Below the pieces are notes generated by a model. The model did not search any database and had not been told where the DNA came from. It saw only the letters and a list, made by a program, of their open reading frames with translations. DNA of 64,000 nt from Comamonas sp. Lineage in GTDB: Bacteria; Pseudomonadota; Gammaproteobacteria; Burkholderiales; Burkholderiaceae_C. Positions 1 through 64,000 of this stretch are shown piece by piece. The translations under genes and the position numbers were made by a program. Position 1 is the stretch's first letter; each line of letters starts with the position of its first letter. The stretch is taken from NCBI RefSeq assembly GCF_009360615.1, contig NZ_SPEY01000017.1, positions 1 to 64,000 of the forward strand, given 5' to 3'.

Positions 1-1627
1 ACAGAATGCAATCACCAATCGGAATGTATTTAAATTCCTCTGTTTTGACATGGTAAACTTCTTCTTCACGTTGAGTGAAGTTTGAAGCTCTATTAGCTCC
101 TTGATTCTGAATTGGGGATGTATCAACTTCATCACCACTGCTACTAATACCTTGACCATTTCCCATTGCCCAAGTTGTTTGTTTATATAAACCGATCTCA
201 TCTGCGGCTTGTTGCGCTGATAATGTAGAAAGCTGTTTAAAGAAGATTTTGAACAAGGTGTTACCCATTACAACCTCAGACAGTGTTTCCAAACCGTTAG
301 GTTTTAGGTTGGCGTAAGTCTGGTAACAAGGGGCAAGGAAGATTTTTGAAGAACGGGCTTGTTCGAATATCCGCCCCCATGTCTCATCGATATACGATCC
401 TGCTTCATCCGGTAATATCATAAACGGTGGGTTTGGTAGCATGTGTGCAGGCAATCTTTGGAAATGTGAAATTGCTGTTCGCATATCCGCGATTAAGATT
501 TTAGCAAGTGCAATTGATTGTTCATTTTTAGCCATCGTTGGAAGCATGACGTAAATGATTTTATTTTGAAGAATACATTCTTCAAAATCGATTTCAGGAT
601 TGTAGCTATTCATTACTTGCCCGAATGAACCTTCACTGAATTGTGATAAACGCGCTGCGAGACCTGAAAGTAAATTTCGGAACATATCGAAGTCAAAGAA
701 TTTGTTTTTAACAAAACTTTTCATCAAAGAGAACCATGCAACTGTCTCCGCAGAATCAGGATATTCTAGCTGTAATTTGCTTTCTACATATTTGAAAGCA
801 TCAAAGTCTTGTAAACAAGCTGTAATGTCTTGGAACGAATAGGGTAAACCAATTCGCTGAAAAGCTGCGACAATCACCTGTAGAGCAATTAAAGCACTAT
901 TACGATAGTGTTCCGCACCACCTGATACTTCGGGTAACAACATCATAATTCGGCTAGTTACTTCTTGTGGATCGCCTCTCAAAATAGGGTTAATGCTATT
1001 AGACATTGAGGGATCGCCGGCATTGATAATAAGTAGGTCTAATTCCCGTCCTGCCCAACAAGCAAGTTGCCACACGGCGAGTAATTCTTTGTTACTCAAC
1101 TTACCATCAATAAAGCATAATCCGCCCCCATTTCTCATTTGCTGTGCCATCATCGATGTCGCCAGAACTGATTTACCGGTACCAGTCGATCCATTGATAG
1201 CTATATGTTGAGAAATAAGGCTATATGGAATAAAGACAGGTTCTCCAGTATCAGTTGTATAACCAACGCAAATACCATTACCGATATTTTCTTCTGGCGT
1301 TCCAACAGGATTACTTGAAGGTAATCTAAAAGGTCGAGCCTTATCCTGCTGCATTATAGGATCGAAAGTGAAAACTTTATCGTAGAAGTATTTAAACTTC
1401 CCATAAAAGAGCAACGTTGCGCACGGGACACCGCAAACTATAAGTACTAATAATCGATAATAAATATTTTCGATTAAATATGGATTTGCTGCTAAACAGC
1501 CAATAATAAACAATAACAGCATCCATCCATCTTTAGGTCCACCAAGAGCCAGATGGCGCAAATCTATTAGATTGAAATCAGCTTGTATTGAGAAGAATCG
1601 TTTTAAGCCATCAAATGTTCCTGCCAT
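1..1627 (-). CDS. Type IV coupling protein (VirD4/TraD/TrbC class), C-terminus outside window
   Basis: The open frame runs from an ATG at 1627 off the left edge, giving 542 visible residues. Two hydrophobic segments lie near residues 35-47 and 58-75. They are followed by a Walker A motif GSTGTGKS (146-153, Lys152) and a Walker B segment FMILPDEAG with Asp407-Glu408. Coupling proteins are inner-membrane hexameric ATPases that bring the relaxase-DNA complex to the type IV secretion channel. The short N-terminal membrane part followed quickly by the P-loop fits TraD/TrbC-like members. It is the downstream gene of a pair: the stop of the preceding 990-residue gene lies only 6 bp before this start. 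A class-level call is safe; the exact family name is not. Confidence 0.88.
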   Translation of the reverse strand, partial: MAGTFDGLKRFFSIQADFNLIDLRHLALGGPKDGWMLLLFIIGCLAANPYLIENIYYRLLVLIVCGVPCATLLFYGKFKYFYDKVFTFDPIMQQDKARPFRLPSSNPVGTPEENIGNGICVGYTTDTGEPVFIPYSLISQHIAINGSTGTGKSVLATSMMAQQMRNGGGLCFIDGKLSNKELLAVWQLACWAGRELDLLIINAGDPSMSNSINPILRGDPQEVTSRIMMLLPEVSGGAEHYRNSALIALQVIVAAFQRIGLPYSFQDITACLQDFDAFKYVESKLQLEYPDSAETVAWFSLMKSFVKNKFFDFDMFRNLLSGLAARLSQFSEGSFGQVMNSYNPEIDFEECILQNKIIYVMLPTMAKNEQSIALAKILIADMRTAISHFQRLPAHMLPNPPFMILPDEAGSYIDETWGRIFEQARSSKIFLAPCYQTYANLKPNGLETLSEVVMGNTLFKIFFKQLSTLSAQQAADEIGLYKQTTWAMGNGQGISSSGDEVDTSPIQNQGANRASNFTQREEEVYHVKTEEFKYIPIGDCIL

Positions 1628-1633
1628 GATCAC

Positions 1634-4606
1634 TTATACCTTTTCAAATTTAATTGTAGATTTGCCGTCCAATTGGATGGCTGTGAGTTTATCTGCGTAT
1701 GGTGCTAAATCTTCTGAAATCTCATCTTTAAATTGTTCACAATATGAAAGGAAGCTATTTATATTCACACCGGTACGTCTAAATTGCCCAATATGGTGTT
1801 TTGGTATTAAGTACAGTTCTGAGTTCGGGTCCTTAAGAATTTTCAATTTTGCTTTAGTTGCGCTATCCATACTATTTAGGCGATTTTCAATTTCCTCAAA
1901 CAGTGCTTGGGCTTTATCTTCATTCCACATTGTCTTGCGGATTTGTAGATAAATTTCTTCTTCTTTAGACTGGTCAATCGTTAAACATTCGATAACACTT
2001 ATTTGATTGAACTGGTCCTTCGGATTAGTTCCTTTGATTTTGCAACTCTCTTGTTTCACAGACCAGAATGAACCGTTTCCTTTTTTCTGATATAGAGCCA
2101 TTTGCTCAATAACATTAAATAATGTGAATATTTTGGTTTTATTAATCAAAATATTCTCACTAGACGTTGTATGACTTAAGTGTTCGGTTTTGTAATTTTT
2201 GCTTCTTGCAGCGTCAAGCACTTTTAGAATGGTAAAGTCTAAGTTTAAGGATGCTTCATTAATAGCATCACGACTACATTGAATGAGTTGCAGCTTGTGC
2301 TTATGGAACTCATTTATAGCGAATCGATAACCTCCATTTTTTGCACGTTCTTGTTTATCTGCTTTTTTAAGTGAAACGACTTGAACCTCACGGTTTATAT
2401 ATTTAAACGCATCTTGGGCATCGTCATCACTATGTTGTTCTAATGCATGGTTACTGATACCTAAATCTTTTTCAGTAGCAGATAGTGAAAACTCTAAAAT
2501 CTGGTCTAAAAGGTCTGTGTCAGCTTCATTCAATTCAACCATTGCAGGGGAGTTGGTAACTGCCTCTATTGGCTTTTGATCAATGTTTTCGTGTTGTGTT
2601 GGCTGTTTACCGGAATTCACCGGTTTTTCGACTGGATTAATAAGATCGGTCGGTAGGGTTTGTTGCTGAGCCAGTGCCTTATTCATATCATTGACGATCG
2701 AATTATGCGTTTTATTGACCGAAAGCTGATCCTTACTCTTTACTGTTGCCATGATCTCTTTAACACGGCGTTTTTCGTTTTCTGCTGCTTCAATAAGAGG
2801 TTTAATTTTTTCAGCATAATTTGATAAAGGAATTGCCTTGGTTTGACTGACCCCTAAAATTTTGGCGTTGGCTTGATAATCCTGATAATTTGAAAGCAAA
2901 TCTTTGAACATCTGAGCAGCATGAATGATCAACGTATGATCGATAGTGACAGTTTTATTTTCTTTAAACTCCCACAAAACCTGTAATAGCTCTCCATCAC
3001 TTTTATGTGAGTATGTCTCTACGGCATTATCGGCATTATCATCTCGAATCCGCATAGCTAATAAGCCCATTTTCTTGATTTTGTCATAGAAAACTTTAAA
3101 GGCTTTTTGGTATTCAAGGTGATTTGCTAAATGTGGATATTTCTCTTTAAAACGACCATTAAACTTAGGATAAAAGTCATCAAAATCAACATAAATTAGA
3201 TCATTCCTAATGATCCCAATACGATCAAATGCACTTGTTGTATTGAATCTATTTTTCTCAGAAAAGATCGAATATACAAGCCTGATGATGTCATTTTCAG
3301 TGTAAATGGGATTTTTCTTATTATTTTGATTTTGCTTATTTTTCACTTGTCGAATTGTTTGAGATGAACGTAAAAGTTCACATAATGCAACAGTTTCTTC
3401 AAGGGGATTATATTTCCTCCCGTTGCTATCAAAACTTACTGGCATGTTATAGACACTCTTACCATGAGCCGCAACATCTTTATCTCGATGAATATAGATG
3501 TCATACATGCGGCGTGCATTCCATAAAACACGTTTATCACGTAAGCTTAAACCGAGTTCTGAATTGTCCAGTTTATTTAATTCTTCACTAGAAAGATTCT
3601 TCTTAAACTCTGGGTCCAATGCATTTAAGGCTGCACTAGACCTTAAAGACAGCCAATCGATATACGGAAATAATGCCGCGAAAATAATGAGCTGATAGTC
3701 TTGTAAGTCCAGTTGACGTTTGGTTTTAATTTCTGGTGTAGTAGTGGTGATCCCTTTGTATTTAAACTTTGGCAATTCTTCTAGTATCTTTGCAAGCGTG
3801 TTTTCAATTTCTTTCTGTACTCGTAAAGACTTGTCTTTAAGCTGCTTCTTTTTTAATTCTAGTTCATCTTTTGAGTAAACATCCAAGCCTTTACTCACTC
3901 TATATTGTAGGTGAAAAAGATCAAAATTTACGACTTGGCTAAATAGCAGATTGAATTGATATTTATAAGCCAATATACCTTTATCTATTCTTCTACTTTC
4001 GTGATCATTGGTAAATTCACCTGAAATAGCCTTAAAACCTATATTTGCTTCTTTTCTAATTTCCTCTATCGATTGGTTTGTTGTGCTGTCATACGGGTTC
4101 CCTTGTTCCTCGTCACCATACAACTCTGAACCGCCTTCATTAGCCTTGAATAAGCTTTCTTCTGAAAAGTTGAACGTTGTAGCATCTGGGGTATCCAGAA
4201 TTTCTTTTAATAATCGTCCCGTAGACTGAATGTAATCTCTTTTGGACTTTTCTGTATGAGGATTATTTTCTTCATATTTATTTAATATTTCGGATTCAAT
4301 TTGAAATGCTTCTGGTAGAACTGGAAGAATTTTAGTGTGTCCACCAACCGTAAAGACCATCCCATCTTCAACTACATTTTTTGTAATCTTTTCTTTTGTA
4401 TTGTTTTTCGTTTGTCTATAACTACTTGAAATAAATAGTAGAAACATAACAATGATACCAATGAATATGGACCATCCTACCAATGTCTCTATAGCCACAC
4501 CAACGAATGAAACTTGGTACTTCCTGACTTCCAAGATGTAAAGAATAAAAGACCAAAAGCCAATGATGTATAGTGCTTTTTGGAATAATTCAAATGTTTT
4601 ATACAT
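1634..4606 (-). CDS. Large membrane-anchored protein next to the coupling protein; possible DotM/TrbA-like N-terminal half
   Basis: This 990-residue protein has two membrane segments at about 11-27 and 36-60, then a long soluble part. In known systems the gene just before a TrbC/DotL coupling protein is often trbA/dotM. Residues 305-330 (aromatic and Ala-rich helix) and 355-385 (LRDKRVLW, then AAHGK) resemble by eye the DotM/TrbA pattern of 'LRxxDRxLW...AHW'. The ~500-residue C-terminal extension is not part of that family and is unassigned. In SXT/R27-like plasmids this position holds the relaxase TraI, but I see neither an HUH triad nor a clear HD-type relaxase motif. It is therefore either a coupling-complex partner or a divergent relaxase. 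Confidence 0.45.
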   Translation of the reverse strand: MYKTFELFQKALYIIGFWSFILYILEVRKYQVSFVGVAIETLVGWSIFIGIIVMFLLFISSSYRQTKNNTKEKITKNVVEDGMVFTVGGHTKILPVLPEAFQIESEILNKYEENNPHTEKSKRDYIQSTGRLLKEILDTPDATTFNFSEESLFKANEGGSELYGDEEQGNPYDSTTNQSIEEIRKEANIGFKAISGEFTNDHESRRIDKGILAYKYQFNLLFSQVVNFDLFHLQYRVSKGLDVYSKDELELKKKQLKDKSLRVQKEIENTLAKILEELPKFKYKGITTTTPEIKTKRQLDLQDYQLIIFAALFPYIDWLSLRSSAALNALDPEFKKNLSSEELNKLDNSELGLSLRDKRVLWNARRMYDIYIHRDKDVAAHGKSVYNMPVSFDSNGRKYNPLEETVALCELLRSSQTIRQVKNKQNQNNKKNPIYTENDIIRLVYSIFSEKNRFNTTSAFDRIGIIRNDLIYVDFDDFYPKFNGRFKEKYPHLANHLEYQKAFKVFYDKIKKMGLLAMRIRDDNADNAVETYSHKSDGELLQVLWEFKENKTVTIDHTLIIHAAQMFKDLLSNYQDYQANAKILGVSQTKAIPLSNYAEKIKPLIEAAENEKRRVKEIMATVKSKDQLSVNKTHNSIVNDMNKALAQQQTLPTDLINPVEKPVNSGKQPTQHENIDQKPIEAVTNSPAMVELNEADTDLLDQILEFSLSATEKDLGISNHALEQHSDDDAQDAFKYINREVQVVSLKKADKQERAKNGGYRFAINEFHKHKLQLIQCSRDAINEASLNLDFTILKVLDAARSKNYKTEHLSHTTSSENILINKTKIFTLFNVIEQMALYQKKGNGSFWSVKQESCKIKGTNPKDQFNQISVIECLTIDQSKEEEIYLQIRKTMWNEDKAQALFEEIENRLNSMDSATKAKLKILKDPNSELYLIPKHHIGQFRRTGVNINSFLSYCEQFKDEISEDLAPYADKLTAIQLDGKSTIKFEKV

Positions 4607-4711
4607 GGCAAATAAATCAAATATAAAAAAAATATTTTATTATGTTTTGTGGAAAAGGTGAAATTATAATTATAAAATGTATTTAATTTTTATAATGGGT
4701 ATATTTTTGAA

Positions 4712-5719
4712 ATGTTTTTTAATAGAAAAAATGTTAGTAAAATATTATTGCTTGTATCGGCAACTGCACCATTGATTTTGCCCATTCAATCTGTGCAAGC
4801 CAGTGATCTTACATTGACCGATGTAGGCAACCTGATGCAACGTCCCAAATGGCTTCCTGAACTGCCAAAAATTGAAACAAGCGGATTTGCTCCAGATACG
4901 GCGATTTATTTGGCACTAAGAAAAAGAATTCTTGTTCAACGGGATAAAACGGCTATTCCTGAACTGCATAAGCTTGCTCAACGTGGTCATGCGAAATCCA
5001 TTATTCTGATGGGCTATCTGTACGATCAGGAACCCAAATTAATTGCAACCAATTCTAAATATGCTGCTCAGTATTGGGCGATTGCCGCAAAAGCCGGTGA
5101 TTCAGTGGCAATGTACAACCTTGGCATTCTTTATTTGAACGGACGCGGGGTCCCTCGTAACCTTCAAACTGCCCAACAATTATTTGCGCTCGCAAGCGAA
5201 CAAGATATGTATCGAGCCACTTTTGTCTTGGGTCAAATGTATGAAGCTCGGAAAGACTGGATTCAAGCAATCAATGTATATTCCAGATGTATAGCCGCCC
5301 AATACATACCACAATGCAAAACACGCTATGGCATCCTTTCGATAACTAAAACCAAATTAAACCCTGCTGATGCTAAGACTGTAGTAGATCAATTGGTTGA
5401 AGCCTCCTCATCCGGCGACTTAGAAGCAACTTATACTCTTGCACGCTTGTCAGCCGAAGGGATTGTAATTAATCGCAGCCGTGTGGCTATGGTTTACTAT
5501 CTTGAAATGATGGTCAAATCTCCCAACACTAATTCACACTATCGGAAATTAGCTGCCGATATGTACAACGTCTATAGACCAACTGAACAAGAAATCACTG
5601 AGGGTAAAAATAATTATCGTGTCGCGAATGCCGGTGGCATTTCAGATGCAAAACTTGGTTCATTCAGAGTTGTTGACCTACGCAAAACTGTAGTTGAGGC
5701 AGGGGGAAATCTTGAATGA
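4712..5719 (+). CDS. Secreted Sel1/TPR-like repeat protein
   Basis: A basic start and hydrophobic core ending near residue 30 (...IQSVQA) form a signal peptide. Residues 90-170 contain typical Sel1 units: an Ala-rich helix, then AMYNLGILYLNGRGVPRN, the diagnostic G-x-G-V turn, then another helix pair. Further degenerate units reach residue ~270. Sel1 repeats are alpha-solenoid protein-binding scaffolds, here probably periplasmic. It is transcribed divergently from the 990-residue gene across 105 bp of AT-rich promoter DNA. Its stop overlaps the next start in an ATGA arrangement, so the two are translationally coupled. A role in assembling the transfer machinery is inferred from position only. 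Confidence 0.75.
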   Translation: MFFNRKNVSKILLLVSATAPLILPIQSVQASDLTLTDVGNLMQRPKWLPELPKIETSGFAPDTAIYLALRKRILVQRDKTAIPELHKLAQRGHAKSIILMGYLYDQEPKLIATNSKYAAQYWAIAAKAGDSVAMYNLGILYLNGRGVPRNLQTAQQLFALASEQDMYRATFVLGQMYEARKDWIQAINVYSRCIAAQYIPQCKTRYGILSITKTKLNPADAKTVVDQLVEASSSGDLEATYTLARLSAEGIVINRSRVAMVYYLEMMVKSPNTNSHYRKLAADMYNVYRPTEQEITEGKNNYRVANAGGISDAKLGSFRVVDLRKTVVEAGGNLE

Positions 5720-6414
5720 TCCAGACAGATAGTTTATTCCTCGCATGTGTGGACCAAGGGAAAATTCTTTCTTTAGTCATGCTTCCCAATCTTAAACACA
5801 TACCTGATCCAGAAGCCCGTATGAGTATAAAGAATAAGCTAAATGATGTATTGGCATTTCATAGCACGCGCAAGGTAACTTCTGGTCGATTGGTTTTATG
5901 TTGTGATGATGACAGTCGGGAGGTGAATCTCTATGCAAATTCACCTTTCAAATCAAAAGAAATCAACAAAACTTTATTTGCTTTTCAAAAGTCTAAAAAG
6001 AGATTTTTAGCACATGATTTGATGGATGATGATGGTAATTTAGGGGCGATTCATCCCCGTCAACAATCATATCTTGATGGTAAATTAATTTCACATTGTT
6101 GGGCTGCTGTACACAAAGGGCATGTTGTAGGGCTTATCTCTTATCCTATTCTACGCAGCAATAAGATTCATGATAAGAATTTTGAGAAATATAAGACTCT
6201 GGCTCGAATTGCTCTACAGTCATTCGGTTATGTAGTCGCTTGTGACTTGGTTCTGAATGACGATAATGAATTAGAAATGTATAACATTCATAAAGCCTTT
6301 GAAAGAAAAGGGAAGGTACATTCATACTTCACAAGAATCCTCCCTTCAACTAGCCACTTAAAATTTAGTAATCAGGCACCGGCACCGGTTGATAGCGTAA
6401 AAATCCATCACTAA
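5716..6414 (+). CDS. Unknown protein (232 aa) coupled to the Sel1 gene
   Basis: No family was recognised. The start overlaps the Sel1-protein stop by 4 bp. The protein has no signal peptide or clear membrane segment. It mixes beta-type stretches (LVLCCDDDSREVNLYAN near 60-75) with charged helices (KSKEINKTLFAFQKSKKR), so a soluble cytoplasmic alpha/beta protein is likely. The third gene of the same run is a coupling-protein-like protein, which suggests this protein also works around the coupling complex. That function is inference from neighbourhood. Confidence 0.6.
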   Translation: MIQTDSLFLACVDQGKILSLVMLPNLKHIPDPEARMSIKNKLNDVLAFHSTRKVTSGRLVLCCDDDSREVNLYANSPFKSKEINKTLFAFQKSKKRFLAHDLMDDDGNLGAIHPRQQSYLDGKLISHCWAAVHKGHVVGLISYPILRSNKIHDKNFEKYKTLARIALQSFGYVVACDLVLNDDNELEMYNIHKAFERKGKVHSYFTRILPSTSHLKFSNQAPAPVDSVKIHH

Positions 6415-6440
6415 ACGTAAATTTTTAAAAAGGAAATGTC

Positions 6441-7319
6441 ATGGAAAATTTAATAAGTTTTGAAACCAAGAAAAATACATTTGTTTTTCCGCATAAATCT
6501 AGTAGCTCTGAATTAGATATTGAGAGACGTGCTTTAACAGAAGCGTTAAATGAAAACTTAGGAATTATTTATTCAACATCAACAACGGATAGTAAAGTCC
6601 TTGATTCAATTAAAAATCAATGTGAAGAAGCAGGAAGGAAGGTGTTTCTTGTCAGTTTTACAGAGCCATCCATACATCATGGTCTTAATCCATTCTTAAA
6701 TTTAAAGCCCACAGAAATTGCACAGCTTTACTTTAGTCCAGATTCCAAAGAGCATAAGCTTTTAACGGCGGTATTTGAAAATCAAACGGGTCCTATCACC
6801 CCAGATGTAGTACTAAAAATAGTGCATCAAAACCATACTTTATTTAAATCATTTTTCGAGCCTTTGCTACAGAACATCAATGCTATCGTTTCTTCAATTA
6901 ATCCATTTAGCAATATCGACAAAGACAGAAATGTAGATTTAAGTTCAATAATCAATAAAGGGCATGTTCTGATTCTTGGAGGGTTAAATGATGCTGATCC
7001 TCTATTAGCTGAACAGATTAAAACGTTTATTAATGACTATTTGATAAAACCTCTATTTTTGAATAATCAGATCAATTTTGAACGTTCCACTAGAACTTAT
7101 ACAATTACATCAAGTGAATCTGCAATTGATCCTACCTTTACAGAGAAAGTGTTTGCTTATGGTTCTCAACTTAACATGCAAGGACTATATACGGAACGCC
7201 GTACAAAACGATCTGAATATGAAAGTATGCATTTAATATACGCAAACAGTCATAATAAAATTAAAGGTGATTCTCCAAAACTGGACTTATTCCTTGGCGA
7301 AATGGGCTTACCTGTATAA
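6441..7319 (+). CDS. Coupling-protein-like pseudo-ATPase lacking Walker motifs and membrane domain
   Basis: This 292-residue protein aligns by eye with the coupling protein encoded at 1-1627, in the same order along its length. Examples are DSKVLDSIKNQCEEAGRKV against NKELLAVWQLACWAGREL, EPSIHHGLNPFLNLKPTEI against DPSMSNSINPILRGDPQEV, and KGHVLILGGLNDADPLLAEQ against NKIIYVMLPTMAKNEQSIA. The N-terminal membrane segments and the P-loop are absent, and the Walker B Asp-Glu is replaced (TYTITSSESAID where the ATPase has FMILPDEAGSYID). It should keep the fold but not hydrolyse ATP. It may be a regulatory or decoy partner of the coupling protein. A clear SD (aaaaaGGAaatgtc) precedes the start. 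Confidence 0.6.
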   Translation: MENLISFETKKNTFVFPHKSSSSELDIERRALTEALNENLGIIYSTSTTDSKVLDSIKNQCEEAGRKVFLVSFTEPSIHHGLNPFLNLKPTEIAQLYFSPDSKEHKLLTAVFENQTGPITPDVVLKIVHQNHTLFKSFFEPLLQNINAIVSSINPFSNIDKDRNVDLSSIINKGHVLILGGLNDADPLLAEQIKTFINDYLIKPLFLNNQINFERSTRTYTITSSESAIDPTFTEKVFAYGSQLNMQGLYTERRTKRSEYESMHLIYANSHNKIKGDSPKLDLFLGEMGLPV

Positions 7320-7651
7320 CCAAATTCAAAAATTAAAAGTTAGGAAATTGATTGATTTAAACGGGTTTTATGTAATAATAGCCGTACATTCAATATATTT
7401 CATTTTAGATGATCTATAAGTGGACATATTGTTCTTGTAGCAATATGAATGGTATTAACGTACCAATCGAAAAAAGCTCCTTCCTTGTGTTTGAGCTTTT
7501 TTTTTGACTTTTAGAAAATTGCGATGCCTGTTTGTTACACAAAATTACTTATTAAATAATTATTAGTATGCTATATATGCGGTATATGTTTGTGTTTTTG
7601 GAAAATAGTAAATCTGTTCTTAATTGTTTTGTTGATAGTGAGTAATGTAAG
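7320..7651 (+). other. Gene-free stretch with a possible small transcript
   Basis: No reading frame fits in these 332 bp. A weak promoter-like pair (TTGATT around 7348-7357, TAATAA at 7373-7378 after TG) lies about 100 bp before a strong intrinsic terminator at 7469-7506. This could be a small RNA of about 120 nt or simply the 3' end of the upstream operon. The remaining AT-rich DNA (7507-7651) presumably carries the promoter of the next gene. Confidence 0.35.
7469..7506 (+). terminator. Intrinsic terminator after the Sel1/pseudo-ATPase operon
   Basis: The arms AAAAAGCTC and GAGCTTTTT flank a loop of about 13 nt and are followed by a run of nine T's on the plus strand. Confidence 0.85.
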
Positions 7652-8041
7652 ATGGCAGCTATAGTTTTAAATCAGCAAATTGAATCCATGGATAAGAAAG
7701 AAGTTCGAAATAAGAAACCATTCTTATATTTGCTACCTTTCATTGCGGTTGGGATTGCTTTTTCCCTTGGATTTAAATCCATAGTCATTCCTATCTTTGT
7801 CGCTTTTTTTATTATTAGTGTTGTTTTTGATCTGGCTATATCTGGTAAAGGGTCAGAATCGTACGGCGATTCCAATTTTCTTAAAAATGTAGAAGATCAG
7901 AAAGAATTTGATATTAATGCCGCTAAGAAGCTTTTAAAAGCTCATAACGCCGTGATCTACCGTATTGATAGTAAAAACCATACTATTCAGTTTTTCATCA
8001 ATGACCAGAAATACACCATGCGTATTAAGCCAAAATCTTAA
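7652..8041 (+). CDS. Small inner-membrane protein, unknown (129 aa)
   Basis: A short basic N-terminus leads into two hydrophobic segments at about 24-42 and 45-62, then a soluble C-terminal half of about 65 residues ending in a probable beta sheet (NHTIQFFINDQKYTMRIKPK). No family was recognised. The ribosome-binding site is weak (gtaagATG). It is followed 15 bp later by another membrane-anchored protein gene, and both share the terminator at 8641. A membrane complex of the two is plausible but unproven. Confidence 0.6.
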   Translation: MAAIVLNQQIESMDKKEVRNKKPFLYLLPFIAVGIAFSLGFKSIVIPIFVAFFIISVVFDLAISGKGSESYGDSNFLKNVEDQKEFDINAAKKLLKAHNAVIYRIDSKNHTIQFFINDQKYTMRIKPKS

Positions 8042-8056
8042 ATTTTAGAGAAATAT

Positions 8057-8620
8057 ATGCTACATAAAAAAATCGTCAATTATCTTATGTATCCCGCAGC
8101 ATTTGGTATGGCTCTAGTGGTATTCCTTGGGGTAGAAATTATACCTAATGTTCAGGAACCATTAGACAAGCCAGTGAAAGACTTTAGCACCATGGCTGTT
8201 GATCTTAATGAATTATTGATTATGGGATTAGGCAATAAGGCTTATACCGGCTCTGCCAGTGATGTTGTTAATTTGGGAATTATTAACAATTGTGTTGCTC
8301 AGAAGCAAATATATGCTACAGAGTACTTGGGTGGTAGTAAAAGTTATATTCGAAACAAAGAGCAGGCTATTGATTGTTTCAAGCGTGAGGTTGAAACATA
8401 CTATCTTTCAAAAGCGATGGTGAATGAAATGTTGGTTGACGGCAGTGCATTTAAACGTACCTATGTGGATGGTAAGTGGCAGGCTCCTTATGACGCATCA
8501 AAACAATATAAGTACTTGAAATACACATCATTTGTAAAATTAAGCCAACAAAAAAAGAAAATGAATTTATCTCAGGAAGAATTGGTGGAATTGGTCCAAA
8601 AAGAAGCTGAACGTAGTTAA
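8057..8620 (+). CDS. Membrane-anchored protein, unknown (187 aa)
   Basis: Residues 7-27 form one membrane segment (YLMYPAAFGMALVVFLGVEI). The rest is polar and probably outside the membrane on the periplasmic side, with two Cys near residues 80 and 110 that could pair there. The C-terminal 40 residues are highly charged and helical. It is the last gene of a two-gene unit with the 129-residue membrane protein. No family was recognised. Confidence 0.6.
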   Translation: MLHKKIVNYLMYPAAFGMALVVFLGVEIIPNVQEPLDKPVKDFSTMAVDLNELLIMGLGNKAYTGSASDVVNLGIINNCVAQKQIYATEYLGGSKSYIRNKEQAIDCFKREVETYYLSKAMVNEMLVDGSAFKRTYVDGKWQAPYDASKQYKYLKYTSFVKLSQQKKKMNLSQEELVELVQKEAERS

Positions 8621-8634
8621 AATATTAGACTAAG

Positions 8635-8671
8635 AAAAAAAGCTCTATTGAGAGACATAGAGCTATGTTTT
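8635..8671. terminator. Bidirectional intrinsic terminator
   Basis: A perfect 8-bp stem (AGCTCTAT/ATAGAGCT, 8641-8664, 8-nt loop) has an A-run on its left and T-rich DNA on its right. It can therefore end transcription from both the plus-strand gene at 8057 and the minus-strand gene at 8707. Confidence 0.8.
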
Positions 8672-8706
8672 ATTAAAAGTAGCCATCAAGAAAAGCGGTA
8701 ATTATG

Positions 8707-8979
8707 TTACTGCTTTATTTCTTCATTCTTTCTACTTCCTTTATGGAGTAACTTTAATCCGACAAACCCGCCAATTACCATGATAATTGCGATACCTAAA
8801 AATATATAGCCCAATTGCTCATTATCACCAAGAAAAATAAACATCAGCGCAGTCAAGAAAACAATGAATGAAACTAGCATCGAGGTTAATGAAGCTAATG
8901 CCACAATCAGGTCTTTCTTATTTTTAATAAATGTAGGTTTAGGTCTTGACTCATCAGAGATGGGCATAAGTAGTTCCAT
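8707..8979 (-). CDS. Small two-helix membrane protein, unknown (90 aa)
   Basis: Two strongly hydrophobic segments lie at about 27-49 and 55-75, separated by a short acidic turn (GDNEQLG). The N-terminus and the C-terminal tail are charged. No family was recognised. It is a stand-alone minus-strand gene between two plus-strand units and ends just before the shared bidirectional terminator. Confidence 0.6.
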   Translation of the reverse strand: MELLMPISDESRPKPTFIKNKKDLIVALASLTSMLVSFIVFLTALMFIFLGDNEQLGYIFLGIAIIMVIGGFVGLKLLHKGSRKNEEIKQ

Positions 8980-9097
8980 ATATAAATAAAAATAATTTAA
9001 CAGGTTAACTGCTTACCCTCAATAAAATTCGAGCAATTAAACAAAAAGATAAAAAATATTAGCACTCTTTTAGAACCCTTTTTTTCAATGCCAACAA

Positions 9098-9252
9098 TTG
9101 CTTAAAAAAGAATCTTACATTACTATTGACCTTGAAGATCGCTTAATTCTTTAAGTGTTTTTCATCAGTTGTTTCTTACATTAACTTGTACGGATAACTG
9201 ATGATCGCTAAAGCGCATCTTCCGTTATCCGTACGCCAACGGAGTTCACAAA
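9098..9252 (+). promoter_or_regulatory. Shared promoter and structured leader, copy A
   Basis: The promoter is TTGCTT (9098-9103), a 17-bp spacer and TACTAT (9121-9126). The leader contains TCATCAG (complementary to the later CTGATGA), then an 11-bp perfect stem GTACGGATAAC (9188-9198) / GTTATCCGTAC (9224-9234). This stem encloses a smaller hairpin (CGC TAAA GCG). The SD AACGGAG (9238-9244) follows. The segment TCCGTT just inside the right arm can instead pair with AACGGA of the SD, so opening of the long stem would hide the ribosome site. Confidence 0.8.
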
Positions 9253-9735
9253 ATGAAATATCTTTCCCTTGTGGTTTTCGCAGTTTGTTTTTTGGTTTTC
9301 ATGTTGTTTACTGAAAACTTCATGATTGCAATGAATCAGAAAATCCTTTTCTGGGACTACATGACTACTGTACTTAATCGAGAATCATTTATGCAGGCTT
9401 TAGGTTGGGGTGTTGCTCTAATCTTCTGTGTTTTTACCTCGTTCGTACTGTTGTTTGCAGTGTTCTTAGCTCTGAGTTTTACTAAGCCTAAAATTGTAAT
9501 TCAAGTTCGCTTGAATTCTCTTGCATCGGCTCATTTGCTCATGATCTATGCGATTTCGATCTGCTGTCTTTGTGGTCAGCCTGTATATCAAATCATTAGT
9601 AATGTTTTTATCCTTCATGGATTTGCAAACTACTTGATCTGGTTTATGTTGCCTATTGCTGCCGGTATCGCTTACTCTGCAATTGCTGCTCTCGTAGCCG
9701 CTTTTAAAGGTGTGATTAACGCTTTTAAAAGCTAA
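9253..9735 (+). CDS. Four-helix membrane protein behind leader A (160 aa)
   Basis: The protein is almost entirely hydrophobic, with segments at about 4-24, 48-75, 95-115 and 125-152. No family was recognised. The start is fixed by the leader's conserved SD AACGGAG, 8 nt upstream of the ATG. It shares its promoter, leader and terminator design with four other genes in this region, including an ArdC-type antirestriction gene. It is therefore probably expressed under the same condition as they are. Its function in the inner membrane is unknown. Confidence 0.7.
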   Translation: MKYLSLVVFAVCFLVFMLFTENFMIAMNQKILFWDYMTTVLNRESFMQALGWGVALIFCVFTSFVLLFAVFLALSFTKPKIVIQVRLNSLASAHLLMIYAISICCLCGQPVYQIISNVFILHGFANYLIWFMLPIAAGIAYSAIAALVAAFKGVINAFKS

Positions 9736-9768
9736 TAATAACTAACACTTATTATTAATCTGTAATAA

Positions 9769-9807
9769 AAAAGCCAATTAGAATTTATTCTTTTTGGCTT
9801 TTTTTTC
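9769..9807 (+). terminator. Terminator, cassette A
   Basis: A hairpin AAAGCCAA ... TTGGCTTT with an inner AGAAT/ATTCT stem is followed by eight T's. The AAGCC...GGCTT form recurs after four of the five leader-controlled genes. Confidence 0.85.
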
Positions 9808-9828
9808 TGTCTAATTCATCGGAAAAAA

Positions 9829-9984
9829 TTGCCTAAAAATAGAACCTCATTTAATATTCTTCTTGAAAATCACTCAACTTTTTATGTGTTCTCATCAGCT
9901 TTTATTCTTATCAATTTTTTGAACGGATAGCTGATGATCACACTATGTGATTTTCCGTTATCCGTATGTCAACGGAGATTTATT
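9829..9984 (+). promoter_or_regulatory. Shared promoter and structured leader, copy B
   Basis: The promoter is TTGCCT (9829-9834), a 17-bp spacer and TAATAT (9852-9857). CATCAGC upstream can pair with GCTGATG. The long stem is ACGGATAGC (9923-9931) / GTTATCCGT (9957-9965), with one G-U pair. The inner hairpin has a different sequence from copy A but still pairs (ATCACA CTA TGTGAT). The SD AACGGAG is at 9971-9977. Confidence 0.8.
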
Positions 9985-10314
9985 ATGTTAGCTTGTTACA
10001 ATAATTCTGGTTATCTTTTTTTCTGTATCATCAGTGAAGAAGTATTTAATGAAGATGTTAAAGCTGCTGCAAATGGTGACTGTGAACCTGTTCATCAGGC
10101 TCAATTAAGTGAGTTAGTTGCTGCAATGAAACATTGTCGTGATCCAGAAGAATACCAACAAATGTTGGAAGTATATTCTCAATTGTCTAGTGAATCTTTT
10201 CCTCATCCATCTGTACAGGATGTTAGAAAAGAAATGAGCAATACAAGAGACCCAGAGGAATGTGCCAGACTTGTATCATGGCATGACTCACTAATTAACC
10301 CAAACAATGCTTAA
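9985..10314 (+). CDS. Small acidic soluble protein behind leader B (109 aa)
   Basis: An in-frame ATG at 9934 lies inside the leader hairpin. The real start is the ATG at 9985, 7 nt after the conserved SD AACGGAG, giving a protein that begins MLACYNNSGYLFF. The body is acidic and helical and holds two similar units (KHCRDPEEYQQMLEVYSQL at about 49-67 and SNTRDPEECARLVSWHDSL at about 85-103), so it looks like an internal duplication of a helix-turn-helix hairpin. No family was recognised. Small acidic proteins next to ArdC genes can be anti-defence factors; that is only a suggestion. Confidence 0.65.
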   Translation: MLACYNNSGYLFFCIISEEVFNEDVKAAANGDCEPVHQAQLSELVAAMKHCRDPEEYQQMLEVYSQLSSESFPHPSVQDVRKEMSNTRDPEECARLVSWHDSLINPNNA

Positions 10315-10338
10315 CTCTCATTGTTTTTTTTAAAATAA

Positions 10339-10372
10339 AAGCCTCTTAGATTTATCTATTTGGCTTTTTTTC
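10339..10372 (+). terminator. Terminator, cassette B
   Basis: An AAAAGCC ... GGCTTTTT hairpin with an inner TTAGA/TCTAT stem is followed by seven T's. It is close in sequence to the terminators at 9769 and 16253. Confidence 0.85.
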
Positions 10373-10391
10373 CGTTTTGGTCCCCCCAGAT

Positions 10392-10549
10392 TTGCCTAAA
10401 ATAAAAACCTCATTTAATATTGCTATTGAAGATCGCTCAAATTTTAAGTGTTTTTCATCAGTTTCTATTCATATCAAATTTTTTGTATGGATAACTGATG
10501 ATAGCCAAAGCGCATCTTCCGTTATCCGTACGCCAACGGAGTCTTTACC
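10392..10549 (+). promoter_or_regulatory. Shared promoter and structured leader, copy C
   Basis: The promoter is TTGCCT (10392-10397), a 17-bp spacer and TAATAT (10415-10420). TCATCAG pairs with CTGATGA. The long stem is GTATGGATAAC (10485-10495) / GTTATCCGTAC (10521-10531) with one U-G pair. The SD AACGGAG is at 10535-10541. Confidence 0.82.
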
Positions 10550-11470
10550 ATGAAAAATTTCAAAACTAATGCAGAAGTAAAATTTGCTGAACTTGTTGAA
10601 CAAATTGAATCAAAATTCATTACTGGTCAATGGGTCATGCCATTCAAAGCTGCACGTCCACATTTTAATTTGTTATCAAATAAACGGTATAACGGCATCA
10701 ATGCTTGGGTACTGTCTGTTATAGCAATTCAAAATGATTTCAAGTCAAAAGCTTGGATTACATACAAGCAAGCACAAACAAAAGGTTGGCACGCAAGAAA
10801 GGGTGAAGTTGGTACACCGGTTCAATTTTGGAATACCATTAAAGATAAAGCCGATCCAGAGAAAGAAGTATGGTTTGTAAAATACTATACAGTTTTCAAT
10901 TTGGATCAGCTTGAAGATGAAGATGGAAAACCAGTCGAATTTGATACTGCGACTCTTTTAGACCTGCCTTCTTTTAATGAGCAGCTTACTATGTTGGAAT
11001 GCATCATTAATGATATGGGTGTAAAAGTACATCATGTTGAAGGTATCGGTAGAGCTTTCTATCGGAGAACTGAACATGCTATCTATTTACCACCAGTGGG
11101 CGAATTTAATTCTCAAACTGCCTATTTAGCTACCTTGCTGCATGAATTAGGTCACGCGACTCACCGTTACGTTCGACCAAATTGGGAAAAAGGACCATTT
11201 GGATCAGTTCTTTATGCAAAAGAAGAATGCGTTGCAGAGTTAACTTCTGTATTCGTATCTTCCATGTTTGGAATTGAGAAGATTGCCTTAGATAGTCATG
11301 CAGGATATATAGCAGATTGGCTTCAAACTGCAAAAGAGGATGATCCAAAATTTTTCGCTAAAGCTGTTAAAGAAGCGACAAAAGCATCATTCTTCATGTG
11401 GGACATTCTGTATCCAGAAAAATCTATTGAGCCTTCTGATATGGAAAATATTGCAACAATTGAAGCTTAA
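10550..11470 (+). CDS. ardC: ArdC-like antirestriction protein with zincin metallopeptidase domain
   Basis: The N-terminal half (about 5-125) has the ssDNA-binding ArdC/DUF1738 pattern, including the W-x-T-x-x-Q-A-x-x-x-G-W segment and the V-F-N-L-D-Q end. The C-terminal half carries a zinc-metallopeptidase motif HELGHATH (His198, Glu199, His202) and a downstream Glu230 in ECVAEL, a likely third ligand. The length (306 aa) matches ArdC. ArdC proteins protect incoming plasmid DNA from restriction in the recipient. The start follows the conserved leader SD by 8 nt. It is the only recognised member of the leader-C regulon, so it is the best clue to what that regulon is for. Confidence 0.85.
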   Translation: MKNFKTNAEVKFAELVEQIESKFITGQWVMPFKAARPHFNLLSNKRYNGINAWVLSVIAIQNDFKSKAWITYKQAQTKGWHARKGEVGTPVQFWNTIKDKADPEKEVWFVKYYTVFNLDQLEDEDGKPVEFDTATLLDLPSFNEQLTMLECIINDMGVKVHHVEGIGRAFYRRTEHAIYLPPVGEFNSQTAYLATLLHELGHATHRYVRPNWEKGPFGSVLYAKEECVAELTSVFVSSMFGIEKIALDSHAGYIADWLQTAKEDDPKFFAKAVKEATKASFFMWDILYPEKSIEPSDMENIATIEA

Positions 11471-11491
11471 TAACTTCAATAACTTACTAAC

Positions 11492-11528
11492 AAAAGCCAA
11501 CTAAGATTTTTCTTTTTTGGCTTTTTTT
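11492..11528 (+). terminator. Terminator, cassette C
   Basis: A hairpin AAAAGCCAA ... TTTTGGCTTTT with an inner AGA/TCT pairing is followed by seven T's. Confidence 0.85.
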
Positions 11529-11913
11529 ATTTGAAAAAATATTATATATAATGATTTTAATGGATTATTTGGAATATTAATTTTAAATATTTAATATAAT
11601 CATAAAATATATTATTAACTTTTTGTAAAAGTTAATGCAATTTAATAAAAACTATACTATGATTTGTCTTGAACAGTTGTTCCGCTTTCCGGCGTTAATG
11701 GAGTTCCTAATGAACAAGTGTTTGTAGGCTTACCTTTAAAGTATTGCGCTTCAAATACGATTGTTTGTGTACTTAGGTACATAAACAGAATTGATGGCTA
11801 ATTCTATCAATAACTCTCTAATAGTCGCCCGTTGATTAACCTCTCGGGCGATTTTTACTGTGCCTACCATTCGTTGATAACAAGTTTTTTGAACAAAAAC
11901 CTTTGAGATACAC
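11529..11913 (+). other. Gene-free stretch with a possible decayed leader and small transcript
   Basis: A segment at about 11680-11712 (TTCCG, TTTCCGG, ATGGAGTTCC, then ATG) resembles the end of leader E. It opens only a 5-codon frame (MNKCL). A -10-like TATACT is at 11653-11658. About 110 bp further on lies an intrinsic terminator (11825-11856). The stretch may hold a remnant sixth cassette or a small RNA; no protein gene is visible. Confidence 0.35.
11825..11856 (+). terminator. Intrinsic terminator without an upstream protein gene
   Basis: A G+C-rich stem TCGCCCG (11825-11831) / CGGGCGA (11845-11851) is followed by five T's. The nearest plus-strand gene (10550) already has its own terminator, so this one implies a separate transcript. 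Confidence 0.8.
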
Positions 11914-12228
11914 ATGAGCGAAAAACAAAATACAAGTTCTGGATTTCCATTCTTCTCATTACTGATACTTATAACGTTTCTGGGCTATGCTTTGCTTCGT
12001 TTATATTTCTTTTTAGTACCGACCCCTGACACAACCTTATACTTTAAAAAAGAAGCGTGTGATCTCATCGAGATTATAGGTGGTGAAAAGAATGATCGCT
12101 GCATTATGAAAGGATCAGTTCGTCAAGACCTTTTTACGGATGGGTATTTGATTAAATTGGACAATGGGGAAGAAGTTTATATCAACAGCCAAGCCATTGT
12201 GTCTCGTTCTTTCCCTGTAACTAAGTAA
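11914..12228 (+). CDS. Single-pass membrane protein, unknown (104 aa)
   Basis: Residues 10-35 form one membrane segment. The remaining ~70 residues make a compact, probably extracytoplasmic beta-rich domain (DGYLIKLDNGEEVYINSQAI) with two Cys, at about 46 and 59, that could form a disulphide. No family was recognised. It is convergent with the SppA-like gene, whose stop lies 43 bp away. Confidence 0.55.
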   Translation: MSEKQNTSSGFPFFSLLILITFLGYALLRLYFFLVPTPDTTLYFKKEACDLIEIIGGEKNDRCIMKGSVRQDLFTDGYLIKLDNGEEVYINSQAIVSRSFPVTK

Positions 12229-12271
12229 GGTTACAAGGAAAGAATCTTAACAATACAGTCGGGAGATGGGA

Positions 12272-13258
12272 TTATTTGATCTCTAATGTATTTCCTTCTT
12301 TTAAGCTATTAGAAAAACCTTGTCCAATGGCTCTACCAATATCGTTATACGCCGTATTAAATAAAGCCCCAAAACCGGAGTTTACATAAGTATAGTTTTT
12401 AACGGTATCAATTTTTAATTCACGTTTTATTGTATTCATGTCACCAATTTGATCAGCGATACCGATTTGAACAGCTTGTTCTCCAGTCCAGACTAATCCA
12501 GAAAACATATCATCCGACTCTTTTAATTTTCCATTTCTACCATCTCGGACATACTGAATAAATGTATGGTGAACGTTGTTCAGCATATTCTGGTAATAAG
12601 TCATTTGTTCATCAGTAACTTTTTTTGTGAAAGAGAATGCTGCTTTGTTGGTACCGGCAGTTAACGTTCTGTCGTTGACACCAATTTTATCCATCATCTT
12701 CGTTAGGTCGTAATTGCTCATAATCACACCGATAGAACCGACCAATGATGTTTTACCCACCACGATGAAATCACTCGCAGATGCGATTTGATAAGCTGCT
12801 GACGCACCTAAATCTTGAATCAGAGCATACACTTTCTTTTCCGGATACTTTTTCTTTAAAAATTGGATCTCGTTCCAGACCATTTCTGCTTGATAGGGCG
12901 ATCCGCCGCCCGAATTTATTTCCAGAACAATATATTGACTGTCCTCATTTTCAAAAGCACTTTGAAGGGCTTTAGAGATACTTTCACCATTAGCATTAGT
13001 ATCAGCAGAAATAGTTCCATTTATGCGTATAACAGCAATATGCTTCCCTTTGACAAATGAGTTTTTAATGTTTTCATAAATTTTAAAGTTTTGATTTAGG
13101 CTATAGATAACCAAGAGGGTGAGAAGAATGCCTAGCATAGTTGAAAGAATTTCAAGCCACGTTCGTTTCTTCACTTTATAAGTTACTGTCTTGGGAAGAT
13201 CAGGTTCTCGATTAAAAATTCTTTTAAAGTATTCTTTTATACGGTTCATACGGCGCAT
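12272..13258 (-). CDS. sppA: SppA-type signal peptide peptidase (S49 family, short form)
   Basis: A short cytoplasmic part and one membrane segment (about 33-53) are followed by the S49 protease fold: INGTI, INSGGGSP, then LGASAAYQIAS with the nucleophile Ser153, GSIGVIMSNYDL, and the general-base Lys205 in AGTNKAAFS. The Ser-Lys spacing of 52 equals that of Bacillus SppA as I recall it. The 328-residue size fits the short, single-domain class. These membrane serine proteases cut residual signal peptides or membrane proteins. A plasmid copy is unusual and could process plasmid-encoded exported proteins, of which there are many here. It forms its own minus-strand unit. Confidence 0.88.
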   Translation of the reverse strand: MRRMNRIKEYFKRIFNREPDLPKTVTYKVKKRTWLEILSTMLGILLTLLVIYSLNQNFKIYENIKNSFVKGKHIAVIRINGTISADTNANGESISKALQSAFENEDSQYIVLEINSGGGSPYQAEMVWNEIQFLKKKYPEKKVYALIQDLGASAAYQIASASDFIVVGKTSLVGSIGVIMSNYDLTKMMDKIGVNDRTLTAGTNKAAFSFTKKVTDEQMTYYQNMLNNVHHTFIQYVRDGRNGKLKESDDMFSGLVWTGEQAVQIGIADQIGDMNTIKRELKIDTVKNYTYVNSGFGALFNTAYNDIGRAIGQGFSNSLKEGNTLEIK

Positions 13259-13387
13259 CCATTTTTATAAGCACTTTTAGAAGTAATAACAATAATATTA
13301 TTAAAATTTAAATATTACATTAAATATTAGGATTATCTTCCGCCGTAGAACAGGTTTTATTGTACAAAGAGTAGGGGGAGAATGTCT

Positions 13388-13867
13388 TTATTTTTCCACT
13401 TGGCAAAATTCTTGAAACGAAATTTGGGGTCTAGGAACCGAAAAGTATGGACCCCAATAGATGATACTACCTTCTTGTTCAATATGATTTTTTATATCCC
13501 CAAAGAAGGAATCATAAAGTTTGAAATAGTTATATGCATTTAGGTTTTTGGGATTTCCATTGCAGACTTGACGAATGCCTGATTGTAAATCAGGAGCTTG
13601 AAAGCTCGAATTTTTATCCTTTATTTCCTCAATGATTGAACTCAAATAGCCTATCTGGAACTGAGGTACTGGAACTAAAAAAAGGAAGGAGAAATAAATA
13701 GTTGCAACAACAGCTAATAGTTGAATAATGCTTTTATTTTTTTGGGCTTTATCCTTGTATTTTTTAATAAAAAAATAAAAAATGAGGCTCGGAATAGCCA
13801 GTATTACTAATATAAAGTACCAGTCTACATAAAGAAAACTTATTAAACCTTCCAATCTCTTTCTCAA
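13388..13867 (-). CDS. Two-helix membrane protein, unknown (159 aa)
   Basis: Membrane segments lie at about 14-34 and 47-67. A C-terminal half of about 90 residues follows and probably faces the periplasm; it contains two Cys (about 108 and 155) that could be disulphide-bonded. No family was recognised. It starts 1 bp after the stop of the 88-residue membrane protein gene, so the two form an operon. Confidence 0.6.
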   Translation of the reverse strand: MRKRLEGLISFLYVDWYFILVILAIPSLIFYFFIKKYKDKAQKNKSIIQLLAVVATIYFSFLFLVPVPQFQIGYLSSIIEEIKDKNSSFQAPDLQSGIRQVCNGNPKNLNAYNYFKLYDSFFGDIKNHIEQEGSIIYWGPYFSVPRPQISFQEFCQVEK

Positions 13868-13868
13868 C

Positions 13869-14135
13869 TTATCGCGTCAATATAAATATTTGATTAACTA
13901 CACCTAGTGTACACAAAACCATTAAGAGTAATGAGGGTATGTAAATCTTAAATTTACGATAAAACCATAAGGCTGCGATAAACAAAAAAATTAAAAACAT
14001 CATAAAATTAACGTTCAACTCTGTAGGTCCATCTACGGCGTAAATTGATGTCCATGTTAAGAGCATGACTAACATTAATGTTAGTGGAATTAAGTAATAA
14101 ATATGATTTTTTAATATTGCATATTTAAATTTCAT
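13869..14135 (-). CDS. Small three-helix membrane protein, unknown (88 aa)
   Basis: Three hydrophobic segments, at about 10-30, 38-57 and 64-84, fill nearly the whole protein. No family was recognised. It is the first gene of a two-gene membrane-protein operon and is divergent from the leader-D cassette. Confidence 0.55.
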   Translation of the reverse strand: MKFKYAILKNHIYYLIPLTLMLVMLLTWTSIYAVDGPTELNVNFMMFLIFLFIAALWFYRKFKIYIPSLLLMVLCTLGVVNQIFILTR

Positions 14136-14208
14136 TGAAGTAAAACTTTTTTAAAATATTAATAATTATATCACACCTAAAATTGCCCAACCAATTGTCA
14201 ATTAACAT

Positions 14209-14369
14209 TTGCGTGGTGCTGCGAGTTGAATTAACATTGGCTATGAAGAAAGCCTATTTCAAGTATTTATTTTCAACAACTATCCTTACCAAAATTTTAA
14301 TTTTGTATGGATAGCTGATGATTGCTTTGAGCATTCTTTCGTTATCCGTACGCCAACGGAGTTTTAATC
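14209..14369 (+). promoter_or_regulatory. Shared promoter and structured leader, copy D
   Basis: The promoter is TTGCGT (14209-14214), a 17-bp spacer and TAACAT (14232-14237). The long stem is GTATGGATAGC (14305-14315) / GTTATCCGTAC (14341-14351) with two G-U pairs. The inner hairpin is TGCT TTG AGCA. The SD AACGGAG is at 14355-14361. The upstream TCATCAG element is not preserved here; this is the most divergent copy. Confidence 0.75.
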
Positions 14370-14834
14370 ATGAACTATTCTGTATTCACTTTAGCTGTTG
14401 TTGTTCTTGTTGTTTATCTTAAAGATTCAATTCTTTTAAGATTGAAAAACGCTCATTTTCCTTTCTCTGGTGCCAAACCTATAGTATTGGATAGTGTTAA
14501 CTTTGGTTTGAAATACATGATTTATATCCTTATAAGTTGTGTAGTAGTCTCAGCTCTTGTTGCTTTGACTCAAAAAATCAAAAAAGAACAAGCTTCTAGT
14601 AAAGTTATGAGTGTAATCAATACTCATGCTTTGTTAAGTATCATTTCTTTCCTTGTGGTCATTGTAATTATCCCATGTGTCAAAGGAATCTCTATCTTGT
14701 TAAAAGATGGTACCAATGATCTTTATACTGCTTGGATCGGTGTTGTACTTTTCCTTGCTTTTACATTTGCCGTTACAGTTTTCGTAAGTTTGAAAGCTGA
14801 ATGGTTCAAGGTCATTGATAAAGCTACAGACTAA
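14370..14834 (+). CDS. Multi-helix membrane protein behind leader D (154 aa)
   Basis: Hydrophobic segments lie at about 4-20, 47-68, 88-110 and 122-143, with a basic linker (KKIKKEQ) between the second and third. No family was recognised. Its size and topology resemble the leader-A gene at 9253, although I see no convincing sequence identity. The ATG is 8 nt after the conserved SD of leader D. Confidence 0.7.
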   Translation: MNYSVFTLAVVVLVVYLKDSILLRLKNAHFPFSGAKPIVLDSVNFGLKYMIYILISCVVVSALVALTQKIKKEQASSKVMSVINTHALLSIISFLVVIVIIPCVKGISILLKDGTNDLYTAWIGVVLFLAFTFAVTVFVSLKAEWFKVIDKATD

Positions 14835-14855
14835 ACATCTGTTTGCATTTTTTTT

Positions 14856-14892
14856 AAAAAACCATTTAGAGTTATCTATCTGGTTTTTTTTT
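14856..14892 (+). terminator. Terminator, cassette D
   Basis: AAAAAACCA ... TGGTTTTTT with an inner AGA/TCT pairing and a long T-run. It has the same shape as the other cassette terminators, but the base of the stem is ACC/GGT rather than GCC/GGC. Confidence 0.8.
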
Positions 14893-15097
14893 GTTCTGAG
14901 GTAGGGGATTTGCCGATCGGCAAATTTTCACTCAACAAGAGAAAACGTAAACATTGGTTAAATTCCAATTATTACAAGTTTAGTTTATCTAGTGATTTAC
15001 ACTTACAACTTTAATTTTATGTTGCAAGCGAAAGTGACAAGTTTAGTTAATTAAACAGGTTGTTTCAAAAATGAAACTTTAAATTTGGCAGTAATAT
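14893..15097. other. Gene-free stretch with three inverted repeats
   Basis: It contains an 18-bp perfect palindrome (14908-14925, centre TGCCGATCGGCA), an imperfect GTTTA...TAAAC repeat near 15040-15056 and a GTTTCA-AAAA-TGAAAC repeat (15062-15077). No gene is seen. The palindrome looks like a binding site for a dimeric protein, but its partner is unknown. Confidence 0.5.
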
Positions 15098-15257
15098 TTG
15101 CCTAATATTAAAACATCTATTAATATTAATTTTGAAGAATGCCAACGTAGACATGCTTTCATCTAATGCTATCAATCAAAAATCAAATTTTTGTATGGAT
15201 AGCTGATGATCGCTTAACGCTTTCTTCCGTTATCCGTACGCCAACGGAGTTCCCCTC
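15098..15257 (+). promoter_or_regulatory. Shared promoter and structured leader, copy E
   Basis: The promoter is TTGCCT (15098-15103), a 17-bp spacer and TAATAT (15121-15126). The long stem is GTATGGATAGC (15193-15203) / GTTATCCGTAC (15229-15239) with U-G and G-U pairs. The inner hairpin is weak. The SD AACGGAG is at 15243-15249. Confidence 0.8.
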
Positions 15258-16247
15258 ATGACTAATTTAGCTATTTCCGCAAAGCTTGAATCATCTTTAG
15301 TTGCTAATCGTGTAAAAGCGTTTGTTCAACATAAAGGTTTCTCAAAAGCACAACCTGTTGGTTGGGTAAAAGATAATGTTTTTGACCTTAACGCAATTCT
15401 TTGCAGCGTTAAAAATAATTATCCTTTTGGATATTGTCCTTCAAATGAACGTTATGTAAGTAACGTTGAATGGAACTGGACAAAACTTCCAAAAGATTTA
15501 CCTATTACTAAACTTGCATTTAGCTTGGTTCTCGGTGTTGAGTGTTTTTCAACATGTGTCCTTCAAAATGTCGGACGCAAGAAGATCAAGCTTGATGATA
15601 AATGGTCACATAGACTATGCAAAACTGGTGTTTGGTATGAAGAATTAACTTCAACTGTAGATTTATCTAAGTTTACTGATGAAGCAATCATTCAAAGTAC
15701 ACAAATAGCACAGCAAATTATAAATGAGATTTGCACAGTAGAGTTTAGTGATGTTGCTCAACTTGTTGAAGAAGATCGAAGCTTTAAAGGATACAAATAC
15801 GAAGCGCGTAGAATTCTTTCATCTTTATACATGTTGGATATTTCAACTGAAATGCCAATATCTATAAATGATCGAATTGATTTTGTTAAGTTGCCTAAGC
15901 CTTACGCTTATAAGACTCAATACTATTGCGAATCGGAGTATTCACAGTACTTTTCTAAATTATTGAATCGTTTGCCTGTTAAAACAGTTGCCGATTTAAT
16001 GCTTGATTTGATCCCTTGTCAACATGATGCCGGATTAATTCTCGCTGTACTGACCAGTGTAGACAATGATCAGCTTTCAAAAGAGCTTTTTCAAAGTTTG
16101 CATCCTGTGATTATTCGTCAAATAGATGAGTATGAGCAGTTGGTACTAAATTATGAAAAGCCTTCTTCTAAACCAGAAGATGTGTTGGCAATGAATCGTA
16201 AGATGCCAACTCCTGTTCTTACTAATTATTTGAACAGAGTTTCATGA
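15258..16247 (+). CDS. Soluble protein of unknown function behind leader E (329 aa)
   Basis: No signal peptide or membrane segment is present and no family was recognised. The N-terminal third is rich in aromatic residues and Cys (CPSNERYVSNVEWNWTKLP near 60; further Cys near 95-100). The C-terminal third is helical. The start is fixed by the conserved leader SD, 8 nt before the ATG. It is the largest leader-regulon gene after ArdC by context and is followed by a cassette-type terminator. A role in establishment or anti-defence is suggested only by the shared control. Confidence 0.65.
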   Translation: MTNLAISAKLESSLVANRVKAFVQHKGFSKAQPVGWVKDNVFDLNAILCSVKNNYPFGYCPSNERYVSNVEWNWTKLPKDLPITKLAFSLVLGVECFSTCVLQNVGRKKIKLDDKWSHRLCKTGVWYEELTSTVDLSKFTDEAIIQSTQIAQQIINEICTVEFSDVAQLVEEDRSFKGYKYEARRILSSLYMLDISTEMPISINDRIDFVKLPKPYAYKTQYYCESEYSQYFSKLLNRLPVKTVADLMLDLIPCQHDAGLILAVLTSVDNDQLSKELFQSLHPVIIRQIDEYEQLVLNYEKPSSKPEDVLAMNRKMPTPVLTNYLNRVS

Positions 16248-16252
16248 TAAAT

Positions 16253-16289
16253 AAAGCCTTTTAGAATTTTTCTAATTGGCTTTTTTTTT
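16253..16289 (+). terminator. Terminator, cassette E
   Basis: AAGCCTTTTAGAA / TTCTAATTGGCTT forms a long, nearly continuous stem with a loop of only T's, followed by nine T's. Confidence 0.88.
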
Positions 16290-16443
16290 GATTCTATATC
16301 GGGAGAACTGTAAGAAAGTACTGGTATGTCAGGAACAGGAATGGGTGGTGGTTTCATCCTGTTATTTGTAGGCAAACCTGCCAATGATGATCTTAAGGCA
16401 GTATTATACCTGTCAGCTATTCAATAAAATGCACGAGAGCAAC

Positions 16444-16788
16444 ATGAAAAAATCTGTTTTAATTATTTCAATTTTTTTAGGAACGATGACAATGAATACA
16501 TGGGCTGAGAGCAGCAGTAGTAGTAAGGAAAAGGTTATCGAAAGTACTAATATAAAAATTCAACCAGACAAACAAAAAGATGTTTTCGAATCGCCTAAGG
16601 AAGATGTGTTTGCTAGACCAGATCAAGATGTATTTGCATCACCTAAAGCTGACGTGTTCGCTGAACCTAATCAAGATGTATTTGCCTCACCTAAAGCTGA
16701 TGCATTTGCTAATTCAACACCAGATGTTTTCGCTACTCCTAAAGTCGATAAATTTTCTGAACCCAAAAAAGACGTTTTCAAAAAGTAA
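16444..16788 (+). CDS. Secreted protein with eight octapeptide DVF repeats (114 aa)
   Basis: The start is taken at 16444, where MKKSVLIISIFLGTMTMNTWA is a complete signal peptide; an upstream in-frame ATG at 16384 adds an implausible leader. After a Ser/Lys linker come eight units of eight residues of the form D-V-F-[AE]-x-P-x-x (about 43-109), ending in DVFKK. Alternate units are more alike (DVFASPKA twice), giving a 16-residue higher-order period. No family was recognised. A periplasmic or surface binding peptide is likely; phenylalanines at a fixed spacing suggest a docking surface. It ends in a strong terminator. Confidence 0.7.
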   Translation: MKKSVLIISIFLGTMTMNTWAESSSSSKEKVIESTNIKIQPDKQKDVFESPKEDVFARPDQDVFASPKADVFAEPNQDVFASPKADAFANSTPDVFATPKVDKFSEPKKDVFKK

Positions 16789-16809
16789 TGTTTTGAATTG
16801 ATTCTTAAG

Positions 16810-16844
16810 ATACCTCTTAGAAATTTTCTGAGAGGTATTTTTTT
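16810..16844 (+). terminator. Terminator after the DVF-repeat gene
   Basis: ATACCTCTTAGAAA / TTTCTGAGAGGTAT forms a long hairpin followed by seven T's. Confidence 0.88.
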
Positions 16845-16923
16845 ATAATATTTATTTAAAATAAAACATTAAATTAATATTTATATTATATACTGATATT
16901 TTAATAATATATTGGTGTAATTC

Positions 16924-17415
16924 ATGAGCTATCTTACGAACAATCCTACACTGGCTGATTCAATTGAGAGCCTACACTCGGTGGCTGCAAATTTTGGAAA
17001 GGTTTTTTATCTTCCAGTTTTAGACCCACACAATGTACAAGATGATTTTATTGAATTTTTTGACGATCTTGATGATTACAATGTCGAAAGTTTAAATGAA
17101 CAATATGCCGGATTTCAGGAAATAGCTGATAGTTATGAGAAATGTTCCCGTAATGATCGTAGAGATTTTTTTTGTGAATTTATCTCGGAGCTGCATCAAA
17201 AGTGCGAATTTCCAATGTTGGTCGAAGTTAGATTATGTCAGACAATATTAAGTGTAACCTTAGATAAAAATCAGGAACCAGTTGGTTTTGGCGGTGCATG
17301 GAACTCTTATCACTCTAACTGGATTTTAGTTGAAAATTGGGAACAGGCAATTGAAAAGGGGATTACACTCGGTAAGCAAAACTTGTTAGAACATCACAAA
17401 CTAAAAACTGCTTAA
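16924..17415 (+). CDS. Unknown acidic soluble protein (163 aa)
   Basis: No signal peptide or membrane segment. The N-terminal part is strongly acidic (IEFFDDLDDYNVESLNEQY at about 43-61). A central beta-rich part (MLVEVRLCQTILSVTLD) follows. No family was recognised. It begins a run of three small plus-strand genes ending at the hairpin at 18172. Acidic, DNA-mimic-like composition is compatible with an anti-defence role but does not show it. Confidence 0.55.
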   Translation: MSYLTNNPTLADSIESLHSVAANFGKVFYLPVLDPHNVQDDFIEFFDDLDDYNVESLNEQYAGFQEIADSYEKCSRNDRRDFFCEFISELHQKCEFPMLVEVRLCQTILSVTLDKNQEPVGFGGAWNSYHSNWILVENWEQAIEKGITLGKQNLLEHHKLKTA

Positions 17416-17472
17416 GTCGGTAAAGTTGTTTTGACAGGATCAATTGATAGAATTATTCCAAGGCGCATTATT

Positions 17473-17910
17473 ATGACTAATTTACCTGAAAATAGTCCAA
17501 AAGAAAGCGGATCAAATCATTTTATTCTTAAACATCACTATGACATTGGTGATCGATCTGTTCTCTTTTCTCTGGATGGATTAACTGAACATGAAGTTAA
17601 AGATTTGGCTGTCTATTTGCAATTTAAGGCTGAGAATCTATTAGATGTTACGATTTCTCTTGATAACATTACCATTGTACAATTCTTGGAACATTATGGT
17701 GCTGTTATTAAAAGTCGTGATCAATCGAATTTGATTGATCCATCAAACATAACGCCTATCGAAATGTATTACGAGCGAGAATCAAGAATCTGTGGTAATA
17801 ACTGGTATGCAGAGCATTACTCTGAGTTCGATGCAAAATACGGCGTTCAGGCAACCGTTTTTTTAAAAAGTAAAAGTGATGGAAAAAAATTAGATGGTGC
17901 CTTGATCTAA
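17473..17910 (+). CDS. Unknown soluble protein (145 aa)
   Basis: The start is taken as the ATG at 17473, preceded by AAGGCGC; a TTG 42 bp upstream is in frame but has no good SD. The protein has beta-strand-like stretches (SVLFSLDGLT, LLDVTISLDNITIV) and no export signal. No family was recognised. It is the second of three small genes in the 16.9-18.2 kb run. Confidence 0.5.
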   Translation: MTNLPENSPKESGSNHFILKHHYDIGDRSVLFSLDGLTEHEVKDLAVYLQFKAENLLDVTISLDNITIVQFLEHYGAVIKSRDQSNLIDPSNITPIEMYYERESRICGNNWYAEHYSEFDAKYGVQATVFLKSKSDGKKLDGALI

Positions 17911-17948
17911 GGTATTCTTAAATGTGAAATCCCAAGAGTGAGTTATAA

Positions 17949-18143
17949 ATGATCAAATGTCAAAAGTATCAAATATCCCGACCTACTCTAAAAAGTAGCT
18001 TGGAAGAAGATTTGCAAAAAGTTAATGCGCTATTTGAAAATAACCCCGAACGAAAAATTATTAATATTGAACACGTAATTTCACCTTCTGAAACCACTTA
18101 TGGTTACAATGACTATTTTATTTGTGTTTGGTATTCAGAGTAG
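17949..18143 (+). CDS. Small unknown protein (64 aa)
   Basis: A short frame beginning MIKCQKYQISRPTLKSSLEE lies 38 bp after the previous gene. A GAG-containing site (gagtgagttataaATG) precedes it. The middle is helical and charged and the C-terminus is aromatic (YNDYFICVWYSE). No family was recognised. Position before a strong terminator supports it as the last gene of the run. Confidence 0.4.
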   Translation: MIKCQKYQISRPTLKSSLEEDLQKVNALFENNPERKIINIEHVISPSETTYGYNDYFICVWYSE

Positions 18144-18171
18144 TAATTTTAAATATCGTATTAAAAGTGAT

Positions 18172-18201
18172 AAGAATCCCTATCTGTGAATAGGGATTCT
18201 T
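18172..18201. terminator. Hairpin terminator between convergent units
   Basis: A perfect 12-bp stem (AAGAATCCCTAT/ATAGGGATTCTT, 6-nt loop) lies between a plus-strand run and a minus-strand gene. The T-run is weak. Confidence 0.65.
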
Positions 18202-18276
18202 AATTAAAATAAACTTAAAAGTAGTTAAACAACAAGTGATTTCGTACATCAAAGTTTTAAACTTACAGAAAATAAT

Positions 18277-18810
18277 TCAATAATTTATATTCAGATTGAC
18301 CAAATAATTAAATTGAAAAACTGCTTGAGCTGATCCAAGATTTATTGCATTTTCTTCCATTACTTGAGGAGCAATTAAAAGAAACCGCTTAACCAATTCC
18401 TCATAGCTTTTGGCTTCTGTAGTTACATTGACTGCATTACAATCTGCGATCCACACTCCTTTTTCTATATCTCGCGTTACATCTACGTTTATCACTATGC
18501 TTAAAGTGGAGCTTTCATCACGTTCTAACTTTCCAATCGTAGTATCTGGTATGGAAGTTATTTGTTCTTTTGAATTGTGGGGTATATCAAGCCAACCATG
18601 GGGTTTTCCAAACTCAGCTTCAATCTGTCTGGCAATTTTATTACCAATACCCTTGATTGGTGTCTCACCGGCAAATTGGCTCGCTTGAGATTGGCTTTTT
18701 TGAATTCTCTTACCAAAATTCGTAATGCCTCCGGATTGTTTCACCAAGGTTCTAGTATTTTGGTATCTGATTGTTTTGCTATCCAAGTTTTGTTCCTTAA
18801 ATGTCTTCAC
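18277..18810 (-). CDS. CI-like phage repressor without protease domain (177 aa)
   Basis: Residues ~25-75 match the N-terminal DNA-binding domain of lambdoid-type repressors: KQSGGITNFGKRIQKSQSQ, then SQFAGETPIKGIGNKIARQIE and EFGKPHGWLD. The C-terminal ~90 residues (VINVDVTRDIEKGVWIADCNA...) are not an S24 peptidase: there is no Ser-Lys dyad in the right context. They look like a small beta domain of another type, perhaps HicB-like (the DIEKGVWIADC stretch). An inverted repeat 75 bp upstream overlaps its probable promoter, so autorepression is likely. Confidence 0.65.
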   Translation of the reverse strand: MKTFKEQNLDSKTIRYQNTRTLVKQSGGITNFGKRIQKSQSQASQFAGETPIKGIGNKIARQIEAEFGKPHGWLDIPHNSKEQITSIPDTTIGKLERDESSTLSIVINVDVTRDIEKGVWIADCNAVNVTTEAKSYEELVKRFLLIAPQVMEENAINLGSAQAVFQFNYLVNLNINY

Positions 18811-18879
18811 ACATTAAATTCATAAACTGATAAAGCGTGAAATAAATAACTTACATCGAGTGTAACTGAATAAATTTAC

Positions 18880-18919
18880 ATTATAGTTCTAAAATCAATC
18901 TAAAGTGAATTTAGAACTT
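18880..18919 (-). promoter_or_regulatory. Probable operator and promoter of the CI-like repressor gene
   Basis: A 9-bp perfect inverted repeat (AGTTCTAAA at 18886-18894, TTTAGAACT at 18911-18919) lies upstream of the repressor start. A TATAAT -10 on the minus strand sits at 18881-18886, so a bound dimer would block RNA polymerase. Confidence 0.6.
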
Positions 18920-18962
18920 TTGGCAATTTTTGACATAATAGTTTTAAACTGGCTCGTTAGAT

Positions 18963-19178
18963 TCAAACACTTATTTCTGCTGTTATCCATTTGATTGAAG
19001 ATATAAAAGTCAGTGTGGCGAATACTGTAGCAAGAGCATTATTTAAAGCTTCATAAGGCGTAGCTAAATTCGTTTTTAGGAGCAAAGTAATGCCTAAAAA
19101 TAAAGCAACTTTAATTCCAAGAATTAAATGCTGTTTTTTACTCATTTCAATATTTATGATTTTGCTCATAATTTGCAA
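18963..19178 (-). CDS. Small two-helix membrane protein (71 aa)
   Basis: Two hydrophobic segments (about 18-36 and 48-65). A better start may be the internal ATG four residues in (MSKIINIEMSKKQH). No family was recognised. It is the last gene of a minus-strand run of small proteins that begins after ligA. Confidence 0.45.
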   Translation of the reverse strand: MQIMSKIINIEMSKKQHLILGIKVALFLGITLLLKTNLATPYEALNNALATVFATLTFISSIKWITAEISV

Positions 19179-19226
19179 CTCTACAAATTTTAGTTTGAAA
19201 ACTGGATTAGAATATTGATCGTAAAC

Positions 19227-19736
19227 TTATTCAGTTTCAGTAATTTTGCCTTCTTCAACAAGACGTTTGAACTTTAAACGATTGAAATGATGTGCAGCCG
19301 CGCATAAATCACCATTTTTAAGCCATTGCTCGGTAGAAGGTTCCTTGCCACCTTCATAAGAAATCTTTCCATCTTTGAAGAAATTGTCCATATCTCTGTG
19401 ATATGCATCAATGACATCTTGGTACTTGTAGCCACGTACACCTTTTAAATTTTTATCTTCACAAGCGAAAAGAATGTTATTGATCGCAGCATTTGAATCA
19501 ACTTTGTTATGTTCAAGTTCGCCCAGAATAGAGATCAATTGACGATCGAGTGACGGAGGTAATGGAGAAAATTGAATTGCAAAATACAGTACGAAAGTGA
19601 AAGCAATGACCAACCCAAAATCAAGTTGACGTTTTAGTAATACTTGTAATAATGCAACGATTCCAAAAGATATAAAAGCAGCCACTAAAATGGCTGCAAC
19701 TGTACTGGAATAAATTAAGTAAAAAAACGGTTCCAT
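19227..19736 (-). CDS. Membrane protein, unknown (169 aa)
   Basis: The start is taken at 19736 (MEPFFYLIYSS), with AGG 7 nt upstream; the longer frame would overlap the preceding gene. Two membrane segments lie at about 7-33 and 39-58. The soluble C-terminal 110 residues are helical and polar (DVIDAYHRDMDNFFKDG). No family was recognised. It lies 17 bp after the 64-residue Cys-motif gene. Confidence 0.55.
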   Translation of the reverse strand: MEPFFYLIYSSTVAAILVAAFISFGIVALLQVLLKRQLDFGLVIAFTFVLYFAIQFSPLPPSLDRQLISILGELEHNKVDSNAAINNILFACEDKNLKGVRGYKYQDVIDAYHRDMDNFFKDGKISYEGGKEPSTEQWLKNGDLCAAAHHFNRLKFKRLVEEGKITETE

Positions 19737-19753
19737 AAAATGCCTGATTGAAT

Positions 19754-19948
19754 TTATCTTAATGTCACACGAACCGGTCCTTTGCATTGTTTGTTTAAGG
19801 GGATACCTTCTTCATTAACACGGCGAAAGTATCCACATTTCTTACAAACTGTTTTGCCAACCAGTCCTTTAGGGGTTTGCAGTATTTTAACCCATTCATG
19901 ACCATTTTGGTCATCAATATCAAGTTGAAGGTAATTTGAATTATCCAT
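19754..19948 (-). CDS. Small Cys-motif (zinc-ribbon-like) protein (64 aa)
   Basis: The sequence has a KTVCKKCGYFRR knuckle near residue 35 and a further Cys near 55 (NKQCKGP). A fourth ligand is not obvious (perhaps the His in GHEW near residue 16), so zinc binding is probable rather than certain. No family was recognised. Confidence 0.5.
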   Translation of the reverse strand: MDNSNYLQLDIDDQNGHEWVKILQTPKGLVGKTVCKKCGYFRRVNEEGIPLNKQCKGPVRVTLR

Positions 19949-19963
19949 TAATGATCAGACTCT

Positions 19964-20410
19964 CTATTCTGATAAAGACAAAGCAATCGGATCAAGCTCA
20001 GATGAAGCATGTTGCCGCTCCAACTTTTGAATAATGTCTAATAACTGGCTTCGAACATTCTGAATTGCTTTACGTGGGTCAGCGTCTTTGGCTGAGAAAT
20101 AGTAGTTGCTTTCCAATTGGAATTGCAGAGTTGCACTAAAGCAGCCCTCCGGATGTGCCGGTCTTAATTCAAGATCGCCTTTTTCAATTTTCCAGTACCA
20201 ACCTAGATTTTCAAACACTATAGGTTTCCAACCGGCACCAAGTAGAGAAGCCATTTCATTTGAATCAACTACAGCTTGATCGTATGCTGATTTTTTACAT
20301 TTTCCACCGCAAGCCGGTGAGCAGTAAATATCTCCATTAAGTACAGGTACCCATCTCGGATTTGAGTCAACCTCGCCAACGGCGGTTTCATCATGTTCAT
20401 AAATATTCAT
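19964..20410 (-). CDS. Unknown soluble protein with Cys cluster (148 aa)
   Basis: Residues ~30-42 contain IYCSPACGGKCKKSAYD, three Cys that could bind a metal. The middle has an aromatic stretch (ENLGWYWKIEKGDLELRP) and the C-terminus is a helix (AIQNVRSQLLDIIQKLERQ). No family was recognised. The same three-Cys start is what one expects of a small DNA- or protein-binding adaptor, but function is unknown. Confidence 0.55.
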   Translation of the reverse strand: MNIYEHDETAVGEVDSNPRWVPVLNGDIYCSPACGGKCKKSAYDQAVVDSNEMASLLGAGWKPIVFENLGWYWKIEKGDLELRPAHPEGCFSATLQFQLESNYYFSAKDADPRKAIQNVRSQLLDIIQKLERQHASSELDPIALSLSE

Positions 20411-20451
20411 ATTCCTAGTATCCTTAAACCTGTATGTATTAAATCGACCAA

Positions 20452-20649
20452 TTAAGATTGCTTGCTTTCATTATCGTTCCATCCATAAATGATGGAGATA
20501 CTCATAAAAAGGACGATGAATGCAGCGACAATGCATAAGAAACAATAGAAATAAGAGAATTGCACCGGTTCAAACTTATATAGATACGCTGCAAGTCCTA
20601 TTAAGATAAATTGGACAAATAATCCACATATAGCAATATTTTTTAGCAT
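20452..20649 (-). CDS. Small two-helix membrane protein (65 aa)
   Basis: Two hydrophobic segments (about 5-24 and 33-55) fill the protein. GTGAGGCTCC-type DNA just upstream of the GTG-AGG region gives a plausible SD (ggtGAGGctcc lies before the ligA stop). It starts 13 bp after ligA. No family was recognised. Confidence 0.45.
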   Translation of the reverse strand: MLKNIAICGLFVQFILIGLAAYLYKFEPVQFSYFYCFLCIVAAFIVLFMSISIIYGWNDNESKQS

Positions 20650-20661
20650 GGTGAGGCTCCA

Positions 20662-22746
<2,085 letters not shown>

Positions 22747-23055
22747 TTATTTTAGTGAAACAATAAATTGATAAGGACAATATTTATAAGAAAGTAAGTC
22801 GGCTGTAATCTTTTCTTTAGGCGTAAATGTCTTTATTACTTCGCCGTTTTTTGGGTTTTCTTGAATTAGTTCCAATTTTAAGGAGAATTTACGACCTTGA
22901 CTCCGGATAAATTCAAGTATTTGAATTTCAGTTTGATTTAATTCAAAAATGCTCTCGCCATTAACAGTTGCAATAAAATTATTAAATAATTCTTTTGTAA
23001 TTGGTGAATTTTGCTTAATGGCAGATAGAATATTAGAGTAGGCTGTATTGTTCAT
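22747..23055 (-). CDS. Unknown soluble protein (102 aa)
   Basis: A charged helical N-terminal part and a beta-type C-terminal part (FSLKLELIQENPKNGEVIKTFTPK). No membrane segment and no family recognised. An AAGGATAT site precedes the ATG. It sits in the run between parB and ligA. Confidence 0.5.
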   Translation of the reverse strand: MNNTAYSNILSAIKQNSPITKELFNNFIATVNGESIFELNQTEIQILEFIRSQGRKFSLKLELIQENPKNGEVIKTFTPKEKITADLLSYKYCPYQFIVSLK

Positions 23056-23091
23056 TAAAAATATCCTTTAAAAAATTAGGGAAACACTAAT

Positions 23092-23340
23092 TTAATTAGA
23101 CGCAAATTTGGCAATCTTATCGTGAGTTTTTTCTAAAGAGGATTTCTCTGCATCTTCTTTAGTACTTGGAGCAGCGATGATTTCGTTCATTGAACGGATG
23201 GTATCAACTGGAGTTGAACCAGTGAGGTACCAAAGGATAAAAATACAAAACGCTGCCGCTAAGACTAAACAACCAAAAAATTTCACTGCTACAGGTATAC
23301 CAGTTGTAGAGTTTGGTTTTTTTATTGAACTATTATTCAT
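23092..23340 (-). CDS. Small single-pass membrane protein (82 aa)
   Basis: The start is taken at the ATG at 23340 (MNNSSIKKPN) rather than a TTG 9 bp earlier, because GAGG lies 10 nt before it. One membrane segment (about 19-40) is followed by a charged helical tail. No family was recognised. Confidence 0.5.
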   Translation of the reverse strand: MNNSSIKKPNSTTGIPVAVKFFGCLVLAAAFCIFILWYLTGSTPVDTIRSMNEIIAAPSTKEDAEKSSLEKTHDKIAKFASN

Positions 23341-23345
23341 AGAAA

Positions 23346-23687
23346 TCAATCCTCATAATTTTTCAAAAGTGCCACTATTCTTTCTAAAGAATTTTCAATA
23401 ATTTCAATTTGTTCAGTATTTAAAGTGGTTGATTCTCCTTTAATTTTGGAGTCATAAAAATTTCTAATAATCTTTTGCATAGAACTTGTTATACGGTGTA
23501 AATCATAAGGGTAAATATCCCCCCGTGACTTATAGAGATATTGAATAGTATTTACCAGTTTAGAGTCCTTACATTCATTAATTAATTCAAAAGCCTCCTT
23601 TTTCTTAATCTTTGGTCTGAAAGGATTTAAGATATGAAGTACCGGCGCATTGTAAACTTCTGGATTAATGTATAATTCTTGACTCAT
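23346..23687 (-). CDS. Unknown helical protein (113 aa)
   Basis: The protein is charged and helical throughout, with no membrane segment. It lies 22 bp after parB and 5 bp before the next start, so it is probably in the parAB transcript. No family was recognised. Confidence 0.55.
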   Translation of the reverse strand: MSQELYINPEVYNAPVLHILNPFRPKIKKKEAFELINECKDSKLVNTIQYLYKSRGDIYPYDLHRITSSMQKIIRNFYDSKIKGESTTLNTEQIEIIENSLERIVALLKNYED

Positions 23688-23709
23688 AGGACTATCCCAT
23701 AAATGTAAA

Positions 23710-24972
23710 TTAATTTGAGAATGGTAATGCTTGGATCATGGCATAAATGTCGGCACCATCTTCCTCTGAAACGTATTTCTTAAGATCGGGTCCTAGCTCA
23801 ATCAAAATTTCTTCAATTTCTTTTCCATCCAATACTTGTTGTAAAACTTTTGCTGCAAGTTTGAAGGATGTGTGTTTTTTATCCAATTCAATCGAAGGGG
23901 AGACGATAGCAGGGGATGGGGGAGTCTGCACAATATCTTTATCATTCGCAGTGCTTTCGATATTACTGTTTTCATTTCCCTTTTTAGTTTCGCTTGAATC
24001 TTTTTCCTCAGAAATTTCTCCTTGATTACCATGGCTTTCAGGCTTTACTGAACTATTAGCCGGTTTGAGATCAGAGGGACCAGATTTGATCGCCGTTTCA
24101 CTACTGCTTTCATTCTCAGAAGTTTCATTCTCTTTGAATGCGTTTGGGCTGATACCTTCTGCTTGAGGTTTGGCACTTGGTTCAACCGCTTCTTGTTCAG
24201 GTTCCGCAGGCTCAGTTAATTCTTTGATAATACGTGTCAGTGTACTTTCATAAATCAGTTCCGGATTAAACTCACCATCAGCATTTTGAGCGTATGGTTT
24301 AACTTTGGAGAGCCAATCTGAGTGTCCCATTTCGATTAATTTTGAAATGCCAACAAGGACCCGTTCAGAGTTAATGTTATGCTCAAGGACAAACTGATTG
24401 TCTTTTTCAGTAAAGTATTTTGCAACTCGTAGCAAACGACTCACCACTGAATTAGTAATACCTAAAACTTGACCGGCTTCACCTTTTGAACATTGCGCCG
24501 CATCCATATAATCAATTAGGGATTTTGCTTTTTCAATAAAATGCATGTCTGCACGAATATTGTTTTCAACAAACTGATACTTGATTACATCGGCTTTTGT
24601 TTTAATCAAACTCGGCGGTACGAATTTGAAGTCGTGTTCAGTGAAATTTAGTTTTGCCAATGCATGAAAACGATGTTCACCAGTTAATAGAACATACTCA
24701 AAACCATCAGGCACACTATCGCCGTCAATTTCTGGGTCTACCTTTCTAATTTCTGGATAGTTGCGCAATGGGTAGGTAGCGGCAATCTCATCAACTTTGT
24801 CTTGATGAATCTTAAGACGAATCTGTTTAGAAACATAAATCTTGTTGAGACTGACTTTGATCAGTTGTTCAGTATTCAGCAAAGACTTATTAAGCGTATC
24901 AGTAATACGTTCACCTTGTTTGGCTCCTAATCCACCAACAAGGTCATCAACATTTAATTTTCTTCCGCGCAT
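23710..24972 (-). CDS. parB: ParB-type partition protein
   Basis: The start at 24972 is chosen because AAGGTG sits 7 nt upstream; a longer frame would overlap parA. Residues ~40-140 form the ParB nuclease-like domain with the box GEHRFHALAKL (about 98-108, in the place of GERR). A helix-turn-helix (about 166-182, GQVLGITNSVVSRLL) follows, then a Ser/Glu-rich linker (about 250-345) and a C-terminal dimerisation part. It binds a centromere-like site and CTP in the known family. It follows parA with 10 bp between. Confidence 0.88.
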   Translation of the reverse strand: MRGRKLNVDDLVGGLGAKQGERITDTLNKSLLNTEQLIKVSLNKIYVSKQIRLKIHQDKVDEIAATYPLRNYPEIRKVDPEIDGDSVPDGFEYVLLTGEHRFHALAKLNFTEHDFKFVPPSLIKTKADVIKYQFVENNIRADMHFIEKAKSLIDYMDAAQCSKGEAGQVLGITNSVVSRLLRVAKYFTEKDNQFVLEHNINSERVLVGISKLIEMGHSDWLSKVKPYAQNADGEFNPELIYESTLTRIIKELTEPAEPEQEAVEPSAKPQAEGISPNAFKENETSENESSSETAIKSGPSDLKPANSSVKPESHGNQGEISEEKDSSETKKGNENSNIESTANDKDIVQTPPSPAIVSPSIELDKKHTSFKLAAKVLQQVLDGKEIEEILIELGPDLKKYVSEEDGADIYAMIQALPFSN

Positions 24973-24982
24973 TGTTTTCACC

Positions 24983-25816
24983 TTATTCTTGATCATCTAG
25001 TTCGTCTTGACGTTTTTCTTTACTTGCATTCTGACGAGTAGATTGCAAACTGGAGATGATGTCCTCAACAACATCACGCTTTTGGCTTTCAGAGATCAAT
25101 CCTAACTGTTCACGGATTTCCAAAAGGGCTGAAACATAAGCCTCAGTAACACGTTCGATTTTGCGAGGAACAAAGGCATTGCCACCACGCTCGTGTGCTT
25201 TAACAAAAAGTCCGCTATATGGAATATAAGTTTTCATTACAGTCCATTCAGAATTTGAAGGAAGGCTTAAAATTGGCTCTAATAGAGCAAGAGCGTAATT
25301 TGTGCCTTTTTCCCCACCCTTAATATCGGAAAGTAATAATAATTTTGGAATATTAAGGTTAATGTTACGGCTGAAATGGTTGATGTATTCAAGGGTATCT
25401 TTTGTTGCGTTCAAATCAAATTTAGACGCTTTAAAAGGTGTAACTATAAGGTCAACTAAAGGAAGGATGTCATTAAGATACATTTGGGCAGTATCTTGCG
25501 AGTAACCTACAAAGCCTGCTGTATCAATCCAGATTTCATCCATTTGATCTAACAGACGATTAACGATCTGTGATGGCATTACATCTTGCTTCGGCGCAAC
25601 CACCTGTGGAAGCACGTATTCAAAGGCTTTTACCTTATCATCACGATTATCATCTTGCCAGAGAGTTGCAGAACGCTGAGGGTCGCAATCTAAAATTACT
25701 ACATTACGAGTACCTTGGAACATAGAAGCAGTCGCAAGATTGATGAGGTTGGTTGTTTTACCGCAACCACCTTTTTGCGAAACAAACAGGATAACTTTTG
25801 CTTTATTTTGAGTCAT
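24983..25816 (-). CDS. parA: ParA-type partition ATPase
   Basis: A deviant Walker A motif KGGCGKTT (15-22, with both signature Lys15 and Lys20) is followed by VVILDCDPQRSATLW and a Walker B region (EIWIDTAG). There is no N-terminal HTH extension, so it is a short (type Ib-like) ParA of 277 residues. ParA forms ATP-dependent gradients on the nucleoid to separate plasmid copies. An AAAGG site lies 9 nt before the ATG. The 219 bp upstream hold its promoter and possibly the centromere; no clear iterons were seen there. Confidence 0.92.
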   Translation of the reverse strand: MTQNKAKVILFVSQKGGCGKTTNLINLATASMFQGTRNVVILDCDPQRSATLWQDDNRDDKVKAFEYVLPQVVAPKQDVMPSQIVNRLLDQMDEIWIDTAGFVGYSQDTAQMYLNDILPLVDLIVTPFKASKFDLNATKDTLEYINHFSRNINLNIPKLLLLSDIKGGEKGTNYALALLEPILSLPSNSEWTVMKTYIPYSGLFVKAHERGGNAFVPRKIERVTEAYVSALLEIREQLGLISESQKRDVVEDIISSLQSTRQNASKEKRQDELDDQE

Positions 25817-26035
25817 TTTGAAACCTTTTGGTAATAAGTAAACCTATCATACGATGGATATAAGTATAACTCAAAAATATGGGTGTATCAAAATTTAGAA
25901 CACTCAAAAAAAGGGGTTTTTTTGATTATTTTGTGATTAATTGTAAATAACATTAATTTAATATTTGATTTTAATTGTCGTTAATTATTTGAATAACTAT
26001 ATTTATAAAACACTATCAAAAGAACGGTGAAATAA

Positions 26036-26545
26036 ATGTCTGAGTTAAAAAATGTAGAAAATGAAGAATTTTGGAAAAACCGACCCGCATTTGTCATGGA
26101 GCCTAACCCATTAAAGCTTGATACTCTGAAAAAGACGGGGAAAAAAATTGGCTTATTTGTTGTCTTTGCTCTTGCATTCTTGTTTGTGATGGAAGAAATA
26201 GTTATACCAAAATTAAGTAAAGCCCAAGCTCAACTGAATAGCGACACTATAAAGCCGGAAATGCTTAAATTGGCAGATTCTGGAAAGCCACAAGCAGCTA
26301 TTTGGATGGCGTTAAATTATCCAAAAACGGATGCTTATCGATTGGATCAATTGATCGCACAAAAAGATTCGAATGCGATGATGGCAAAAGCTACTTTGCT
26401 CTGGTCAACTGATCCTGATTCTGCAAAATTATATATTAAAGAGGCTGCTGCGGAAGGTAATCCTGCGGCAGTAAATTATCTTTCAGAAAAAAAACCTAAT
26501 GATATTGGCTTTGGACGTTTCATTGTGGAATATGTATTGAAATAG
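26036..26545 (+). CDS. Membrane-anchored protein with Sel1-like helices (169 aa)
   Basis: One membrane segment at about 37-57 follows a cytoplasmic N-terminus. The periplasmic part is helical with alanine-rich pairs (SNAMMAKATLLWSTDPDSAKL, EAAAEGNPAAVNYL) that look like one degenerate Sel1/TPR unit. It is divergent from parA. Its function is unknown. Confidence 0.55.
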   Translation: MSELKNVENEEFWKNRPAFVMEPNPLKLDTLKKTGKKIGLFVVFALAFLFVMEEIVIPKLSKAQAQLNSDTIKPEMLKLADSGKPQAAIWMALNYPKTDAYRLDQLIAQKDSNAMMAKATLLWSTDPDSAKLYIKEAAAEGNPAAVNYLSEKKPNDIGFGRFIVEYVLK

Positions 26546-26552
26546 AGCATAA

Positions 26553-26586
26553 GAAAAAAAGAGCCTTTAAGAAGGCTCTTTTTTTG
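26553..26586. terminator. Bidirectional terminator
   Basis: The stem GAGCCT/AGGCTC (26561-26578) is flanked by an A-run on the left and a T-run on the right, serving the convergent genes on both sides. Confidence 0.88.
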
Positions 26587-26588
26587 TT

Positions 26589-27944
26589 TTAAATATTATC
26601 GGACAAAGTGACAGTAGCTTGGATTAACTCAGAATTGATCCGGTCTATTTGTTTTTTTAGAGGAGCAAAAATTCTCACGAAGGAATCTTTAGATTCTTTT
26701 GACGATGGTGATTCACCTGTAAAGGTAATACTAAATAGGGGTTTAACTAAATGTAGAAGCTCTGTTTGCAGCTCAATATATTTTTCAATAAATGGAAGGA
26801 TAACTTTTGCATATTGTTTATCTAGTTCGATTACAGCATTAGTAATGGATAAGCTATCGTTTTTGAATTGCTGCACAACATCCTCAATTTTACAACTATC
26901 TGTTTCAACTGTTTTGCAAACATAAATCGAGCGGTCGGGGAGACCTAAGCTGTTTAATAAAATTTTGAAATACATTCTTTTAACAATTTGATACTTAACA
27001 ATATCATTACCCATTAATCGTTTAATAGGTGAACTGGTTATACATGCAACTTTAAAAAAAGTTTGAAATGCAGAGTTATAATGCTTGATGTACATATCAA
27101 GTAAAGCATCAATTTTTTGGCTCGCTAAATTCTGAATTTTGATAACATTGGAGATTAGTTTTAACTGTTGAGCTAATTCATGAGACATAGTTATATTAAC
27201 CATGGAGTCTTGATGTTTATCAAAATCTAAATGACCTGAACTTGCCTTAATAATATTAGAAGAATTTAGTAAATCTTCAAGGTCGATTACAACATCACGG
27301 ACTTTATGTATATCATTGATTTTGTGTGGATAAAACAGACTTATAGGCAAGCCAAACATAGTGGTGTTTTCAAATTCAATAAACTCCAACTGGTCATAGT
27401 ACTCTATGATCGTTGAGAAAATTACATTAAATGTAACTTCATGAAGTTTGTTTATGAAATATTTTGATTCATTGCCGGTCCATTCAAAGATAAATTCTAA
27501 TGAATAGAATCGATTTGGTATTTTTATTTTATCTACCGTGGGATAAGCACGAAGGTATGGCAATACATTTCCTACATCCGTGATTATTTCACCTAAAACA
27601 TCAGGGTTATTAATAATATTTATAATTTCTACAATACCTGAACTATGATTAACATTTTCTCGAATAAGAAACTTCGCAAGAGAATTTTCCATTCTTTTAG
27701 TATTGAAATCATTCAAACTAATTGCAGTCTTATCATCATTAGAAAGACTGCACAGACCATTGTATGTATTAAATCCATAGCCATGAGCAATAATTTCATA
27801 GCATTGTTTGAGAGTAGGTGATTTAAAACTTGGTTCTAATTGATTTAAGCAGTCGGTGTGTGGCAAGACTAATTTTAGTGTTGAATGTAAACGTTTTGCT
27901 TCTTTCTTTACACGACCATCTAAAGGGTGAATGTTAGTATTCAT
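26589..27944 (-). CDS. Unknown protein with possible glyoxalase-related N-terminal domain (451 aa)
   Basis: The start at 27944 (MNTNIHPLDGR) is preferred: AAGGA lies 7 nt upstream, while the 54-bp longer frame has no SD. Residues ~10-65 (KKEAKRLHSTLKL, then SPTLKQCYEIIAHGYGFNTY) follow the pattern of a small helical domain annotated as 'glyoxalase-related', common on plasmids, which pairs a KKxAKxL helix with a GF-x-x-Y/W-x-x-L end. The remaining ~380 residues are helical, Ile/Asn-rich and unassigned. It may bind nucleic acid, but this is not shown. Confidence 0.5.
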   Translation of the reverse strand: MNTNIHPLDGRVKKEAKRLHSTLKLVLPHTDCLNQLEPSFKSPTLKQCYEIIAHGYGFNTYNGLCSLSNDDKTAISLNDFNTKRMENSLAKFLIRENVNHSSGIVEIINIINNPDVLGEIITDVGNVLPYLRAYPTVDKIKIPNRFYSLEFIFEWTGNESKYFINKLHEVTFNVIFSTIIEYYDQLEFIEFENTTMFGLPISLFYPHKINDIHKVRDVVIDLEDLLNSSNIIKASSGHLDFDKHQDSMVNITMSHELAQQLKLISNVIKIQNLASQKIDALLDMYIKHYNSAFQTFFKVACITSSPIKRLMGNDIVKYQIVKRMYFKILLNSLGLPDRSIYVCKTVETDSCKIEDVVQQFKNDSLSITNAVIELDKQYAKVILPFIEKYIELQTELLHLVKPLFSITFTGESPSSKESKDSFVRIFAPLKKQIDRINSELIQATVTLSDNI

Positions 27945-28154
27945 GACGAATCCTTGATATATTCTGCAAAGGTGTGAATTTAAGCTGAGCAGGGTCAAGG
28001 CTCGGCTATATTAAATGAAATAGCTAAATGACTTTTACGTTCACACAGGTAAGGCGCACAAAACCTTTAATCAAAATAATATGATTGTAAAGATTTTGCA
28101 AATCTTTTTATAAAGGTCATGGTATTTGAAAAAGGAAAATAAAATTAAAAGAAC

Positions 28155-28186
28155 AAAAAAAAGCACTTATAAAAAGTGCTTTTATG
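28155..28186. terminator. Terminator of the H-NS-like gene
   Basis: AAGCACTT/AAGTGCTT (28161-28181, 5-nt loop) with T-runs on both strands. Confidence 0.85.
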
Positions 28187-28210
28187 GAAAGCCTACAAAT
28201 AAGAAAAGGC

Positions 28211-28780
28211 TTAAATATAAGTTTTGTATTTTTCTAAATCTTCGCCAGATGCTTCAAGTTCTTTAAACCAAAAAGGCTTACGTCCCAAACCATTCCAACG
28301 CTGTGTAGGTTTTTTAGGATTGAAAAAGTACAATTTTCGTTGATTGTCATTTTCGTTTAATTGAACCGCAAAATCTTCAATATTTACACCTTGTTCAACT
28401 TTTTCACGAATCCAATCTGGACGGCGACCAACACCAGTCCATGTGTTCATAGAGTTGTTAGGATCAATATAAAGCTTACGATATTTACCATTCTCAGAAT
28501 GACTACCGTACACGGCATCCGCACTTTCTAACACATGCGTGATCTCATCAAATGGAATATTGTAACGCTTTACAATTTCCAAAATTTTGAGAAGTGCGCC
28601 ATCTTTTTCAATCAATTTGCGTTTTTCTAGCTCTTTTGCTGCATGAGCTAACATTTGGTCAATTACACTTGATGGTAACTGACTAACATTAACAATTATG
28701 CCGGCTAAGCTATTTTGGCTTTCATTGGTGTCGAAAACAGCTTGGAGCAAATTGCTAGAATCTGATGTCTGTTTATTCAT
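28211..28780 (-). CDS. H-NS-family protein with two DNA-binding modules (189 aa)
   Basis: An N-terminal helical part (about 35-75) would serve dimerisation. Two copies of the H-NS DNA-binding module follow: YIDPNNSMNTWTGVGRRPDW (about 104-123) and FFNPKKPTQRWNGLGRKPFW (152-171). Both keep the G-x-GR-x-P-x-W loop that inserts into the minor groove of AT-rich DNA. Ordinary H-NS has one such module. On a plasmid it could silence transfer genes and hide the AT-rich plasmid from host H-NS imbalance. It is followed by its own terminator and preceded by 658 bp without genes. Confidence 0.8.
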   Translation of the reverse strand: MNKQTSDSSNLLQAVFDTNESQNSLAGIIVNVSQLPSSVIDQMLAHAAKELEKRKLIEKDGALLKILEIVKRYNIPFDEITHVLESADAVYGSHSENGKYRKLYIDPNNSMNTWTGVGRRPDWIREKVEQGVNIEDFAVQLNENDNQRKLYFFNPKKPTQRWNGLGRKPFWFKELEASGEDLEKYKTYI

Positions 28781-29438
28781 GGCTAACCCTATCTATACTG
28801 CAAACAATCCATGGCATTAAATTACCACTTATTTGCTTTATGTTCACCTAAAATTAAACTAATTTTACCTAAAATAATTGACCCAATAATTTGAACCTTA
28901 AAAGAGAAGAAATTTTTTAATATTAGATCAAATAAATACATTCAAAACCACTTTACTTAGTTTAATTTAACATATTGATTTAATGTTTAATTAAAAGAAA
29001 TGTTTGAAAAATTTTATTAATGTAAACGACCTATTAGGTCGGTTCTTGACAGAATTTGGCTCAAAACCTTATGAAAAACAAGACTCCCCCTAGTACTGCA
29101 CATAACTGAAATTATATGCAGTACTCTACATTGCCTTACTATGTAATCTTATGTAATATAATTTGATAATAGTCGTCTACCTCTAAATTGAATCCAAAGT
29201 TTTAAAATTAGAGTGGAACGACCTGTATATTTTATTCTAAATTTATAAGCTGAATTAATACTCTAAAATTTCAAATTTTAGCTATTGCGAATAAAATTTA
29301 GCTAATGCTTTAAACAGAATTTTTAAACTATTTTTGAACGTATGATAATAAAAATATAATTAAATCGTTATTCGATTTTAATAATGTTTTGACCAAACTT
29401 TGTTCTTTATATGTGGATCAGTTCACGGAAATTTAATC
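28781..29438. other. 658-bp gene-free stretch with promoter-like and inverted-repeat elements
   Basis: No gene was seen. The notable elements are an inverted repeat CGACCTA-T-TAGGTCG (29027-29041) immediately before TTGACA (29046-29051) with TATGAA about 18 bp on, a 34-bp loxP-like site (29092-29125, listed separately), and AATTTAGC near 29295. The rest is AT-rich. Confidence 0.6.
29092..29125. other. Candidate tyrosine-recombinase site (loxP-like geometry)
   Basis: Outer 9-bp arms AGTACTGCA and TGCAGTACT are perfect inverted repeats. Extending inward gives 13-bp arms with one mismatch around an asymmetric 8-bp core (ACTGAAAT), that is 13-8-13, the same layout as loxP; a 14-6-14 reading with one mismatch is equally possible. 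A tyrosine recombinase gene lies 1.3 kb away. It could alternatively be the hairpin of a small RNA transcribed from the promoter-like TTGACA at 29046. Confidence 0.5.
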
Positions 29439-30116
29439 TTATTTTAAGCTTTGTACATGTATGACCGCTACTCCAATGATTGAGATCGCATGTTCATTAG
29501 ATGTAATCTTGGGGAAATCAGGATTAAGTGAAATTAGCTCAAATTCAGGTTGTCGATAATTCGTATAGCTTAAGACTCGATATTTCTTAAAAATAACTGA
29601 ATTGTGTCCCTCACTTTCTGCTATAACAAAATCACTTGGTGCCGGCTTTGCTGTAGGATCGATGATTAGCTTATCTCCTATTTGGAAACGTGGATACATG
29701 CTCGGATCATTAACCAAAACACAAAATATTTGATCAATTGAAGCACCTGTATAATCAGTAAAAGTATAGCTCGTTGCTCTGAGTGTCCCTTTTGTATATT
29801 CTCTCCATTTCTTTGCTTGGGTCATGTTAAGAACAGGAATCATTTTTACTTGAAGTTCTGGAGGTTGTGTTTGGTCATGAACGCCTTGTATGGTTGTTGG
29901 ATTATCAAGGCTTTTTGGTGTCAGCCCAATTTTTCCCTCTAAATTTCTTGCTGAACGTTCACCAATGTTTCTGTGTCCATGAAGTATCTGTGATAAATAA
30001 CTTGCCTCTAGCCCTTTTACAGCACAAAACTCGGCGTAGTTCTTAAATTTTCCCGAATCTATATACTCACTAATAAACTTTTTTAGATTCATTCTACGAA
30101 TAATCGAAATGTCCAT
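29439..30116 (-). CDS. S24-family repressor (LexA/CI-like, self-cleaving type)
   Basis: Residues ~15-65 form an HTH (NYAEFCAVKGLEASYLSQIL, then GERSARNLEGKIGL). Residues ~92-225 are an S24 peptidase with the nucleophile Ser139 in NDPSMYP and general-base Lys177 in VIFKKYR, a spacing close to that in LexA. Such proteins repress prophage- or SOS-type genes and inactivate themselves on DNA damage. The start may be at the internal Met9 (30092). Three direct GCTAAATT repeats upstream are possible operators. The tyrosine recombinase gene lies upstream in the same direction. Confidence 0.85.
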   Translation of the reverse strand: MDISIIRRMNLKKFISEYIDSGKFKNYAEFCAVKGLEASYLSQILHGHRNIGERSARNLEGKIGLTPKSLDNPTTIQGVHDQTQPPELQVKMIPVLNMTQAKKWREYTKGTLRATSYTFTDYTGASIDQIFCVLVNDPSMYPRFQIGDKLIIDPTAKPAPSDFVIAESEGHNSVIFKKYRVLSYTNYRQPEFELISLNPDFPKITSNEHAISIIGVAVIHVQSLK

Positions 30117-30395
30117 TTGCCCGTATCACAGAATTAAAGCTAAATTCTTGCTAAATTGAATAAAATGTAAATTGCATAATGCTAATAAAATTAAGCACTT
30201 GCTAAATTATTATTGAAAAACAATGTGAAATATAAAAAATATATCAATAAAATCAATATAATAAAGTGACTAAAGGAGAACTTGAAAAAATATTCATGAT
30301 CATATTTAAATGTATGAATATAAAGCAAATATAATTATTTCAATGAGGTATAGGTTATCCAGAAGGTTAAATACCTATACTTCATTATTTTTGTA
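30117..30395. other. Repressor upstream region with GCTAAATT repeats
   Basis: GCTAAATT occurs at 30139-30146, 30150-30157 and 30201-30208. The first two are 11 bp apart, one helical turn, which is typical of cooperative repressor binding. No gene was seen in this stretch. Confidence 0.45.
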
Positions 30396-31541
30396 CTACT
30401 CTCTTTCTGATAACAATTTTGTTAATTTATCGTTTTCCTTGAGTCGATGTTCATCTGTTTCGCGTATATAGACCATGGTTGTGTTTAGATTTTTATGCCC
30501 AAGATGTTTTTGAGTAGCTACTACATCTATCCCCATATTCAGCCAATGAGTAGCACAAGTATGTCTGAATGTGTGTGGGGTTGCATTACCAAGCTCTTTT
30601 GCTATGAAGTAATCTTCACATTCCAAGGCTGCTTTTTTAAGTGATTCTTCAATAACGTAGTTGATCCCTCTATCTGAGATAGGTTTAGTTGCTTTTAAGA
30701 TACTGTTGGGTTTAAGTTTCACCGCAGGGACCACAGGTATATGTTCTTCATTTTCACTAGGCAACTCTGTTAAACCGATACTTGTTCGATAAAATTTTAA
30801 TTCATTCAACAGTTGTTCGGTCAGTAATACAGTATGTTCCCTATTACCTTTCATTAAGAAATTAAGGACCCAAACTCGCCGATTTGCTTTCTGCTCAACT
30901 GAGAAACAAGCCATATTAATTTTTGAAATAGATGAACGCCGCGCACCAGTGTAATACAAGAGATGCATTAGCCATCGATCTCTAACGGCTTTACTACGGT
31001 TATGATGGTTATTCGACTTTAAACTCTCATGCTTTAGCCAAGAGCTGAGGAAATCCCACGCATCAAAGCTCAGTGACTTGCCTGTAATGTTGTAAGAGGT
31101 ATCGACTTTGATTATGGTTGATAACGCAACCGGATTTGAGCGAATAACCCCTGCTTCTTTTATGTAACTGTAAAAGCTGTTAAGCACCATTTGACTATAT
31201 TTAACAGATTCACGTTTTAAACCTTTCAGAAGAATTTGGGTTTTTGCTGTCGGTTCACCATCTTTAGGCTTAAGCCAATCTTGATTTGGACTGAATAGTA
31301 TTCCCAGATACTCATTAATATCATTAGCAGAGATATGATCGAACCGGATGTTCTTCGAATCGCAGAATATCAAAAAACGTTTAATCTCTTTGACATAACT
31401 GGCGAGAGTATTGTCTGAATTACTACAAGTGCGTTCGATCCATGCTTTGATGACATCAACACCCGATTTCGCCCCGATCGGATTGCTTACACTCCAGTAA
31501 TCAAAATTCTCAGACAGTTCTTGCATTGTGTTAGTAGTCAT
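30396..31541 (-). CDS. Tyrosine recombinase (XerC/D-like integrase)
   Basis: The N-terminal core-binding domain (about 25-135, with TLASYVKEIKRFLIFC) is followed by the catalytic domain. Its residues are Arg201 in GARRSS, a probable Lys231 in the beta-hairpin (MKGNREH), His323 and Arg326 in HTFRHTCATHW, His349 in HLGHKN, and the nucleophile Tyr358 in TTMVYIRE. At 381 residues it is full length. Xer-type enzymes resolve plasmid dimers; others integrate elements. The candidate core site at 29092 and the lack of a flanking transposon favour dimer resolution. Confidence 0.9.
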   Translation of the reverse strand: MTTNTMQELSENFDYWSVSNPIGAKSGVDVIKAWIERTCSNSDNTLASYVKEIKRFLIFCDSKNIRFDHISANDINEYLGILFSPNQDWLKPKDGEPTAKTQILLKGLKRESVKYSQMVLNSFYSYIKEAGVIRSNPVALSTIIKVDTSYNITGKSLSFDAWDFLSSWLKHESLKSNNHHNRSKAVRDRWLMHLLYYTGARRSSISKINMACFSVEQKANRRVWVLNFLMKGNREHTVLLTEQLLNELKFYRTSIGLTELPSENEEHIPVVPAVKLKPNSILKATKPISDRGINYVIEESLKKAALECEDYFIAKELGNATPHTFRHTCATHWLNMGIDVVATQKHLGHKNLNTTMVYIRETDEHRLKENDKLTKLLSERE

Positions 31542-31697
31542 AGAGCAATAGAAACATTAAAACTTTAAAACATGTTAAAGCATAAATCTAAATAATAAAA
31601 GATTAATAAATATTATCATCATGGATTATTTGTTAAATATATTTAAAATAAAATATTTTTTAAATATAATTATTATATTGTTGAGGAATAAGATTTT

Positions 31698-32228
31698 ATG
31701 ATGCCAATGTTCTTTAAAATTTTGGGAATTGTTGCTTTGATTTTGTTAATACTAATTATTGTATTTGGACCCAACTTTAAAGCTAAGGAACTTGAACCCA
31801 ATGAAGAACAAGAAGATTCAGGGAACGAAGAATGTGCATCTGACTTTGACGGGAATGTTTCCCCTAAAAGAATTTTAACTGATAGTGAAGCTTACAATCT
31901 TGAACGAATCATTAACAACATGCCAGAAGGATTACTGATTTGTCCTCAGGTCAGTTTCAATGCTTTTATTAATTGCAAAATTACAAAACTCCGAAACCAA
32001 TTTAATCGAAAGTCGGTGGACTATTTGATCGTAGATCATGATTTCAATCCACTTCTTGTTGTTGAAATTGACGATGATTCACATACAAGTAAAAAGGTAA
32101 GAATGCGTGATTTAAAGCGGGATGAGATTGCAGCAGCAGCCGGTATACCCACACTTAGAATAACTAATAAAACTCCAACGGAAAGTCTTGAGAATCTAAT
32201 AAGGACCCATATACGAGAGGCTGCTTAA
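31698..32228 (+). CDS. Membrane-anchored DUF2726 (PD-(D/E)XK-like) protein (176 aa)
   Basis: A membrane segment at about 5-25 is followed by an acidic linker, then a DUF2726-type domain from about 65. It contains LICPQVSFNAF, FNRKSVDYLIVDHDFNPLLV and VVEIDDDSHTSKKVRMRD. The pattern Asp ... Glu-x-Asp-(Asp) with a following basic helix is that of a restriction-endonuclease-like fold. Nuclease activity is inferred, not shown. GAGGAATAAG gives the SD. It is convergent with the 138-residue gene, whose stop lies 3 bp away. Confidence 0.7.
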   Translation: MMPMFFKILGIVALILLILIIVFGPNFKAKELEPNEEQEDSGNEECASDFDGNVSPKRILTDSEAYNLERIINNMPEGLLICPQVSFNAFINCKITKLRNQFNRKSVDYLIVDHDFNPLLVVEIDDDSHTSKKVRMRDLKRDEIAAAAGIPTLRITNKTPTESLENLIRTHIREAA

Positions 32229-32231
32229 TTA

Positions 32232-32648
32232 TCAATCTTCGAGATATTCTGCTTGTGTTAGAAGTGATTGATAAATTGCTTCTCCAAGAAGCTGTTTGGA
32301 AAACATTAGTTGAGATAGATCAAAAATATACGAAATTTTATCTATGTTTAACCATAGTCGTCCTTTAGACAAAAATGAATCAATTTTGTATAAGTGTAAA
32401 GAGCTGACTAATTCTGTATCCAAGAAAGTAATACACTCCCATTCTTCCTTTTCCTTTTTTAGCAACTGGAAATAGAATAATGGAATAAAATTAATTAACT
32501 CATCCAAAAGGGTTATAAGATGAGGTGTACCATTTAAAGTAATGTTAATTTTAAAGACAATATTCCCTTTGGGATTTACAAATACCTCGCCACAAGCTCC
32601 ATCCATTGACCTAAAACTTATAGCTTCGCCTATCTTGTCTATTAACAT
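32232..32648 (-). CDS. Unknown soluble protein (138 aa)
   Basis: Beta-rich N-terminal half (GNIVFKINITLNGTPHLITLL) and helical C-terminal half, with no export signal. GGAG lies 10 nt before the ATG. No family was recognised. It is separated from the DUF4116-like gene upstream by a strong terminator, so it has its own promoter or depends on read-through. Confidence 0.55.
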   Translation of the reverse strand: MLIDKIGEAISFRSMDGACGEVFVNPKGNIVFKINITLNGTPHLITLLDELINFIPLFYFQLLKKEKEEWECITFLDTELVSSLHLYKIDSFLSKGRLWLNIDKISYIFDLSQLMFSKQLLGEAIYQSLLTQAEYLED

Positions 32649-32670
32649 TTTCGTAACTCCTATGAGTCTA

Positions 32671-32702
32671 ATAAAAAAGCGGAACTTATAAGTTCCGCTT
32701 TA
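32671..32702. terminator. Perfect 24-bp palindromic terminator
   Basis: AAGCGGAACTTA/TAAGTTCCGCTT (32677-32700) with A- and T-runs at its ends; it terminates the gene at 32707. Confidence 0.88.
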
Positions 32703-32706
32703 AAAA

Positions 32707-34194
32707 TTAGTTTGCGTTCGAGAAAATTTCAACAATTTCCTGAGGTTCCAAATAACGAGAAATAATTGGGTTATTCTCAATCAATTTACTCATAAGGACA
32801 TGGTTTTGTTGAGTTTCCCTTGGAATTGATCTAACTTGGCTAGGATATTTTTTTAAAAATATTTCTGTACGATCAATTGTTTTGGCATCATCGGTGAAAG
32901 CAATGTATGACTCAACATTTTTTTCAAAAAATATTGCTGCTTTGTCAGTCGGGATGGATTGTTTTAATAATCTGTATTCGTCTATTGAGCAGTCAAATTT
33001 TTGTAGTTGGTCCCAATCCAGTTTATCCGCTTGCGTGATTAAATAAGCGAATGACTCTCGGCTTCCAAGAAGTGACTGTCGCAATTCTTCATTATTTACA
33101 ACCTCATCAATGAAGAAATATTTTGGGAGCTGATCGATCCACCCTTCTTTAATTGCTTCTGCGACTGTTTGAACAATTCGATCTGCTCCAACAGATTTTA
33201 GTCTATTGTAAGGAAGATACCTGAAAGCCTTTTTATTCAACGTATAAGCACTGGCAATTATTTCACCGGTCCAATTGAAACTTTCTAATTTAGGATATAC
33301 GTCATTTTGAATAGCGATTTCAAAAATGTCTTTTGTGATAAAGCATGGTTGTAAATGTACTATCCACTCAGGTTTTTGTGAGAACAAATGTACGAAGGCT
33401 TCGTATTTTTCGTGATGCATCAGGACTTTTGGATCACAGTTGTCAAAAATGTATTGAGGCGAGTAACTATCAAGATTTTCAATGAAATAAATTAATTCAT
33501 TGATTCGGTGTTGATTGGGTATCAAATTTGCTGCAATGAGGTGGGTAGCCCCCTCAATTGGAAATTTTATAAGCTGCTCTATGTAAAAATCTGCATCCAA
33601 TTTACTTCGATCTATTTTGTCGAGTAAGAATGCATCTTCACTTTCTTTGGCAATTTCAATTATTTTCGAATCAATAATATTTGGTGGTACAAACTCTATG
33701 GCACGCCAATCCAGTGAAACGGCTTTTTGACAAATATAGAAATATTTAAGGTCATCACGCACATACTGTAGAGCTAGTGGTTGTTTATTTATCACCTCTT
33801 GGACTATTTCTTTAGTCTGGTGAAATTCATTCAAAAGACCGAGCAATCTAGGCTCTAGCATGACTGCTGTAGCATACATTTTTGGTTGAATGTATGAGTC
33901 GTCTAAATTTATTAAACAAAGAGGATTTGCATAAATTAAATCCCAAACATCATTTTCATTGAATACTTCGGGGGGTACATAACCTAGAAAAAGAGGATTT
34001 TTTTTGATTTCGTTAATAAAATCAGCAGATTTTAAAAAGTAAATATTAAACGCCCGATTGCTTGGATCATAAAAGCGATTTGACGTGTATTCTTTGTAAA
34101 TATTATTGCCATACGGAGGCTTGATGTTGGTCGCCAAAATTTTGCCACTGTGTAGTAGCTCGTTATAAAGCTCCTGATTTGTATTTGACTTCAT
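32707..34194 (-). CDS. DUF4116-like helical-repeat protein (495 aa)
   Basis: Repeats of about 25-50 residues carry a 'N/K-P-L-A-L-x-Y-V-x-x-x-L' core, for example KNPLFLGYVPPEVFN, ANPLCLINLDDSYI, KQPLALQYVRDDL and VSLDWRAIEFVPPNII. This is the DUF4116-type solenoid pattern of paired helices. No signal peptide or catalytic motif was seen. Two more proteins of this kind are encoded at 55359 and 55731. The gene follows the third TraG-like gene on the minus strand. It may be a scaffold or effector-like protein; its role is unknown. Confidence 0.6.
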   Translation of the reverse strand: MKSNTNQELYNELLHSGKILATNIKPPYGNNIYKEYTSNRFYDPSNRAFNIYFLKSADFINEIKKNPLFLGYVPPEVFNENDVWDLIYANPLCLINLDDSYIQPKMYATAVMLEPRLLGLLNEFHQTKEIVQEVINKQPLALQYVRDDLKYFYICQKAVSLDWRAIEFVPPNIIDSKIIEIAKESEDAFLLDKIDRSKLDADFYIEQLIKFPIEGATHLIAANLIPNQHRINELIYFIENLDSYSPQYIFDNCDPKVLMHHEKYEAFVHLFSQKPEWIVHLQPCFITKDIFEIAIQNDVYPKLESFNWTGEIIASAYTLNKKAFRYLPYNRLKSVGADRIVQTVAEAIKEGWIDQLPKYFFIDEVVNNEELRQSLLGSRESFAYLITQADKLDWDQLQKFDCSIDEYRLLKQSIPTDKAAIFFEKNVESYIAFTDDAKTIDRTEIFLKKYPSQVRSIPRETQQNHVLMSKLIENNPIISRYLEPQEIVEIFSNAN

Positions 34195-34274
34195 AATATA
34201 ATTTTCACAGCAAATAAATATAAATATTATAGTATTATTTTAATAATATAAAATAGAAATATAAATAATATTTA

Positions 34275-34301
34275 ATAAAAAATCCCCATTACGGGGATTT
34301 T
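34275..34301 (-). terminator. Terminator of the third TraG-like gene
   Basis: AAATCCCC/GGGGATTT (34280-34300, 5-nt loop), followed by T's on the minus strand. Confidence 0.8.
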
Positions 34302-34313
34302 AAGGATTCCAAT

Positions 34314-37274
34314 TTATTGCTTTGGTTCAGCACTTAGGAGATGTTTGGTTCTGTTGTGGACCTCACTATTCGCATCCCTAGCTTTCTCACTGTATGATTG
34401 CGGATCAACTGTAACCATGTTCGGATTAACCTTTTGAGGTGCGTGAACAGTATTCGAGCTTGGACCTTGTACATTGCTTGGTAATGATGTAGCACTCGGA
34501 GATAAATTGGTTCTTTCTTGTGCTGCTTCTATTTGAGACTGAGCATTTCCTGTCTTTTGATCAACACGGTTGCCAATGTCTTGGACTGAAACATTACCCA
34601 CTGATCTACTCATTTCATTGTATCGTTCCGCACCTTGTGGATTTAAGAACTCCATTGCAGCATTATTAATTGCAGGGTTTCTGGATTGTAATGCTGCCGC
34701 TACCAACGCTACATTTTGTCTGTCATTCGGATTTCCGAGTGATGTTAAAGCGTCTTGTTGTCTACGCATGTCATCTTGGAATTTAGGATCATTAACACTA
34801 TTCACAGATGATTTTAAATTCTCAAATGCTTGAGGATTCATATTAATCATCCCCTGAACATCTGGAGCTTTAGCTGAGACAGAGCTTGAGAAATCCATAC
34901 TCTCTTGTTCAATGTGTTTAAGGGACTCAATTTTCTGTTGAATCTTATTAAAGTCACTAGAGAACTGTTCTGTATACCCACTACCTTTAGTTTGTGTAGC
35001 AGTATTTCTTAGCTCTTGTAGTCTTTGAGAATAGTCAGACGATGTGTGTGAAGTGGTTTTACTATTTCCGGTTGTAGCCGCCGTTGAGTTAAATTGTGCG
35101 TCATTTTTAGCAAGCGTGGTAGACTGATTTGTAGTCAATGCTGTACCGTCACTATTCACATTAGAGGTTGATCCAGAAACTTGCCCCCCAATTTGCGCTC
35201 CTGCCTGAACATTTAAAGCAGCAGGATTTTTGCCATTCTTTCCAGAGTTAGCATCATTTTTGTTGCCAGTATCGCCACCAAAATTTTTGTTCCCTGTGAC
35301 ACCACCAGAAGCCCCAACGCCACCACTAACCCCACTTGACGAAACATGTTGTTTACTTGCTGTAGTATCCAAGCTAGTTCCATCAGCTTTACTTAGTTGA
35401 GTTGTATCACTTGTTCCTCGTTGCGTTACACTACCGCTACTTATAGAGGTGCCAGAAGCGTAATTAGCTTGACTACCTGTAGTTGATGAATTAGTTGTTG
35501 AACTCCCAACTTCCACTCCCATGCGGCTCTCAAGGTTTGCTATATCAGAAGCAATTTCACTTCTGGTCGCACTGGCAGATTTAGAAAGTTCAGTTGCACT
35601 CTTTTGTGTATTTGATGAAGATAAACTGACTTGTGGAACACCATTTACAGTTGCAACATTTTGACCGGAAATTGTCACGGCTGAATTTGTTGTTGCTAAT
35701 GGTGCTGACTTTGAAACATCCGGAGTATTTACTTTAGCGTCATAATTACCTGCATCAGCACTATTCATTCGGGCAGTGATTTGGCTCATACCCATCATCA
35801 TGCCAGTAAATAGCATCATGCAGAGCATTGGGACACTGGCGAGTAAGGAATTTGCTAGGGAAAGTTTTTGTGACACAGCCGCATAAAATTGTGGACCTGT
35901 AATCAAGTTTAATGTGTGAATACCTGTGGAAGTTGCAACTTTGTACCACTCGTCAGCTAAGGTATGCTGAATATAAAAATTGATCATTGCTGCTACAGGA
36001 AGCCATAAATATGCTGATACAGTAAAAGCCATATAGTTGCCTAACAACTTAAATGAACTTGTTCCCTGAATCATCACGAATAACACCATAATCGGGAAAA
36101 ATAAAAATGAAATCATTATGAGAACATTTTGACCATCTCGCATTACTTGTAAAAAACCTGTGCCTGCCGCCGCATTTTTTTCTTCCCATTGGCTACGTGA
36201 AGCGATCCAAGCAGAACATTTTGACATTCCAGACATGCCATCTGCTTTGTCATAACAGTAGCTTGCAGTTTCTAGCATTGGATTGAATATCGTAGCCATC
36301 ATAAAGCTACGGGCATTATCCTGAGAAGTATTACCCATCAAACTTACATAATTGACCATATCATTAATGGTGTAATTACTTCCGCCTGCTGTTGGTTTTG
36401 GATTGAAGCCTGCAACTTCACCATTCGCTGTCATCTGACGTATCATTGCATTCCTCAAGTTGTACAATGTCACATCGCCAATAATCTTATTAACTTGTGT
36501 GGCACCACCAGTTGAGTTGTTTATCCCATCAACATAAGCTTCCATTGCTTTTTGGACTTCATCTGCTGCTGACGAGCAAGTCATAATATTGTCAGAAGTA
36601 CTACCTGTAGCAGCTAAAGTTACATATACGACAGAGTTACTACTGGTTTTTGCAGCATCCGTAAAATATTTAACAGGATTCGCGTCTTTCTTATAGCTTT
36701 CAACATTAAAATTCGGATTGCCGGCAATACATGACTGATAAATATTTTTAGTAGTTTGTAATAAGGATTGTGACGGAACGATAGATGCAGAATCACGTAA
36801 AGCATTGATGAGCTTAAGAGGAGTTACATAACCTTCTTCTGAAATTTTAGGCATATAACCAGTAGGGCTGCCGCCTACGACTTGATAGGCTTTTTCAACA
36901 ACTTCTGTAAAAACAATACTAAATCCACTAGCGACTGCTGCCGGCAAGCCCAAACCAATTGGAACATTCGCGACCGTCTTTACATTACCTGTTGAGATTT
37001 CTTCGATTGCGATTGTTGTTTTTGGTACCGTTAAGACCATGTAAACAATTAATGGAGCCAATAATGCTCTTAAATCCATTTGCTGTTTGAATGCAGCGTT
37101 ATAAAGCCAAACAACAAATAATAGCATTACACCAAAGAAAGCCCCGATACCTAAGTTACCCAGACCCGTACCATGGAATAAACCCGTATCATTGAACAGC
37201 ATTGCTACGCCGTTCAATGCACTAGCAAAAAGCCCTGATTCGCCCATCGTGTAAATTACAAAAGGATCAGCCAT
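34314..37274 (-). CDS. TraG_N-domain mating-pair protein, paralogue 3 (986 aa)
   Basis: The N-terminal ~500 residues match TraG of F-type systems: hydrophobic helices near 42-60 and 70-85, the VPKTT...NVPIGLGLPAAVASG stretch (near 83-118; F TraG has TPKVS...NVPAGLALPAG), a Cys-rich loop, and membrane helices near 385-440 and 480-505. The C-terminal half (about 590-760) is low-complexity Ser/Thr/Asn/Gly, then a helical end. TraG of F acts in pilus assembly and stabilises the mating pair from the inner membrane. No enzymatic domain follows here, unlike paralogue 1. It has its own terminator and is separated from the other two by a gene on the plus strand. Confidence 0.8.
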   Translation of the reverse strand: MADPFVIYTMGESGLFASALNGVAMLFNDTGLFHGTGLGNLGIGAFFGVMLLFVVWLYNAAFKQQMDLRALLAPLIVYMVLTVPKTTIAIEEISTGNVKTVANVPIGLGLPAAVASGFSIVFTEVVEKAYQVVGGSPTGYMPKISEEGYVTPLKLINALRDSASIVPSQSLLQTTKNIYQSCIAGNPNFNVESYKKDANPVKYFTDAAKTSSNSVVYVTLAATGSTSDNIMTCSSAADEVQKAMEAYVDGINNSTGGATQVNKIIGDVTLYNLRNAMIRQMTANGEVAGFNPKPTAGGSNYTINDMVNYVSLMGNTSQDNARSFMMATIFNPMLETASYCYDKADGMSGMSKCSAWIASRSQWEEKNAAAGTGFLQVMRDGQNVLIMISFLFFPIMVLFVMIQGTSSFKLLGNYMAFTVSAYLWLPVAAMINFYIQHTLADEWYKVATSTGIHTLNLITGPQFYAAVSQKLSLANSLLASVPMLCMMLFTGMMMGMSQITARMNSADAGNYDAKVNTPDVSKSAPLATTNSAVTISGQNVATVNGVPQVSLSSSNTQKSATELSKSASATRSEIASDIANLESRMGVEVGSSTTNSSTTGSQANYASGTSISSGSVTQRGTSDTTQLSKADGTSLDTTASKQHVSSSGVSGGVGASGGVTGNKNFGGDTGNKNDANSGKNGKNPAALNVQAGAQIGGQVSGSTSNVNSDGTALTTNQSTTLAKNDAQFNSTAATTGNSKTTSHTSSDYSQRLQELRNTATQTKGSGYTEQFSSDFNKIQQKIESLKHIEQESMDFSSSVSAKAPDVQGMINMNPQAFENLKSSVNSVNDPKFQDDMRRQQDALTSLGNPNDRQNVALVAAALQSRNPAINNAAMEFLNPQGAERYNEMSRSVGNVSVQDIGNRVDQKTGNAQSQIEAAQERTNLSPSATSLPSNVQGPSSNTVHAPQKVNPNMVTVDPQSYSEKARDANSEVHNRTKHLLSAEPKQ

Positions 37275-37447
37275 CAGAAATCCTATTAATATTTTTTAAA
37301 ATTAATCAATTATAAATCTAATGTTATGGAATATAAAATAAAACAATAAAAAAACTTTAAGAAAATAATATAATTATTTTTTCATTTTTTATCTGTTATA
37401 TTTTTACAAGATAAAAATACTTATTTATCAATCAAAAGAGGAATTCT

Positions 37448-37942
37448 ATGAAAAAATCTACTAAAGCACAGCTTTGCGGCTTAATATTTTCACTATCACC
37501 ACTGTATCTTTATGCGGAGCCTGTCAATGTTCAAGAAAGTCAGTACACTGACTCAAATCCAGAACAAAATTTTCGCACTTTACATAAAGATTTGAAAATT
37601 TCCTCTTTGTCAGGTAGGGAGAAGGCACAGAAATCCATACTTGAAGGTGTAAATAAGAAATTAGATGCCTTAGAAAAACCTGATCAAAAGTTTTCCTTTC
37701 TTATGGCAATGAACCAAGTTTTCAAGGACAGATTCCATGTAAATTACAATGCCTTTGTTCATCTGAATGATGAAGATAAAGCATTTATGGATGGTTATTA
37801 CACGACAATGTTGGTTCTATTAGATAATGAAATTAAAGAAGGTAAGAAAACAAAAGCCGAACTTATTGAAGAATATGAAAGTAAATATCCTTTTAAAGTA
37901 TTTAATCAAGACTTAGATAAAGTCCACGCCGCAAATCGATAA
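37448..37942 (+). CDS. Secreted helical protein between traG paralogues (164 aa)
   Basis: A clear signal peptide (KKSTKAQLCGLIFSLSPLYL, cleavage after YLYA at about 24) is followed by a charged, helical mature part of 140 residues. GAGGAATTCT precedes the ATG. It runs opposite to the TraG-like genes on both sides and ends at a shared bidirectional terminator. A periplasmic partner or regulator of the TraG proteins is a reasonable guess from position only. No family was recognised. Confidence 0.65.
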   Translation: MKKSTKAQLCGLIFSLSPLYLYAEPVNVQESQYTDSNPEQNFRTLHKDLKISSLSGREKAQKSILEGVNKKLDALEKPDQKFSFLMAMNQVFKDRFHVNYNAFVHLNDEDKAFMDGYYTTMLVLLDNEIKEGKKTKAELIEEYESKYPFKVFNQDLDKVHAANR

Positions 37943-37968
37943 AAAAAGCGGCAAAGCCGCTTTTTTTA
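37942..37968. terminator. Bidirectional terminator
   Basis: AAAAAAGCGGC/GCCGCTTTTTT with an AAA loop ends the plus-strand gene at 37448 and the minus-strand gene at 37966. Confidence 0.9.
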
Positions 37969-40900
37969 TTTCTTGGGTTCAGCCCCAAGTTTTGTATCTA
38001 ATTCACTCGTGATTTTGTTAACTGCTTCACTATTACCTAATTCTAATTGTTGCTTTTCATTTAACAAACGAATGATTTCTTCATTGTTCCCATCTTTCTG
38101 GGCATTCGCAATTTGTCGATCATACTCAGTTGGATAATCCGAAAATGACGTAACAGTCGGGGTGATTAGCTTACCATTCGAATCTTTTATTACTGGAGCA
38201 TTTGATGCTATTTCGGAACTTACATCGCCATACTCTTTATTAATGTTCTGGATTTTCGCTTGTTTATCAATCGAAATTTGATTTACATTGACCTGTTTTA
38301 TTGGGTCAAATTCTTGACCGGTCAGATTGTTTGATTTTTTGACTAAATCGCCAGTGCTTGAGATTAGCTCATCTGCCTTATCAAATGACGTGCCATACTT
38401 CTCTTTTGCTTTTGAAATGGTCTCAGCATCAATTGTTGATGAAATTGAATTAAACTTTTCATCTTCGGCTTTCATTCTTGAATTTGCGGAAGATAAGTTC
38501 GATAACGTGTCTCTTTCTCTAAAAGTATCAACAACTGTAGTAGATGGCGCAATTGCGTCCATTGCCGAAAGCATGACTTCCGAATTACCAGACTGCCGAG
38601 CAGCTAAAAAAATAGAAACACGTTCTATGGCATCAGGCGTAGATTGCCCACCAAGTCTAAGAATTTTTTCCGCATCACCTTTTAACTGATCCCAATTAGT
38701 AACATTTGATCGACCTAACTCATCAGTTTTATCCAAAGCGGCATTTACGACTTTACTATTTGGGGCAAGTACATTGGTTCTACCGGAAATATCACTATCA
38801 CTGATACTGTTAGATATGACCCATTGTAATGCCTGAGATTTTTGTCCACTTAAGCTTTGCACTTCACTCGCTAATTGGGCAGCTTCTCTTTTTTCAGCTA
38901 TTGAATAATTATTTGATTGATCTTGTTGAATAATTTCGTTCAAAGCTGTTGCTTTGAAGTTTGCATCTTTACTATTCTTGATTCGTGATATTAAGTTTTC
39001 AGTCGTTACAGCTTGATTATTCTTTGATTCTCCCCCCTTGATACCATGTTCATTATTGACGGTACTATCGAAAGTAGGATTCTCAGTTAATTGATTTACT
39101 ACAGTACGTTTACCCTGCACTGCACTTGAATTGACAACATTAACATCTCCGCCAATTGATACGCCCGCAGCAGCTTTTACCTTATCTTTCCCACCTATAC
39201 CACCCTTCGCCGTGGCTGCAAGTGTAAGGTCTCCCTTAATAACAGTATTACCAGATTTTTGAGAATTCGTACTCAAAGAATCTGATTCATTAATATCTTT
39301 AGTGGTATGCGTATTACCATCAGTAATAACCTTGTCAGAATTACCTGTACTATCATTATAAGTAGCTAGTTTTTCTGTTCCTGTTTCAGTTGAGTTCCGA
39401 TGTCCTTGTGCATTTGATACAGAATTACTAAATCCATCAGACGATCGTGCAGATAACTGTTCTAATCGTGATAACTTTTGGCTGATTTGATCATCATATT
39501 CAGCCGCTTTTGATCTCGCAGCACTGATTGATTGATTCATTTTTATATCAGTTGATCCAACACCCTGAATAGTCGCGGCACCAAAACCATCCTTATTGAT
39601 AATACTCGAATGCGAATTAAGAGGAGCAGAACTAATCGGTGTCTTACTATTTATATTTGCATCGTAACCGCCGTCTGCCGGATTGATACCTTTAGCGAAT
39701 GCATTCATACCCCACATCATTCCGCCGAAAAGCATAGAGCATAATACAGGAACCATTCCCATAGCGTTATTTGCTACGGCAAGCTTGGTTGTAACCACGC
39801 TATATAATTGTGGGGCTTGACTAATTGTGAATATGCCATTCGGATTGGCTAATTTCAGCATGTACACAGCATCTTGAAACGTATATTGCCCATAAAAGTT
39901 GATAATGGCAGCCATTGGCAACCATAGGTAGTTTGATAAAATAAATGCTATATATCCGGCAACCATTTTTTTACTTGCCATACCTTGAAGCATTATCATG
40001 AAAACCATAAATGGAAAAAGCATGAACCCTACAAGTACCATCATGTTCTGACCATCTTTCATTTTCTTAAGAAAACTTGTACCACTCGCAGCAGATCGAT
40101 CTTTCCATTGTTCGACAGTACTGATCCAAGCAGAACATTTTGAAATTTGGTCGAGTGAAAACTCAGATGTACACTTTGATGCTGTCCTTACCATTGGGTC
40201 AAAAAGAACATTTACTAAGAATGAGCGACTCTCGGATGCACTTTGACCAGTAAGGCTACTGATCATATTCGCTACCTGTGCATAGTCGTATTTAATTGTA
40301 CCCGTTGGACCTTTTAATTTTCCATAAGTGTTATTCACCGCCATGGCTCTAGCCATTTTTTCAGTAAAAGAGTTCTTTTTAAAATTGGAGCCTAACAATC
40401 CCGTTGAATCGTTATTTTTATCAGTTAAATGAACATCTAAGGCTATTCGTATATAGGAACCCGCATCAGCACATGACATGGTTTTGATTGAGCCTTGTCC
40501 TGCTTCACTGACAGTGAAAGAAACTAATCTTTCCGTTGAGTTCAATACACTTTGAAAATATGCGGATACATCCTTCGAGCGAGTGTAGGTTTCTGGATTC
40601 CATTGATCATTCCCGACAATACATGTGGCATAAACTTTATTAAATGCTTGTTGTAATAATGGGTGATCCGTATTCAAGTTGTCATATCGAACAGAGTTCA
40701 ATACTTGTAAGGGGGTTAAAAAACCATCTTGGGTTAATTTTGTTGGTGATCGCATTATGTTATCGACCGGCAAAACATAGAAAGCCTTTTCAATATATTG
40801 AGTGATTACTGAGGACATTCCACTGATCACTGAAACAGGAATTGCCAACCCAATCGGCACATTATCAACTTTCTTCGGTGCCTCAACATTATAAATATCA

Positions 40901-41163
40901 CTAACTACAACAGATGTTTTAGGAACTGTAAGAATGATATAAAAGATGAGAGGGACAATAAGAGTGTGCCAATCGAATTTCTGCTCAAAAGCAGCTTTAT
41001 ATATCATTACTGCGAAAAGGATTACTATTCCTACGAAAGCCCCAAATCCTAGTTGTAAGGGACCATTTCCCTTAAAAATAGGGCTGTTACTAAACATCAT
41101 GGCAATGCCATTCAAAACTTCTGCAAAAGTCTGGGTATCCCCCATAGAGAATATTTCAAACAT
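37966..41163 (-). CDS. TraG_N-domain mating-pair protein, paralogue 2 (1065 aa)
   Basis: The N-terminal domain aligns throughout with the other two TraG-like proteins, for example the VPKTSVVVSDIY and NVPIGLAIPVSVISG stretches near 84-115 and the KMKDGQNMMVLVGFMLFPF membrane entry near 365-385. The C-terminal half is a Ser/Asn-rich then helical, coiled-coil-prone region with no enzymatic motif. It starts 3 bp after the stop of paralogue 1, so the two are one transcription unit. A shared ancestor with paralogues 1 and 3 is clear; whether they form a mixed complex or act in turn is unknown. Confidence 0.8.
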   Translation of the reverse strand: MFEIFSMGDTQTFAEVLNGIAMMFSNSPIFKGNGPLQLGFGAFVGIVILFAVMIYKAAFEQKFDWHTLIVPLIFYIILTVPKTSVVVSDIYNVEAPKKVDNVPIGLAIPVSVISGMSSVITQYIEKAFYVLPVDNIMRSPTKLTQDGFLTPLQVLNSVRYDNLNTDHPLLQQAFNKVYATCIVGNDQWNPETYTRSKDVSAYFQSVLNSTERLVSFTVSEAGQGSIKTMSCADAGSYIRIALDVHLTDKNNDSTGLLGSNFKKNSFTEKMARAMAVNNTYGKLKGPTGTIKYDYAQVANMISSLTGQSASESRSFLVNVLFDPMVRTASKCTSEFSLDQISKCSAWISTVEQWKDRSAASGTSFLKKMKDGQNMMVLVGFMLFPFMVFMIMLQGMASKKMVAGYIAFILSNYLWLPMAAIINFYGQYTFQDAVYMLKLANPNGIFTISQAPQLYSVVTTKLAVANNAMGMVPVLCSMLFGGMMWGMNAFAKGINPADGGYDANINSKTPISSAPLNSHSSIINKDGFGAATIQGVGSTDIKMNQSISAARSKAAEYDDQISQKLSRLEQLSARSSDGFSNSVSNAQGHRNSTETGTEKLATYNDSTGNSDKVITDGNTHTTKDINESDSLSTNSQKSGNTVIKGDLTLAATAKGGIGGKDKVKAAAGVSIGGDVNVVNSSAVQGKRTVVNQLTENPTFDSTVNNEHGIKGGESKNNQAVTTENLISRIKNSKDANFKATALNEIIQQDQSNNYSIAEKREAAQLASEVQSLSGQKSQALQWVISNSISDSDISGRTNVLAPNSKVVNAALDKTDELGRSNVTNWDQLKGDAEKILRLGGQSTPDAIERVSIFLAARQSGNSEVMLSAMDAIAPSTTVVDTFRERDTLSNLSSANSRMKAEDEKFNSISSTIDAETISKAKEKYGTSFDKADELISSTGDLVKKSNNLTGQEFDPIKQVNVNQISIDKQAKIQNINKEYGDVSSEIASNAPVIKDSNGKLITPTVTSFSDYPTEYDRQIANAQKDGNNEEIIRLLNEKQQLELGNSEAVNKITSELDTKLGAEPKK

Positions 41164-41166
41164 ATC

Positions 41167-44100
41167 TTATTCCTTATCTTTTGCTTCGCGTTTCGCGTTA
41201 TATCGTTGAACAGCTTCGACCATGGTTATATTATCTGCGGTCAACATTGAACTATCTGGGTCTGGCGTATAGTTTTTGGCGACAAGTGCTGAGTTTAATG
41301 ATGTAGGACCATGACGCTCTCTTGGAACAGGATTATCCCTTAGCTCATCCTTAATCACTTCAAACCTACGCTCTTTTTCTTGTTGCACTTTCTCATTTAG
41401 ACCTTTCTGCAAATCCGCTCTACTTAGGTCATTATTTTCCTCAATTTTTCTACGGTCTTGCCCAACTTCTTGACGATTTAATCCTGTTGATTCCGTCAAT
41501 TTTTGGTCATTCACTTGTGTTTCTTTTTCAACGTATTTTTGTCGTGAAAGATTAAAATCACTATATTGAGGAGTTTTTTCTTCATCAGTTTTTGACATAG
41601 CCCGATCTAGGTGCAAATTTGCAGGCATAGTTTTATTACGCTCAATAGTGTTCATAACATTTTCTTTGAGCATTTTTACTGCTACATCACCTGAAACAAT
41701 CGGAGCATTCAAGTTCTCAGCTAGTTTTCCTTTGTCACCCACCGAATAATGCAAATCTTCACCATTTTTATCCGGAGAGACAGTTATACCGTGCGTCAAC
41801 AATGTATTTTTATTAAATTGTTGTTGGCTTTGTTGCCTGTTCTGCTCATGACGTACTGCCAAATCAGACGCATTTGGTCCACGATAATCCGCACCATGTC
41901 CTTGGGGAATAAAGCTACCCACATCACTTTTAACGGGTCGAGCAATTTGTGTTCTGGTTAAATCTGCTTTATTTAGTGAGCTTGCAGCAGCAATTTGTCT
42001 TTCCTCGATTTCTCTTGAAATCTTATTCTGGTAGCCTCCATCACGTCCGAGGACCGAGACATGTAGATGCTGTCCAGTAAAGTCCTTGGATTTAGATTCA
42101 TATTCATTAACAAAAGCTACTTTATAACCGTGTTTTTTGGCTAATTCCTGCATCTCTGAAATTGCTTTTTTTGCATCACTAGGATTACTAAGTACTATAT
42201 CGAACGCTTTTCCTTGTACATGTTTGCCAGTACTGCCAACGTTTTGATGATATTCATCATTAAACCCAGAAAAGTATTTGATCTTCCCTCCAAGGTGTTG
42301 ATTTGTAAGATGTGCAAATTCAACTGTGTAACCTCGGGACTGACCACCGCCGTAAGCTTGGTCCTTATTGTGACTTGGAGCTTTAATCGGAAGTCCTGCA
42401 TTAGCAATGTATTTATTATCGACTAGCCCATCACCCAAAATTTGTCCTTTTAGCCCTGTTTTTGAAAGTGCTGATGAAAGGCTTGGATTATTTGCTGCCG
42501 CGAAATCTGCCGATGACATTTGACTTATATGACTAGGTTCAAATTTTGCTTTTGATTGTGAGACCAATTCATTATTTAGACGTTCAGCAAAATCCTTTCT
42601 ATTTTTTTCGCCGTTTTCGCGATATTTTTCATCATCAATGCGCCAGACGATGTAATTCTTACCAACAGCATAATGAATTTGATCGATTGTATTGGTATCA
42701 CTATTTAATGCAGCCCAAGCTGTTGCGTAACGTTTATTACCTGAAAGTTCTTTATGCATGAATTGAGCCATTGCATCTAAAGAAGCTTGACTCTCTACAT
42801 AGGATGCAGAACCAACTTTTCCTCGTGAAACCAGTCCTTTTGCCATCATTTCTTGATCTAAGGCGATTTTACGATCTTGGTTAAAGCTGATCATTCCCCC
42901 ATTGGTTAAATGTTGTTTTTCTGGGTCATAGTGTGTGCCATACAAAGATGATGAATTGAAGCTATTTTCGCGTCCTACTTCGGCTGTCAAAATAGCTGCT
43001 TGTTTAGGTGTAAAGCCTGCATGTAAAAAAGAGTTATACACCATAATCATATTTTGTTGCTGTTTATCCCCTCTAACCTCCAACTCTCCGGCTAAATAGG
43101 CATATTGCCCATCCAAATTAGCATTTGAACCAAAGTATTTTGCAAAAGTACCGGCTAAATCTCTATGGTCTACATTCATTTTAGACCAGTCGGTGTTAAC
43201 TGATCTTAGATTGTCATTTAACTCATGAGATGGAGCATCAAATCCTGTTAATGCTTTATATGTAGCATTTGCAGACTCGTAGTTCATGCTCATGCCTGCC
43301 ATTACTATTGTGTAATAAGCAAATTGTTCAGGGTTAGCAAATTGAGATACAGCTAATTCAGTTACTTGAGCATGAGCTGCTGCAATGCGCTTCGCATCTT
43401 CCCATTTATCCCCATAACGTTCTTTATTTTCACGATCGATACGGTCTAAGTCCGCACGTACAGATTCATGTCTTGTTATACGATGCATTACATCTGAATC
43501 AAGCATGTTCACAGTAAAACTAGACGCTGCTATTTGTGAAATAGCATTATTCACTTGCTCTAATTCTGCTTGGGTTTGTGATAGTGCTTGTGTGAGAGAA
43601 GCTTTATATGCTTGACTTTCCTTTGTCGTTTCATTTGATGCGACACTCACATTTTTATCTAAACCATGTGACTTTCCATCAAGTACTTTATTATCTTGAT
43701 AACCGCCTGTTATCTGGTAGTGGCTATCTGAATATTCTTTCTGCTGATTCCCTGACCCTTTATAAATGGTATTTTTTTCGGTACCACTCATTACACCCCG
43801 ATCCGCATCTTGATAGCCTGCCTGCGCAATTGTTGCTGAACCGGCTTTAACTTGTACGAAACCAAGAGAATAGGCATTATCTCCAGAACCTTTTGCAGCA
43901 GTTTGTTCTGTACTCGCATTCTGTAATGCAGCCGGTGTTCCATCTGCTGCTAATGTAGTATCAGCAAATGTGGTCCCTTTTCCTGCCTTTAAACCAATGC
44001 CTGCACCAGTATTTACGCCTACTTGATTTGTAGCAGTTACTACATCACTTTCATCACTTTTAAGCTGCGTGCGTTTCCCATTTTGAGTATAAATACCACT

Positions 44101-45918
44101 ATCTGTTTCAGAGTATTGTTGGTTATAACCTGAGCCAGAACTTATATCTTTCCTAGTGTGATCTCGAACGTTACTTAGATTATTCTCAGTTGTTCCCCCA
44201 TTTGTTGATAGGGAACTTAAACTATTAATTTGAGCTGTGAGACTATCAGAACGACTTTCTAAAATAGACTTCTTTTTTTGCAGCGCAACCATTTGAGAGC
44301 CTGTTGCTTCAAATGATTGAGATGATGACGTTGTAAAAGCTTTACCACCATTTGAATCAGTAACCGCCCCCAAGCCATTTGATGTTGTCATTGAAGTTTT
44401 ATTTGCAAAAGGCGATCCACTAATAGCATCTGGTACATTTTGTTTAGCATCATAATATGAGGATTTAGTTACATCTGAACGTCTCATGAATCCAACAACA
44501 GCCATGGTCAGCCCAGAGAAAAACATCATAGAAAAAATTGGTATGATCGCAGTTAAACCATTGGCGAGTGATAGTGAATCACTTACGGCTTGATAGAATG
44601 CAGGATAATCTGAAATACCAAACAGATTTCCAGAATTAGAACCAGAAAAAGTAAAGATTGTGTCCGTAATTCTTATATAGGAGTAAAAATTAATAATGCT
44701 CGCGATCGGCATCCAAAGATATACGGATGCGAGATACATACAATAACTGGTTACAACTACTACTGATTTTGTTCCCATGTATACGATCATGATCACTACA
44801 AGTGGGAAAAGAAGGATTGCCAAAAATAGTAGAATATTTTGACCATCTTGTAGCATTCTTACGAAGCCTGTTGCTGCCGCAGCATTATCCTCTGCAAGCT
44901 GAGCTTCACTTTGTACCCAAGATGTACAATGAGCCATATTTGTTGAAGTAGAATCAGTTGATCCTTGATTATTTGCACAAAATGAAGCTGATTGAAGTGG
45001 CTGATTAAATAAAGTGTTTAATAGAAACTGACGACCATCTTGAGCTGTCAAATCTGTGATTTGAGCGAAACTATTCATGACATCGTTATAGTCACGGGTT
45101 TTACTAAGTGAACCAGAACTGTTTGAGAGCAATAGTGCGCCGTTTAATGCTCTTTTAAAATTATAATTTAGAGTTCCGGCTGTTGCCCCATTTCCATATA
45201 CAAAAGATTCAAATGATGTTTGAAGTTTGTTAGCTGCCTCATAACAACTAAAAGTTTCAGAGGTACCATCAATATTGCGTAGTGTTACGATGCCGGCAGA
45301 GCTTGTATATAAAAAATTGATAAAATATGTGTACGCATCAGGTGAATTTTTATATTCATCAGGATCAAACCTAGAATTACCAACGATACAACTTTGATAG
45401 ACTTGATTAATCATATTTGAAATATAAGGGCTTTCATCACTAATATTTATATAGCGCAATGCGTATAGTGTTTTTAAAGGTGAAGCGAAGCCGTCAGTCA
45501 GCAGTCTTGGACTATTAGGCGTACTGTATGCCTTCTCCATGGATTCTGTGAAGCCATACGCGACACTACTCGCTAAGTTGAGTGGTAAAGCTAACCCAAT
45601 TGGAATATTCGAAACTTGTTTAGTAGGGGCTTGATTGTAGACATCAACTACTGTGACGGTAGTTTTAGGTAGAGTAAGCATGACATAGAATATCAATGGT
45701 GCGATCAACATTTTTAGTTCAAACTTTTGCGTAAATACCGACTGGTACAGCGCAATTGTGAAAAGAATAAAAACGCCTAGGAGTACACCATAGCCCAAGC
45801 CAAATGCAGCATTCCCCGAATATAATGGGTCCTGAAAGATCAACGCAACACCCTGCAACATAGCCTCAAAAGTATCAGTGTCGCCAAGTGTATAAATTAC
45901 AAAATCTGCATTTGCCAT
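41167..45918 (-). CDS. traG: TraG fused to a muramidase and a VanY-like peptidase domain (1583 aa)
   Basis: The N-terminal ~510 residues are TraG_N (LPKTTVTVVDVYNQ and NVPIGLALPLNLASS near 84-117; membrane helices near 43-60, 365-425 and 460-490). A Ser/Gly/Asn-rich stretch follows. Residues ~965-1110 resemble phage-tail-lysozyme muramidases: AILTAEVGRENSFNSSS with candidate catalytic Glu984 and Glu980, then GGMISFNQDR. Residues ~1200-1295 carry the zinc peptidase pattern H-x-x-G-x-A-F-D (His1233, Asp1240) and H-L-H (His1284, His1286) of the M15/VanY class. The protein would cut both glycan and peptide bonds of the cell wall at the mating junction. It is first of the traG pair 45918-37966. 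Confidence 0.8.
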   Translation of the reverse strand: MANADFVIYTLGDTDTFEAMLQGVALIFQDPLYSGNAAFGLGYGVLLGVFILFTIALYQSVFTQKFELKMLIAPLIFYVMLTLPKTTVTVVDVYNQAPTKQVSNIPIGLALPLNLASSVAYGFTESMEKAYSTPNSPRLLTDGFASPLKTLYALRYINISDESPYISNMINQVYQSCIVGNSRFDPDEYKNSPDAYTYFINFLYTSSAGIVTLRNIDGTSETFSCYEAANKLQTSFESFVYGNGATAGTLNYNFKRALNGALLLSNSSGSLSKTRDYNDVMNSFAQITDLTAQDGRQFLLNTLFNQPLQSASFCANNQGSTDSTSTNMAHCTSWVQSEAQLAEDNAAAATGFVRMLQDGQNILLFLAILLFPLVVIMIVYMGTKSVVVVTSYCMYLASVYLWMPIASIINFYSYIRITDTIFTFSGSNSGNLFGISDYPAFYQAVSDSLSLANGLTAIIPIFSMMFFSGLTMAVVGFMRRSDVTKSSYYDAKQNVPDAISGSPFANKTSMTTSNGLGAVTDSNGGKAFTTSSSQSFEATGSQMVALQKKKSILESRSDSLTAQINSLSSLSTNGGTTENNLSNVRDHTRKDISSGSGYNQQYSETDSGIYTQNGKRTQLKSDESDVVTATNQVGVNTGAGIGLKAGKGTTFADTTLAADGTPAALQNASTEQTAAKGSGDNAYSLGFVQVKAGSATIAQAGYQDADRGVMSGTEKNTIYKGSGNQQKEYSDSHYQITGGYQDNKVLDGKSHGLDKNVSVASNETTKESQAYKASLTQALSQTQAELEQVNNAISQIAASSFTVNMLDSDVMHRITRHESVRADLDRIDRENKERYGDKWEDAKRIAAAHAQVTELAVSQFANPEQFAYYTIVMAGMSMNYESANATYKALTGFDAPSHELNDNLRSVNTDWSKMNVDHRDLAGTFAKYFGSNANLDGQYAYLAGELEVRGDKQQQNMIMVYNSFLHAGFTPKQAAILTAEVGRENSFNSSSLYGTHYDPEKQHLTNGGMISFNQDRKIALDQEMMAKGLVSRGKVGSASYVESQASLDAMAQFMHKELSGNKRYATAWAALNSDTNTIDQIHYAVGKNYIVWRIDDEKYRENGEKNRKDFAERLNNELVSQSKAKFEPSHISQMSSADFAAANNPSLSSALSKTGLKGQILGDGLVDNKYIANAGLPIKAPSHNKDQAYGGGQSRGYTVEFAHLTNQHLGGKIKYFSGFNDEYHQNVGSTGKHVQGKAFDIVLSNPSDAKKAISEMQELAKKHGYKVAFVNEYESKSKDFTGQHLHVSVLGRDGGYQNKISREIEERQIAAASSLNKADLTRTQIARPVKSDVGSFIPQGHGADYRGPNASDLAVRHEQNRQQSQQQFNKNTLLTHGITVSPDKNGEDLHYSVGDKGKLAENLNAPIVSGDVAVKMLKENVMNTIERNKTMPANLHLDRAMSKTDEEKTPQYSDFNLSRQKYVEKETQVNDQKLTESTGLNRQEVGQDRRKIEENNDLSRADLQKGLNEKVQQEKERRFEVIKDELRDNPVPRERHGPTSLNSALVAKNYTPDPDSSMLTADNITMVEAVQRYNAKREAKDKE

Positions 45919-46016
45919 CGCATATATTCTAAATTATTAGCACAATATTATATTATAGAATAATAAGCCCTTAATAAATAATTATTACTGAAATGTTTTT
46001 TAATTATTAAAAACAA

Positions 46017-46044
46017 AAAGCCTAATATTAATTAGGCTTTTAAG
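46017..46044 (-). terminator. Terminator of the 195-aa gene
   Basis: AAAGCCTAAT/ATTAGGCTTT with an ATTA loop and A/T-runs at both ends; it lies just after the minus-strand gene at 46065. Confidence 0.85.
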
Positions 46045-46064
46045 GAGTTGAACTTAGATTGAAC

Positions 46065-46652
46065 TTAAAAAAGATCGTTACTAGAAGAATTGAAGTCACG
46101 CATGTCATCGTTGAGTGTCTCATTGATTGAGCCTGTAATTGTCTCATCAAACATGGTGGTGCTTGAGTCAACTGCACCCATCCCTAAGAACACGGCACCC
46201 ATTGCAGAACCAGTTGCTAGGTTATATTGATTTAACGTGTGCAAACCAAATTTATTGGCTGCATGATATACGCCAAATGGTGCGAACATTCCAAAATCGT
46301 AAAACTCATTTAGTAATCCATCAATGCGTTTAGACTTGTTATGACTTTTCTTTTCTTTCAAGCTTAACCGGTTGTCCATAGCAGACTTCTTGGTGATTCG
46401 CTTTGCATTAGATTTGAATGCTAATTGATTTTGCAAATCTTGCTGTGATTTTCCATGCACATAATATACATAGTCATCAATGCTAAGATTTAATTTTAAA
46501 AATTGATCTAAATTTGGAACTGAGTTATCTCGATTACGGTACACATTGCCACTTAAGATAAAATGTTGTTCCATTAACGCAATTTTTTCATCAACAATAG
46601 ATGTCTTGCTATTGTTTTCAACGCTTTTAAATAGTTTGGAAATAATACCCAT
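46065..46652 (-). CDS. Unknown basic protein (195 aa)
   Basis: The N-terminal half is rich in Lys (KRITKKSAMDNRLSLKEKK, about 84-102). Residues 145-160 (GSAMGAVFLGMGA) are a short hydrophobic stretch, weak for a membrane helix. The C-terminal 25 residues are acidic and Ser/Asn-rich. No family was recognised. It lies between topB and traG on the same strand, each with its own terminator, so transfer-related function is possible. Confidence 0.5.
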   Translation of the reverse strand: MGIISKLFKSVENNSKTSIVDEKIALMEQHFILSGNVYRNRDNSVPNLDQFLKLNLSIDDYVYYVHGKSQQDLQNQLAFKSNAKRITKKSAMDNRLSLKEKKSHNKSKRIDGLLNEFYDFGMFAPFGVYHAANKFGLHTLNQYNLATGSAMGAVFLGMGAVDSSTTMFDETITGSINETLNDDMRDFNSSSNDLF

Positions 46653-46786
46653 AGTGACACCTCACAATTTAGTGAAATCGAAAAAAACTCCAAGTTTTGA
46701 TATGAATGAATTAATATTATATAAAAGTATTATAAAAAACTAGGAAATTATTGTTATTAAATATTAATGTAATCTGAAAATTAATA

Positions 46787-46813
46787 AATAAAAAACGCCC
46801 TATTGGGCGTTTT
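46787..46813 (-). terminator. Terminator of topB
   Basis: AAAACGCCC/GGGCGTTTT with a 4-nt loop, T-run on the minus strand. Confidence 0.88.
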
Positions 46814-46816
46814 GTT

Positions 46817-49666
46817 TTAATCCAATATATTATATCGCATGTACTTTGTCTTAGGGTCGATATAGTACTCAGCCTTTTTTGTCACTTCATTGCCGGTTCC
46901 GTCATCCACTTTTATTGAATGAGTGACAGTTTTTCCTTTGAATAATTTTGACATCTGGGCAGTTGAGAAAGGTTTAGTTGCGATTTTAGGCTTAGATGTA
47001 TACCAACTTTCACATGTATTGCACTTGTAACGATTACCTGCGATTAAATAAAGTCCTGCACAACCATCCTGCATACATTTGTCTTTACTTTCTTCACCAG
47101 TATTTGCAGCGTCTACACCATCAAAACTAAAACCCACTCGCTTTTGTTCATGGTTTATAACCAATTTTCCTGCAAAATTATTTCCTTGCGCACTTTTAAA
47201 ACCATTCAGCACGTCTGTAGTTCCGTTTTGAATTAGAGTCCTAATTTCATCTTCTGACAACTTTCTCTCATTGATGGTGCGCCAGACGCTAAAATTACAA
47301 TTCTGGTTGTCTGTACAAACCACGCTCGAAACTGTAGATTCCATTTCAGACTTACACAACGGACAAGCTAAATCATATTTAGATTTAGGGAAATAAAACT
47401 GAATAAAGTAACTTCCATCTTCTTTGACTTTTAAATCCAATGCGGCACTAAAAACTTTATTTTTTGAACCTTTAATTTTGGGATCAGCTTTTTTTACAAA
47501 ACCAGACAGAACGCCAGTTTGTTTATTTTTGATTAGGACCTGTAATTCTGCATCTGAAAGCACTTTGTCAGCCACAATACGTTGAATTTTGAAACGACAT
47601 TTTGTATTTGAACACATTACAAATCGAGGTTCTAAATTCAGTTCATTTGCACATTCTGGGCACTCACAACCGGCTAATTTAAGGATTGGAATATTCTTAT
47701 GAGCAGTTTGTAGCTTGGAAATGAAATCTGTAACAATATCATTAGTATGCTTCATAAAATCTACGGATTTTTCCGCATTTTTATTCACTGTTTCTAATTG
47801 TAGCTCCCAATCTGCTGTAAACTCTGGCATCGTTAGAGAGGAAATCCCATTTTCTTCCAAGAATTCAATAACCTGTTTTCCATATTCAGTCGGGATGATG
47901 TATTTATTGCTACCCGATTCTTGAAGCATAGCTTTTTTAGGACTGCCATTCGAAGCTGTTGTAGATAACAACTCGTCAATAATGTTTGCGCGGGTTGCCG
48001 GAGTACCAATGCCACAGTCTTTTAATGCTTTTTTCTGGTCCCCTTTCATTAACCGAGAAATGTTTTGCATTGTTCGTACTAACGTACCATTTGTGAATGG
48101 TTTTGGAGCTGTAGTTTTGCCATGGTTTAAGTTTACTGATAAAGTTTTAATTTCATCTTTAGTTGTAAAGGCTGGTAAAAGAACATCTTTCTTTTTAGCT
48201 TTTTTATCATTTTCTTCTTCATTCGCTTCAACTAAAGCTTTCCAACCTTTATTTATGATACTTTTCCCTACTGACCGGAATGCATTATTTTCGATAAAGG
48301 TGAACCGTTCAGTTTCGCTATATTCCATAGGTGGTAAAAAAGCAGCCTTGAACCTTTCCACGATTAAGAAATAAATTTTTTTTACCGCATCAGTGGCACT
48401 TGGATCTAATTCTTTACCAGTTGGAATAATTGCGAAATGGTCAGTAATTTTTGAATCGTCAAAAATATGTTTACCAACAACATTTATCCGATCTTTGGCT
48501 TCCTGAGCCATAAATACTACAGAAGCGTTATTCTTCTGTTTAGTCATAAGATCATCAAAAATACGAGCGACTTCAACAGGATAATCTGACGGTAGATGGG
48601 TTGATTCAGTACGAGGATATGTAACAGCTTTATGTTTTTCATAAAGCTCCTGTACTAACTCTAGTGTTACCTTACTACTAAATTTAAATTTTTTATTTGC
48701 AATGTATTGAATGGTTGTTAAATCAAATAAATTTGGAGCGTTAGACTTCTTTATAGCCTGATTTTCAATAACATTGGAAACAGCTTTAACATTCTTACCA
48801 TTATGACATGATGCCAAAATCTCGTCTGCTTTAGCTTTATCAAAAAATCTCGAAGTACTGCTTTGATCAGAGTTGTTTTCCTCCTCCTCCTCATCACTCG
48901 ATGATTCTTGATCGTCATTATGATTTTTTTGTTTTTTCAAAATTTCTTCATAATTTACCCATTTCCCTTCATAAGTTTCGCCTTTAACATCGAATTTGGC
49001 ACCAATTTCCCAAAATTGTTCAGAAACAAAATTATCAATTTCCCGTTGACGATGAACTACCATGGTGAGAACCGGTGTCTTAACACGCCCTAACGCCGTG
49101 ATCTGGGAAAGGTTCTGCATTCTACTCATTACTGCTGTAGCTGCGATTGAACCATTAATACCTACGATCCAATCGGATTTAGAGCGGCATCGAGCAGCTT
49201 GGTTTAAACCTTCATAGGCTGATGCATCTTTAATATTTTTATATGCTGTAATAAGACCTTCTTTTGTCATTGAATTAATCCACATCCGCTTAAGCGGCTT
49301 GGTGGTTTCAGACTTTTGATAGATCAAACGTCCTATCAATTCACCTTCACGCCCCGCATCACAAGCATTAACAATTTCTTTAACTTGGGGACTATCGAAA
49401 AGTTTTTTGATTACATCGAACTGAGCTTGATAACCATCTGCATCAATAATGTTTAACTGCCAATCTTCATCATTTGGCAGGATTGGCAGTTTAGAGATGT
49501 CACTGGTAGTTGGGTGATGTAGTTCTACTAAATGACCGATTGCCCAAGTGATAATGCAGTCTTTCTGATTTGTTAAAAAACGATTTGTTGGCGATTTTGT
49601 AAAACCGCCAAGTGCAAGTGCAATCTCACGTCCGACTGATGGCTTCTCAGCTAAAATAACTCGCAT
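46817..49666 (-). CDS. topB: DNA topoisomerase III (TopB/TraE class)
   Basis: The Toprim domain opens with LAEKPS (Glu7) and contains ACDAGREGELIGR (DxDxE-type Asp103 and Glu107/109). The active-site Tyr350 is in AVTYPRTES. Between the two, residues ~248-272 are an acidic Ser/Glu insertion not expected in TopB. The C-terminal third carries three zinc-ribbon modules (CPEC...C, CPLC...C, and CMQDGC...CNTC), the first two followed by a matching 'LSxxExxxLIxNxxTxVLxGFxS/K' motif. At 949 residues it is longer than chromosomal TopB. It removes precatenanes and single-strand links during plasmid replication or transfer, as TraE of RP4 may. Confidence 0.93.
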   Translation of the reverse strand: MRVILAEKPSVGREIALALGGFTKSPTNRFLTNQKDCIITWAIGHLVELHHPTTSDISKLPILPNDEDWQLNIIDADGYQAQFDVIKKLFDSPQVKEIVNACDAGREGELIGRLIYQKSETTKPLKRMWINSMTKEGLITAYKNIKDASAYEGLNQAARCRSKSDWIVGINGSIAATAVMSRMQNLSQITALGRVKTPVLTMVVHRQREIDNFVSEQFWEIGAKFDVKGETYEGKWVNYEEILKKQKNHNDDQESSSDEEEEENNSDQSSTSRFFDKAKADEILASCHNGKNVKAVSNVIENQAIKKSNAPNLFDLTTIQYIANKKFKFSSKVTLELVQELYEKHKAVTYPRTESTHLPSDYPVEVARIFDDLMTKQKNNASVVFMAQEAKDRINVVGKHIFDDSKITDHFAIIPTGKELDPSATDAVKKIYFLIVERFKAAFLPPMEYSETERFTFIENNAFRSVGKSIINKGWKALVEANEEENDKKAKKKDVLLPAFTTKDEIKTLSVNLNHGKTTAPKPFTNGTLVRTMQNISRLMKGDQKKALKDCGIGTPATRANIIDELLSTTASNGSPKKAMLQESGSNKYIIPTEYGKQVIEFLEENGISSLTMPEFTADWELQLETVNKNAEKSVDFMKHTNDIVTDFISKLQTAHKNIPILKLAGCECPECANELNLEPRFVMCSNTKCRFKIQRIVADKVLSDAELQVLIKNKQTGVLSGFVKKADPKIKGSKNKVFSAALDLKVKEDGSYFIQFYFPKSKYDLACPLCKSEMESTVSSVVCTDNQNCNFSVWRTINERKLSEDEIRTLIQNGTTDVLNGFKSAQGNNFAGKLVINHEQKRVGFSFDGVDAANTGEESKDKCMQDGCAGLYLIAGNRYKCNTCESWYTSKPKIATKPFSTAQMSKLFKGKTVTHSIKVDDGTGNEVTKKAEYYIDPKTKYMRYNILD

Positions 49667-49676
49667 TATATTGACC

Positions 49677-50564
49677 TCAATCCTCTAGTTCATTAATAGG
49701 ACAATTAAATCCTTTGTCAGTATTACTACCGCTATAAAAACGCAGGGTATTTCCGTTTTCATCATTTACCCAAAAACCAAATTCACGACCAAACCAATCC
49801 AAGTCCAAATTGTCGCCAACTCGCAAAGTTTTTTTTATGAATCTATCTAAAAGAAACTTGCACTCATTGTTCGAAAATGTTGAGGAAGCTCTTGTTTTTA
49901 CAATTAAATCTTTATGAAAAGGAAAATTACTGACGTTCTTTAAGTAATGAAGATGTTTAGGTAAGTAATTTGGTACAAAGGTCCGGCTCTTATCTTTTTT
50001 GTTCTTATTTATATATCCATCAATGTAGTGTCCAGAGCCTAGAAAAACTGCTAGAGGAATTAAATCAAAAATGATTTCTTGGTTAAGTAATTTATGATTA
50101 AAAACAATAAATGGTTCAAACGTGTAGTTACCTTTTATTGAGTCAAAGAATCCATAAGCATCATTCTGGGACTGATCTTCATGAATTATTTTTAAGATTT
50201 GTTCAGACTGAACTACTTTTTTTATAGACCCACCACAGCGTAGCTCAAACAATTGGTTCAGCCTATAAAATCTGGATTTGTGCTGAGGTAAAGCAAAGAA
50301 AGTGCCTGACCGATTATCTTGATAGAGAGCGACTTTTTTAACGGCTCCATGCTGCATGAATGCAAGTCTTAGATTGTTTTGATACTCAACAACGTCCCCA
50401 CCATTTTTTGGAAGAAATGGCAGTGTGATTACCAATTTGTCACCAATAAAAAGCCCAAAAGAAAGCCCAACGAAAATAGCATTCTCAAGTAGTGAATTAG
50501 GTACATCAATAACAAGTTTCAGCTTGCTTGCAATAGCCTTATATTCTTGAAATTTAGATGGCAT
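49677..50564 (-). CDS. Unknown soluble protein before topB (295 aa)
   Basis: No membrane segment, signal peptide or recognised motif. The middle (about 38-60) is rich in Gly/Leu (NAIFVGLSFGLFIGDKLVI); the C-terminus is beta-rich (LDLDWFGREFGFWVNDENGN). It ends 10 bp before topB and so is probably co-transcribed and co-functional with it. The function is unknown. Confidence 0.55.
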   Translation of the reverse strand: MPSKFQEYKAIASKLKLVIDVPNSLLENAIFVGLSFGLFIGDKLVITLPFLPKNGGDVVEYQNNLRLAFMQHGAVKKVALYQDNRSGTFFALPQHKSRFYRLNQLFELRCGGSIKKVVQSEQILKIIHEDQSQNDAYGFFDSIKGNYTFEPFIVFNHKLLNQEIIFDLIPLAVFLGSGHYIDGYINKNKKDKSRTFVPNYLPKHLHYLKNVSNFPFHKDLIVKTRASSTFSNNECKFLLDRFIKKTLRVGDNLDLDWFGREFGFWVNDENGNTLRFYSGSNTDKGFNCPINELED

Positions 50565-50642
50565 AATATTATTACGTCAAATTATAAGGGATTAATAAAT
50601 AATATAACATTTAAGAAATAATTTTAATATTTAAAATAAAAT

Positions 50643-50664
50643 AAATCAGCAATTTTGCTGATTT
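50643..50664 (-). terminator. Hairpin terminator
   Basis: AAATCAGCAA/TTGCTGATTT with a short loop and T-rich minus-strand tail, downstream of the gene at 50689. Confidence 0.8.
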
Positions 50665-50688
50665 ATTTTTAATAACATTTAATAAATT

Positions 50689-51363
50689 TTAACTTTCATC
50701 ACTGTTCGTATGACAAACTGGAACTTCGAAATCCTGCCAATAATCGACTAATGTTTGAACACCAAAATTATTTTTCATGGGTACATTCGTGACTGTGATG
50801 CGAGCAGAAATATCAACGCATTGGGAATATTCTTTTTTTTGATCAGTCTCGTTCGTAAATTCTTTTGGTTCATAGACTTTGTTGAATCTAGTACTTACAA
50901 ACACTTTTCCATTCTTGCTATGGGTAAAAGCTAAAATAGATTTAGCATTGTTTCCGATCAATTCGGCATGAAGGCTTTGACGATAAAAATACTGCTTTTC
51001 AATTAAATTAGGTACTTCTTCAATAAACTGAGATGGTCGTTCAATACGATAATCTTTTTCGTAGATTAAGCCACTAGGATCGGCGGTTAATTTACCTTTC
51101 GCTTTAATCCATTCCTGTAAAGTAGGCTTGAACAATTCGTTGTAGAGTGGTTTTTCTCCAGAAGTTTGTTGTGCATCGTACGAAGTAATTAAACTTGGGT
51201 TTAATAATTCGTTAACTGGTAAGCCCTTACGGTTATCAGTCGAGGCTAAGCTTTTATCTGGTACTGGTTTTAAGGTTTTAGTTTCTGCATGAGTACCTAC
51301 TGATACGATCAAAGCCGAAAAAAAACAAAAATTTGAGAAAAATTTATTGATCATCATAATCAT
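50689..51363 (-). CDS. Exported protein downstream of the TraN-like genes (224 aa)
   Basis: A signal peptide (INKFFSNFCFFSALIVSVGT, cleavage near 26) starts a mature part of about 200 residues with a beta-rich second half. Its ATG overlaps the stop of the previous gene (ATGA), so it is translated from the TraN-like operon. It has two Cys near 184 and 217 that could pair. No family was recognised; a periplasmic assembly factor for the mating pair proteins is likely from context. Confidence 0.6.
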   Translation of the reverse strand: MIMMINKFFSNFCFFSALIVSVGTHAETKTLKPVPDKSLASTDNRKGLPVNELLNPSLITSYDAQQTSGEKPLYNELFKPTLQEWIKAKGKLTADPSGLIYEKDYRIERPSQFIEEVPNLIEKQYFYRQSLHAELIGNNAKSILAFTHSKNGKVFVSTRFNKVYEPKEFTNETDQKKEYSQCVDISARITVTNVPMKNNFGVQTLVDYWQDFEVPVCHTNSDES

Positions 51364-52361
51364 TTTGTCCCATTGATAAAGTTTTGTTTTGCCTGATCTA
51401 AATCAGCCTGATTTACAGGGTTCTTACCTGTTTCTTTGGTCGTTGTTGTATTTGCCTCATTTTCATTTGGAACAACACGCCCATCTCTTTGTGCTGCCGC
51501 TTTACCATCAGTAGGTTGGCTTACAACTGAATAAGGATCATCAGCAGTAAGAATTTTATACTTCATATCTTCCGTATTAACATTTTGCCAAGTATTTTCC
51601 ATTCTCACTTCATTTCGTTGTTCCCAGTACGCTTGATTCTTTGACGCACTCGCTTGTGACTTTGCCGTAACTTCCGCAACAAATTCTGACAAGTCCATTT
51701 TCGACAAATCGATCCGGTTAAACTCATCAATTGTAAAACCTTGGCAAGTGGCATTTTCTGGTCCACCCATGCCTCGTCCTAATTGCTTATTTCCTTCTGT
51801 ATTAACAATCCTTGCCAATGTTGAATTGAAACAGCAATATGTTTTTTTCTTGGTACGGCAAAGTTTAACTCCTAAAATTTTCACCGTTTTAGAGCAGTAC
51901 TCACCCACATATATACATAAATTTGCACTGAGACGATTTGGCAATGCTTTTTCTTCCTCAGACATTGCACTTTTACAAGTAAAAATCTGTTCAATGAGTC
52001 CAATGGCTTGCTGAGCTGCAAATGCACTAGGGCTAAACATCAAAGCTTGTGACATCCCCCCAATTGGGCTACCACCAGTACTCGGTGTACTAACATTGGG
52101 ATCATTGTTTGCGCTCTCCTTCACTTGATCCTGAATTGTTTTCCATTCAATACATTCTTTATTTTGAGTATTTTCTGGTAAAGCGCAAAAGCTGTTTAGT
52201 TTACTTGTACATGCCTCCTCATCCATATCATCAGTACAAATTGGTGCCGGTTGTGTAGGCGTGGTCCCTGTTTCTGCTGCATAGGCAACTGGCATAAAAC
52301 ATAATATCGAGGTAAGCAATAAGCTGAATTTCATAGCTTGATTTTTCTTATGTTTAATCAT
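51360..52361 (-). CDS. TraN-like mating-pair adhesin, C-terminal part (333 aa)
   Basis: The start at 52361 is preferred (AGGGACTGGTA before the ATG); it overlaps the upstream stop. A signal peptide ends near AYAAETG. Residues ~125-240 hold the Cys-rich TraN signature: CIYVGEYCSKTVKILG, then CRTKKKTYCCFNSTLARI, NTEGNKQLGRGMG, then CQGFTIDEFNRIDLSKMDLS. F-type TraN keeps this order in one ~600-900-residue outer-membrane protein. Here it stands alone as a third exported protein. The surface protein stabilises mating pairs. Confidence 0.7.
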   Translation of the reverse strand: MIKHKKNQAMKFSLLLTSILCFMPVAYAAETGTTPTQPAPICTDDMDEEACTSKLNSFCALPENTQNKECIEWKTIQDQVKESANNDPNVSTPSTGGSPIGGMSQALMFSPSAFAAQQAIGLIEQIFTCKSAMSEEEKALPNRLSANLCIYVGEYCSKTVKILGVKLCRTKKKTYCCFNSTLARIVNTEGNKQLGRGMGGPENATCQGFTIDEFNRIDLSKMDLSEFVAEVTAKSQASASKNQAYWEQRNEVRMENTWQNVNTEDMKYKILTADDPYSVVSQPTDGKAAAQRDGRVVPNENEANTTTTKETGKNPVNQADLDQAKQNFINGTK

Positions 52362-53838
52362 TACCAGTCCCTTTTTTTGGTTGTGAACTATATTGGCTAT
52401 AACTTTGTTGATCACCTGTAGCTGTTCCTGATGGTGAATAGCCATAACCCATTGCTGTCAGTTTAGACCCACCACCGCTTGCTAAAGCTTCTTTACCGGC
52501 ATCTGTTTCTGCTACTGAGCTTGTACCCTGCAACATATACATGGCTTCATTTGGTGCATACATTGAGTCGTATGTATATGGATTTGCACCACCATTTTTA
52601 AACTCTTGGTTTGCAGTGGCATTTGGGTCACTATATTTTTTATCTACTGTAGAAAATGTGTCTTTAAAGGCATTTTCATTAGTAGGCACAATTTTATTTC
52701 CGCTACTATCGAGTGCTTTTGGTGGCGTTCCACTCCCACCTTTGCAACAAGCTGCTAATGCCCCAAAACCACGCTTTGATCTACATTGTGATTTAACACC
52801 ATTGAATAACCGGATATTATCTTTATCCATGTATTTGCCTGCTTGGTTGCCTATTTCGAGCAATGCCAAAACATAAGGCATATCTTCATCTGGTTTATCT
52901 TTTTCTTGGGCAGTAATATAACAATCCGGTCCTACACATGTTTGTACAGGTTTACATGATAAGCGGCGATCAGCATTTTCTTTGTTATAAGCTGCTAATT
53001 CCGAAGGGGTCATATTTTTTGGATCGATTGGAATCGTACATCTAGTTTTTGTCTCGTATAAAGTACATCCTTTAAACTTATTAAACCCAACAGTGTATTC
53101 GTTTTCATCCAAGCAAGTTTTAGAGACAACTTCACAATTTCCACCAGTCGGAGGAGTTTCTTTACAGGTTGATTTATCCTCTAAAAAGTCATAGCAAGTT
53201 CTTTTGGTCTGATACTGCCAACAGCTTCTCGTAACATCAACCCCGTTGAATTGACGTGTATCAATAGGTTGGGTACAAACGACTTCTTCTACACAGCGTT
53301 GACTATCCTGCAATGGTGGAATTAATGGACGAGGTAAGTCTGTGTATGTACATCCTCCTTCCGAATATTCAAACCAAGCACCAATAGCCGCCCAATTAGG
53401 AATATCGTTTACCAGTCTAACCCGAATTGTATTTATTCCATTTTTAAAATATCTACCTACATCAATATCAGTATCATAACCATCAACCCCCCCACCTATT
53501 CGTCCAAAAATCTCTTGACCATTCACATAGATGTACATGTTATCATCATATTTTACACGTCTTAATCTAACTCTCACTTGATCGGCATTTGAGAGATTTG
53601 CAGTAAATTCCCAACTAGCATCGGTCGGGTATTCTTTCGCATTCCACTCAAAGCCAAACATCGTATCAGTTCTAATAACATTTACTGGTCTGTCTTGTCG
53701 GGTGACAGTGAAAGTGTCTCTAAAGTTATGCGTATATTTACATTCAATCCCACTTGAATCTGCATAAACGGTTTGCAATCCACCTAGAGTACTTAAAATT
53801 AATAATGTTCTATTAAGGAGCGTAGAAAAATTCTTCAT
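52354..53838 (-). CDS. TraN-like mating-pair adhesin, middle part (494 aa)
   Basis: The ATG at 53838, with GGAG about 8 nt upstream, gives a signal peptide (KNFSTLLNRTLLILSTLGGL, cleavage near 27). Residues ~35-155 form a jelly-roll-like domain (QVRVRLRRVKYDDNMYIYVN, then FKNGINTIRVRLVN). About 20 Cys in a dense pattern (CVEEVVC, TRSCWQYQTKRTCYDF, CNF-like spacing) follow at 165-310, as in the middle of TraN. It starts 2 bp after the upstream stop. The beta domain is clearly related to one in the previous gene. Confidence 0.65.
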   Translation of the reverse strand: MKNFSTLLNRTLLILSTLGGLQTVYADSSGIECKYTHNFRDTFTVTRQDRPVNVIRTDTMFGFEWNAKEYPTDASWEFTANLSNADQVRVRLRRVKYDDNMYIYVNGQEIFGRIGGGVDGYDTDIDVGRYFKNGINTIRVRLVNDIPNWAAIGAWFEYSEGGCTYTDLPRPLIPPLQDSQRCVEEVVCTQPIDTRQFNGVDVTRSCWQYQTKRTCYDFLEDKSTCKETPPTGGNCEVVSKTCLDENEYTVGFNKFKGCTLYETKTRCTIPIDPKNMTPSELAAYNKENADRRLSCKPVQTCVGPDCYITAQEKDKPDEDMPYVLALLEIGNQAGKYMDKDNIRLFNGVKSQCRSKRGFGALAACCKGGSGTPPKALDSSGNKIVPTNENAFKDTFSTVDKKYSDPNATANQEFKNGGANPYTYDSMYAPNEAMYMLQGTSSVAETDAGKEALASGGGSKLTAMGYGYSPSGTATGDQQSYSQYSSQPKKGTGND

Positions 53839-53840
53839 GA

Positions 53841-55190
53841 TCAAATCTCCACTTTTGATATAGAACAAGTCGTTTTCCAAGACTCTTTACACATACACCC
53901 CATATAACTAGAAGGATCAATAGCTACATTGAATGATATGCCTGCCGGTCCATGGTAGTTAGTCATTTCAACAACAAAGGTATTTTGTCCAACAACCAAC
54001 CATTGTCGAAGATTTAAATTTAGTGTTTGTGATCCATCTGTTTTGGGACTGTCTGCCCCCGCTACGCGATTACCATTTACATAAAAATCAGCTTTATTGT
54101 CATAGTAAAAACTTGTAAATATCATCTGGACCTTATCGGGATTTTTTACAAGAAAATTAATTTCCCAACGCCCCGTGGATGATCTGTTACCATCATTCCA
54201 TCGCTCATTGAGAGAAAACCCGCCATCGGTTGCGACAAAACTGCCGACCCTACCGTTACTACTACTTGACAACTTAACTGTGCCTCTATCCATTCCTGCT
54301 ATGCATTCAGGTAGGTCTCTTGTACCAGTCACATTATTTCCGCAAATGATTTCACGATTTTGCATACAGATTTGTTGGCGACCTAAACTTTTTGTATTAC
54401 AAGTAGTCGTGTGATATTCGGTTCGAGTTGGCTCAACATCACACGCATAAGCTTGGCTGTTTGCAGCGTTTACACTGGCTGAGGATTTGGCATCAACACT
54501 AGACACATAATTGTTTGTTTTAATATTTGTAGTGTTACGTTTGACAACGGATGTTCTTAATGGATCGGTCTCAGCAAAACCATTAACAATTGCACTATCG
54601 TTTGTGTTTGCAACAGTACGGATTACTAAACACTGATTTGCTAAATCTGATGTTGCACTATTCGGGCTTTGGGTCATTTCGCTTAGCTGTTGATCGCTAT
54701 ATTGCAGGCACTTATTTTTAAGTGCTAAGCCATCTTTATCTGGAACAACGTTTGTATTGTAAGTAGATTTTAATGAATCTACATTTCCCCCGCCACCATA
54801 GAGATCAGTAATGGTATTTTGTTGCTTACTTAAGTCGCGAGTATCGGAATATTTGACAATATTACGATTGTCATCCATCTGATTTATACCGAGTTTACTC
54901 GTATTTGACTGATCATAAATATCTTGGCTGTTATTTGCAGTTCGACCATCATTGGTACCTTTATTAATATTGTTGGCATCTGCATAGCCTTTCTGTACTG
55001 AAGGATTGCTACTGTCGCAGTTCCCGTTCGCGTAATTGTAACCACAATCAATTACTGAACTAATATCTACACCGGTTTGCTCTTTGGTCAAATTAGGATT
55101 GTAGTTGTGATCTGCCACATTAGCAGCGAAAGATACATTCTGCACTGCGATCGCGATACTGACAGCTAGTAAACTTTTTTTGCTAAACAT
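53841..55190 (-). CDS. TraN-like mating-pair adhesin, N-terminal part (449 aa)
   Basis: A signal peptide (FSKKSLLAVSIAIAVQNVSF, cleavage after FAA near 22) is followed by an Asn/Asp-rich region with TraN-type N-terminal features (NQCLVIRTVANTND; paired Cys). The Cys cluster CDVEPTRTEYHTTTCN (near 248) leads to a beta-sandwich domain (about 310-435) with DKVQMIFTSFYYDNKADFYV, then VVGQNTFVVEMTN, matching the middle gene's domain. It is the first of three consecutive, nearly overlapping genes that together cover a TraN. Confidence 0.65.
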   Translation of the reverse strand: MFSKKSLLAVSIAIAVQNVSFAANVADHNYNPNLTKEQTGVDISSVIDCGYNYANGNCDSSNPSVQKGYADANNINKGTNDGRTANNSQDIYDQSNTSKLGINQMDDNRNIVKYSDTRDLSKQQNTITDLYGGGGNVDSLKSTYNTNVVPDKDGLALKNKCLQYSDQQLSEMTQSPNSATSDLANQCLVIRTVANTNDSAIVNGFAETDPLRTSVVKRNTTNIKTNNYVSSVDAKSSASVNAANSQAYACDVEPTRTEYHTTTCNTKSLGRQQICMQNREIICGNNVTGTRDLPECIAGMDRGTVKLSSSSNGRVGSFVATDGGFSLNERWNDGNRSSTGRWEINFLVKNPDKVQMIFTSFYYDNKADFYVNGNRVAGADSPKTDGSQTLNLNLRQWLVVGQNTFVVEMTNYHGPAGISFNVAIDPSSYMGCMCKESWKTTCSISKVEI

Positions 55191-55307
55191 TAGAAAAACC
55201 CAAAATTATATTTAAATTATTTTAATTACAAATAGTAAAAATTCAAACATTTTATAAATATTAATTGTTAGATAATAAAAACATTAAATTTTATATTTAT
55301 TTAAATC

Positions 55308-55338
55308 AAAAAAAATAGCTTTAAAATTTTAAAGCTAT
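55308..55338 (-). terminator. Palindromic terminator
   Basis: A perfect 24-bp palindrome (55315-55338, ATAGCTTTAAAA/TTTTAAAGCTAT) with a T-run on the minus strand, downstream of the gene at 55359. Confidence 0.85.
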
Positions 55339-55358
55339 CTTGGCAACAAAGTGTATGT

Positions 55359-55718
55359 CTAAGCAAATTTCTTAAATTGAGGATAACCAATGATGTCATA
55401 GACTTGCTCTAACGCTTTGAGTCCATTTGAGTTTAATCTAATTGGCTCATTTGAAAGTATTTGTGCATACGGATACAACTCACGGATTAAATGGAAGTGA
55501 TAGTCACTTAAAAATTCCTTGGGAATTAGATCAACATACTTTTCGCCGGCATGTATAACATGCTCCAAAATTTCATCATCAAGATGTTGCGGAGGAATGA
55601 ATTTGATAGCTATTGGGTTAGAGTATACGGCAGTCGCACACATTACATAATCACGCATTTCTACCTTAATGAACTTAAGAAATATGCCATTTCGTTTTAA
55701 AAGCGATAGCTTATCCAT
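55359..55718 (-). CDS. Short DUF4116-like helical-repeat protein (119 aa)
   Basis: The sequence carries two repeats of the DUF4116 kind: AVYSNPIAIKFIPPQHLDD (about 30-48) and VIHAGEKYVDLIPKEFLSD (50-69). It is 12 bp after a longer protein of the same type, and the two are probably co-transcribed with the HTH and AT-hook genes upstream. It has no export signal. It may be a detached end of its neighbour. Confidence 0.6.
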   Translation of the reverse strand: MDKLSLLKRNGIFLKFIKVEMRDYVMCATAVYSNPIAIKFIPPQHLDDEILEHVIHAGEKYVDLIPKEFLSDYHFHLIRELYPYAQILSNEPIRLNSNGLKALEQVYDIIGYPQFKKFA

Positions 55719-55730
55719 ATCCAGTCTCCT

Positions 55731-56744
55731 TTAGTTCGCAGATTCACTTAAAGATGAAACCAGTGAAGTATTATTTTTACGTGCTTTTTCTCTGGCGATA
55801 AAAATACGAATTGAATCACTTTGTTGATCTAGTGGTATGGTCTTATAAAATTCGGGTTTTTGTTTCAAAGCAATTTCCCAAAGTTTGCCACTTCTTTTTA
55901 AGGAAGTAGGCGTATTCAAGATGTTGTCAGGATTATACTCCACCGCAGCCACCGCCATATCCCAAGTTTTTGAAGCTAAAGGTAAACGATGGTAATACTC
56001 TGGATTTTTCGTGAACAAATATTCAGCCAGTGACTTTCTTACGATTTCCGAATCAAAAACCTCTTTGTCATTCGGGTTACTGAAATACTCTAACTGTGAC
56101 ATCTTTTCAAGCATAGCAGGCTTGTCGTATACAGGCTCGGGAAAATATGCAATCCATTTAGGATCATGTTGCATAATTGCCTCACAAATTTCAGGTGTAC
56201 GATCCGGCATAACCATGAATTCAATTACGAAAGGATGATCCAAAACTACTTGTTTCAATATTCCTGAGTCACGTTGTTCAATATCGATTCGGCGGACGTA
56301 CTCTGGTGCCTGTAAAATTAACTTATTGATATAAGACGCATCACGTAACTGTAAAGGGACGTATTCATGCGCTTCCACATTTTGTTCAATAGCTATAGTA
56401 CATAATTCAGTAGTCAACATCGACTCAGGAATAAACTGAATAGCCAAACCTTCAACTTTTAGTAAATTAAGCAAATGCTTTGGCTTAATTAACGATAAGT
56501 TCAGATTCTCAAAAACCCTTTGCGGATTATCAAGAATTAGTCGATTAACCAAGTCATCAGAGAAAAATATTCGATTGATCATGCCATAAACACGATGGTC
56601 TCGTCTAAGTGCCTCAAACAAAACATTATCAGTAAGTAAATTTTCAGGAAAGCTTGCAACAATTGTTGGTTCAGACTGAACAATCAGTAAGGCTTCTTCT
56701 TCTGATGAAACCTCTGTAAATTTTAAATCATAATCTTTATTCAT
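55731..56744 (-). CDS. DUF4116-like helical-repeat protein (337 aa)
   Basis: Repeats include SEPTIVASFPENLLTDNVLF, VEGLAIQFIPESMLTTELC, QNVEAHEYVPLQLRDASYI and HDPKWIAYFPEPVYDKPAML, each a helix pair with a Pro-containing turn. No catalytic motif was seen. It follows the 93-residue HTH gene by 11 bp. With 55359 and 32707 it makes three such proteins on the plasmid. Scaffold or inhibitor functions are possible; none is shown. Confidence 0.6.
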   Translation of the reverse strand: MNKDYDLKFTEVSSEEEALLIVQSEPTIVASFPENLLTDNVLFEALRRDHRVYGMINRIFFSDDLVNRLILDNPQRVFENLNLSLIKPKHLLNLLKVEGLAIQFIPESMLTTELCTIAIEQNVEAHEYVPLQLRDASYINKLILQAPEYVRRIDIEQRDSGILKQVVLDHPFVIEFMVMPDRTPEICEAIMQHDPKWIAYFPEPVYDKPAMLEKMSQLEYFSNPNDKEVFDSEIVRKSLAEYLFTKNPEYYHRLPLASKTWDMAVAAVEYNPDNILNTPTSLKRSGKLWEIALKQKPEFYKTIPLDQQSDSIRIFIAREKARKNNTSLVSSLSESAN

Positions 56745-56755
56745 ACGGAATACCC

Positions 56756-57037
56756 TTATTGGTCAGCCTTTGGGTTTAACTCTAATGTAATTGAGCCAGA
56801 AAGCCCTATTTTCTGTGCAATTAACAGTAAATTATAGAGAGTTGAGTCTCCACCTCCACCCAAATGATAGTGAACTTTACCGACACTCGATCCTACTAAA
56901 GAAGCGAGCTGCCGAATACCAATTTCGTTCTTTTCACAATGGGCTTGAATTGCTTCTATAAGTGCTAACTCAATTCCTGCCAGTTCTGTTTCAATTTTCT
57001 CAATTGGAACAGAAAGTTCAAAAGCACTTCCTGACAT
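56756..57037 (-). CDS. Small HTH (XRE-like) regulator (93 aa)
   Basis: Residues ~40-75 form a helix-turn-helix (GIRQLASLVGSSVGKVHYHL, then STLYNLLLIAQKIGL). An acidic helical N-terminus may dimerise. Its start overlaps the stop of the AT-hook gene by 1 bp, so the two are translationally coupled. It may be the regulator of this operon (58302 to 55359). Confidence 0.65.
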   Translation of the reverse strand: MSGSAFELSVPIEKIETELAGIELALIEAIQAHCEKNEIGIRQLASLVGSSVGKVHYHLGGGGDSTLYNLLLIAQKIGLSGSITLELNPKADQ

Positions 57038-58302
57038 TAATTTTTCCCTTTTGCAGAAATTGCTTTTGGCGGTCTACCACGAGGTCTTTTCACTTTTTCA
57101 TCAACTGGAGCAGAGTCAATTGGATATTTACGTGGTCTACCTCGTGGGCGTTTAACTTCCTCAGTTGCTTCTTCTATTTCATCATTGTCTTGAGCGATCT
57201 TTCTAAAATTAGAAAATGCTTCAATTACACTATTCTTTTGACTTGTAGGAATGCTATCCCACTGATCTTTCCAATTTGTAATGAAGTTGTGAACTGCTTG
57301 ACGCAATGTACTATTTCGGGAACGTAATGAAGCTCCGCATATAGTAATTAACCAATAGAAGAATGATGCCGGAATAGAAAAGAAAATTGATTGTGGCTTT
57401 TCGTTATCCATGATATTCGTCAAAGTCGGATAATAGATGAAAGTTTCATCCTCAAATGGATCATTGACCTCAAGATAAAGTACGTGTTTATAGTACTCCA
57501 AGTTTTGTGCGAAAAGCGCATCTAAGTTTCGGAGGTTAAATTGAATTGGAACTTTATCTTCGTGAACTAGCTGACCATCTGCACGATAGGCACTTATCGT
57601 GTAACGAAGTTCGTCATATTTATCCTGAAACTTTAAATTAGTTTTATATTCAGCAAAAGTCTTTCTTGCTTTTAAAATGAAAGCATTAATTTTCTTTTCG
57701 TCACAACTATTTTTGCCAACGATATTCTTTAACCCGTCAGCAATCTCTGTCCACGACAGGTTTTTGGGTTCATGAGAACAGTCAAACTCTGGCTTTTCTA
57801 CAGTATGAGATTGTAGGTTCATGGCACAGTCAATCAAGCTTTCAAACGGAGCTGTTCTATCACCCGACCATGGATTTGGTGAAAACTCAGTCAAGGTTGC
57901 AAGTACCATCAAATGAGCTTTCTTAATTTTCATGGTTTTACTAGCTTTATCAATTTGTTTGACCAAACTCTCAGTTAGCGGCAAAGATAAATAACTGGTT
58001 TTTTCAGAAGCACGGAAAAGCTCAGTGTATTCAATTTGATTAAACCAGAACGGTTTGGAAACTAATTTATCATGGGTGATAAATAAAGTTACCCCTGCTT
58101 TATAAGTGTAGTATGAAACATGAAATGGCTCATCAGATTGCTGAATTGCAAAATTGAGTAATTGGATGAGCGTTTCTTCTGGGACCTGATGACAGTCAAA
58201 AAAAGGGATATTTCGTTTACCCACAAAACGAATAACTGAGTCTTGGGAATACTTAAAATTTAAACTCGTAAACAAAGGAGATTTCAATACTAGGTCGGAC
58301 AT
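57037..58302 (-). CDS. AT-hook protein of unknown function (421 aa)
   Basis: The C-terminal ~45 residues contain two AT-hooks, KRPRGRPRKY (about 382-391) and KRPRGRPPKA (about 407-416), which insert in the minor groove of AT-rich DNA. The main body (about 1-340) has a beta-rich N-terminus and helices but no recognised domain. It is the first gene of an operon with an HTH protein and two helical-repeat proteins. AT-hooks in a bacterial plasmid protein, together with an H-NS-like protein, suggest a chromatin-like role on AT-rich plasmid DNA. Confidence 0.65.
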   Translation of the reverse strand: MSDLVLKSPLFTSLNFKYSQDSVIRFVGKRNIPFFDCHQVPEETLIQLLNFAIQQSDEPFHVSYYTYKAGVTLFITHDKLVSKPFWFNQIEYTELFRASEKTSYLSLPLTESLVKQIDKASKTMKIKKAHLMVLATLTEFSPNPWSGDRTAPFESLIDCAMNLQSHTVEKPEFDCSHEPKNLSWTEIADGLKNIVGKNSCDEKKINAFILKARKTFAEYKTNLKFQDKYDELRYTISAYRADGQLVHEDKVPIQFNLRNLDALFAQNLEYYKHVLYLEVNDPFEDETFIYYPTLTNIMDNEKPQSIFFSIPASFFYWLITICGASLRSRNSTLRQAVHNFITNWKDQWDSIPTSQKNSVIEAFSNFRKIAQDNDEIEEATEEVKRPRGRPRKYPIDSAPVDEKVKRPRGRPPKAISAKGKN

Positions 58303-58472
58303 AGATACTCTAATAATTAAAATAAATGATTAACAAGAGTATAGTAAATATTTGCAGCTAAGTCTATATCATTTTTGCGGTATATATTTTGATTGAATTA
58401 TTTTATTTAAGTACATAATTTTATAATATATTTATAGAAATCATTGAATCTTAGGAATTAATATCAACTTGA

Positions 58473-58497
58473 AAGGAAAAGGTATCACCTTTTCCTT
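58473..58497 (-). terminator. Hairpin terminator
   Basis: AAGGAAAAGGT/ACCTTTTCCTT with a 3-nt loop, downstream of the minus-strand gene at 58511; the T-run is weak. Confidence 0.65.
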
Positions 58498-58510
58498 ATC
58501 ATGATGGTCA

Positions 58511-59062
58511 CTAGAAAATTTTAGAAGCTGCTCGTTTCGCACGGTTCATATCAACAAAATCTTTCCAATTTTTCTCGGTGACAATCTCATTTTTGATGCG
58601 GTTTTCTTGTGAGGCAATAGAGAAAACACCATTTCGATTGAGAATATTTTCAGCAGGAGTTCTATTCTCATACCGTAGAAATGTTGTGATCGCAAAAGTA
58701 CGGGATTTATTCTTTAGATCAATATTTGTGGAAACTAAGGAAGCAAAGGGAATGTAAAAGCTTTGCCCTAACATAACTGGATCAAGCGTAATGAAATCTA
58801 CTACTGCAATTTTATAACATTTGTCATCTTTAACATGACCATGCCAGAAACCTTTAGAAGCATTGAGATTTTCAATGGTTTCCTCAAGACCTTTCCCGTG
58901 TTGAGGCTTGTATGCGCCATAGACTACTTTTAACGGCAAATTTTCTTCATCTGGTTCTGGTACATCTGTAATTTGTCCCTTGTATGTGTAAAGTGCTTGA
59001 GCTTCACTGGCATCCATTAATACCATTGCGTTATCAGAAACTTTCATAAGTGCATATTGCAT
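58511..59062 (-). CDS. Unknown soluble protein (183 aa)
   Basis: No export signal, membrane segment or known motif. Mostly beta in the middle (DKCYKIAVVDFITLDPVMLG), with a basic C-terminus (NRAKRAASKIF). It is probably the last gene of a minus-strand run of three that starts at 60089. Confidence 0.5.
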   Translation of the reverse strand: MQYALMKVSDNAMVLMDASEAQALYTYKGQITDVPEPDEENLPLKVVYGAYKPQHGKGLEETIENLNASKGFWHGHVKDDKCYKIAVVDFITLDPVMLGQSFYIPFASLVSTNIDLKNKSRTFAITTFLRYENRTPAENILNRNGVFSIASQENRIKNEIVTEKNWKDFVDMNRAKRAASKIF

Positions 59063-59106
59063 GATTTGGTCCTTATTTATTCAATCAAACGGAATAAAAC
59101 AATGAG

Positions 59107-59544
59107 TTAGTCGGTGGAGAGTAAATTAATTTTTGACTGCGCAGCGATCATCTTTCTATACCGGATTTTAAAGTTTTCAACTGCTCGTTCATGTGAACCC
59201 ATGACGGCGGGCAAAACTTTTCCTTCCATTTCATTATCGATTAGTTCTTGTGTTGGCTCTTTAGGCATTAAGATGTATCCATCTGGAATCATTTTAGTTT
59301 TTGCACACTCTAACCAACTTATTAAACAACCAGTTACTTGTTCCGCCAGTTGAGAAATCTTCTCTTTATATATAGGATCATCATTGTCTATTAAGGACCA
59401 ATTGGGATCATATCTACCAGTACCATCATCGCTTTGCTTCCAAACAAGAAGGCTTATATCACCACCTTTTTGTATGTAATTTTTTTCAAATGCTTGTCGT
59501 TCGAAAATTGCATTCATATAGGTAACAATATGTTCTGCATTCAT
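59107..59544 (-). CDS. Unknown soluble protein (145 aa)
   Basis: The protein is helical and charged with one Trp/Asp-rich loop (GTGRYDPNWSLIDNDDPIYK). No membrane segment or known motif was found. It lies in a run with the genes at 58511 and 59568. Confidence 0.5.
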   Translation of the reverse strand: MNAEHIVTYMNAIFERQAFEKNYIQKGGDISLLVWKQSDDGTGRYDPNWSLIDNDDPIYKEKISQLAEQVTGCLISWLECAKTKMIPDGYILMPKEPTQELIDNEMEGKVLPAVMGSHERAVENFKIRYRKMIAAQSKINLLSTD

Positions 59545-59567
59545 AATAAACGTCCTACTTTAAAACT

Positions 59568-60089
59568 TTATTCCAGTTGACCTTCCAGATTGATAATTTC
59601 AAAATAATCATCAATTCTTAGGGCGTAAAAATCCATATTTAGTAAGCCATCTTCTCGATATTTAATGAATTTTGATAGTTTATCCAACAAGACCATGTTA
59701 TCGATTTCATTGATAGCTAAATAATTATCAGCTAACATTTTTTTTGTACTTATAGAACCTATCTCTAATCCATAAGGAAGTAGTGTCGCCGTGTATTTCG
59801 AATGATGACGATAGTCGATGATCCAAAGTATGCTGAATATTAGCAGTGTACCCATGCAAAGCAGTAAGCTTCGTTGACCTAATGAGACATGCCCGAAATA
59901 TAGGAAAAGACCTATAATTAAGATATGGAACAAAATAACAAAAATTGCCATGAATTTGATTTCATACCTATTCTGTTTTTTCTCTAAATCTTTAGCTAAT
60001 TCAATTGGTAAAGGCACGACACTAAGTACATAGTTTTCATATTCTTTTAAGCTCATTTTTTTATGTTTACTAAGAGATAGCACTCGCAT
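59568..60089 (-). CDS. Two-helix membrane protein, unknown (173 aa)
   Basis: The start is placed at 60089 (MRVLSLSKHKK) because GAGG lies 6 nt upstream; a nearby ATG would use that SD as coding sequence. Membrane segments lie at about 46-66 and 74-93, followed by a soluble C-terminal domain of about 75 residues. No family was recognised. Confidence 0.55.
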   Translation of the reverse strand: MRVLSLSKHKKMSLKEYENYVLSVVPLPIELAKDLEKKQNRYEIKFMAIFVILFHILIIGLFLYFGHVSLGQRSLLLCMGTLLIFSILWIIDYRHHSKYTATLLPYGLEIGSISTKKMLADNYLAINEIDNMVLLDKLSKFIKYREDGLLNMDFYALRIDDYFEIINLEGQLE

Positions 60090-60337
60090 GATACACCTCA
60101 TTCTTAAGTCTTTAAGGACTAAGTAATGGTTAATGTTAAGCTAAAAAAATAAATCATTAATAGCTTAATTAATATTAGAATATAATAAAACGTTTTTTTA
60201 ATGTTTTTATATATAAAATATTTGCACATAGTATTGGGTGATGTTTGATTTGCATTAGAATCTAAATGTTGCTCAATGAACTTGTAGAAATTTAACGAGA
60301 TTGTGCATTTGGACAAAAAATCGAGGTATAAAAAAGT

Positions 60338-61123
60338 ATGGGAAGCAGTCTAAATAATGAATTTTATGGGCATTTTTGTCCTGTAGAGGAGTATATTTAT
60401 ATTTTTGGGCAATGCCTTAGCAAAGATGGATATATTTTAGTTTCAATCCTCACAATTGCACTTGTTTTTTATACAATTTTCAAATTAATTCACAGCAAAA
60501 GAAAAGATATTGAACCAGAATTTTTGAGTAATCATTATTCTTTCACATCATACAAACCTCTTGAAAAGGGTGATTTAAAGCAAATTACTGTTCATGAACT
60601 TGGTCATGCACTTGTGGCAATGAATTTCAAATCTTTATTTCAAGACCTTTCCCTTCAAATATTTGATAAAGATTTAGAAAGTTTGAGGCAAGGTTATATT
60701 TTTTATCAAATCAATTCAGAGATAGATGATAAAAGTCCAAAGATTCTGGAAGTAAAAATGCTAATTTTATTGGGTGGGATGCAAGCAGAGAAGCATTACT
60801 TTGATGGTAATTGTCTTGTACATGGGTGCAAAAGTGATTTAGATCATTGGTTCAAACTTGCCAGAACTTATCTGCGTCATAAAGACGATGATATATTTTA
60901 CAACGATCCGGAAAATTCGTTTGAACAACAACATAACACCCAACTTTTGTTAGATTTAAAAAAAAACCAAATTCGAGTCCTGTCCGAATTTTTTAATGCT
61001 AACGGCGCAGTTTTATCCAAGCTAATCGATTCAACGATGGAAAAAAAAAGATTATCATTTACTGAGCTAAAAGAATGCACCAAAGATATTGTGCAGACAT
61101 CCAATATGCCCCATGAAAGTTAA
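60338..61123 (+). CDS. Membrane-anchored M41 (FtsH-type) metallopeptidase without AAA domain (261 aa)
   Basis: A membrane segment lies at about 32-52. The protease motif is HELGHALVAMNF (His86, Glu87, His90). The FtsH-type second half follows, LLGGMQAEKHYFD (147-156) and then GCKSDLDHWFKLAR (163-176), with Asp167 as the likely third zinc ligand. FtsH has GGRAAEE and TGAxNDLxxAT at these places. There is no room for the AAA ATPase, so unfolding power must come from elsewhere or the substrate must be loose. A terminator follows. Confidence 0.72.
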   Translation: MGSSLNNEFYGHFCPVEEYIYIFGQCLSKDGYILVSILTIALVFYTIFKLIHSKRKDIEPEFLSNHYSFTSYKPLEKGDLKQITVHELGHALVAMNFKSLFQDLSLQIFDKDLESLRQGYIFYQINSEIDDKSPKILEVKMLILLGGMQAEKHYFDGNCLVHGCKSDLDHWFKLARTYLRHKDDDIFYNDPENSFEQQHNTQLLLDLKKNQIRVLSEFFNANGAVLSKLIDSTMEKKRLSFTELKECTKDIVQTSNMPHES

Positions 61124-61133
61124 AGTAAACATG

Positions 61134-61158
61134 AACCATGCTTGGCATGGTTTTTTTT
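61134..61158 (+). terminator. Terminator of the M41 gene
   Basis: AACCATGC/GCATGGTT with a 3-nt loop followed by eight T's. Confidence 0.9.
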
Positions 61159-61168
61159 CATCAGCCAA

Positions 61169-61220
61169 TTGACAAAAATAGGCACAAATGCCTATATTCC
61201 TCAATAGGCACAAATGCCTA
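61169..61220 (+). promoter_or_regulatory. Promoter with two identical operators
   Basis: TTGACA (61169-61174), an 18-bp spacer and TATATT (61193-61198). Two identical copies of a 16-bp inverted repeat, TAGGCA-CAAA-TGCCTA, lie at 61179-61194 (in the spacer) and 61205-61220 (over the start site). The 26-bp period is about 2.5 turns. A repressor bound to both would shut the promoter. The HTH protein encoded by the second gene of this operon (61769) is the obvious candidate. Confidence 0.8.
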
Positions 61221-61249
61221 AATAGTTTCCTTTGCTCTGGAGCGATTAC

Positions 61250-61756
61250 ATGGAAAAAGCGGAAATTAGGATTTCTGATGTGGCACGGATTTATGTGAAT
61301 TCAATTGAAGTAGGATCGATACCACTACAAGATTATTTAGATATGAGGAGAAAGGCTTTTCGAAACTATAAAAACTATATAGCTCAAGCATTTAATTATT
61401 TGCATACAGTTTTTATTGTAATGAGTAGAATTATTATGAGTGTTCCTGCAATTTGGTTTGCGATTGCATTAATTTTTACCCTTTTTGATTCAAGTATAAT
61501 TACAGATTTTTTTTCGCTTGTTCAATCTAATAGCCCGCAGCAGAATACAGATTTATTCATTTACATACTAAATAGATCATTGATCTTGAGTTCATTTCTA
61601 ACTTTGCTGATGTTTCCTCTTACTGGTTGTGATCTAACTAGGTATGGTTTTCAAGACAAATTTCAATTATCTGTAGCAAAACAGCTAATGAAAGAATTAG
61701 GAGAACCCGCATTGGGGACAATCGAAATTACATACACAAAAAAATCTGCATTGTAG
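61250..61756 (+). CDS. Membrane protein, unknown (168 aa)
   Basis: The start at 61250 has GGAG 7 nt upstream; an in-frame TTG 18 bp earlier is rejected. Membrane segments lie at about 55-80 and 103-127. No family was recognised. It is the first gene of a five-gene operon under the double-operator promoter. Confidence 0.6.
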   Translation: MEKAEIRISDVARIYVNSIEVGSIPLQDYLDMRRKAFRNYKNYIAQAFNYLHTVFIVMSRIIMSVPAIWFAIALIFTLFDSSIITDFFSLVQSNSPQQNTDLFIYILNRSLILSSFLTLLMFPLTGCDLTRYGFQDKFQLSVAKQLMKELGEPALGTIEITYTKKSAL

Positions 61757-61768
61757 GTGAATGAACCT

Positions 61769-62011
61769 ATGCCGACCAGTAGAGAAAGATATATAGAATT
61801 GCTCGAAACTTATAAAATAACCCAAGCAGAGAGTGCGGCTCTGATATGCGCAGAGACTAAAAGACCTTGTTCAGTTCGAACAGTTCGATCGTGGATTAAC
61901 GATCCTGATAAGCCGTCATCCCGTCCCTGTCCTGCATGGGCGGTTGAAGTATTAGAAAATGCTCTTTTGAACAATGCAACTACGAACATTAACTCCATGG
62001 CAGATAAATGA
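61769..62011 (+). CDS. Small HTH-type regulator (80 aa)
   Basis: The ATG at 61769 is preferred over a GTG 12 bp earlier, since AGGTG lies about 9 nt upstream. A helix-turn-helix is visible in the middle (YKITQAESAALICAETKRPC, then SVRTVRSWIND). It probably represses its own operon through the operators at 61179 and 61205. The stop overlaps the next start by 4 bp. Confidence 0.65.
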   Translation: MPTSRERYIELLETYKITQAESAALICAETKRPCSVRTVRSWINDPDKPSSRPCPAWAVEVLENALLNNATTNINSMADK

Positions 62012-62469
62012 ATTTACTTAACTTTATAGAAACTTATCCTTTTACTACCGGTCTTATTATAGGGACTGTATGCCTTGTTTTGCGTTTACTCAGACCGTTA
62101 ATCATTAGATTCGATTTTGTAGGAACACCATATTTTCACTATGCAGTTGTAAAAAAAATTCTCGAATCGGATCACACTGTTGTTATGTATGAAGTGAGTT
62201 CCAACGGGCACAAAAGTGTAATAGATGAAGAAAAATCCCAAAGAGTTTTTATCGAGGACCCATTAAGAGTCGAAGATGACTTTATGTTCTCAAAAGTCAC
62301 CCCGCATATACACTATGATCCAAAAACACTCAAAATTAAGGGTTATTTTCACTTATTAAGTCCTAAGATGGCTAAAGATAAATATTATGAAACCGTCTAC
62401 GAAGGTCAATTAGTACTGATAGAACATATACCGGCTTATAAAGAAAATTCTAAGGTTGAGGACAAATAA
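62008..62469 (+). CDS. Single-pass membrane protein, unknown (153 aa)
   Basis: One membrane segment (about 10-32) and a soluble part with beta strands (GTPYFHYAVVKKILE, VVMYEVSSNG). No family was recognised. It overlaps the HTH gene by 4 bp and is followed 2 bp later by another membrane gene, so coupling is tight. Confidence 0.6.
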   Translation: MNLLNFIETYPFTTGLIIGTVCLVLRLLRPLIIRFDFVGTPYFHYAVVKKILESDHTVVMYEVSSNGHKSVIDEEKSQRVFIEDPLRVEDDFMFSKVTPHIHYDPKTLKIKGYFHLLSPKMAKDKYYETVYEGQLVLIEHIPAYKENSKVEDK

Positions 62470-62471
62470 TC

Positions 62472-62882
62472 ATGATTACTAAAATTTTTGTGAACTCGCT
62501 GCTTATATTCGCCGGTTTCTATTGCATGTACATAATTGTTTATAACCTGATCCAGAAATTTATATTTCAACCTAAGCGAGATTTCGTTCATGCAATGAAT
62601 GCTCAAGTAACCAAATTATTAGACAAATCAGCTAATAAATATGGCTTAAAATCAGCATATACAATGGACGAAACTGTTGGCTCAACTACAAAAACGAAAG
62701 AAGCAGCCCAAGAAAAGTATGCCGTAGAGCTTTTAGCAAAATGCAAAGAGGAATTAAAAATGCACTCTTTTTACGTGGCTAACCAAGACGCAACTAAAGT
62801 AAGTGCGATCTGCATGGTGCCATTAGAAGATGAAAGCATAAAGGTTTATCACATTGTATTAAGCCCTAAATCCAAATCATGA
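62472..62882 (+). CDS. Single-pass membrane protein, unknown (136 aa)
   Basis: One membrane segment at about 4-26, then a helical and beta-type soluble part. GAGGACAAATAATC gives the SD. No family was recognised. It is the fourth of five genes in the double-operator operon. Confidence 0.6.
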   Translation: MITKIFVNSLLIFAGFYCMYIIVYNLIQKFIFQPKRDFVHAMNAQVTKLLDKSANKYGLKSAYTMDETVGSTTKTKEAAQEKYAVELLAKCKEELKMHSFYVANQDATKVSAICMVPLEDESIKVYHIVLSPKSKS

Positions 62883-62897
62883 ACCGAGGTTAATTTC

Positions 62898-63341
62898 ATG
62901 AGTGACATGGAGCAACCTGATCTTATTAAAGAGATGGGTGGTATAGAAGCAGCCAGAGCCGTGGTAACTGGAAAAGCCTCTCAAGATATTTTTTTTGATA
63001 TTGGTTTAAAGACTTTTTTCCAAATGGATAATCACGGCGAATGGAAGTATTGGGATGCAAAAAAAGAATCATGGTTGATATGTGATCCAAAGTCAGAGGA
63101 TGATCTTATTGATCACTCCCGTCTTTGGGTCGCAATTTGCAACTATACAAGGTCATTAACACTTGGTTCAAAAGTCGTTGCGTTCAAGCCTATGGAAGCT
63201 GAAATAAGGACAATTACACTAATTTATAACGATACTGGCATGGCGATGTTAGATGATTACTACCTCGTCCCTTTAGACCAAATCCGGCACCCTACAGAAG
63301 AAGAACTTAAATTGGGCAAACGTAGTGATACTGAGCCTTAA
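62898..63341 (+). CDS. Unknown soluble protein (147 aa)
   Basis: No export signal or membrane segment. An N-terminal helical part (LIKEMGGIEAARAVVTGKAS) is followed by a Trp-rich middle (NHGEWKYWDAKKESW). GAGG lies 11 nt before the ATG. It is the last gene of the operon that starts at 61250. Confidence 0.55.
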   Translation: MSDMEQPDLIKEMGGIEAARAVVTGKASQDIFFDIGLKTFFQMDNHGEWKYWDAKKESWLICDPKSEDDLIDHSRLWVAICNYTRSLTLGSKVVAFKPMEAEIRTITLIYNDTGMAMLDDYYLVPLDQIRHPTEEELKLGKRSDTEP

Positions 63342-63363
63342 AAAAACTTTCAAGCATCAGTGG

Positions 63364-63564
63364 TCAATATGAATTCCTTTGTTGTGAGTAGCGCACTTGA
63401 TTACCAATGAGTTGATAATTATCAATTGAATAATAATCACGACCATTATGTTCGATCCGTGTTTCGAGCCACTTATCATCTATAAGAACTTCAACCACAT
63501 CACCGCTTGTGAATTCAACACCATCACATTCAATACGACCAATAGCATTTTTTATAGCAGACAT
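63364..63564 (-). CDS. DUF5348-like small protein (66 aa)
   Basis: The sequence follows the DUF5348 pattern of a small all-beta domain: DGVEFTSGDVVEVLIDDKWL, then ETRIEHNGRDYYSIDN and LIGNQVRYSQ. GGAG lies before the ATG. Such proteins are found on plasmids and mobile elements; their function is unknown. Confidence 0.6.
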   Translation of the reverse strand: MSAIKNAIGRIECDGVEFTSGDVVEVLIDDKWLETRIEHNGRDYYSIDNYQLIGNQVRYSQQRNSY

Positions 63565-63611
63565 ACATTACTCCATGCGAACGATTAATTGATTGTTTCA
63601 AATAAACTAAA

Positions 63612-63776
63612 TCAAAGTTTTATTTTATGATTAGTAATGCTTGCACCACGATTGATAGTTTCCTCAGCTTTTTTTCTTGCTTCACTGTATTGGTTTTGAC
63701 CTTCTTTCAATGTTTTTTTAAAATTTTCAGCAGTCTCATCGAGCTTATTTGGAGAATCATTAACCTTTGTACTCAT
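63612..63776 (-). CDS. Very small helical protein (54 aa)
   Basis: The frame MSTKVNDSPNKLDETAENFK ... TNHKIKL is preceded by AAGGTGG about 7 nt before the ATG. It is a single charged helix (heptad-like Lys/Glu/Asn pattern) with no hydrophobic core. It overlaps a longer plus-strand frame that has no SD. A palindrome at 63846 lies upstream and may be its operator. Confidence 0.6.
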   Translation of the reverse strand: MSTKVNDSPNKLDETAENFKKTLKEGQNQYSEARKKAEETINRGASITNHKIKL

Positions 63777-63845
63777 ACTAGCCACCTTTATGGATTGATT
63801 AGCCCTTCAAGTGAAGGTAGTCGATAAATCATACTAACATGTTAA

Positions 63846-63863
63846 AATTGGTAAATACCAATT
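63846..63863. promoter_or_regulatory. Perfect inverted repeat upstream of the 54-aa gene
   Basis: AATTGGTA-AA-TACCAATT, 8-bp arms. It lies 70 bp upstream of the minus-strand start at 63776, a normal place for an operator; its regulator is unknown. Confidence 0.5.
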
Positions 63864-63876
63864 GAGTCCAGACCTT

Positions 63877-64000
63877 TTATAGACTCAAAAAACGGATGGT
63901 TTTTAAATTGTTTTTCAGCTCCCATTCCCCTACAAAATCTTCATTAGAGATGCCATTGTTTTTTGATGTTATATCCATCCATTCTTCAAAAGCGGCTTGG
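63877..64000 (-). CDS. Hypothetical protein, C-terminal 40 residues only
   Basis: An open frame enters from the right edge (QAAFEEWMDITSKNNGISNE...) and stops at 63877 after LSL. The composition is like a real gene (acidic, helical). The rest of the gene lies outside the window; no family can be given. Confidence 0.5.
   Translation of the reverse strand, partial: QAAFEEWMDITSKNNGISNEDFVGEWELKNNLKTIRFLSL

Follow-up and report, generated by a model that had tools for sequence, protein, structure and literature searches.

Unrelated genes of a large Acinetobacter-type plasmid probably share one two-state leader RNA

Why should genes that encode unrelated proteins carry almost the same sequence in front of them? 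The window analysed here, a stretch of 64,000 nucleotides, raises this question at five genes, for which an earlier sequence-only reading had proposed a common promoter, a nearly constant distance to the start codon, and a leader that is kept while the genes are not. All five of the −35/−10 pairs it described are present with their 17-bp spacers, and its −10 to ATG distances of 126, 127, 129, 132, and 131 bp were reproduced. The promoters and genes are as follows.

9098..9126, + strand, promoter TTGCTT-17-TACTAT of the 9253 leader
9253..9735, + strand, gene 9253, a 160-aa predicted membrane protein with an orthologue in pARA1
9829..9857, + strand, promoter TTGCCT-17-TAATAT of the 9985 leader
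9985..10314, + strand, gene 9985, a 109-aa protein, no family found
10392..10420, + strand, promoter TTGCCT-17-TAATAT of the ardC leader
10550..11470, + strand, ardC, an ArdC anti-restriction protein (ArdcN + MPTase-PolyVal; Pfam)
14209..14237, + strand, promoter TTGCGT-17-TAACAT of the 14370 leader
14370..14834, + strand, gene 14370, a 154-aa predicted membrane protein with an orthologue in pARA1
15098..15126, + strand, promoter TTGCCT-17-TAATAT of the 15258 leader
15258..16247, + strand, gene 15258, a 329-aa protein, no family found; its orthologues on the two related plasmids also carry the leader

The five encoded proteins have no mutual similarity at an E value of 0.001, as had been claimed, and ArdC is the only one of them with a Pfam match. 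Searched together with the other leader-bearing genes of the contig, seven of the eight proteins (all except ArdC) had no match in PHROGs and none of the eight had one in PADLOC. For relatives of one leader protein in viral contigs, 267 pattern matches were obtained and none was confirmed. The mechanical open reading frame of gene 9985 is extended by an in-frame ATG at 9934, within its leader.

The contig is a large Acinetobacter-type plasmid, with pARA1 and a plasmid of Acinetobacter sp. TGL-Y2 as its relatives. With a covariance model trained on 14 leaders of one family (family I), we found 25 full copies: 8 each on the window contig and pARA1, plus 9 on the TGL-Y2 plasmid. Thus, the set of five put forward earlier exists in full and is larger than supposed, since three more leaders lie on the contig near 92.8-94.0 kb, in a second cluster ~80 kb away from the first. 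The nine TGL-Y2 leaders are of a diverged type (family II, against 16 copies of family I); the family I model detected them with E values of 2e-8 to 8e-4, each directly 5′ of an annotated gene, and a blastn search with one of them as the query likewise returned nine places. Together the 25 leaders stand before genes for 14 mutually unrelated groups of proteins, which bears out the view that the leader rather than the gene is what is kept. Homologues lacking the leader, which would have spoken against that view, were sought in six orthologue sets, and every member on the three plasmids has it. The covariance-model check suggested with the earlier reading was positive on all its points: more copies, unrelated open reading frames downstream, and conserved structure.

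Within one plasmid, the 3′ ~65 nt of the leaders are almost identical, in agreement with what had been noticed. The 21-mer GTTATCCGTAnGnCAACGGAG occurs five times in the window with up to three mismatches allowed, each time with none and each time in one of the five leaders, as compared to a mean of 0.01 occurrences in shuffled windows. The mean identity of non-orthologous leaders of one plasmid is 67-71%, whereas between families I and II orthologous leaders share only 47-48%; the leaders diverge in concert between plasmids.

Elsewhere, an exact-pattern scan gave two stretches in the genome contig collection, both chance-like, and none in viral contigs. Among genomes of the source assembly's genus 1 of 53 was positive and in its family 1 of 250, the only positive being the window's own. 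These searches say little because the assembly looks like a metagenome bin: the window has 35% G+C versus 61-67% in six sampled contigs of the same assembly, and no 16S gene was found in it. No leader matched Rfam at the gathering score, nor was there a plausible match at E ≤ 5. In open-licence papers, we recognised nothing as these leaders or as a plasmid Csy4 regulator.

A TTG-17-TAnnnT promoter precedes all 25 leaders. In 25 of 25, the RNA is predicted to start 6-7 nt after the −10 box, at GAA (GGA or GTT in two copies) and 115-134 nt from the ATG. As a sigma-70 promoter it is only a fair match, with at least 8 of 12 consensus positions in 88% of the 25 copies versus 32% of shuffles, and a generic promoter scan did not list it. 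What speaks for this promoter is its fixed register in 25 of 25, rather than consensus strength.

In our view, each leader is likely to be a copy of the same bistable regulatory RNA, which would control the translation of a plasmid regulon. Because eight unrelated genes carry the leader, and two related plasmids show the same, a single RNA on/off switch probably serves an entire group of plasmid genes. In the proposed mechanism, each gene would have its own promoter, with the RNA starting at the predicted site and translation following the fold. In the OFF state, P_A would pair the 5′ end of the RNA with the 3′ side of a later loop, P_B would pair CAUCAG with CUGAUG, and P_F would pair CUAUCC with GGAUAG; these pairings would sequester the P_C 5′ arm and let the P_D hairpin, UCCGU/ACGGA, close over the SD GGAG. 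In the ON state, a long hairpin, P_C/P_E, would capture the UCCGU (anti-SD) strand and leave the SD free. OFF would be the default, and a common trans-acting signal would pick the state, so that all genes might switch together. The predicted parts are listed below; leader RNA coordinates run from the predicted start to the base preceding the ATG.

9134..9252, + strand, leader RNA of gene 9253
9188..9198, + strand, P_C 5′ arm GTACGGATAAC of the 9253 leader
9224..9234, + strand, P_C 3′ arm GTTATCCGTAC of the 9253 leader
9228..9244, + strand, P_D hairpin over the SD of the 9253 leader, TCCGT-ACGCCA-ACGGA then G
9865..9984, + strand, leader RNA of gene 9985
9921..9931, + strand, P_C 5′ arm GAACGGATAGC of the 9985 leader
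9957..9967, + strand, P_C 3′ arm GTTATCCGTAT of the 9985 leader
9961..9977, + strand, P_D hairpin over the SD of the 9985 leader, loop ATGTCA
10428..10549, + strand, leader RNA of ardC
10485..10495, + strand, P_C 5′ arm GTATGGATAAC of the ardC leader
10521..10531, + strand, P_C 3′ arm GTTATCCGTAC of the ardC leader
10525..10541, + strand, P_D hairpin over the SD of the ardC leader
14245..14369, + strand, leader RNA of gene 14370
14305..14315, + strand, P_C 5′ arm GTATGGATAGC of the 14370 leader
14341..14351, + strand, P_C 3′ arm GTTATCCGTAC of the 14370 leader
14345..14361, + strand, P_D hairpin over the SD of the 14370 leader
15134..15257, + strand, leader RNA of gene 15258
15193..15203, + strand, P_C 5′ arm GTATGGATAGC of the 15258 leader
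15229..15239, + strand, P_C 3′ arm GTTATCCGTAC of the 15258 leader
15233..15249, + strand, P_D hairpin over the SD of the 15258 leader

Computation supports the maintenance of the OFF pairing through two-sided changes. In a 25-row alignment that had been fitted to the OFF structure, 19 of 29 OFF pairs show two-sided changes, a number reached by none of 500 shuffles (mean 12.5), and 89.4% of OFF cells are paired versus 32-46% in slid versions. An unfitted family I alignment gave five two-sided pairs (reached in 7 of 500 shuffles) and no excess of pair types (96 of 500). When 5′ halves were swapped between copies, OFF pairing became weaker in both families, with the cognate mean reached in 8 and 7 of 20,000 permutations. 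Individual helices are less well supported than the whole: in the same test, P_B and P_F together gave 956 and 1865 of 20,000, P_E gave 2085 of 20,000 in family I, and a 5′ local hairpin was unsupported (3770 and 13,382 of 20,000). The closing pair of P_D is U-A in 16 copies and A-U in 9. As for the ON hairpin, RNAalifold with default settings chose it for family I, within which P_C has no two-sided change.

The same pairs bear on whether the conserved stretch might instead be a DNA element, an operator or an Frpo-kind single-stranded promoter used during the entry of plasmid ssDNA. Such elements have precedents: the available text of PMC8708921 describes plasmids with multi-copy inverted-repeat elements before ardC and other genes, and that of PMC11541004 describes leading-region genes driven by Frpo promoters. 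However, the P_C/P_E cells (14 family I leaders and 9 of family II) contain 43 G-U, 0 A-C, and 6 other mismatches, a tolerance of G-U and not of A-C that points to a sense-strand RNA; the OFF alignment, with 17 G-U and 12 A-C, is not decisive between RNA and DNA. In addition, in 25 of 25 copies the linear promoter with its 17-bp spacer stands 5′ of the structured region, in fixed register with the P_A 5′ arm, and pairing sets in with the first nucleotide of the predicted RNA. We thus regard a DNA element as quite unlikely.

Energy calculations support the prediction that every copy can adopt either fold and that the two have the anti-SD strand in common. With OFF defined as "P_D formed", ON minus OFF averaged +1.0 kcal/mol, 22 of 25 copies being within 4; for two copies, both of family II, six P_C pairs persist in the best P_D-containing fold, which means that here the two states do not wholly exclude each other. 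Shuffling the 5′ halves moved the mean to −5.8, and the observed balance was reached in 0 of 960 such shuffles in family I and in 73 of 540 in family II, 62 of these in three copies. The ensemble energies do not tip the same way in every copy: they put OFF ahead in 16 of 25 and ON in 9. Opening the SD costs 5.6 kcal/mol in OFF versus 2.4 in ON, and all 25 copies show the lower cost in ON. At 37 °C, the energy model leaves the SD only 28% unpaired on average even in the ON state.

Another account would see a homogenised cassette of promoter and ribosome-binding site, spread by duplication, with the folds a by-product and no switch. The almost identical final ~65 nt are what cassette spread would give, and gene conversion can produce concerted divergence. 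Yet the 5′ halves vary and still pair with their own partners, and their shuffling abolishes the energy balance in family I, so we give this account little credence.

If a bistable RNA is the better reading, what might set its state? In translational riboswitches and erm-type attenuators, an anti-sequestering hairpin competes with an SD-sequestering one, and the same competition is predicted here; unlike these systems, the leaders have no Rfam aptamer match, no conserved leader peptide, and unrelated target genes. A metabolite riboswitch of a described aptamer family is not supported by the Rfam result. Nor is an RNA thermometer supported by the energy model, in which the mean P(ON) is 0.31 at 10 °C and 0.37 at 42 °C, with no strong temperature shift. 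By analogy with leader-peptide attenuators, initiation at an AUG in the leader could open or close P_C. Every leader does contain at least one upstream ATG, and all 16 family I copies have one at a common place, where the P_B arm ends on its 3′ side (CTGATGA or a variant). The peptide itself is not conserved: frame and length vary, from 3 residues in the 15258 leader to more than 20 in others, in three frames, and the upstream ATGs of family II lie at other places. We find control of this kind very unlikely.

Pairing of a plasmid sRNA with the leaders would be another way of setting the fold. An sRNA-like locus with a terminator lies at 7371-7505 of the window; pARA1 has it with 89.6% identity, and it can also be recognised on the TGL-Y2 plasmid. 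Its duplex energies with the 15 of 25 leaders scored are no better than those of shuffles, and perfect 10-nt antisense matches to the 21-mer outside the leaders are absent from the window contig except for one 10-mer, which makes this signal unlikely. Of known RNA-binding families, ProQ, CsrA, and cold-shock proteins had no match on pARA1 and the TGL-Y2 plasmid; in the window's assembly, CsrA had none, and ProQ and cold-shock matches were on other contigs only.

The presence of ArdC had led to the suggestion of an establishment or anti-defence regulon, of which the former may be regarded as plausible; no relaxase was found among 46 window-contig proteins scanned with Pfam, and oriT was likewise not located. 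In the pLS20 plasmid family, EGeRS1 and EGeRS2 define such a regulon, according to the available text of PMC8708921. There, EGeRS1 copies are 420-751 bp long with inverted repeats, the tested copy having no constitutive promoter, and EGeRS2 is a strong promoter repressed by a ribbon-helix-helix protein. As in the EGeRS type, our leader is repeated 5′ of ardC and of further genes on a single plasmid; EGeRS1 itself lies immediately 5′ of a likely ribosome-binding site. By that description the two differ in that we find a ~125-nt leader RNA with its own predicted promoter and two competing folds at the SD. Frpo/ssi elements, in the available text of PMC11541004, are similarly structured and repeated before plasmid genes; in them, folded DNA mimics a double-stranded promoter, whereas the promoter predicted here is linear and not part of the fold. 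Single-stranded promoters and transcriptional repressors are known for timing the first genes of plasmids, and the mechanism of the multi-copy EGeRS1 is given as not known in the same available text of PMC8708921. If true, a multi-copy translational RNA switch would be one more way for a plasmid to time its earliest gene expression after entering a new host. The leader also offers a direct means of naming regulon members, mostly unknown proteins, and its two diverged versions are on offer for experiment.

A candidate trigger of the switch, on circumstantial grounds, is a Csy4-like protein. It might bind P_D and lock OFF once the plasmid is established; absent in a new recipient, it would permit an expression burst. 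This possibility, which we consider less likely than not, extends the bistable-leader explanation and does not replace it. The gene is on all three plasmids, 3.2-3.6 kb past the final gene of the second leader cluster, in the annotated order leader genes, DUF4116, DsbD, an unknown gene, and Csy4-like on pARA1 and the TGL-Y2 plasmid and in the matching place on the window contig. A tblastn search of 72,556 plasmid records with the window-contig protein found only pARA1 (54%) and TGL-Y2 (33%), although many genes of these plasmids must have the same distribution, and the case is purely circumstantial. The putative ligand, TCCGN-5..7-NCGGAG, occurs on the window contig only at the eight leaders; of 20 shuffles, 17 had no copy and 3 had a single one.

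The likeness of our protein to Csy4/Cas6f, which has an Arg-rich helix, is a distant profile match, along with a small hairpin as putative ligand. The pARA1 and TGL-Y2 records label the protein as type I-F Cas6/Csy4, the pARA1 protein scored 28.1 bits against a cut-off of 25 with Pfam Csy4, and hhalign matched the Csy4-like protein to eight genuine Csy4 (81%, E 1.2e-5). Against this, the window-contig and TGL-Y2 proteins had no Pfam Csy4 match, the pARA1 protein was far under the NCBIfam cas_Csy4 cut-off with no match for the other two, PDB gave no match, and the Csy4 profile alignment does not cover the first 72 residues and has gaps where the Arg-rich helix would lie. A still bolder proposal, which we consider doubtful, is that a CRISPR-derived, array-less Csy4-like master repressor would capture the SD hairpin of 8-9 genes per plasmid, allowing a burst only in a naive recipient, and that small Acinetobacter plasmids, in which 23 nt of the hairpin match exactly, would have copied it so as to exploit or titrate this control. 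A crude scan of the window contig and pARA1 found no CRISPR array on the former, a further difference from Csy4/Cas6f, and on pARA1 one repeat with a 54-bp period near a rep gene.

Direct inspection bore out the sequence-only reading of the window, in which five genes, ardC among them, were described as sharing a promoter and a structured leader, and the covariance-model search that it proposed recovered further full copies beyond these five. Using a model trained on 14 leaders, we found 8 full copies on C122 (the contig holding the window), 8 on the related plasmid pARA1 and 9 on the plasmid of Acinetobacter sp. TGL-Y2; these counts leave out a partial copy found on C123, a small contig, as well as five weak matches (E 0.05-0.5) and the final three rows of a further match listing. 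The leader starts 115-134 nt ahead of the ATG in 25/25 copies. At E 0.001 the 25 encoded proteins sort into 14 groups that show no similarity to one another. Four of these groups are represented on each of the three plasmids and two more on C122 and pARA1. Every member of these six shared groups carries the leader, so that the leaderless homologues that would have spoken against the proposal were not found among them. ArdC was the sole Pfam match among the five window leader proteins (the three genes of leader cluster 2, a second set on C122 at ~92.8-94.0 kb, were compared with PHROGs and PADLOC only), and Rfam gave no match for the leader.

The window is the initial 64 kb of C122 (242,768 bp), in a source genome of 125 contigs. 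We treat C122 as a presumably mis-binned Acinetobacter-type plasmid because its G+C contrasts with that of the genome (35% in the window versus 61-67% in six sampled contigs), none of the 125 contigs gave a 16S match, and it is similar to pARA1 of A. radioresistens (NZ_AP019741) and to the 299-kb TGL-Y2 plasmid (NZ_CP015111), both of them Acinetobacter plasmids. C122 carries F-type transfer genes at 228-238 kb (TraK, TrbI, TraC and TraF domains) and TraG_N/TraN proteins at 34-54 kb; the stretch 34314-45918 encodes three large TraG_N-domain proteins, one with an additional phage-lysozyme-like match under its cut-off. On pARA1 the leader genes start ~10 kb past traH. No relaxase was recognised in the 46 C122 proteins scanned, and MOB-suite typed pARA1 and the TGL-Y2 plasmid as non-mobilizable. 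Upstream of the transfer operon, C122 220010-223692 is 79% identical to pARA1 142192-145888; ~2 kb of this block, for which Rfam gave no plausible match, lies outside ATG-started ORFs of at least 60 aa, and it is possibly an oriT or a long untranslated region.

The shared promoter with its 17-bp spacer also held up: TTG-17 bp-TAnnnT is present in 25/25 copies, although in 6 of them the best-scoring -35/-10 pair picked by script deviated from this shared register by one or two bases. The predicted RNA start, 6-7 nt past the -10, reads GAA, except for GGA in one copy and GTT in another, and these initial bases form the 5' arm of helix P_A in constant register. It is this fixed register, rather than the modest sigma-70 consensus score (8.1 versus 7.1 in shuffles), that is striking.

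The multi-copy structured leader is real, and the comparative evidence for two competing folds around the Shine-Dalgarno (SD) sequence is good. In the putative OFF fold, the RNA 5' end pairs with the 3' side of the loop (P_A), CAUCAG with CUGAUG (P_B; CAACC with GGUUG in family II, the 9 TGL-Y2 leaders) and CUAUCC with GGAUAG (P_F), while P_D (UCCGU with ACGGA, or UCCGA with UCGGA) covers the SD. The ON fold consists of P_E and P_C, the latter joining approximately GUACGGAUAGC to GUUAUCCGUAC; its family II counterpart pairs an arm around GUGAUGAUGG with CCGUCAUCCGA. Opening the SD costs a mean of 5.6 kcal/mol in OFF, here with the P_C 5' arm paired upstream, versus 2.4 in ON; it is cheaper in ON in 25/25 copies, by at least 1 kcal/mol in 24. 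In family I, to which the 16 leaders of C122 and pARA1 belong, the consensus gave OFF about 0.79 and ON about 0.21 with RIBOSUM scoring, and ON with default scoring. Single-copy minima were OFF in 16, ON in 8 and tied in one, growing-RNA snapshots reached OFF in three of the four copies shown and ON in one, and P(ON) was nearly constant from 10 to 42 C.

In the 25-leader alignment, itself fitted to the OFF model, 19/29 OFF pairs changed on both sides, as against 8-12 in slid controls and as many in 0/500 shuffles; the unfitted family I alignment had 5 such pairs (7/500 shuffles). An alignment-free test, in which each 5' half was paired with the 3' segment of either the same or a different copy, gave 8/20,000 for family I (16 copies) and 7/20,000 for family II (9 copies). 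By helix, with an automatic split that set the P_B boundary wrongly in one copy (pA191401) or more, the counts of 20,000 for families I and II were 72 and 111 for P_A alone, 956 and 1865 for P_B+P_F, 2085 and 45 for P_E alone, and 3770 and 13,382 for the 5' local hairpin. With OFF defined as P_D formed, ON minus OFF averaged +1.0 kcal/mol in the real leaders and -5.8 once their 5' halves were shuffled, the observed value being reached by 0/960 shuffles in family I and 73/540 in family II; the best P_D-formed fold retains 6 P_C pairs in 2/25 copies, both family II.

P_C/P_E contain 20 G-U cells in family I (14 leaders) and 23 in family II (9 leaders), no A-C cells, and 4 and 2 other mismatches, respectively. 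This pattern, together with the promoter register, favours sense RNA; the family I OFF alignment (17 G-U, 12 A-C cells) is not decisive.

Every leader contains at least one upstream ATG. In family I one stands at a constant place in 16/16 copies and may take part in initiation; its reading frame and length vary between copies, and its position within the P_B arm means that structure accounts for the constancy. Translational switching is the likely function of the leader, and a part in plasmid establishment is plausible.

Ten small Acinetobacter plasmids carry a 24-27 nt stretch matching the ardC leader at 96-100% identity. A 23-nt block, CGTTATCCGTACGCCAACGGAGT, is invariant in six aligned loci (five of these plasmids and C123), within a conserved region that has little or no gene annotation; five of the loci have 7 nt between GGAG and an ATG, and the sixth has 13. 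The leader's 5' half is absent there, and these matches suggest recognition of the P_D/SD hairpin by itself. The motif region is several hundred bases long at loci L058-L062 and L013 on small plasmids; Rfam gave no plausible match in the five scanned (L013, L058, L059, L060, L062).

Non-orthologous leaders within one plasmid share a mean identity of 67-71%, versus 47-48% for orthologous leaders between C122 or pARA1 and TGL-Y2, little above the 43-45% of non-orthologous pairs in that comparison. The leader sets would either be homogenised within each plasmid or track a common factor. A candidate factor acting on the leaders is a Csy4-like protein, encoded on all three plasmids 3.2-3.6 kb past the final gene of leader cluster 2.

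Genes for the Csy4-like protein
C122, 97,882-98,499: Csy4-like gene
pARA1, 32,211-32,837: Csy4-like gene
TGL-Y2 plasmid, 57,772-58,377: Csy4-like gene

A possible kinship with Csy4 is indicated by annotation in the database records, a single Pfam match and the comparison of profiles (81% over 118 columns); NCBIfam and PDB searches gave it no support. All three proteins share an invariant LH dipeptide which, placed by eye outside the profile alignment, may match the catalytic His29.

Further elements were noted. An sRNA-like locus with an intrinsic terminator (window 7371-7505) is 89.6% identical to pARA1 170447-170581 and recognisable on the TGL-Y2 plasmid at about 6655-6719, where a small stem is changed on both sides (GGUA/UACC to GGAA/UUCC, loop UUAACG/UUCACG). 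Downstream of ardC, a conserved element (about 11660-11860) holds a terminator and a mini-ORF, which reads MNKCL in the window and, translated by eye, MIKCLLADSQ in pARA1, where a P_D-like hairpin, TCCGGCGTTACCGGAG (174377), precedes its ATG. C122 (123-214 kb) and pARA1 (67-137 kb) also carry a different upstream element in multiple copies, reading about TTTTGCGGTATATATTGTATAAT and then often ATCAACTTTGGAG, with TGCGGTATAT in 14/15 extracted C122 sites; it probably marks another plasmid-wide regulon. The TGL-Y2 plasmid has several intergenic copies of a repeat, about CATATCGCACAyGCGGTTT, at about 8000-8100 and 16000-16200.
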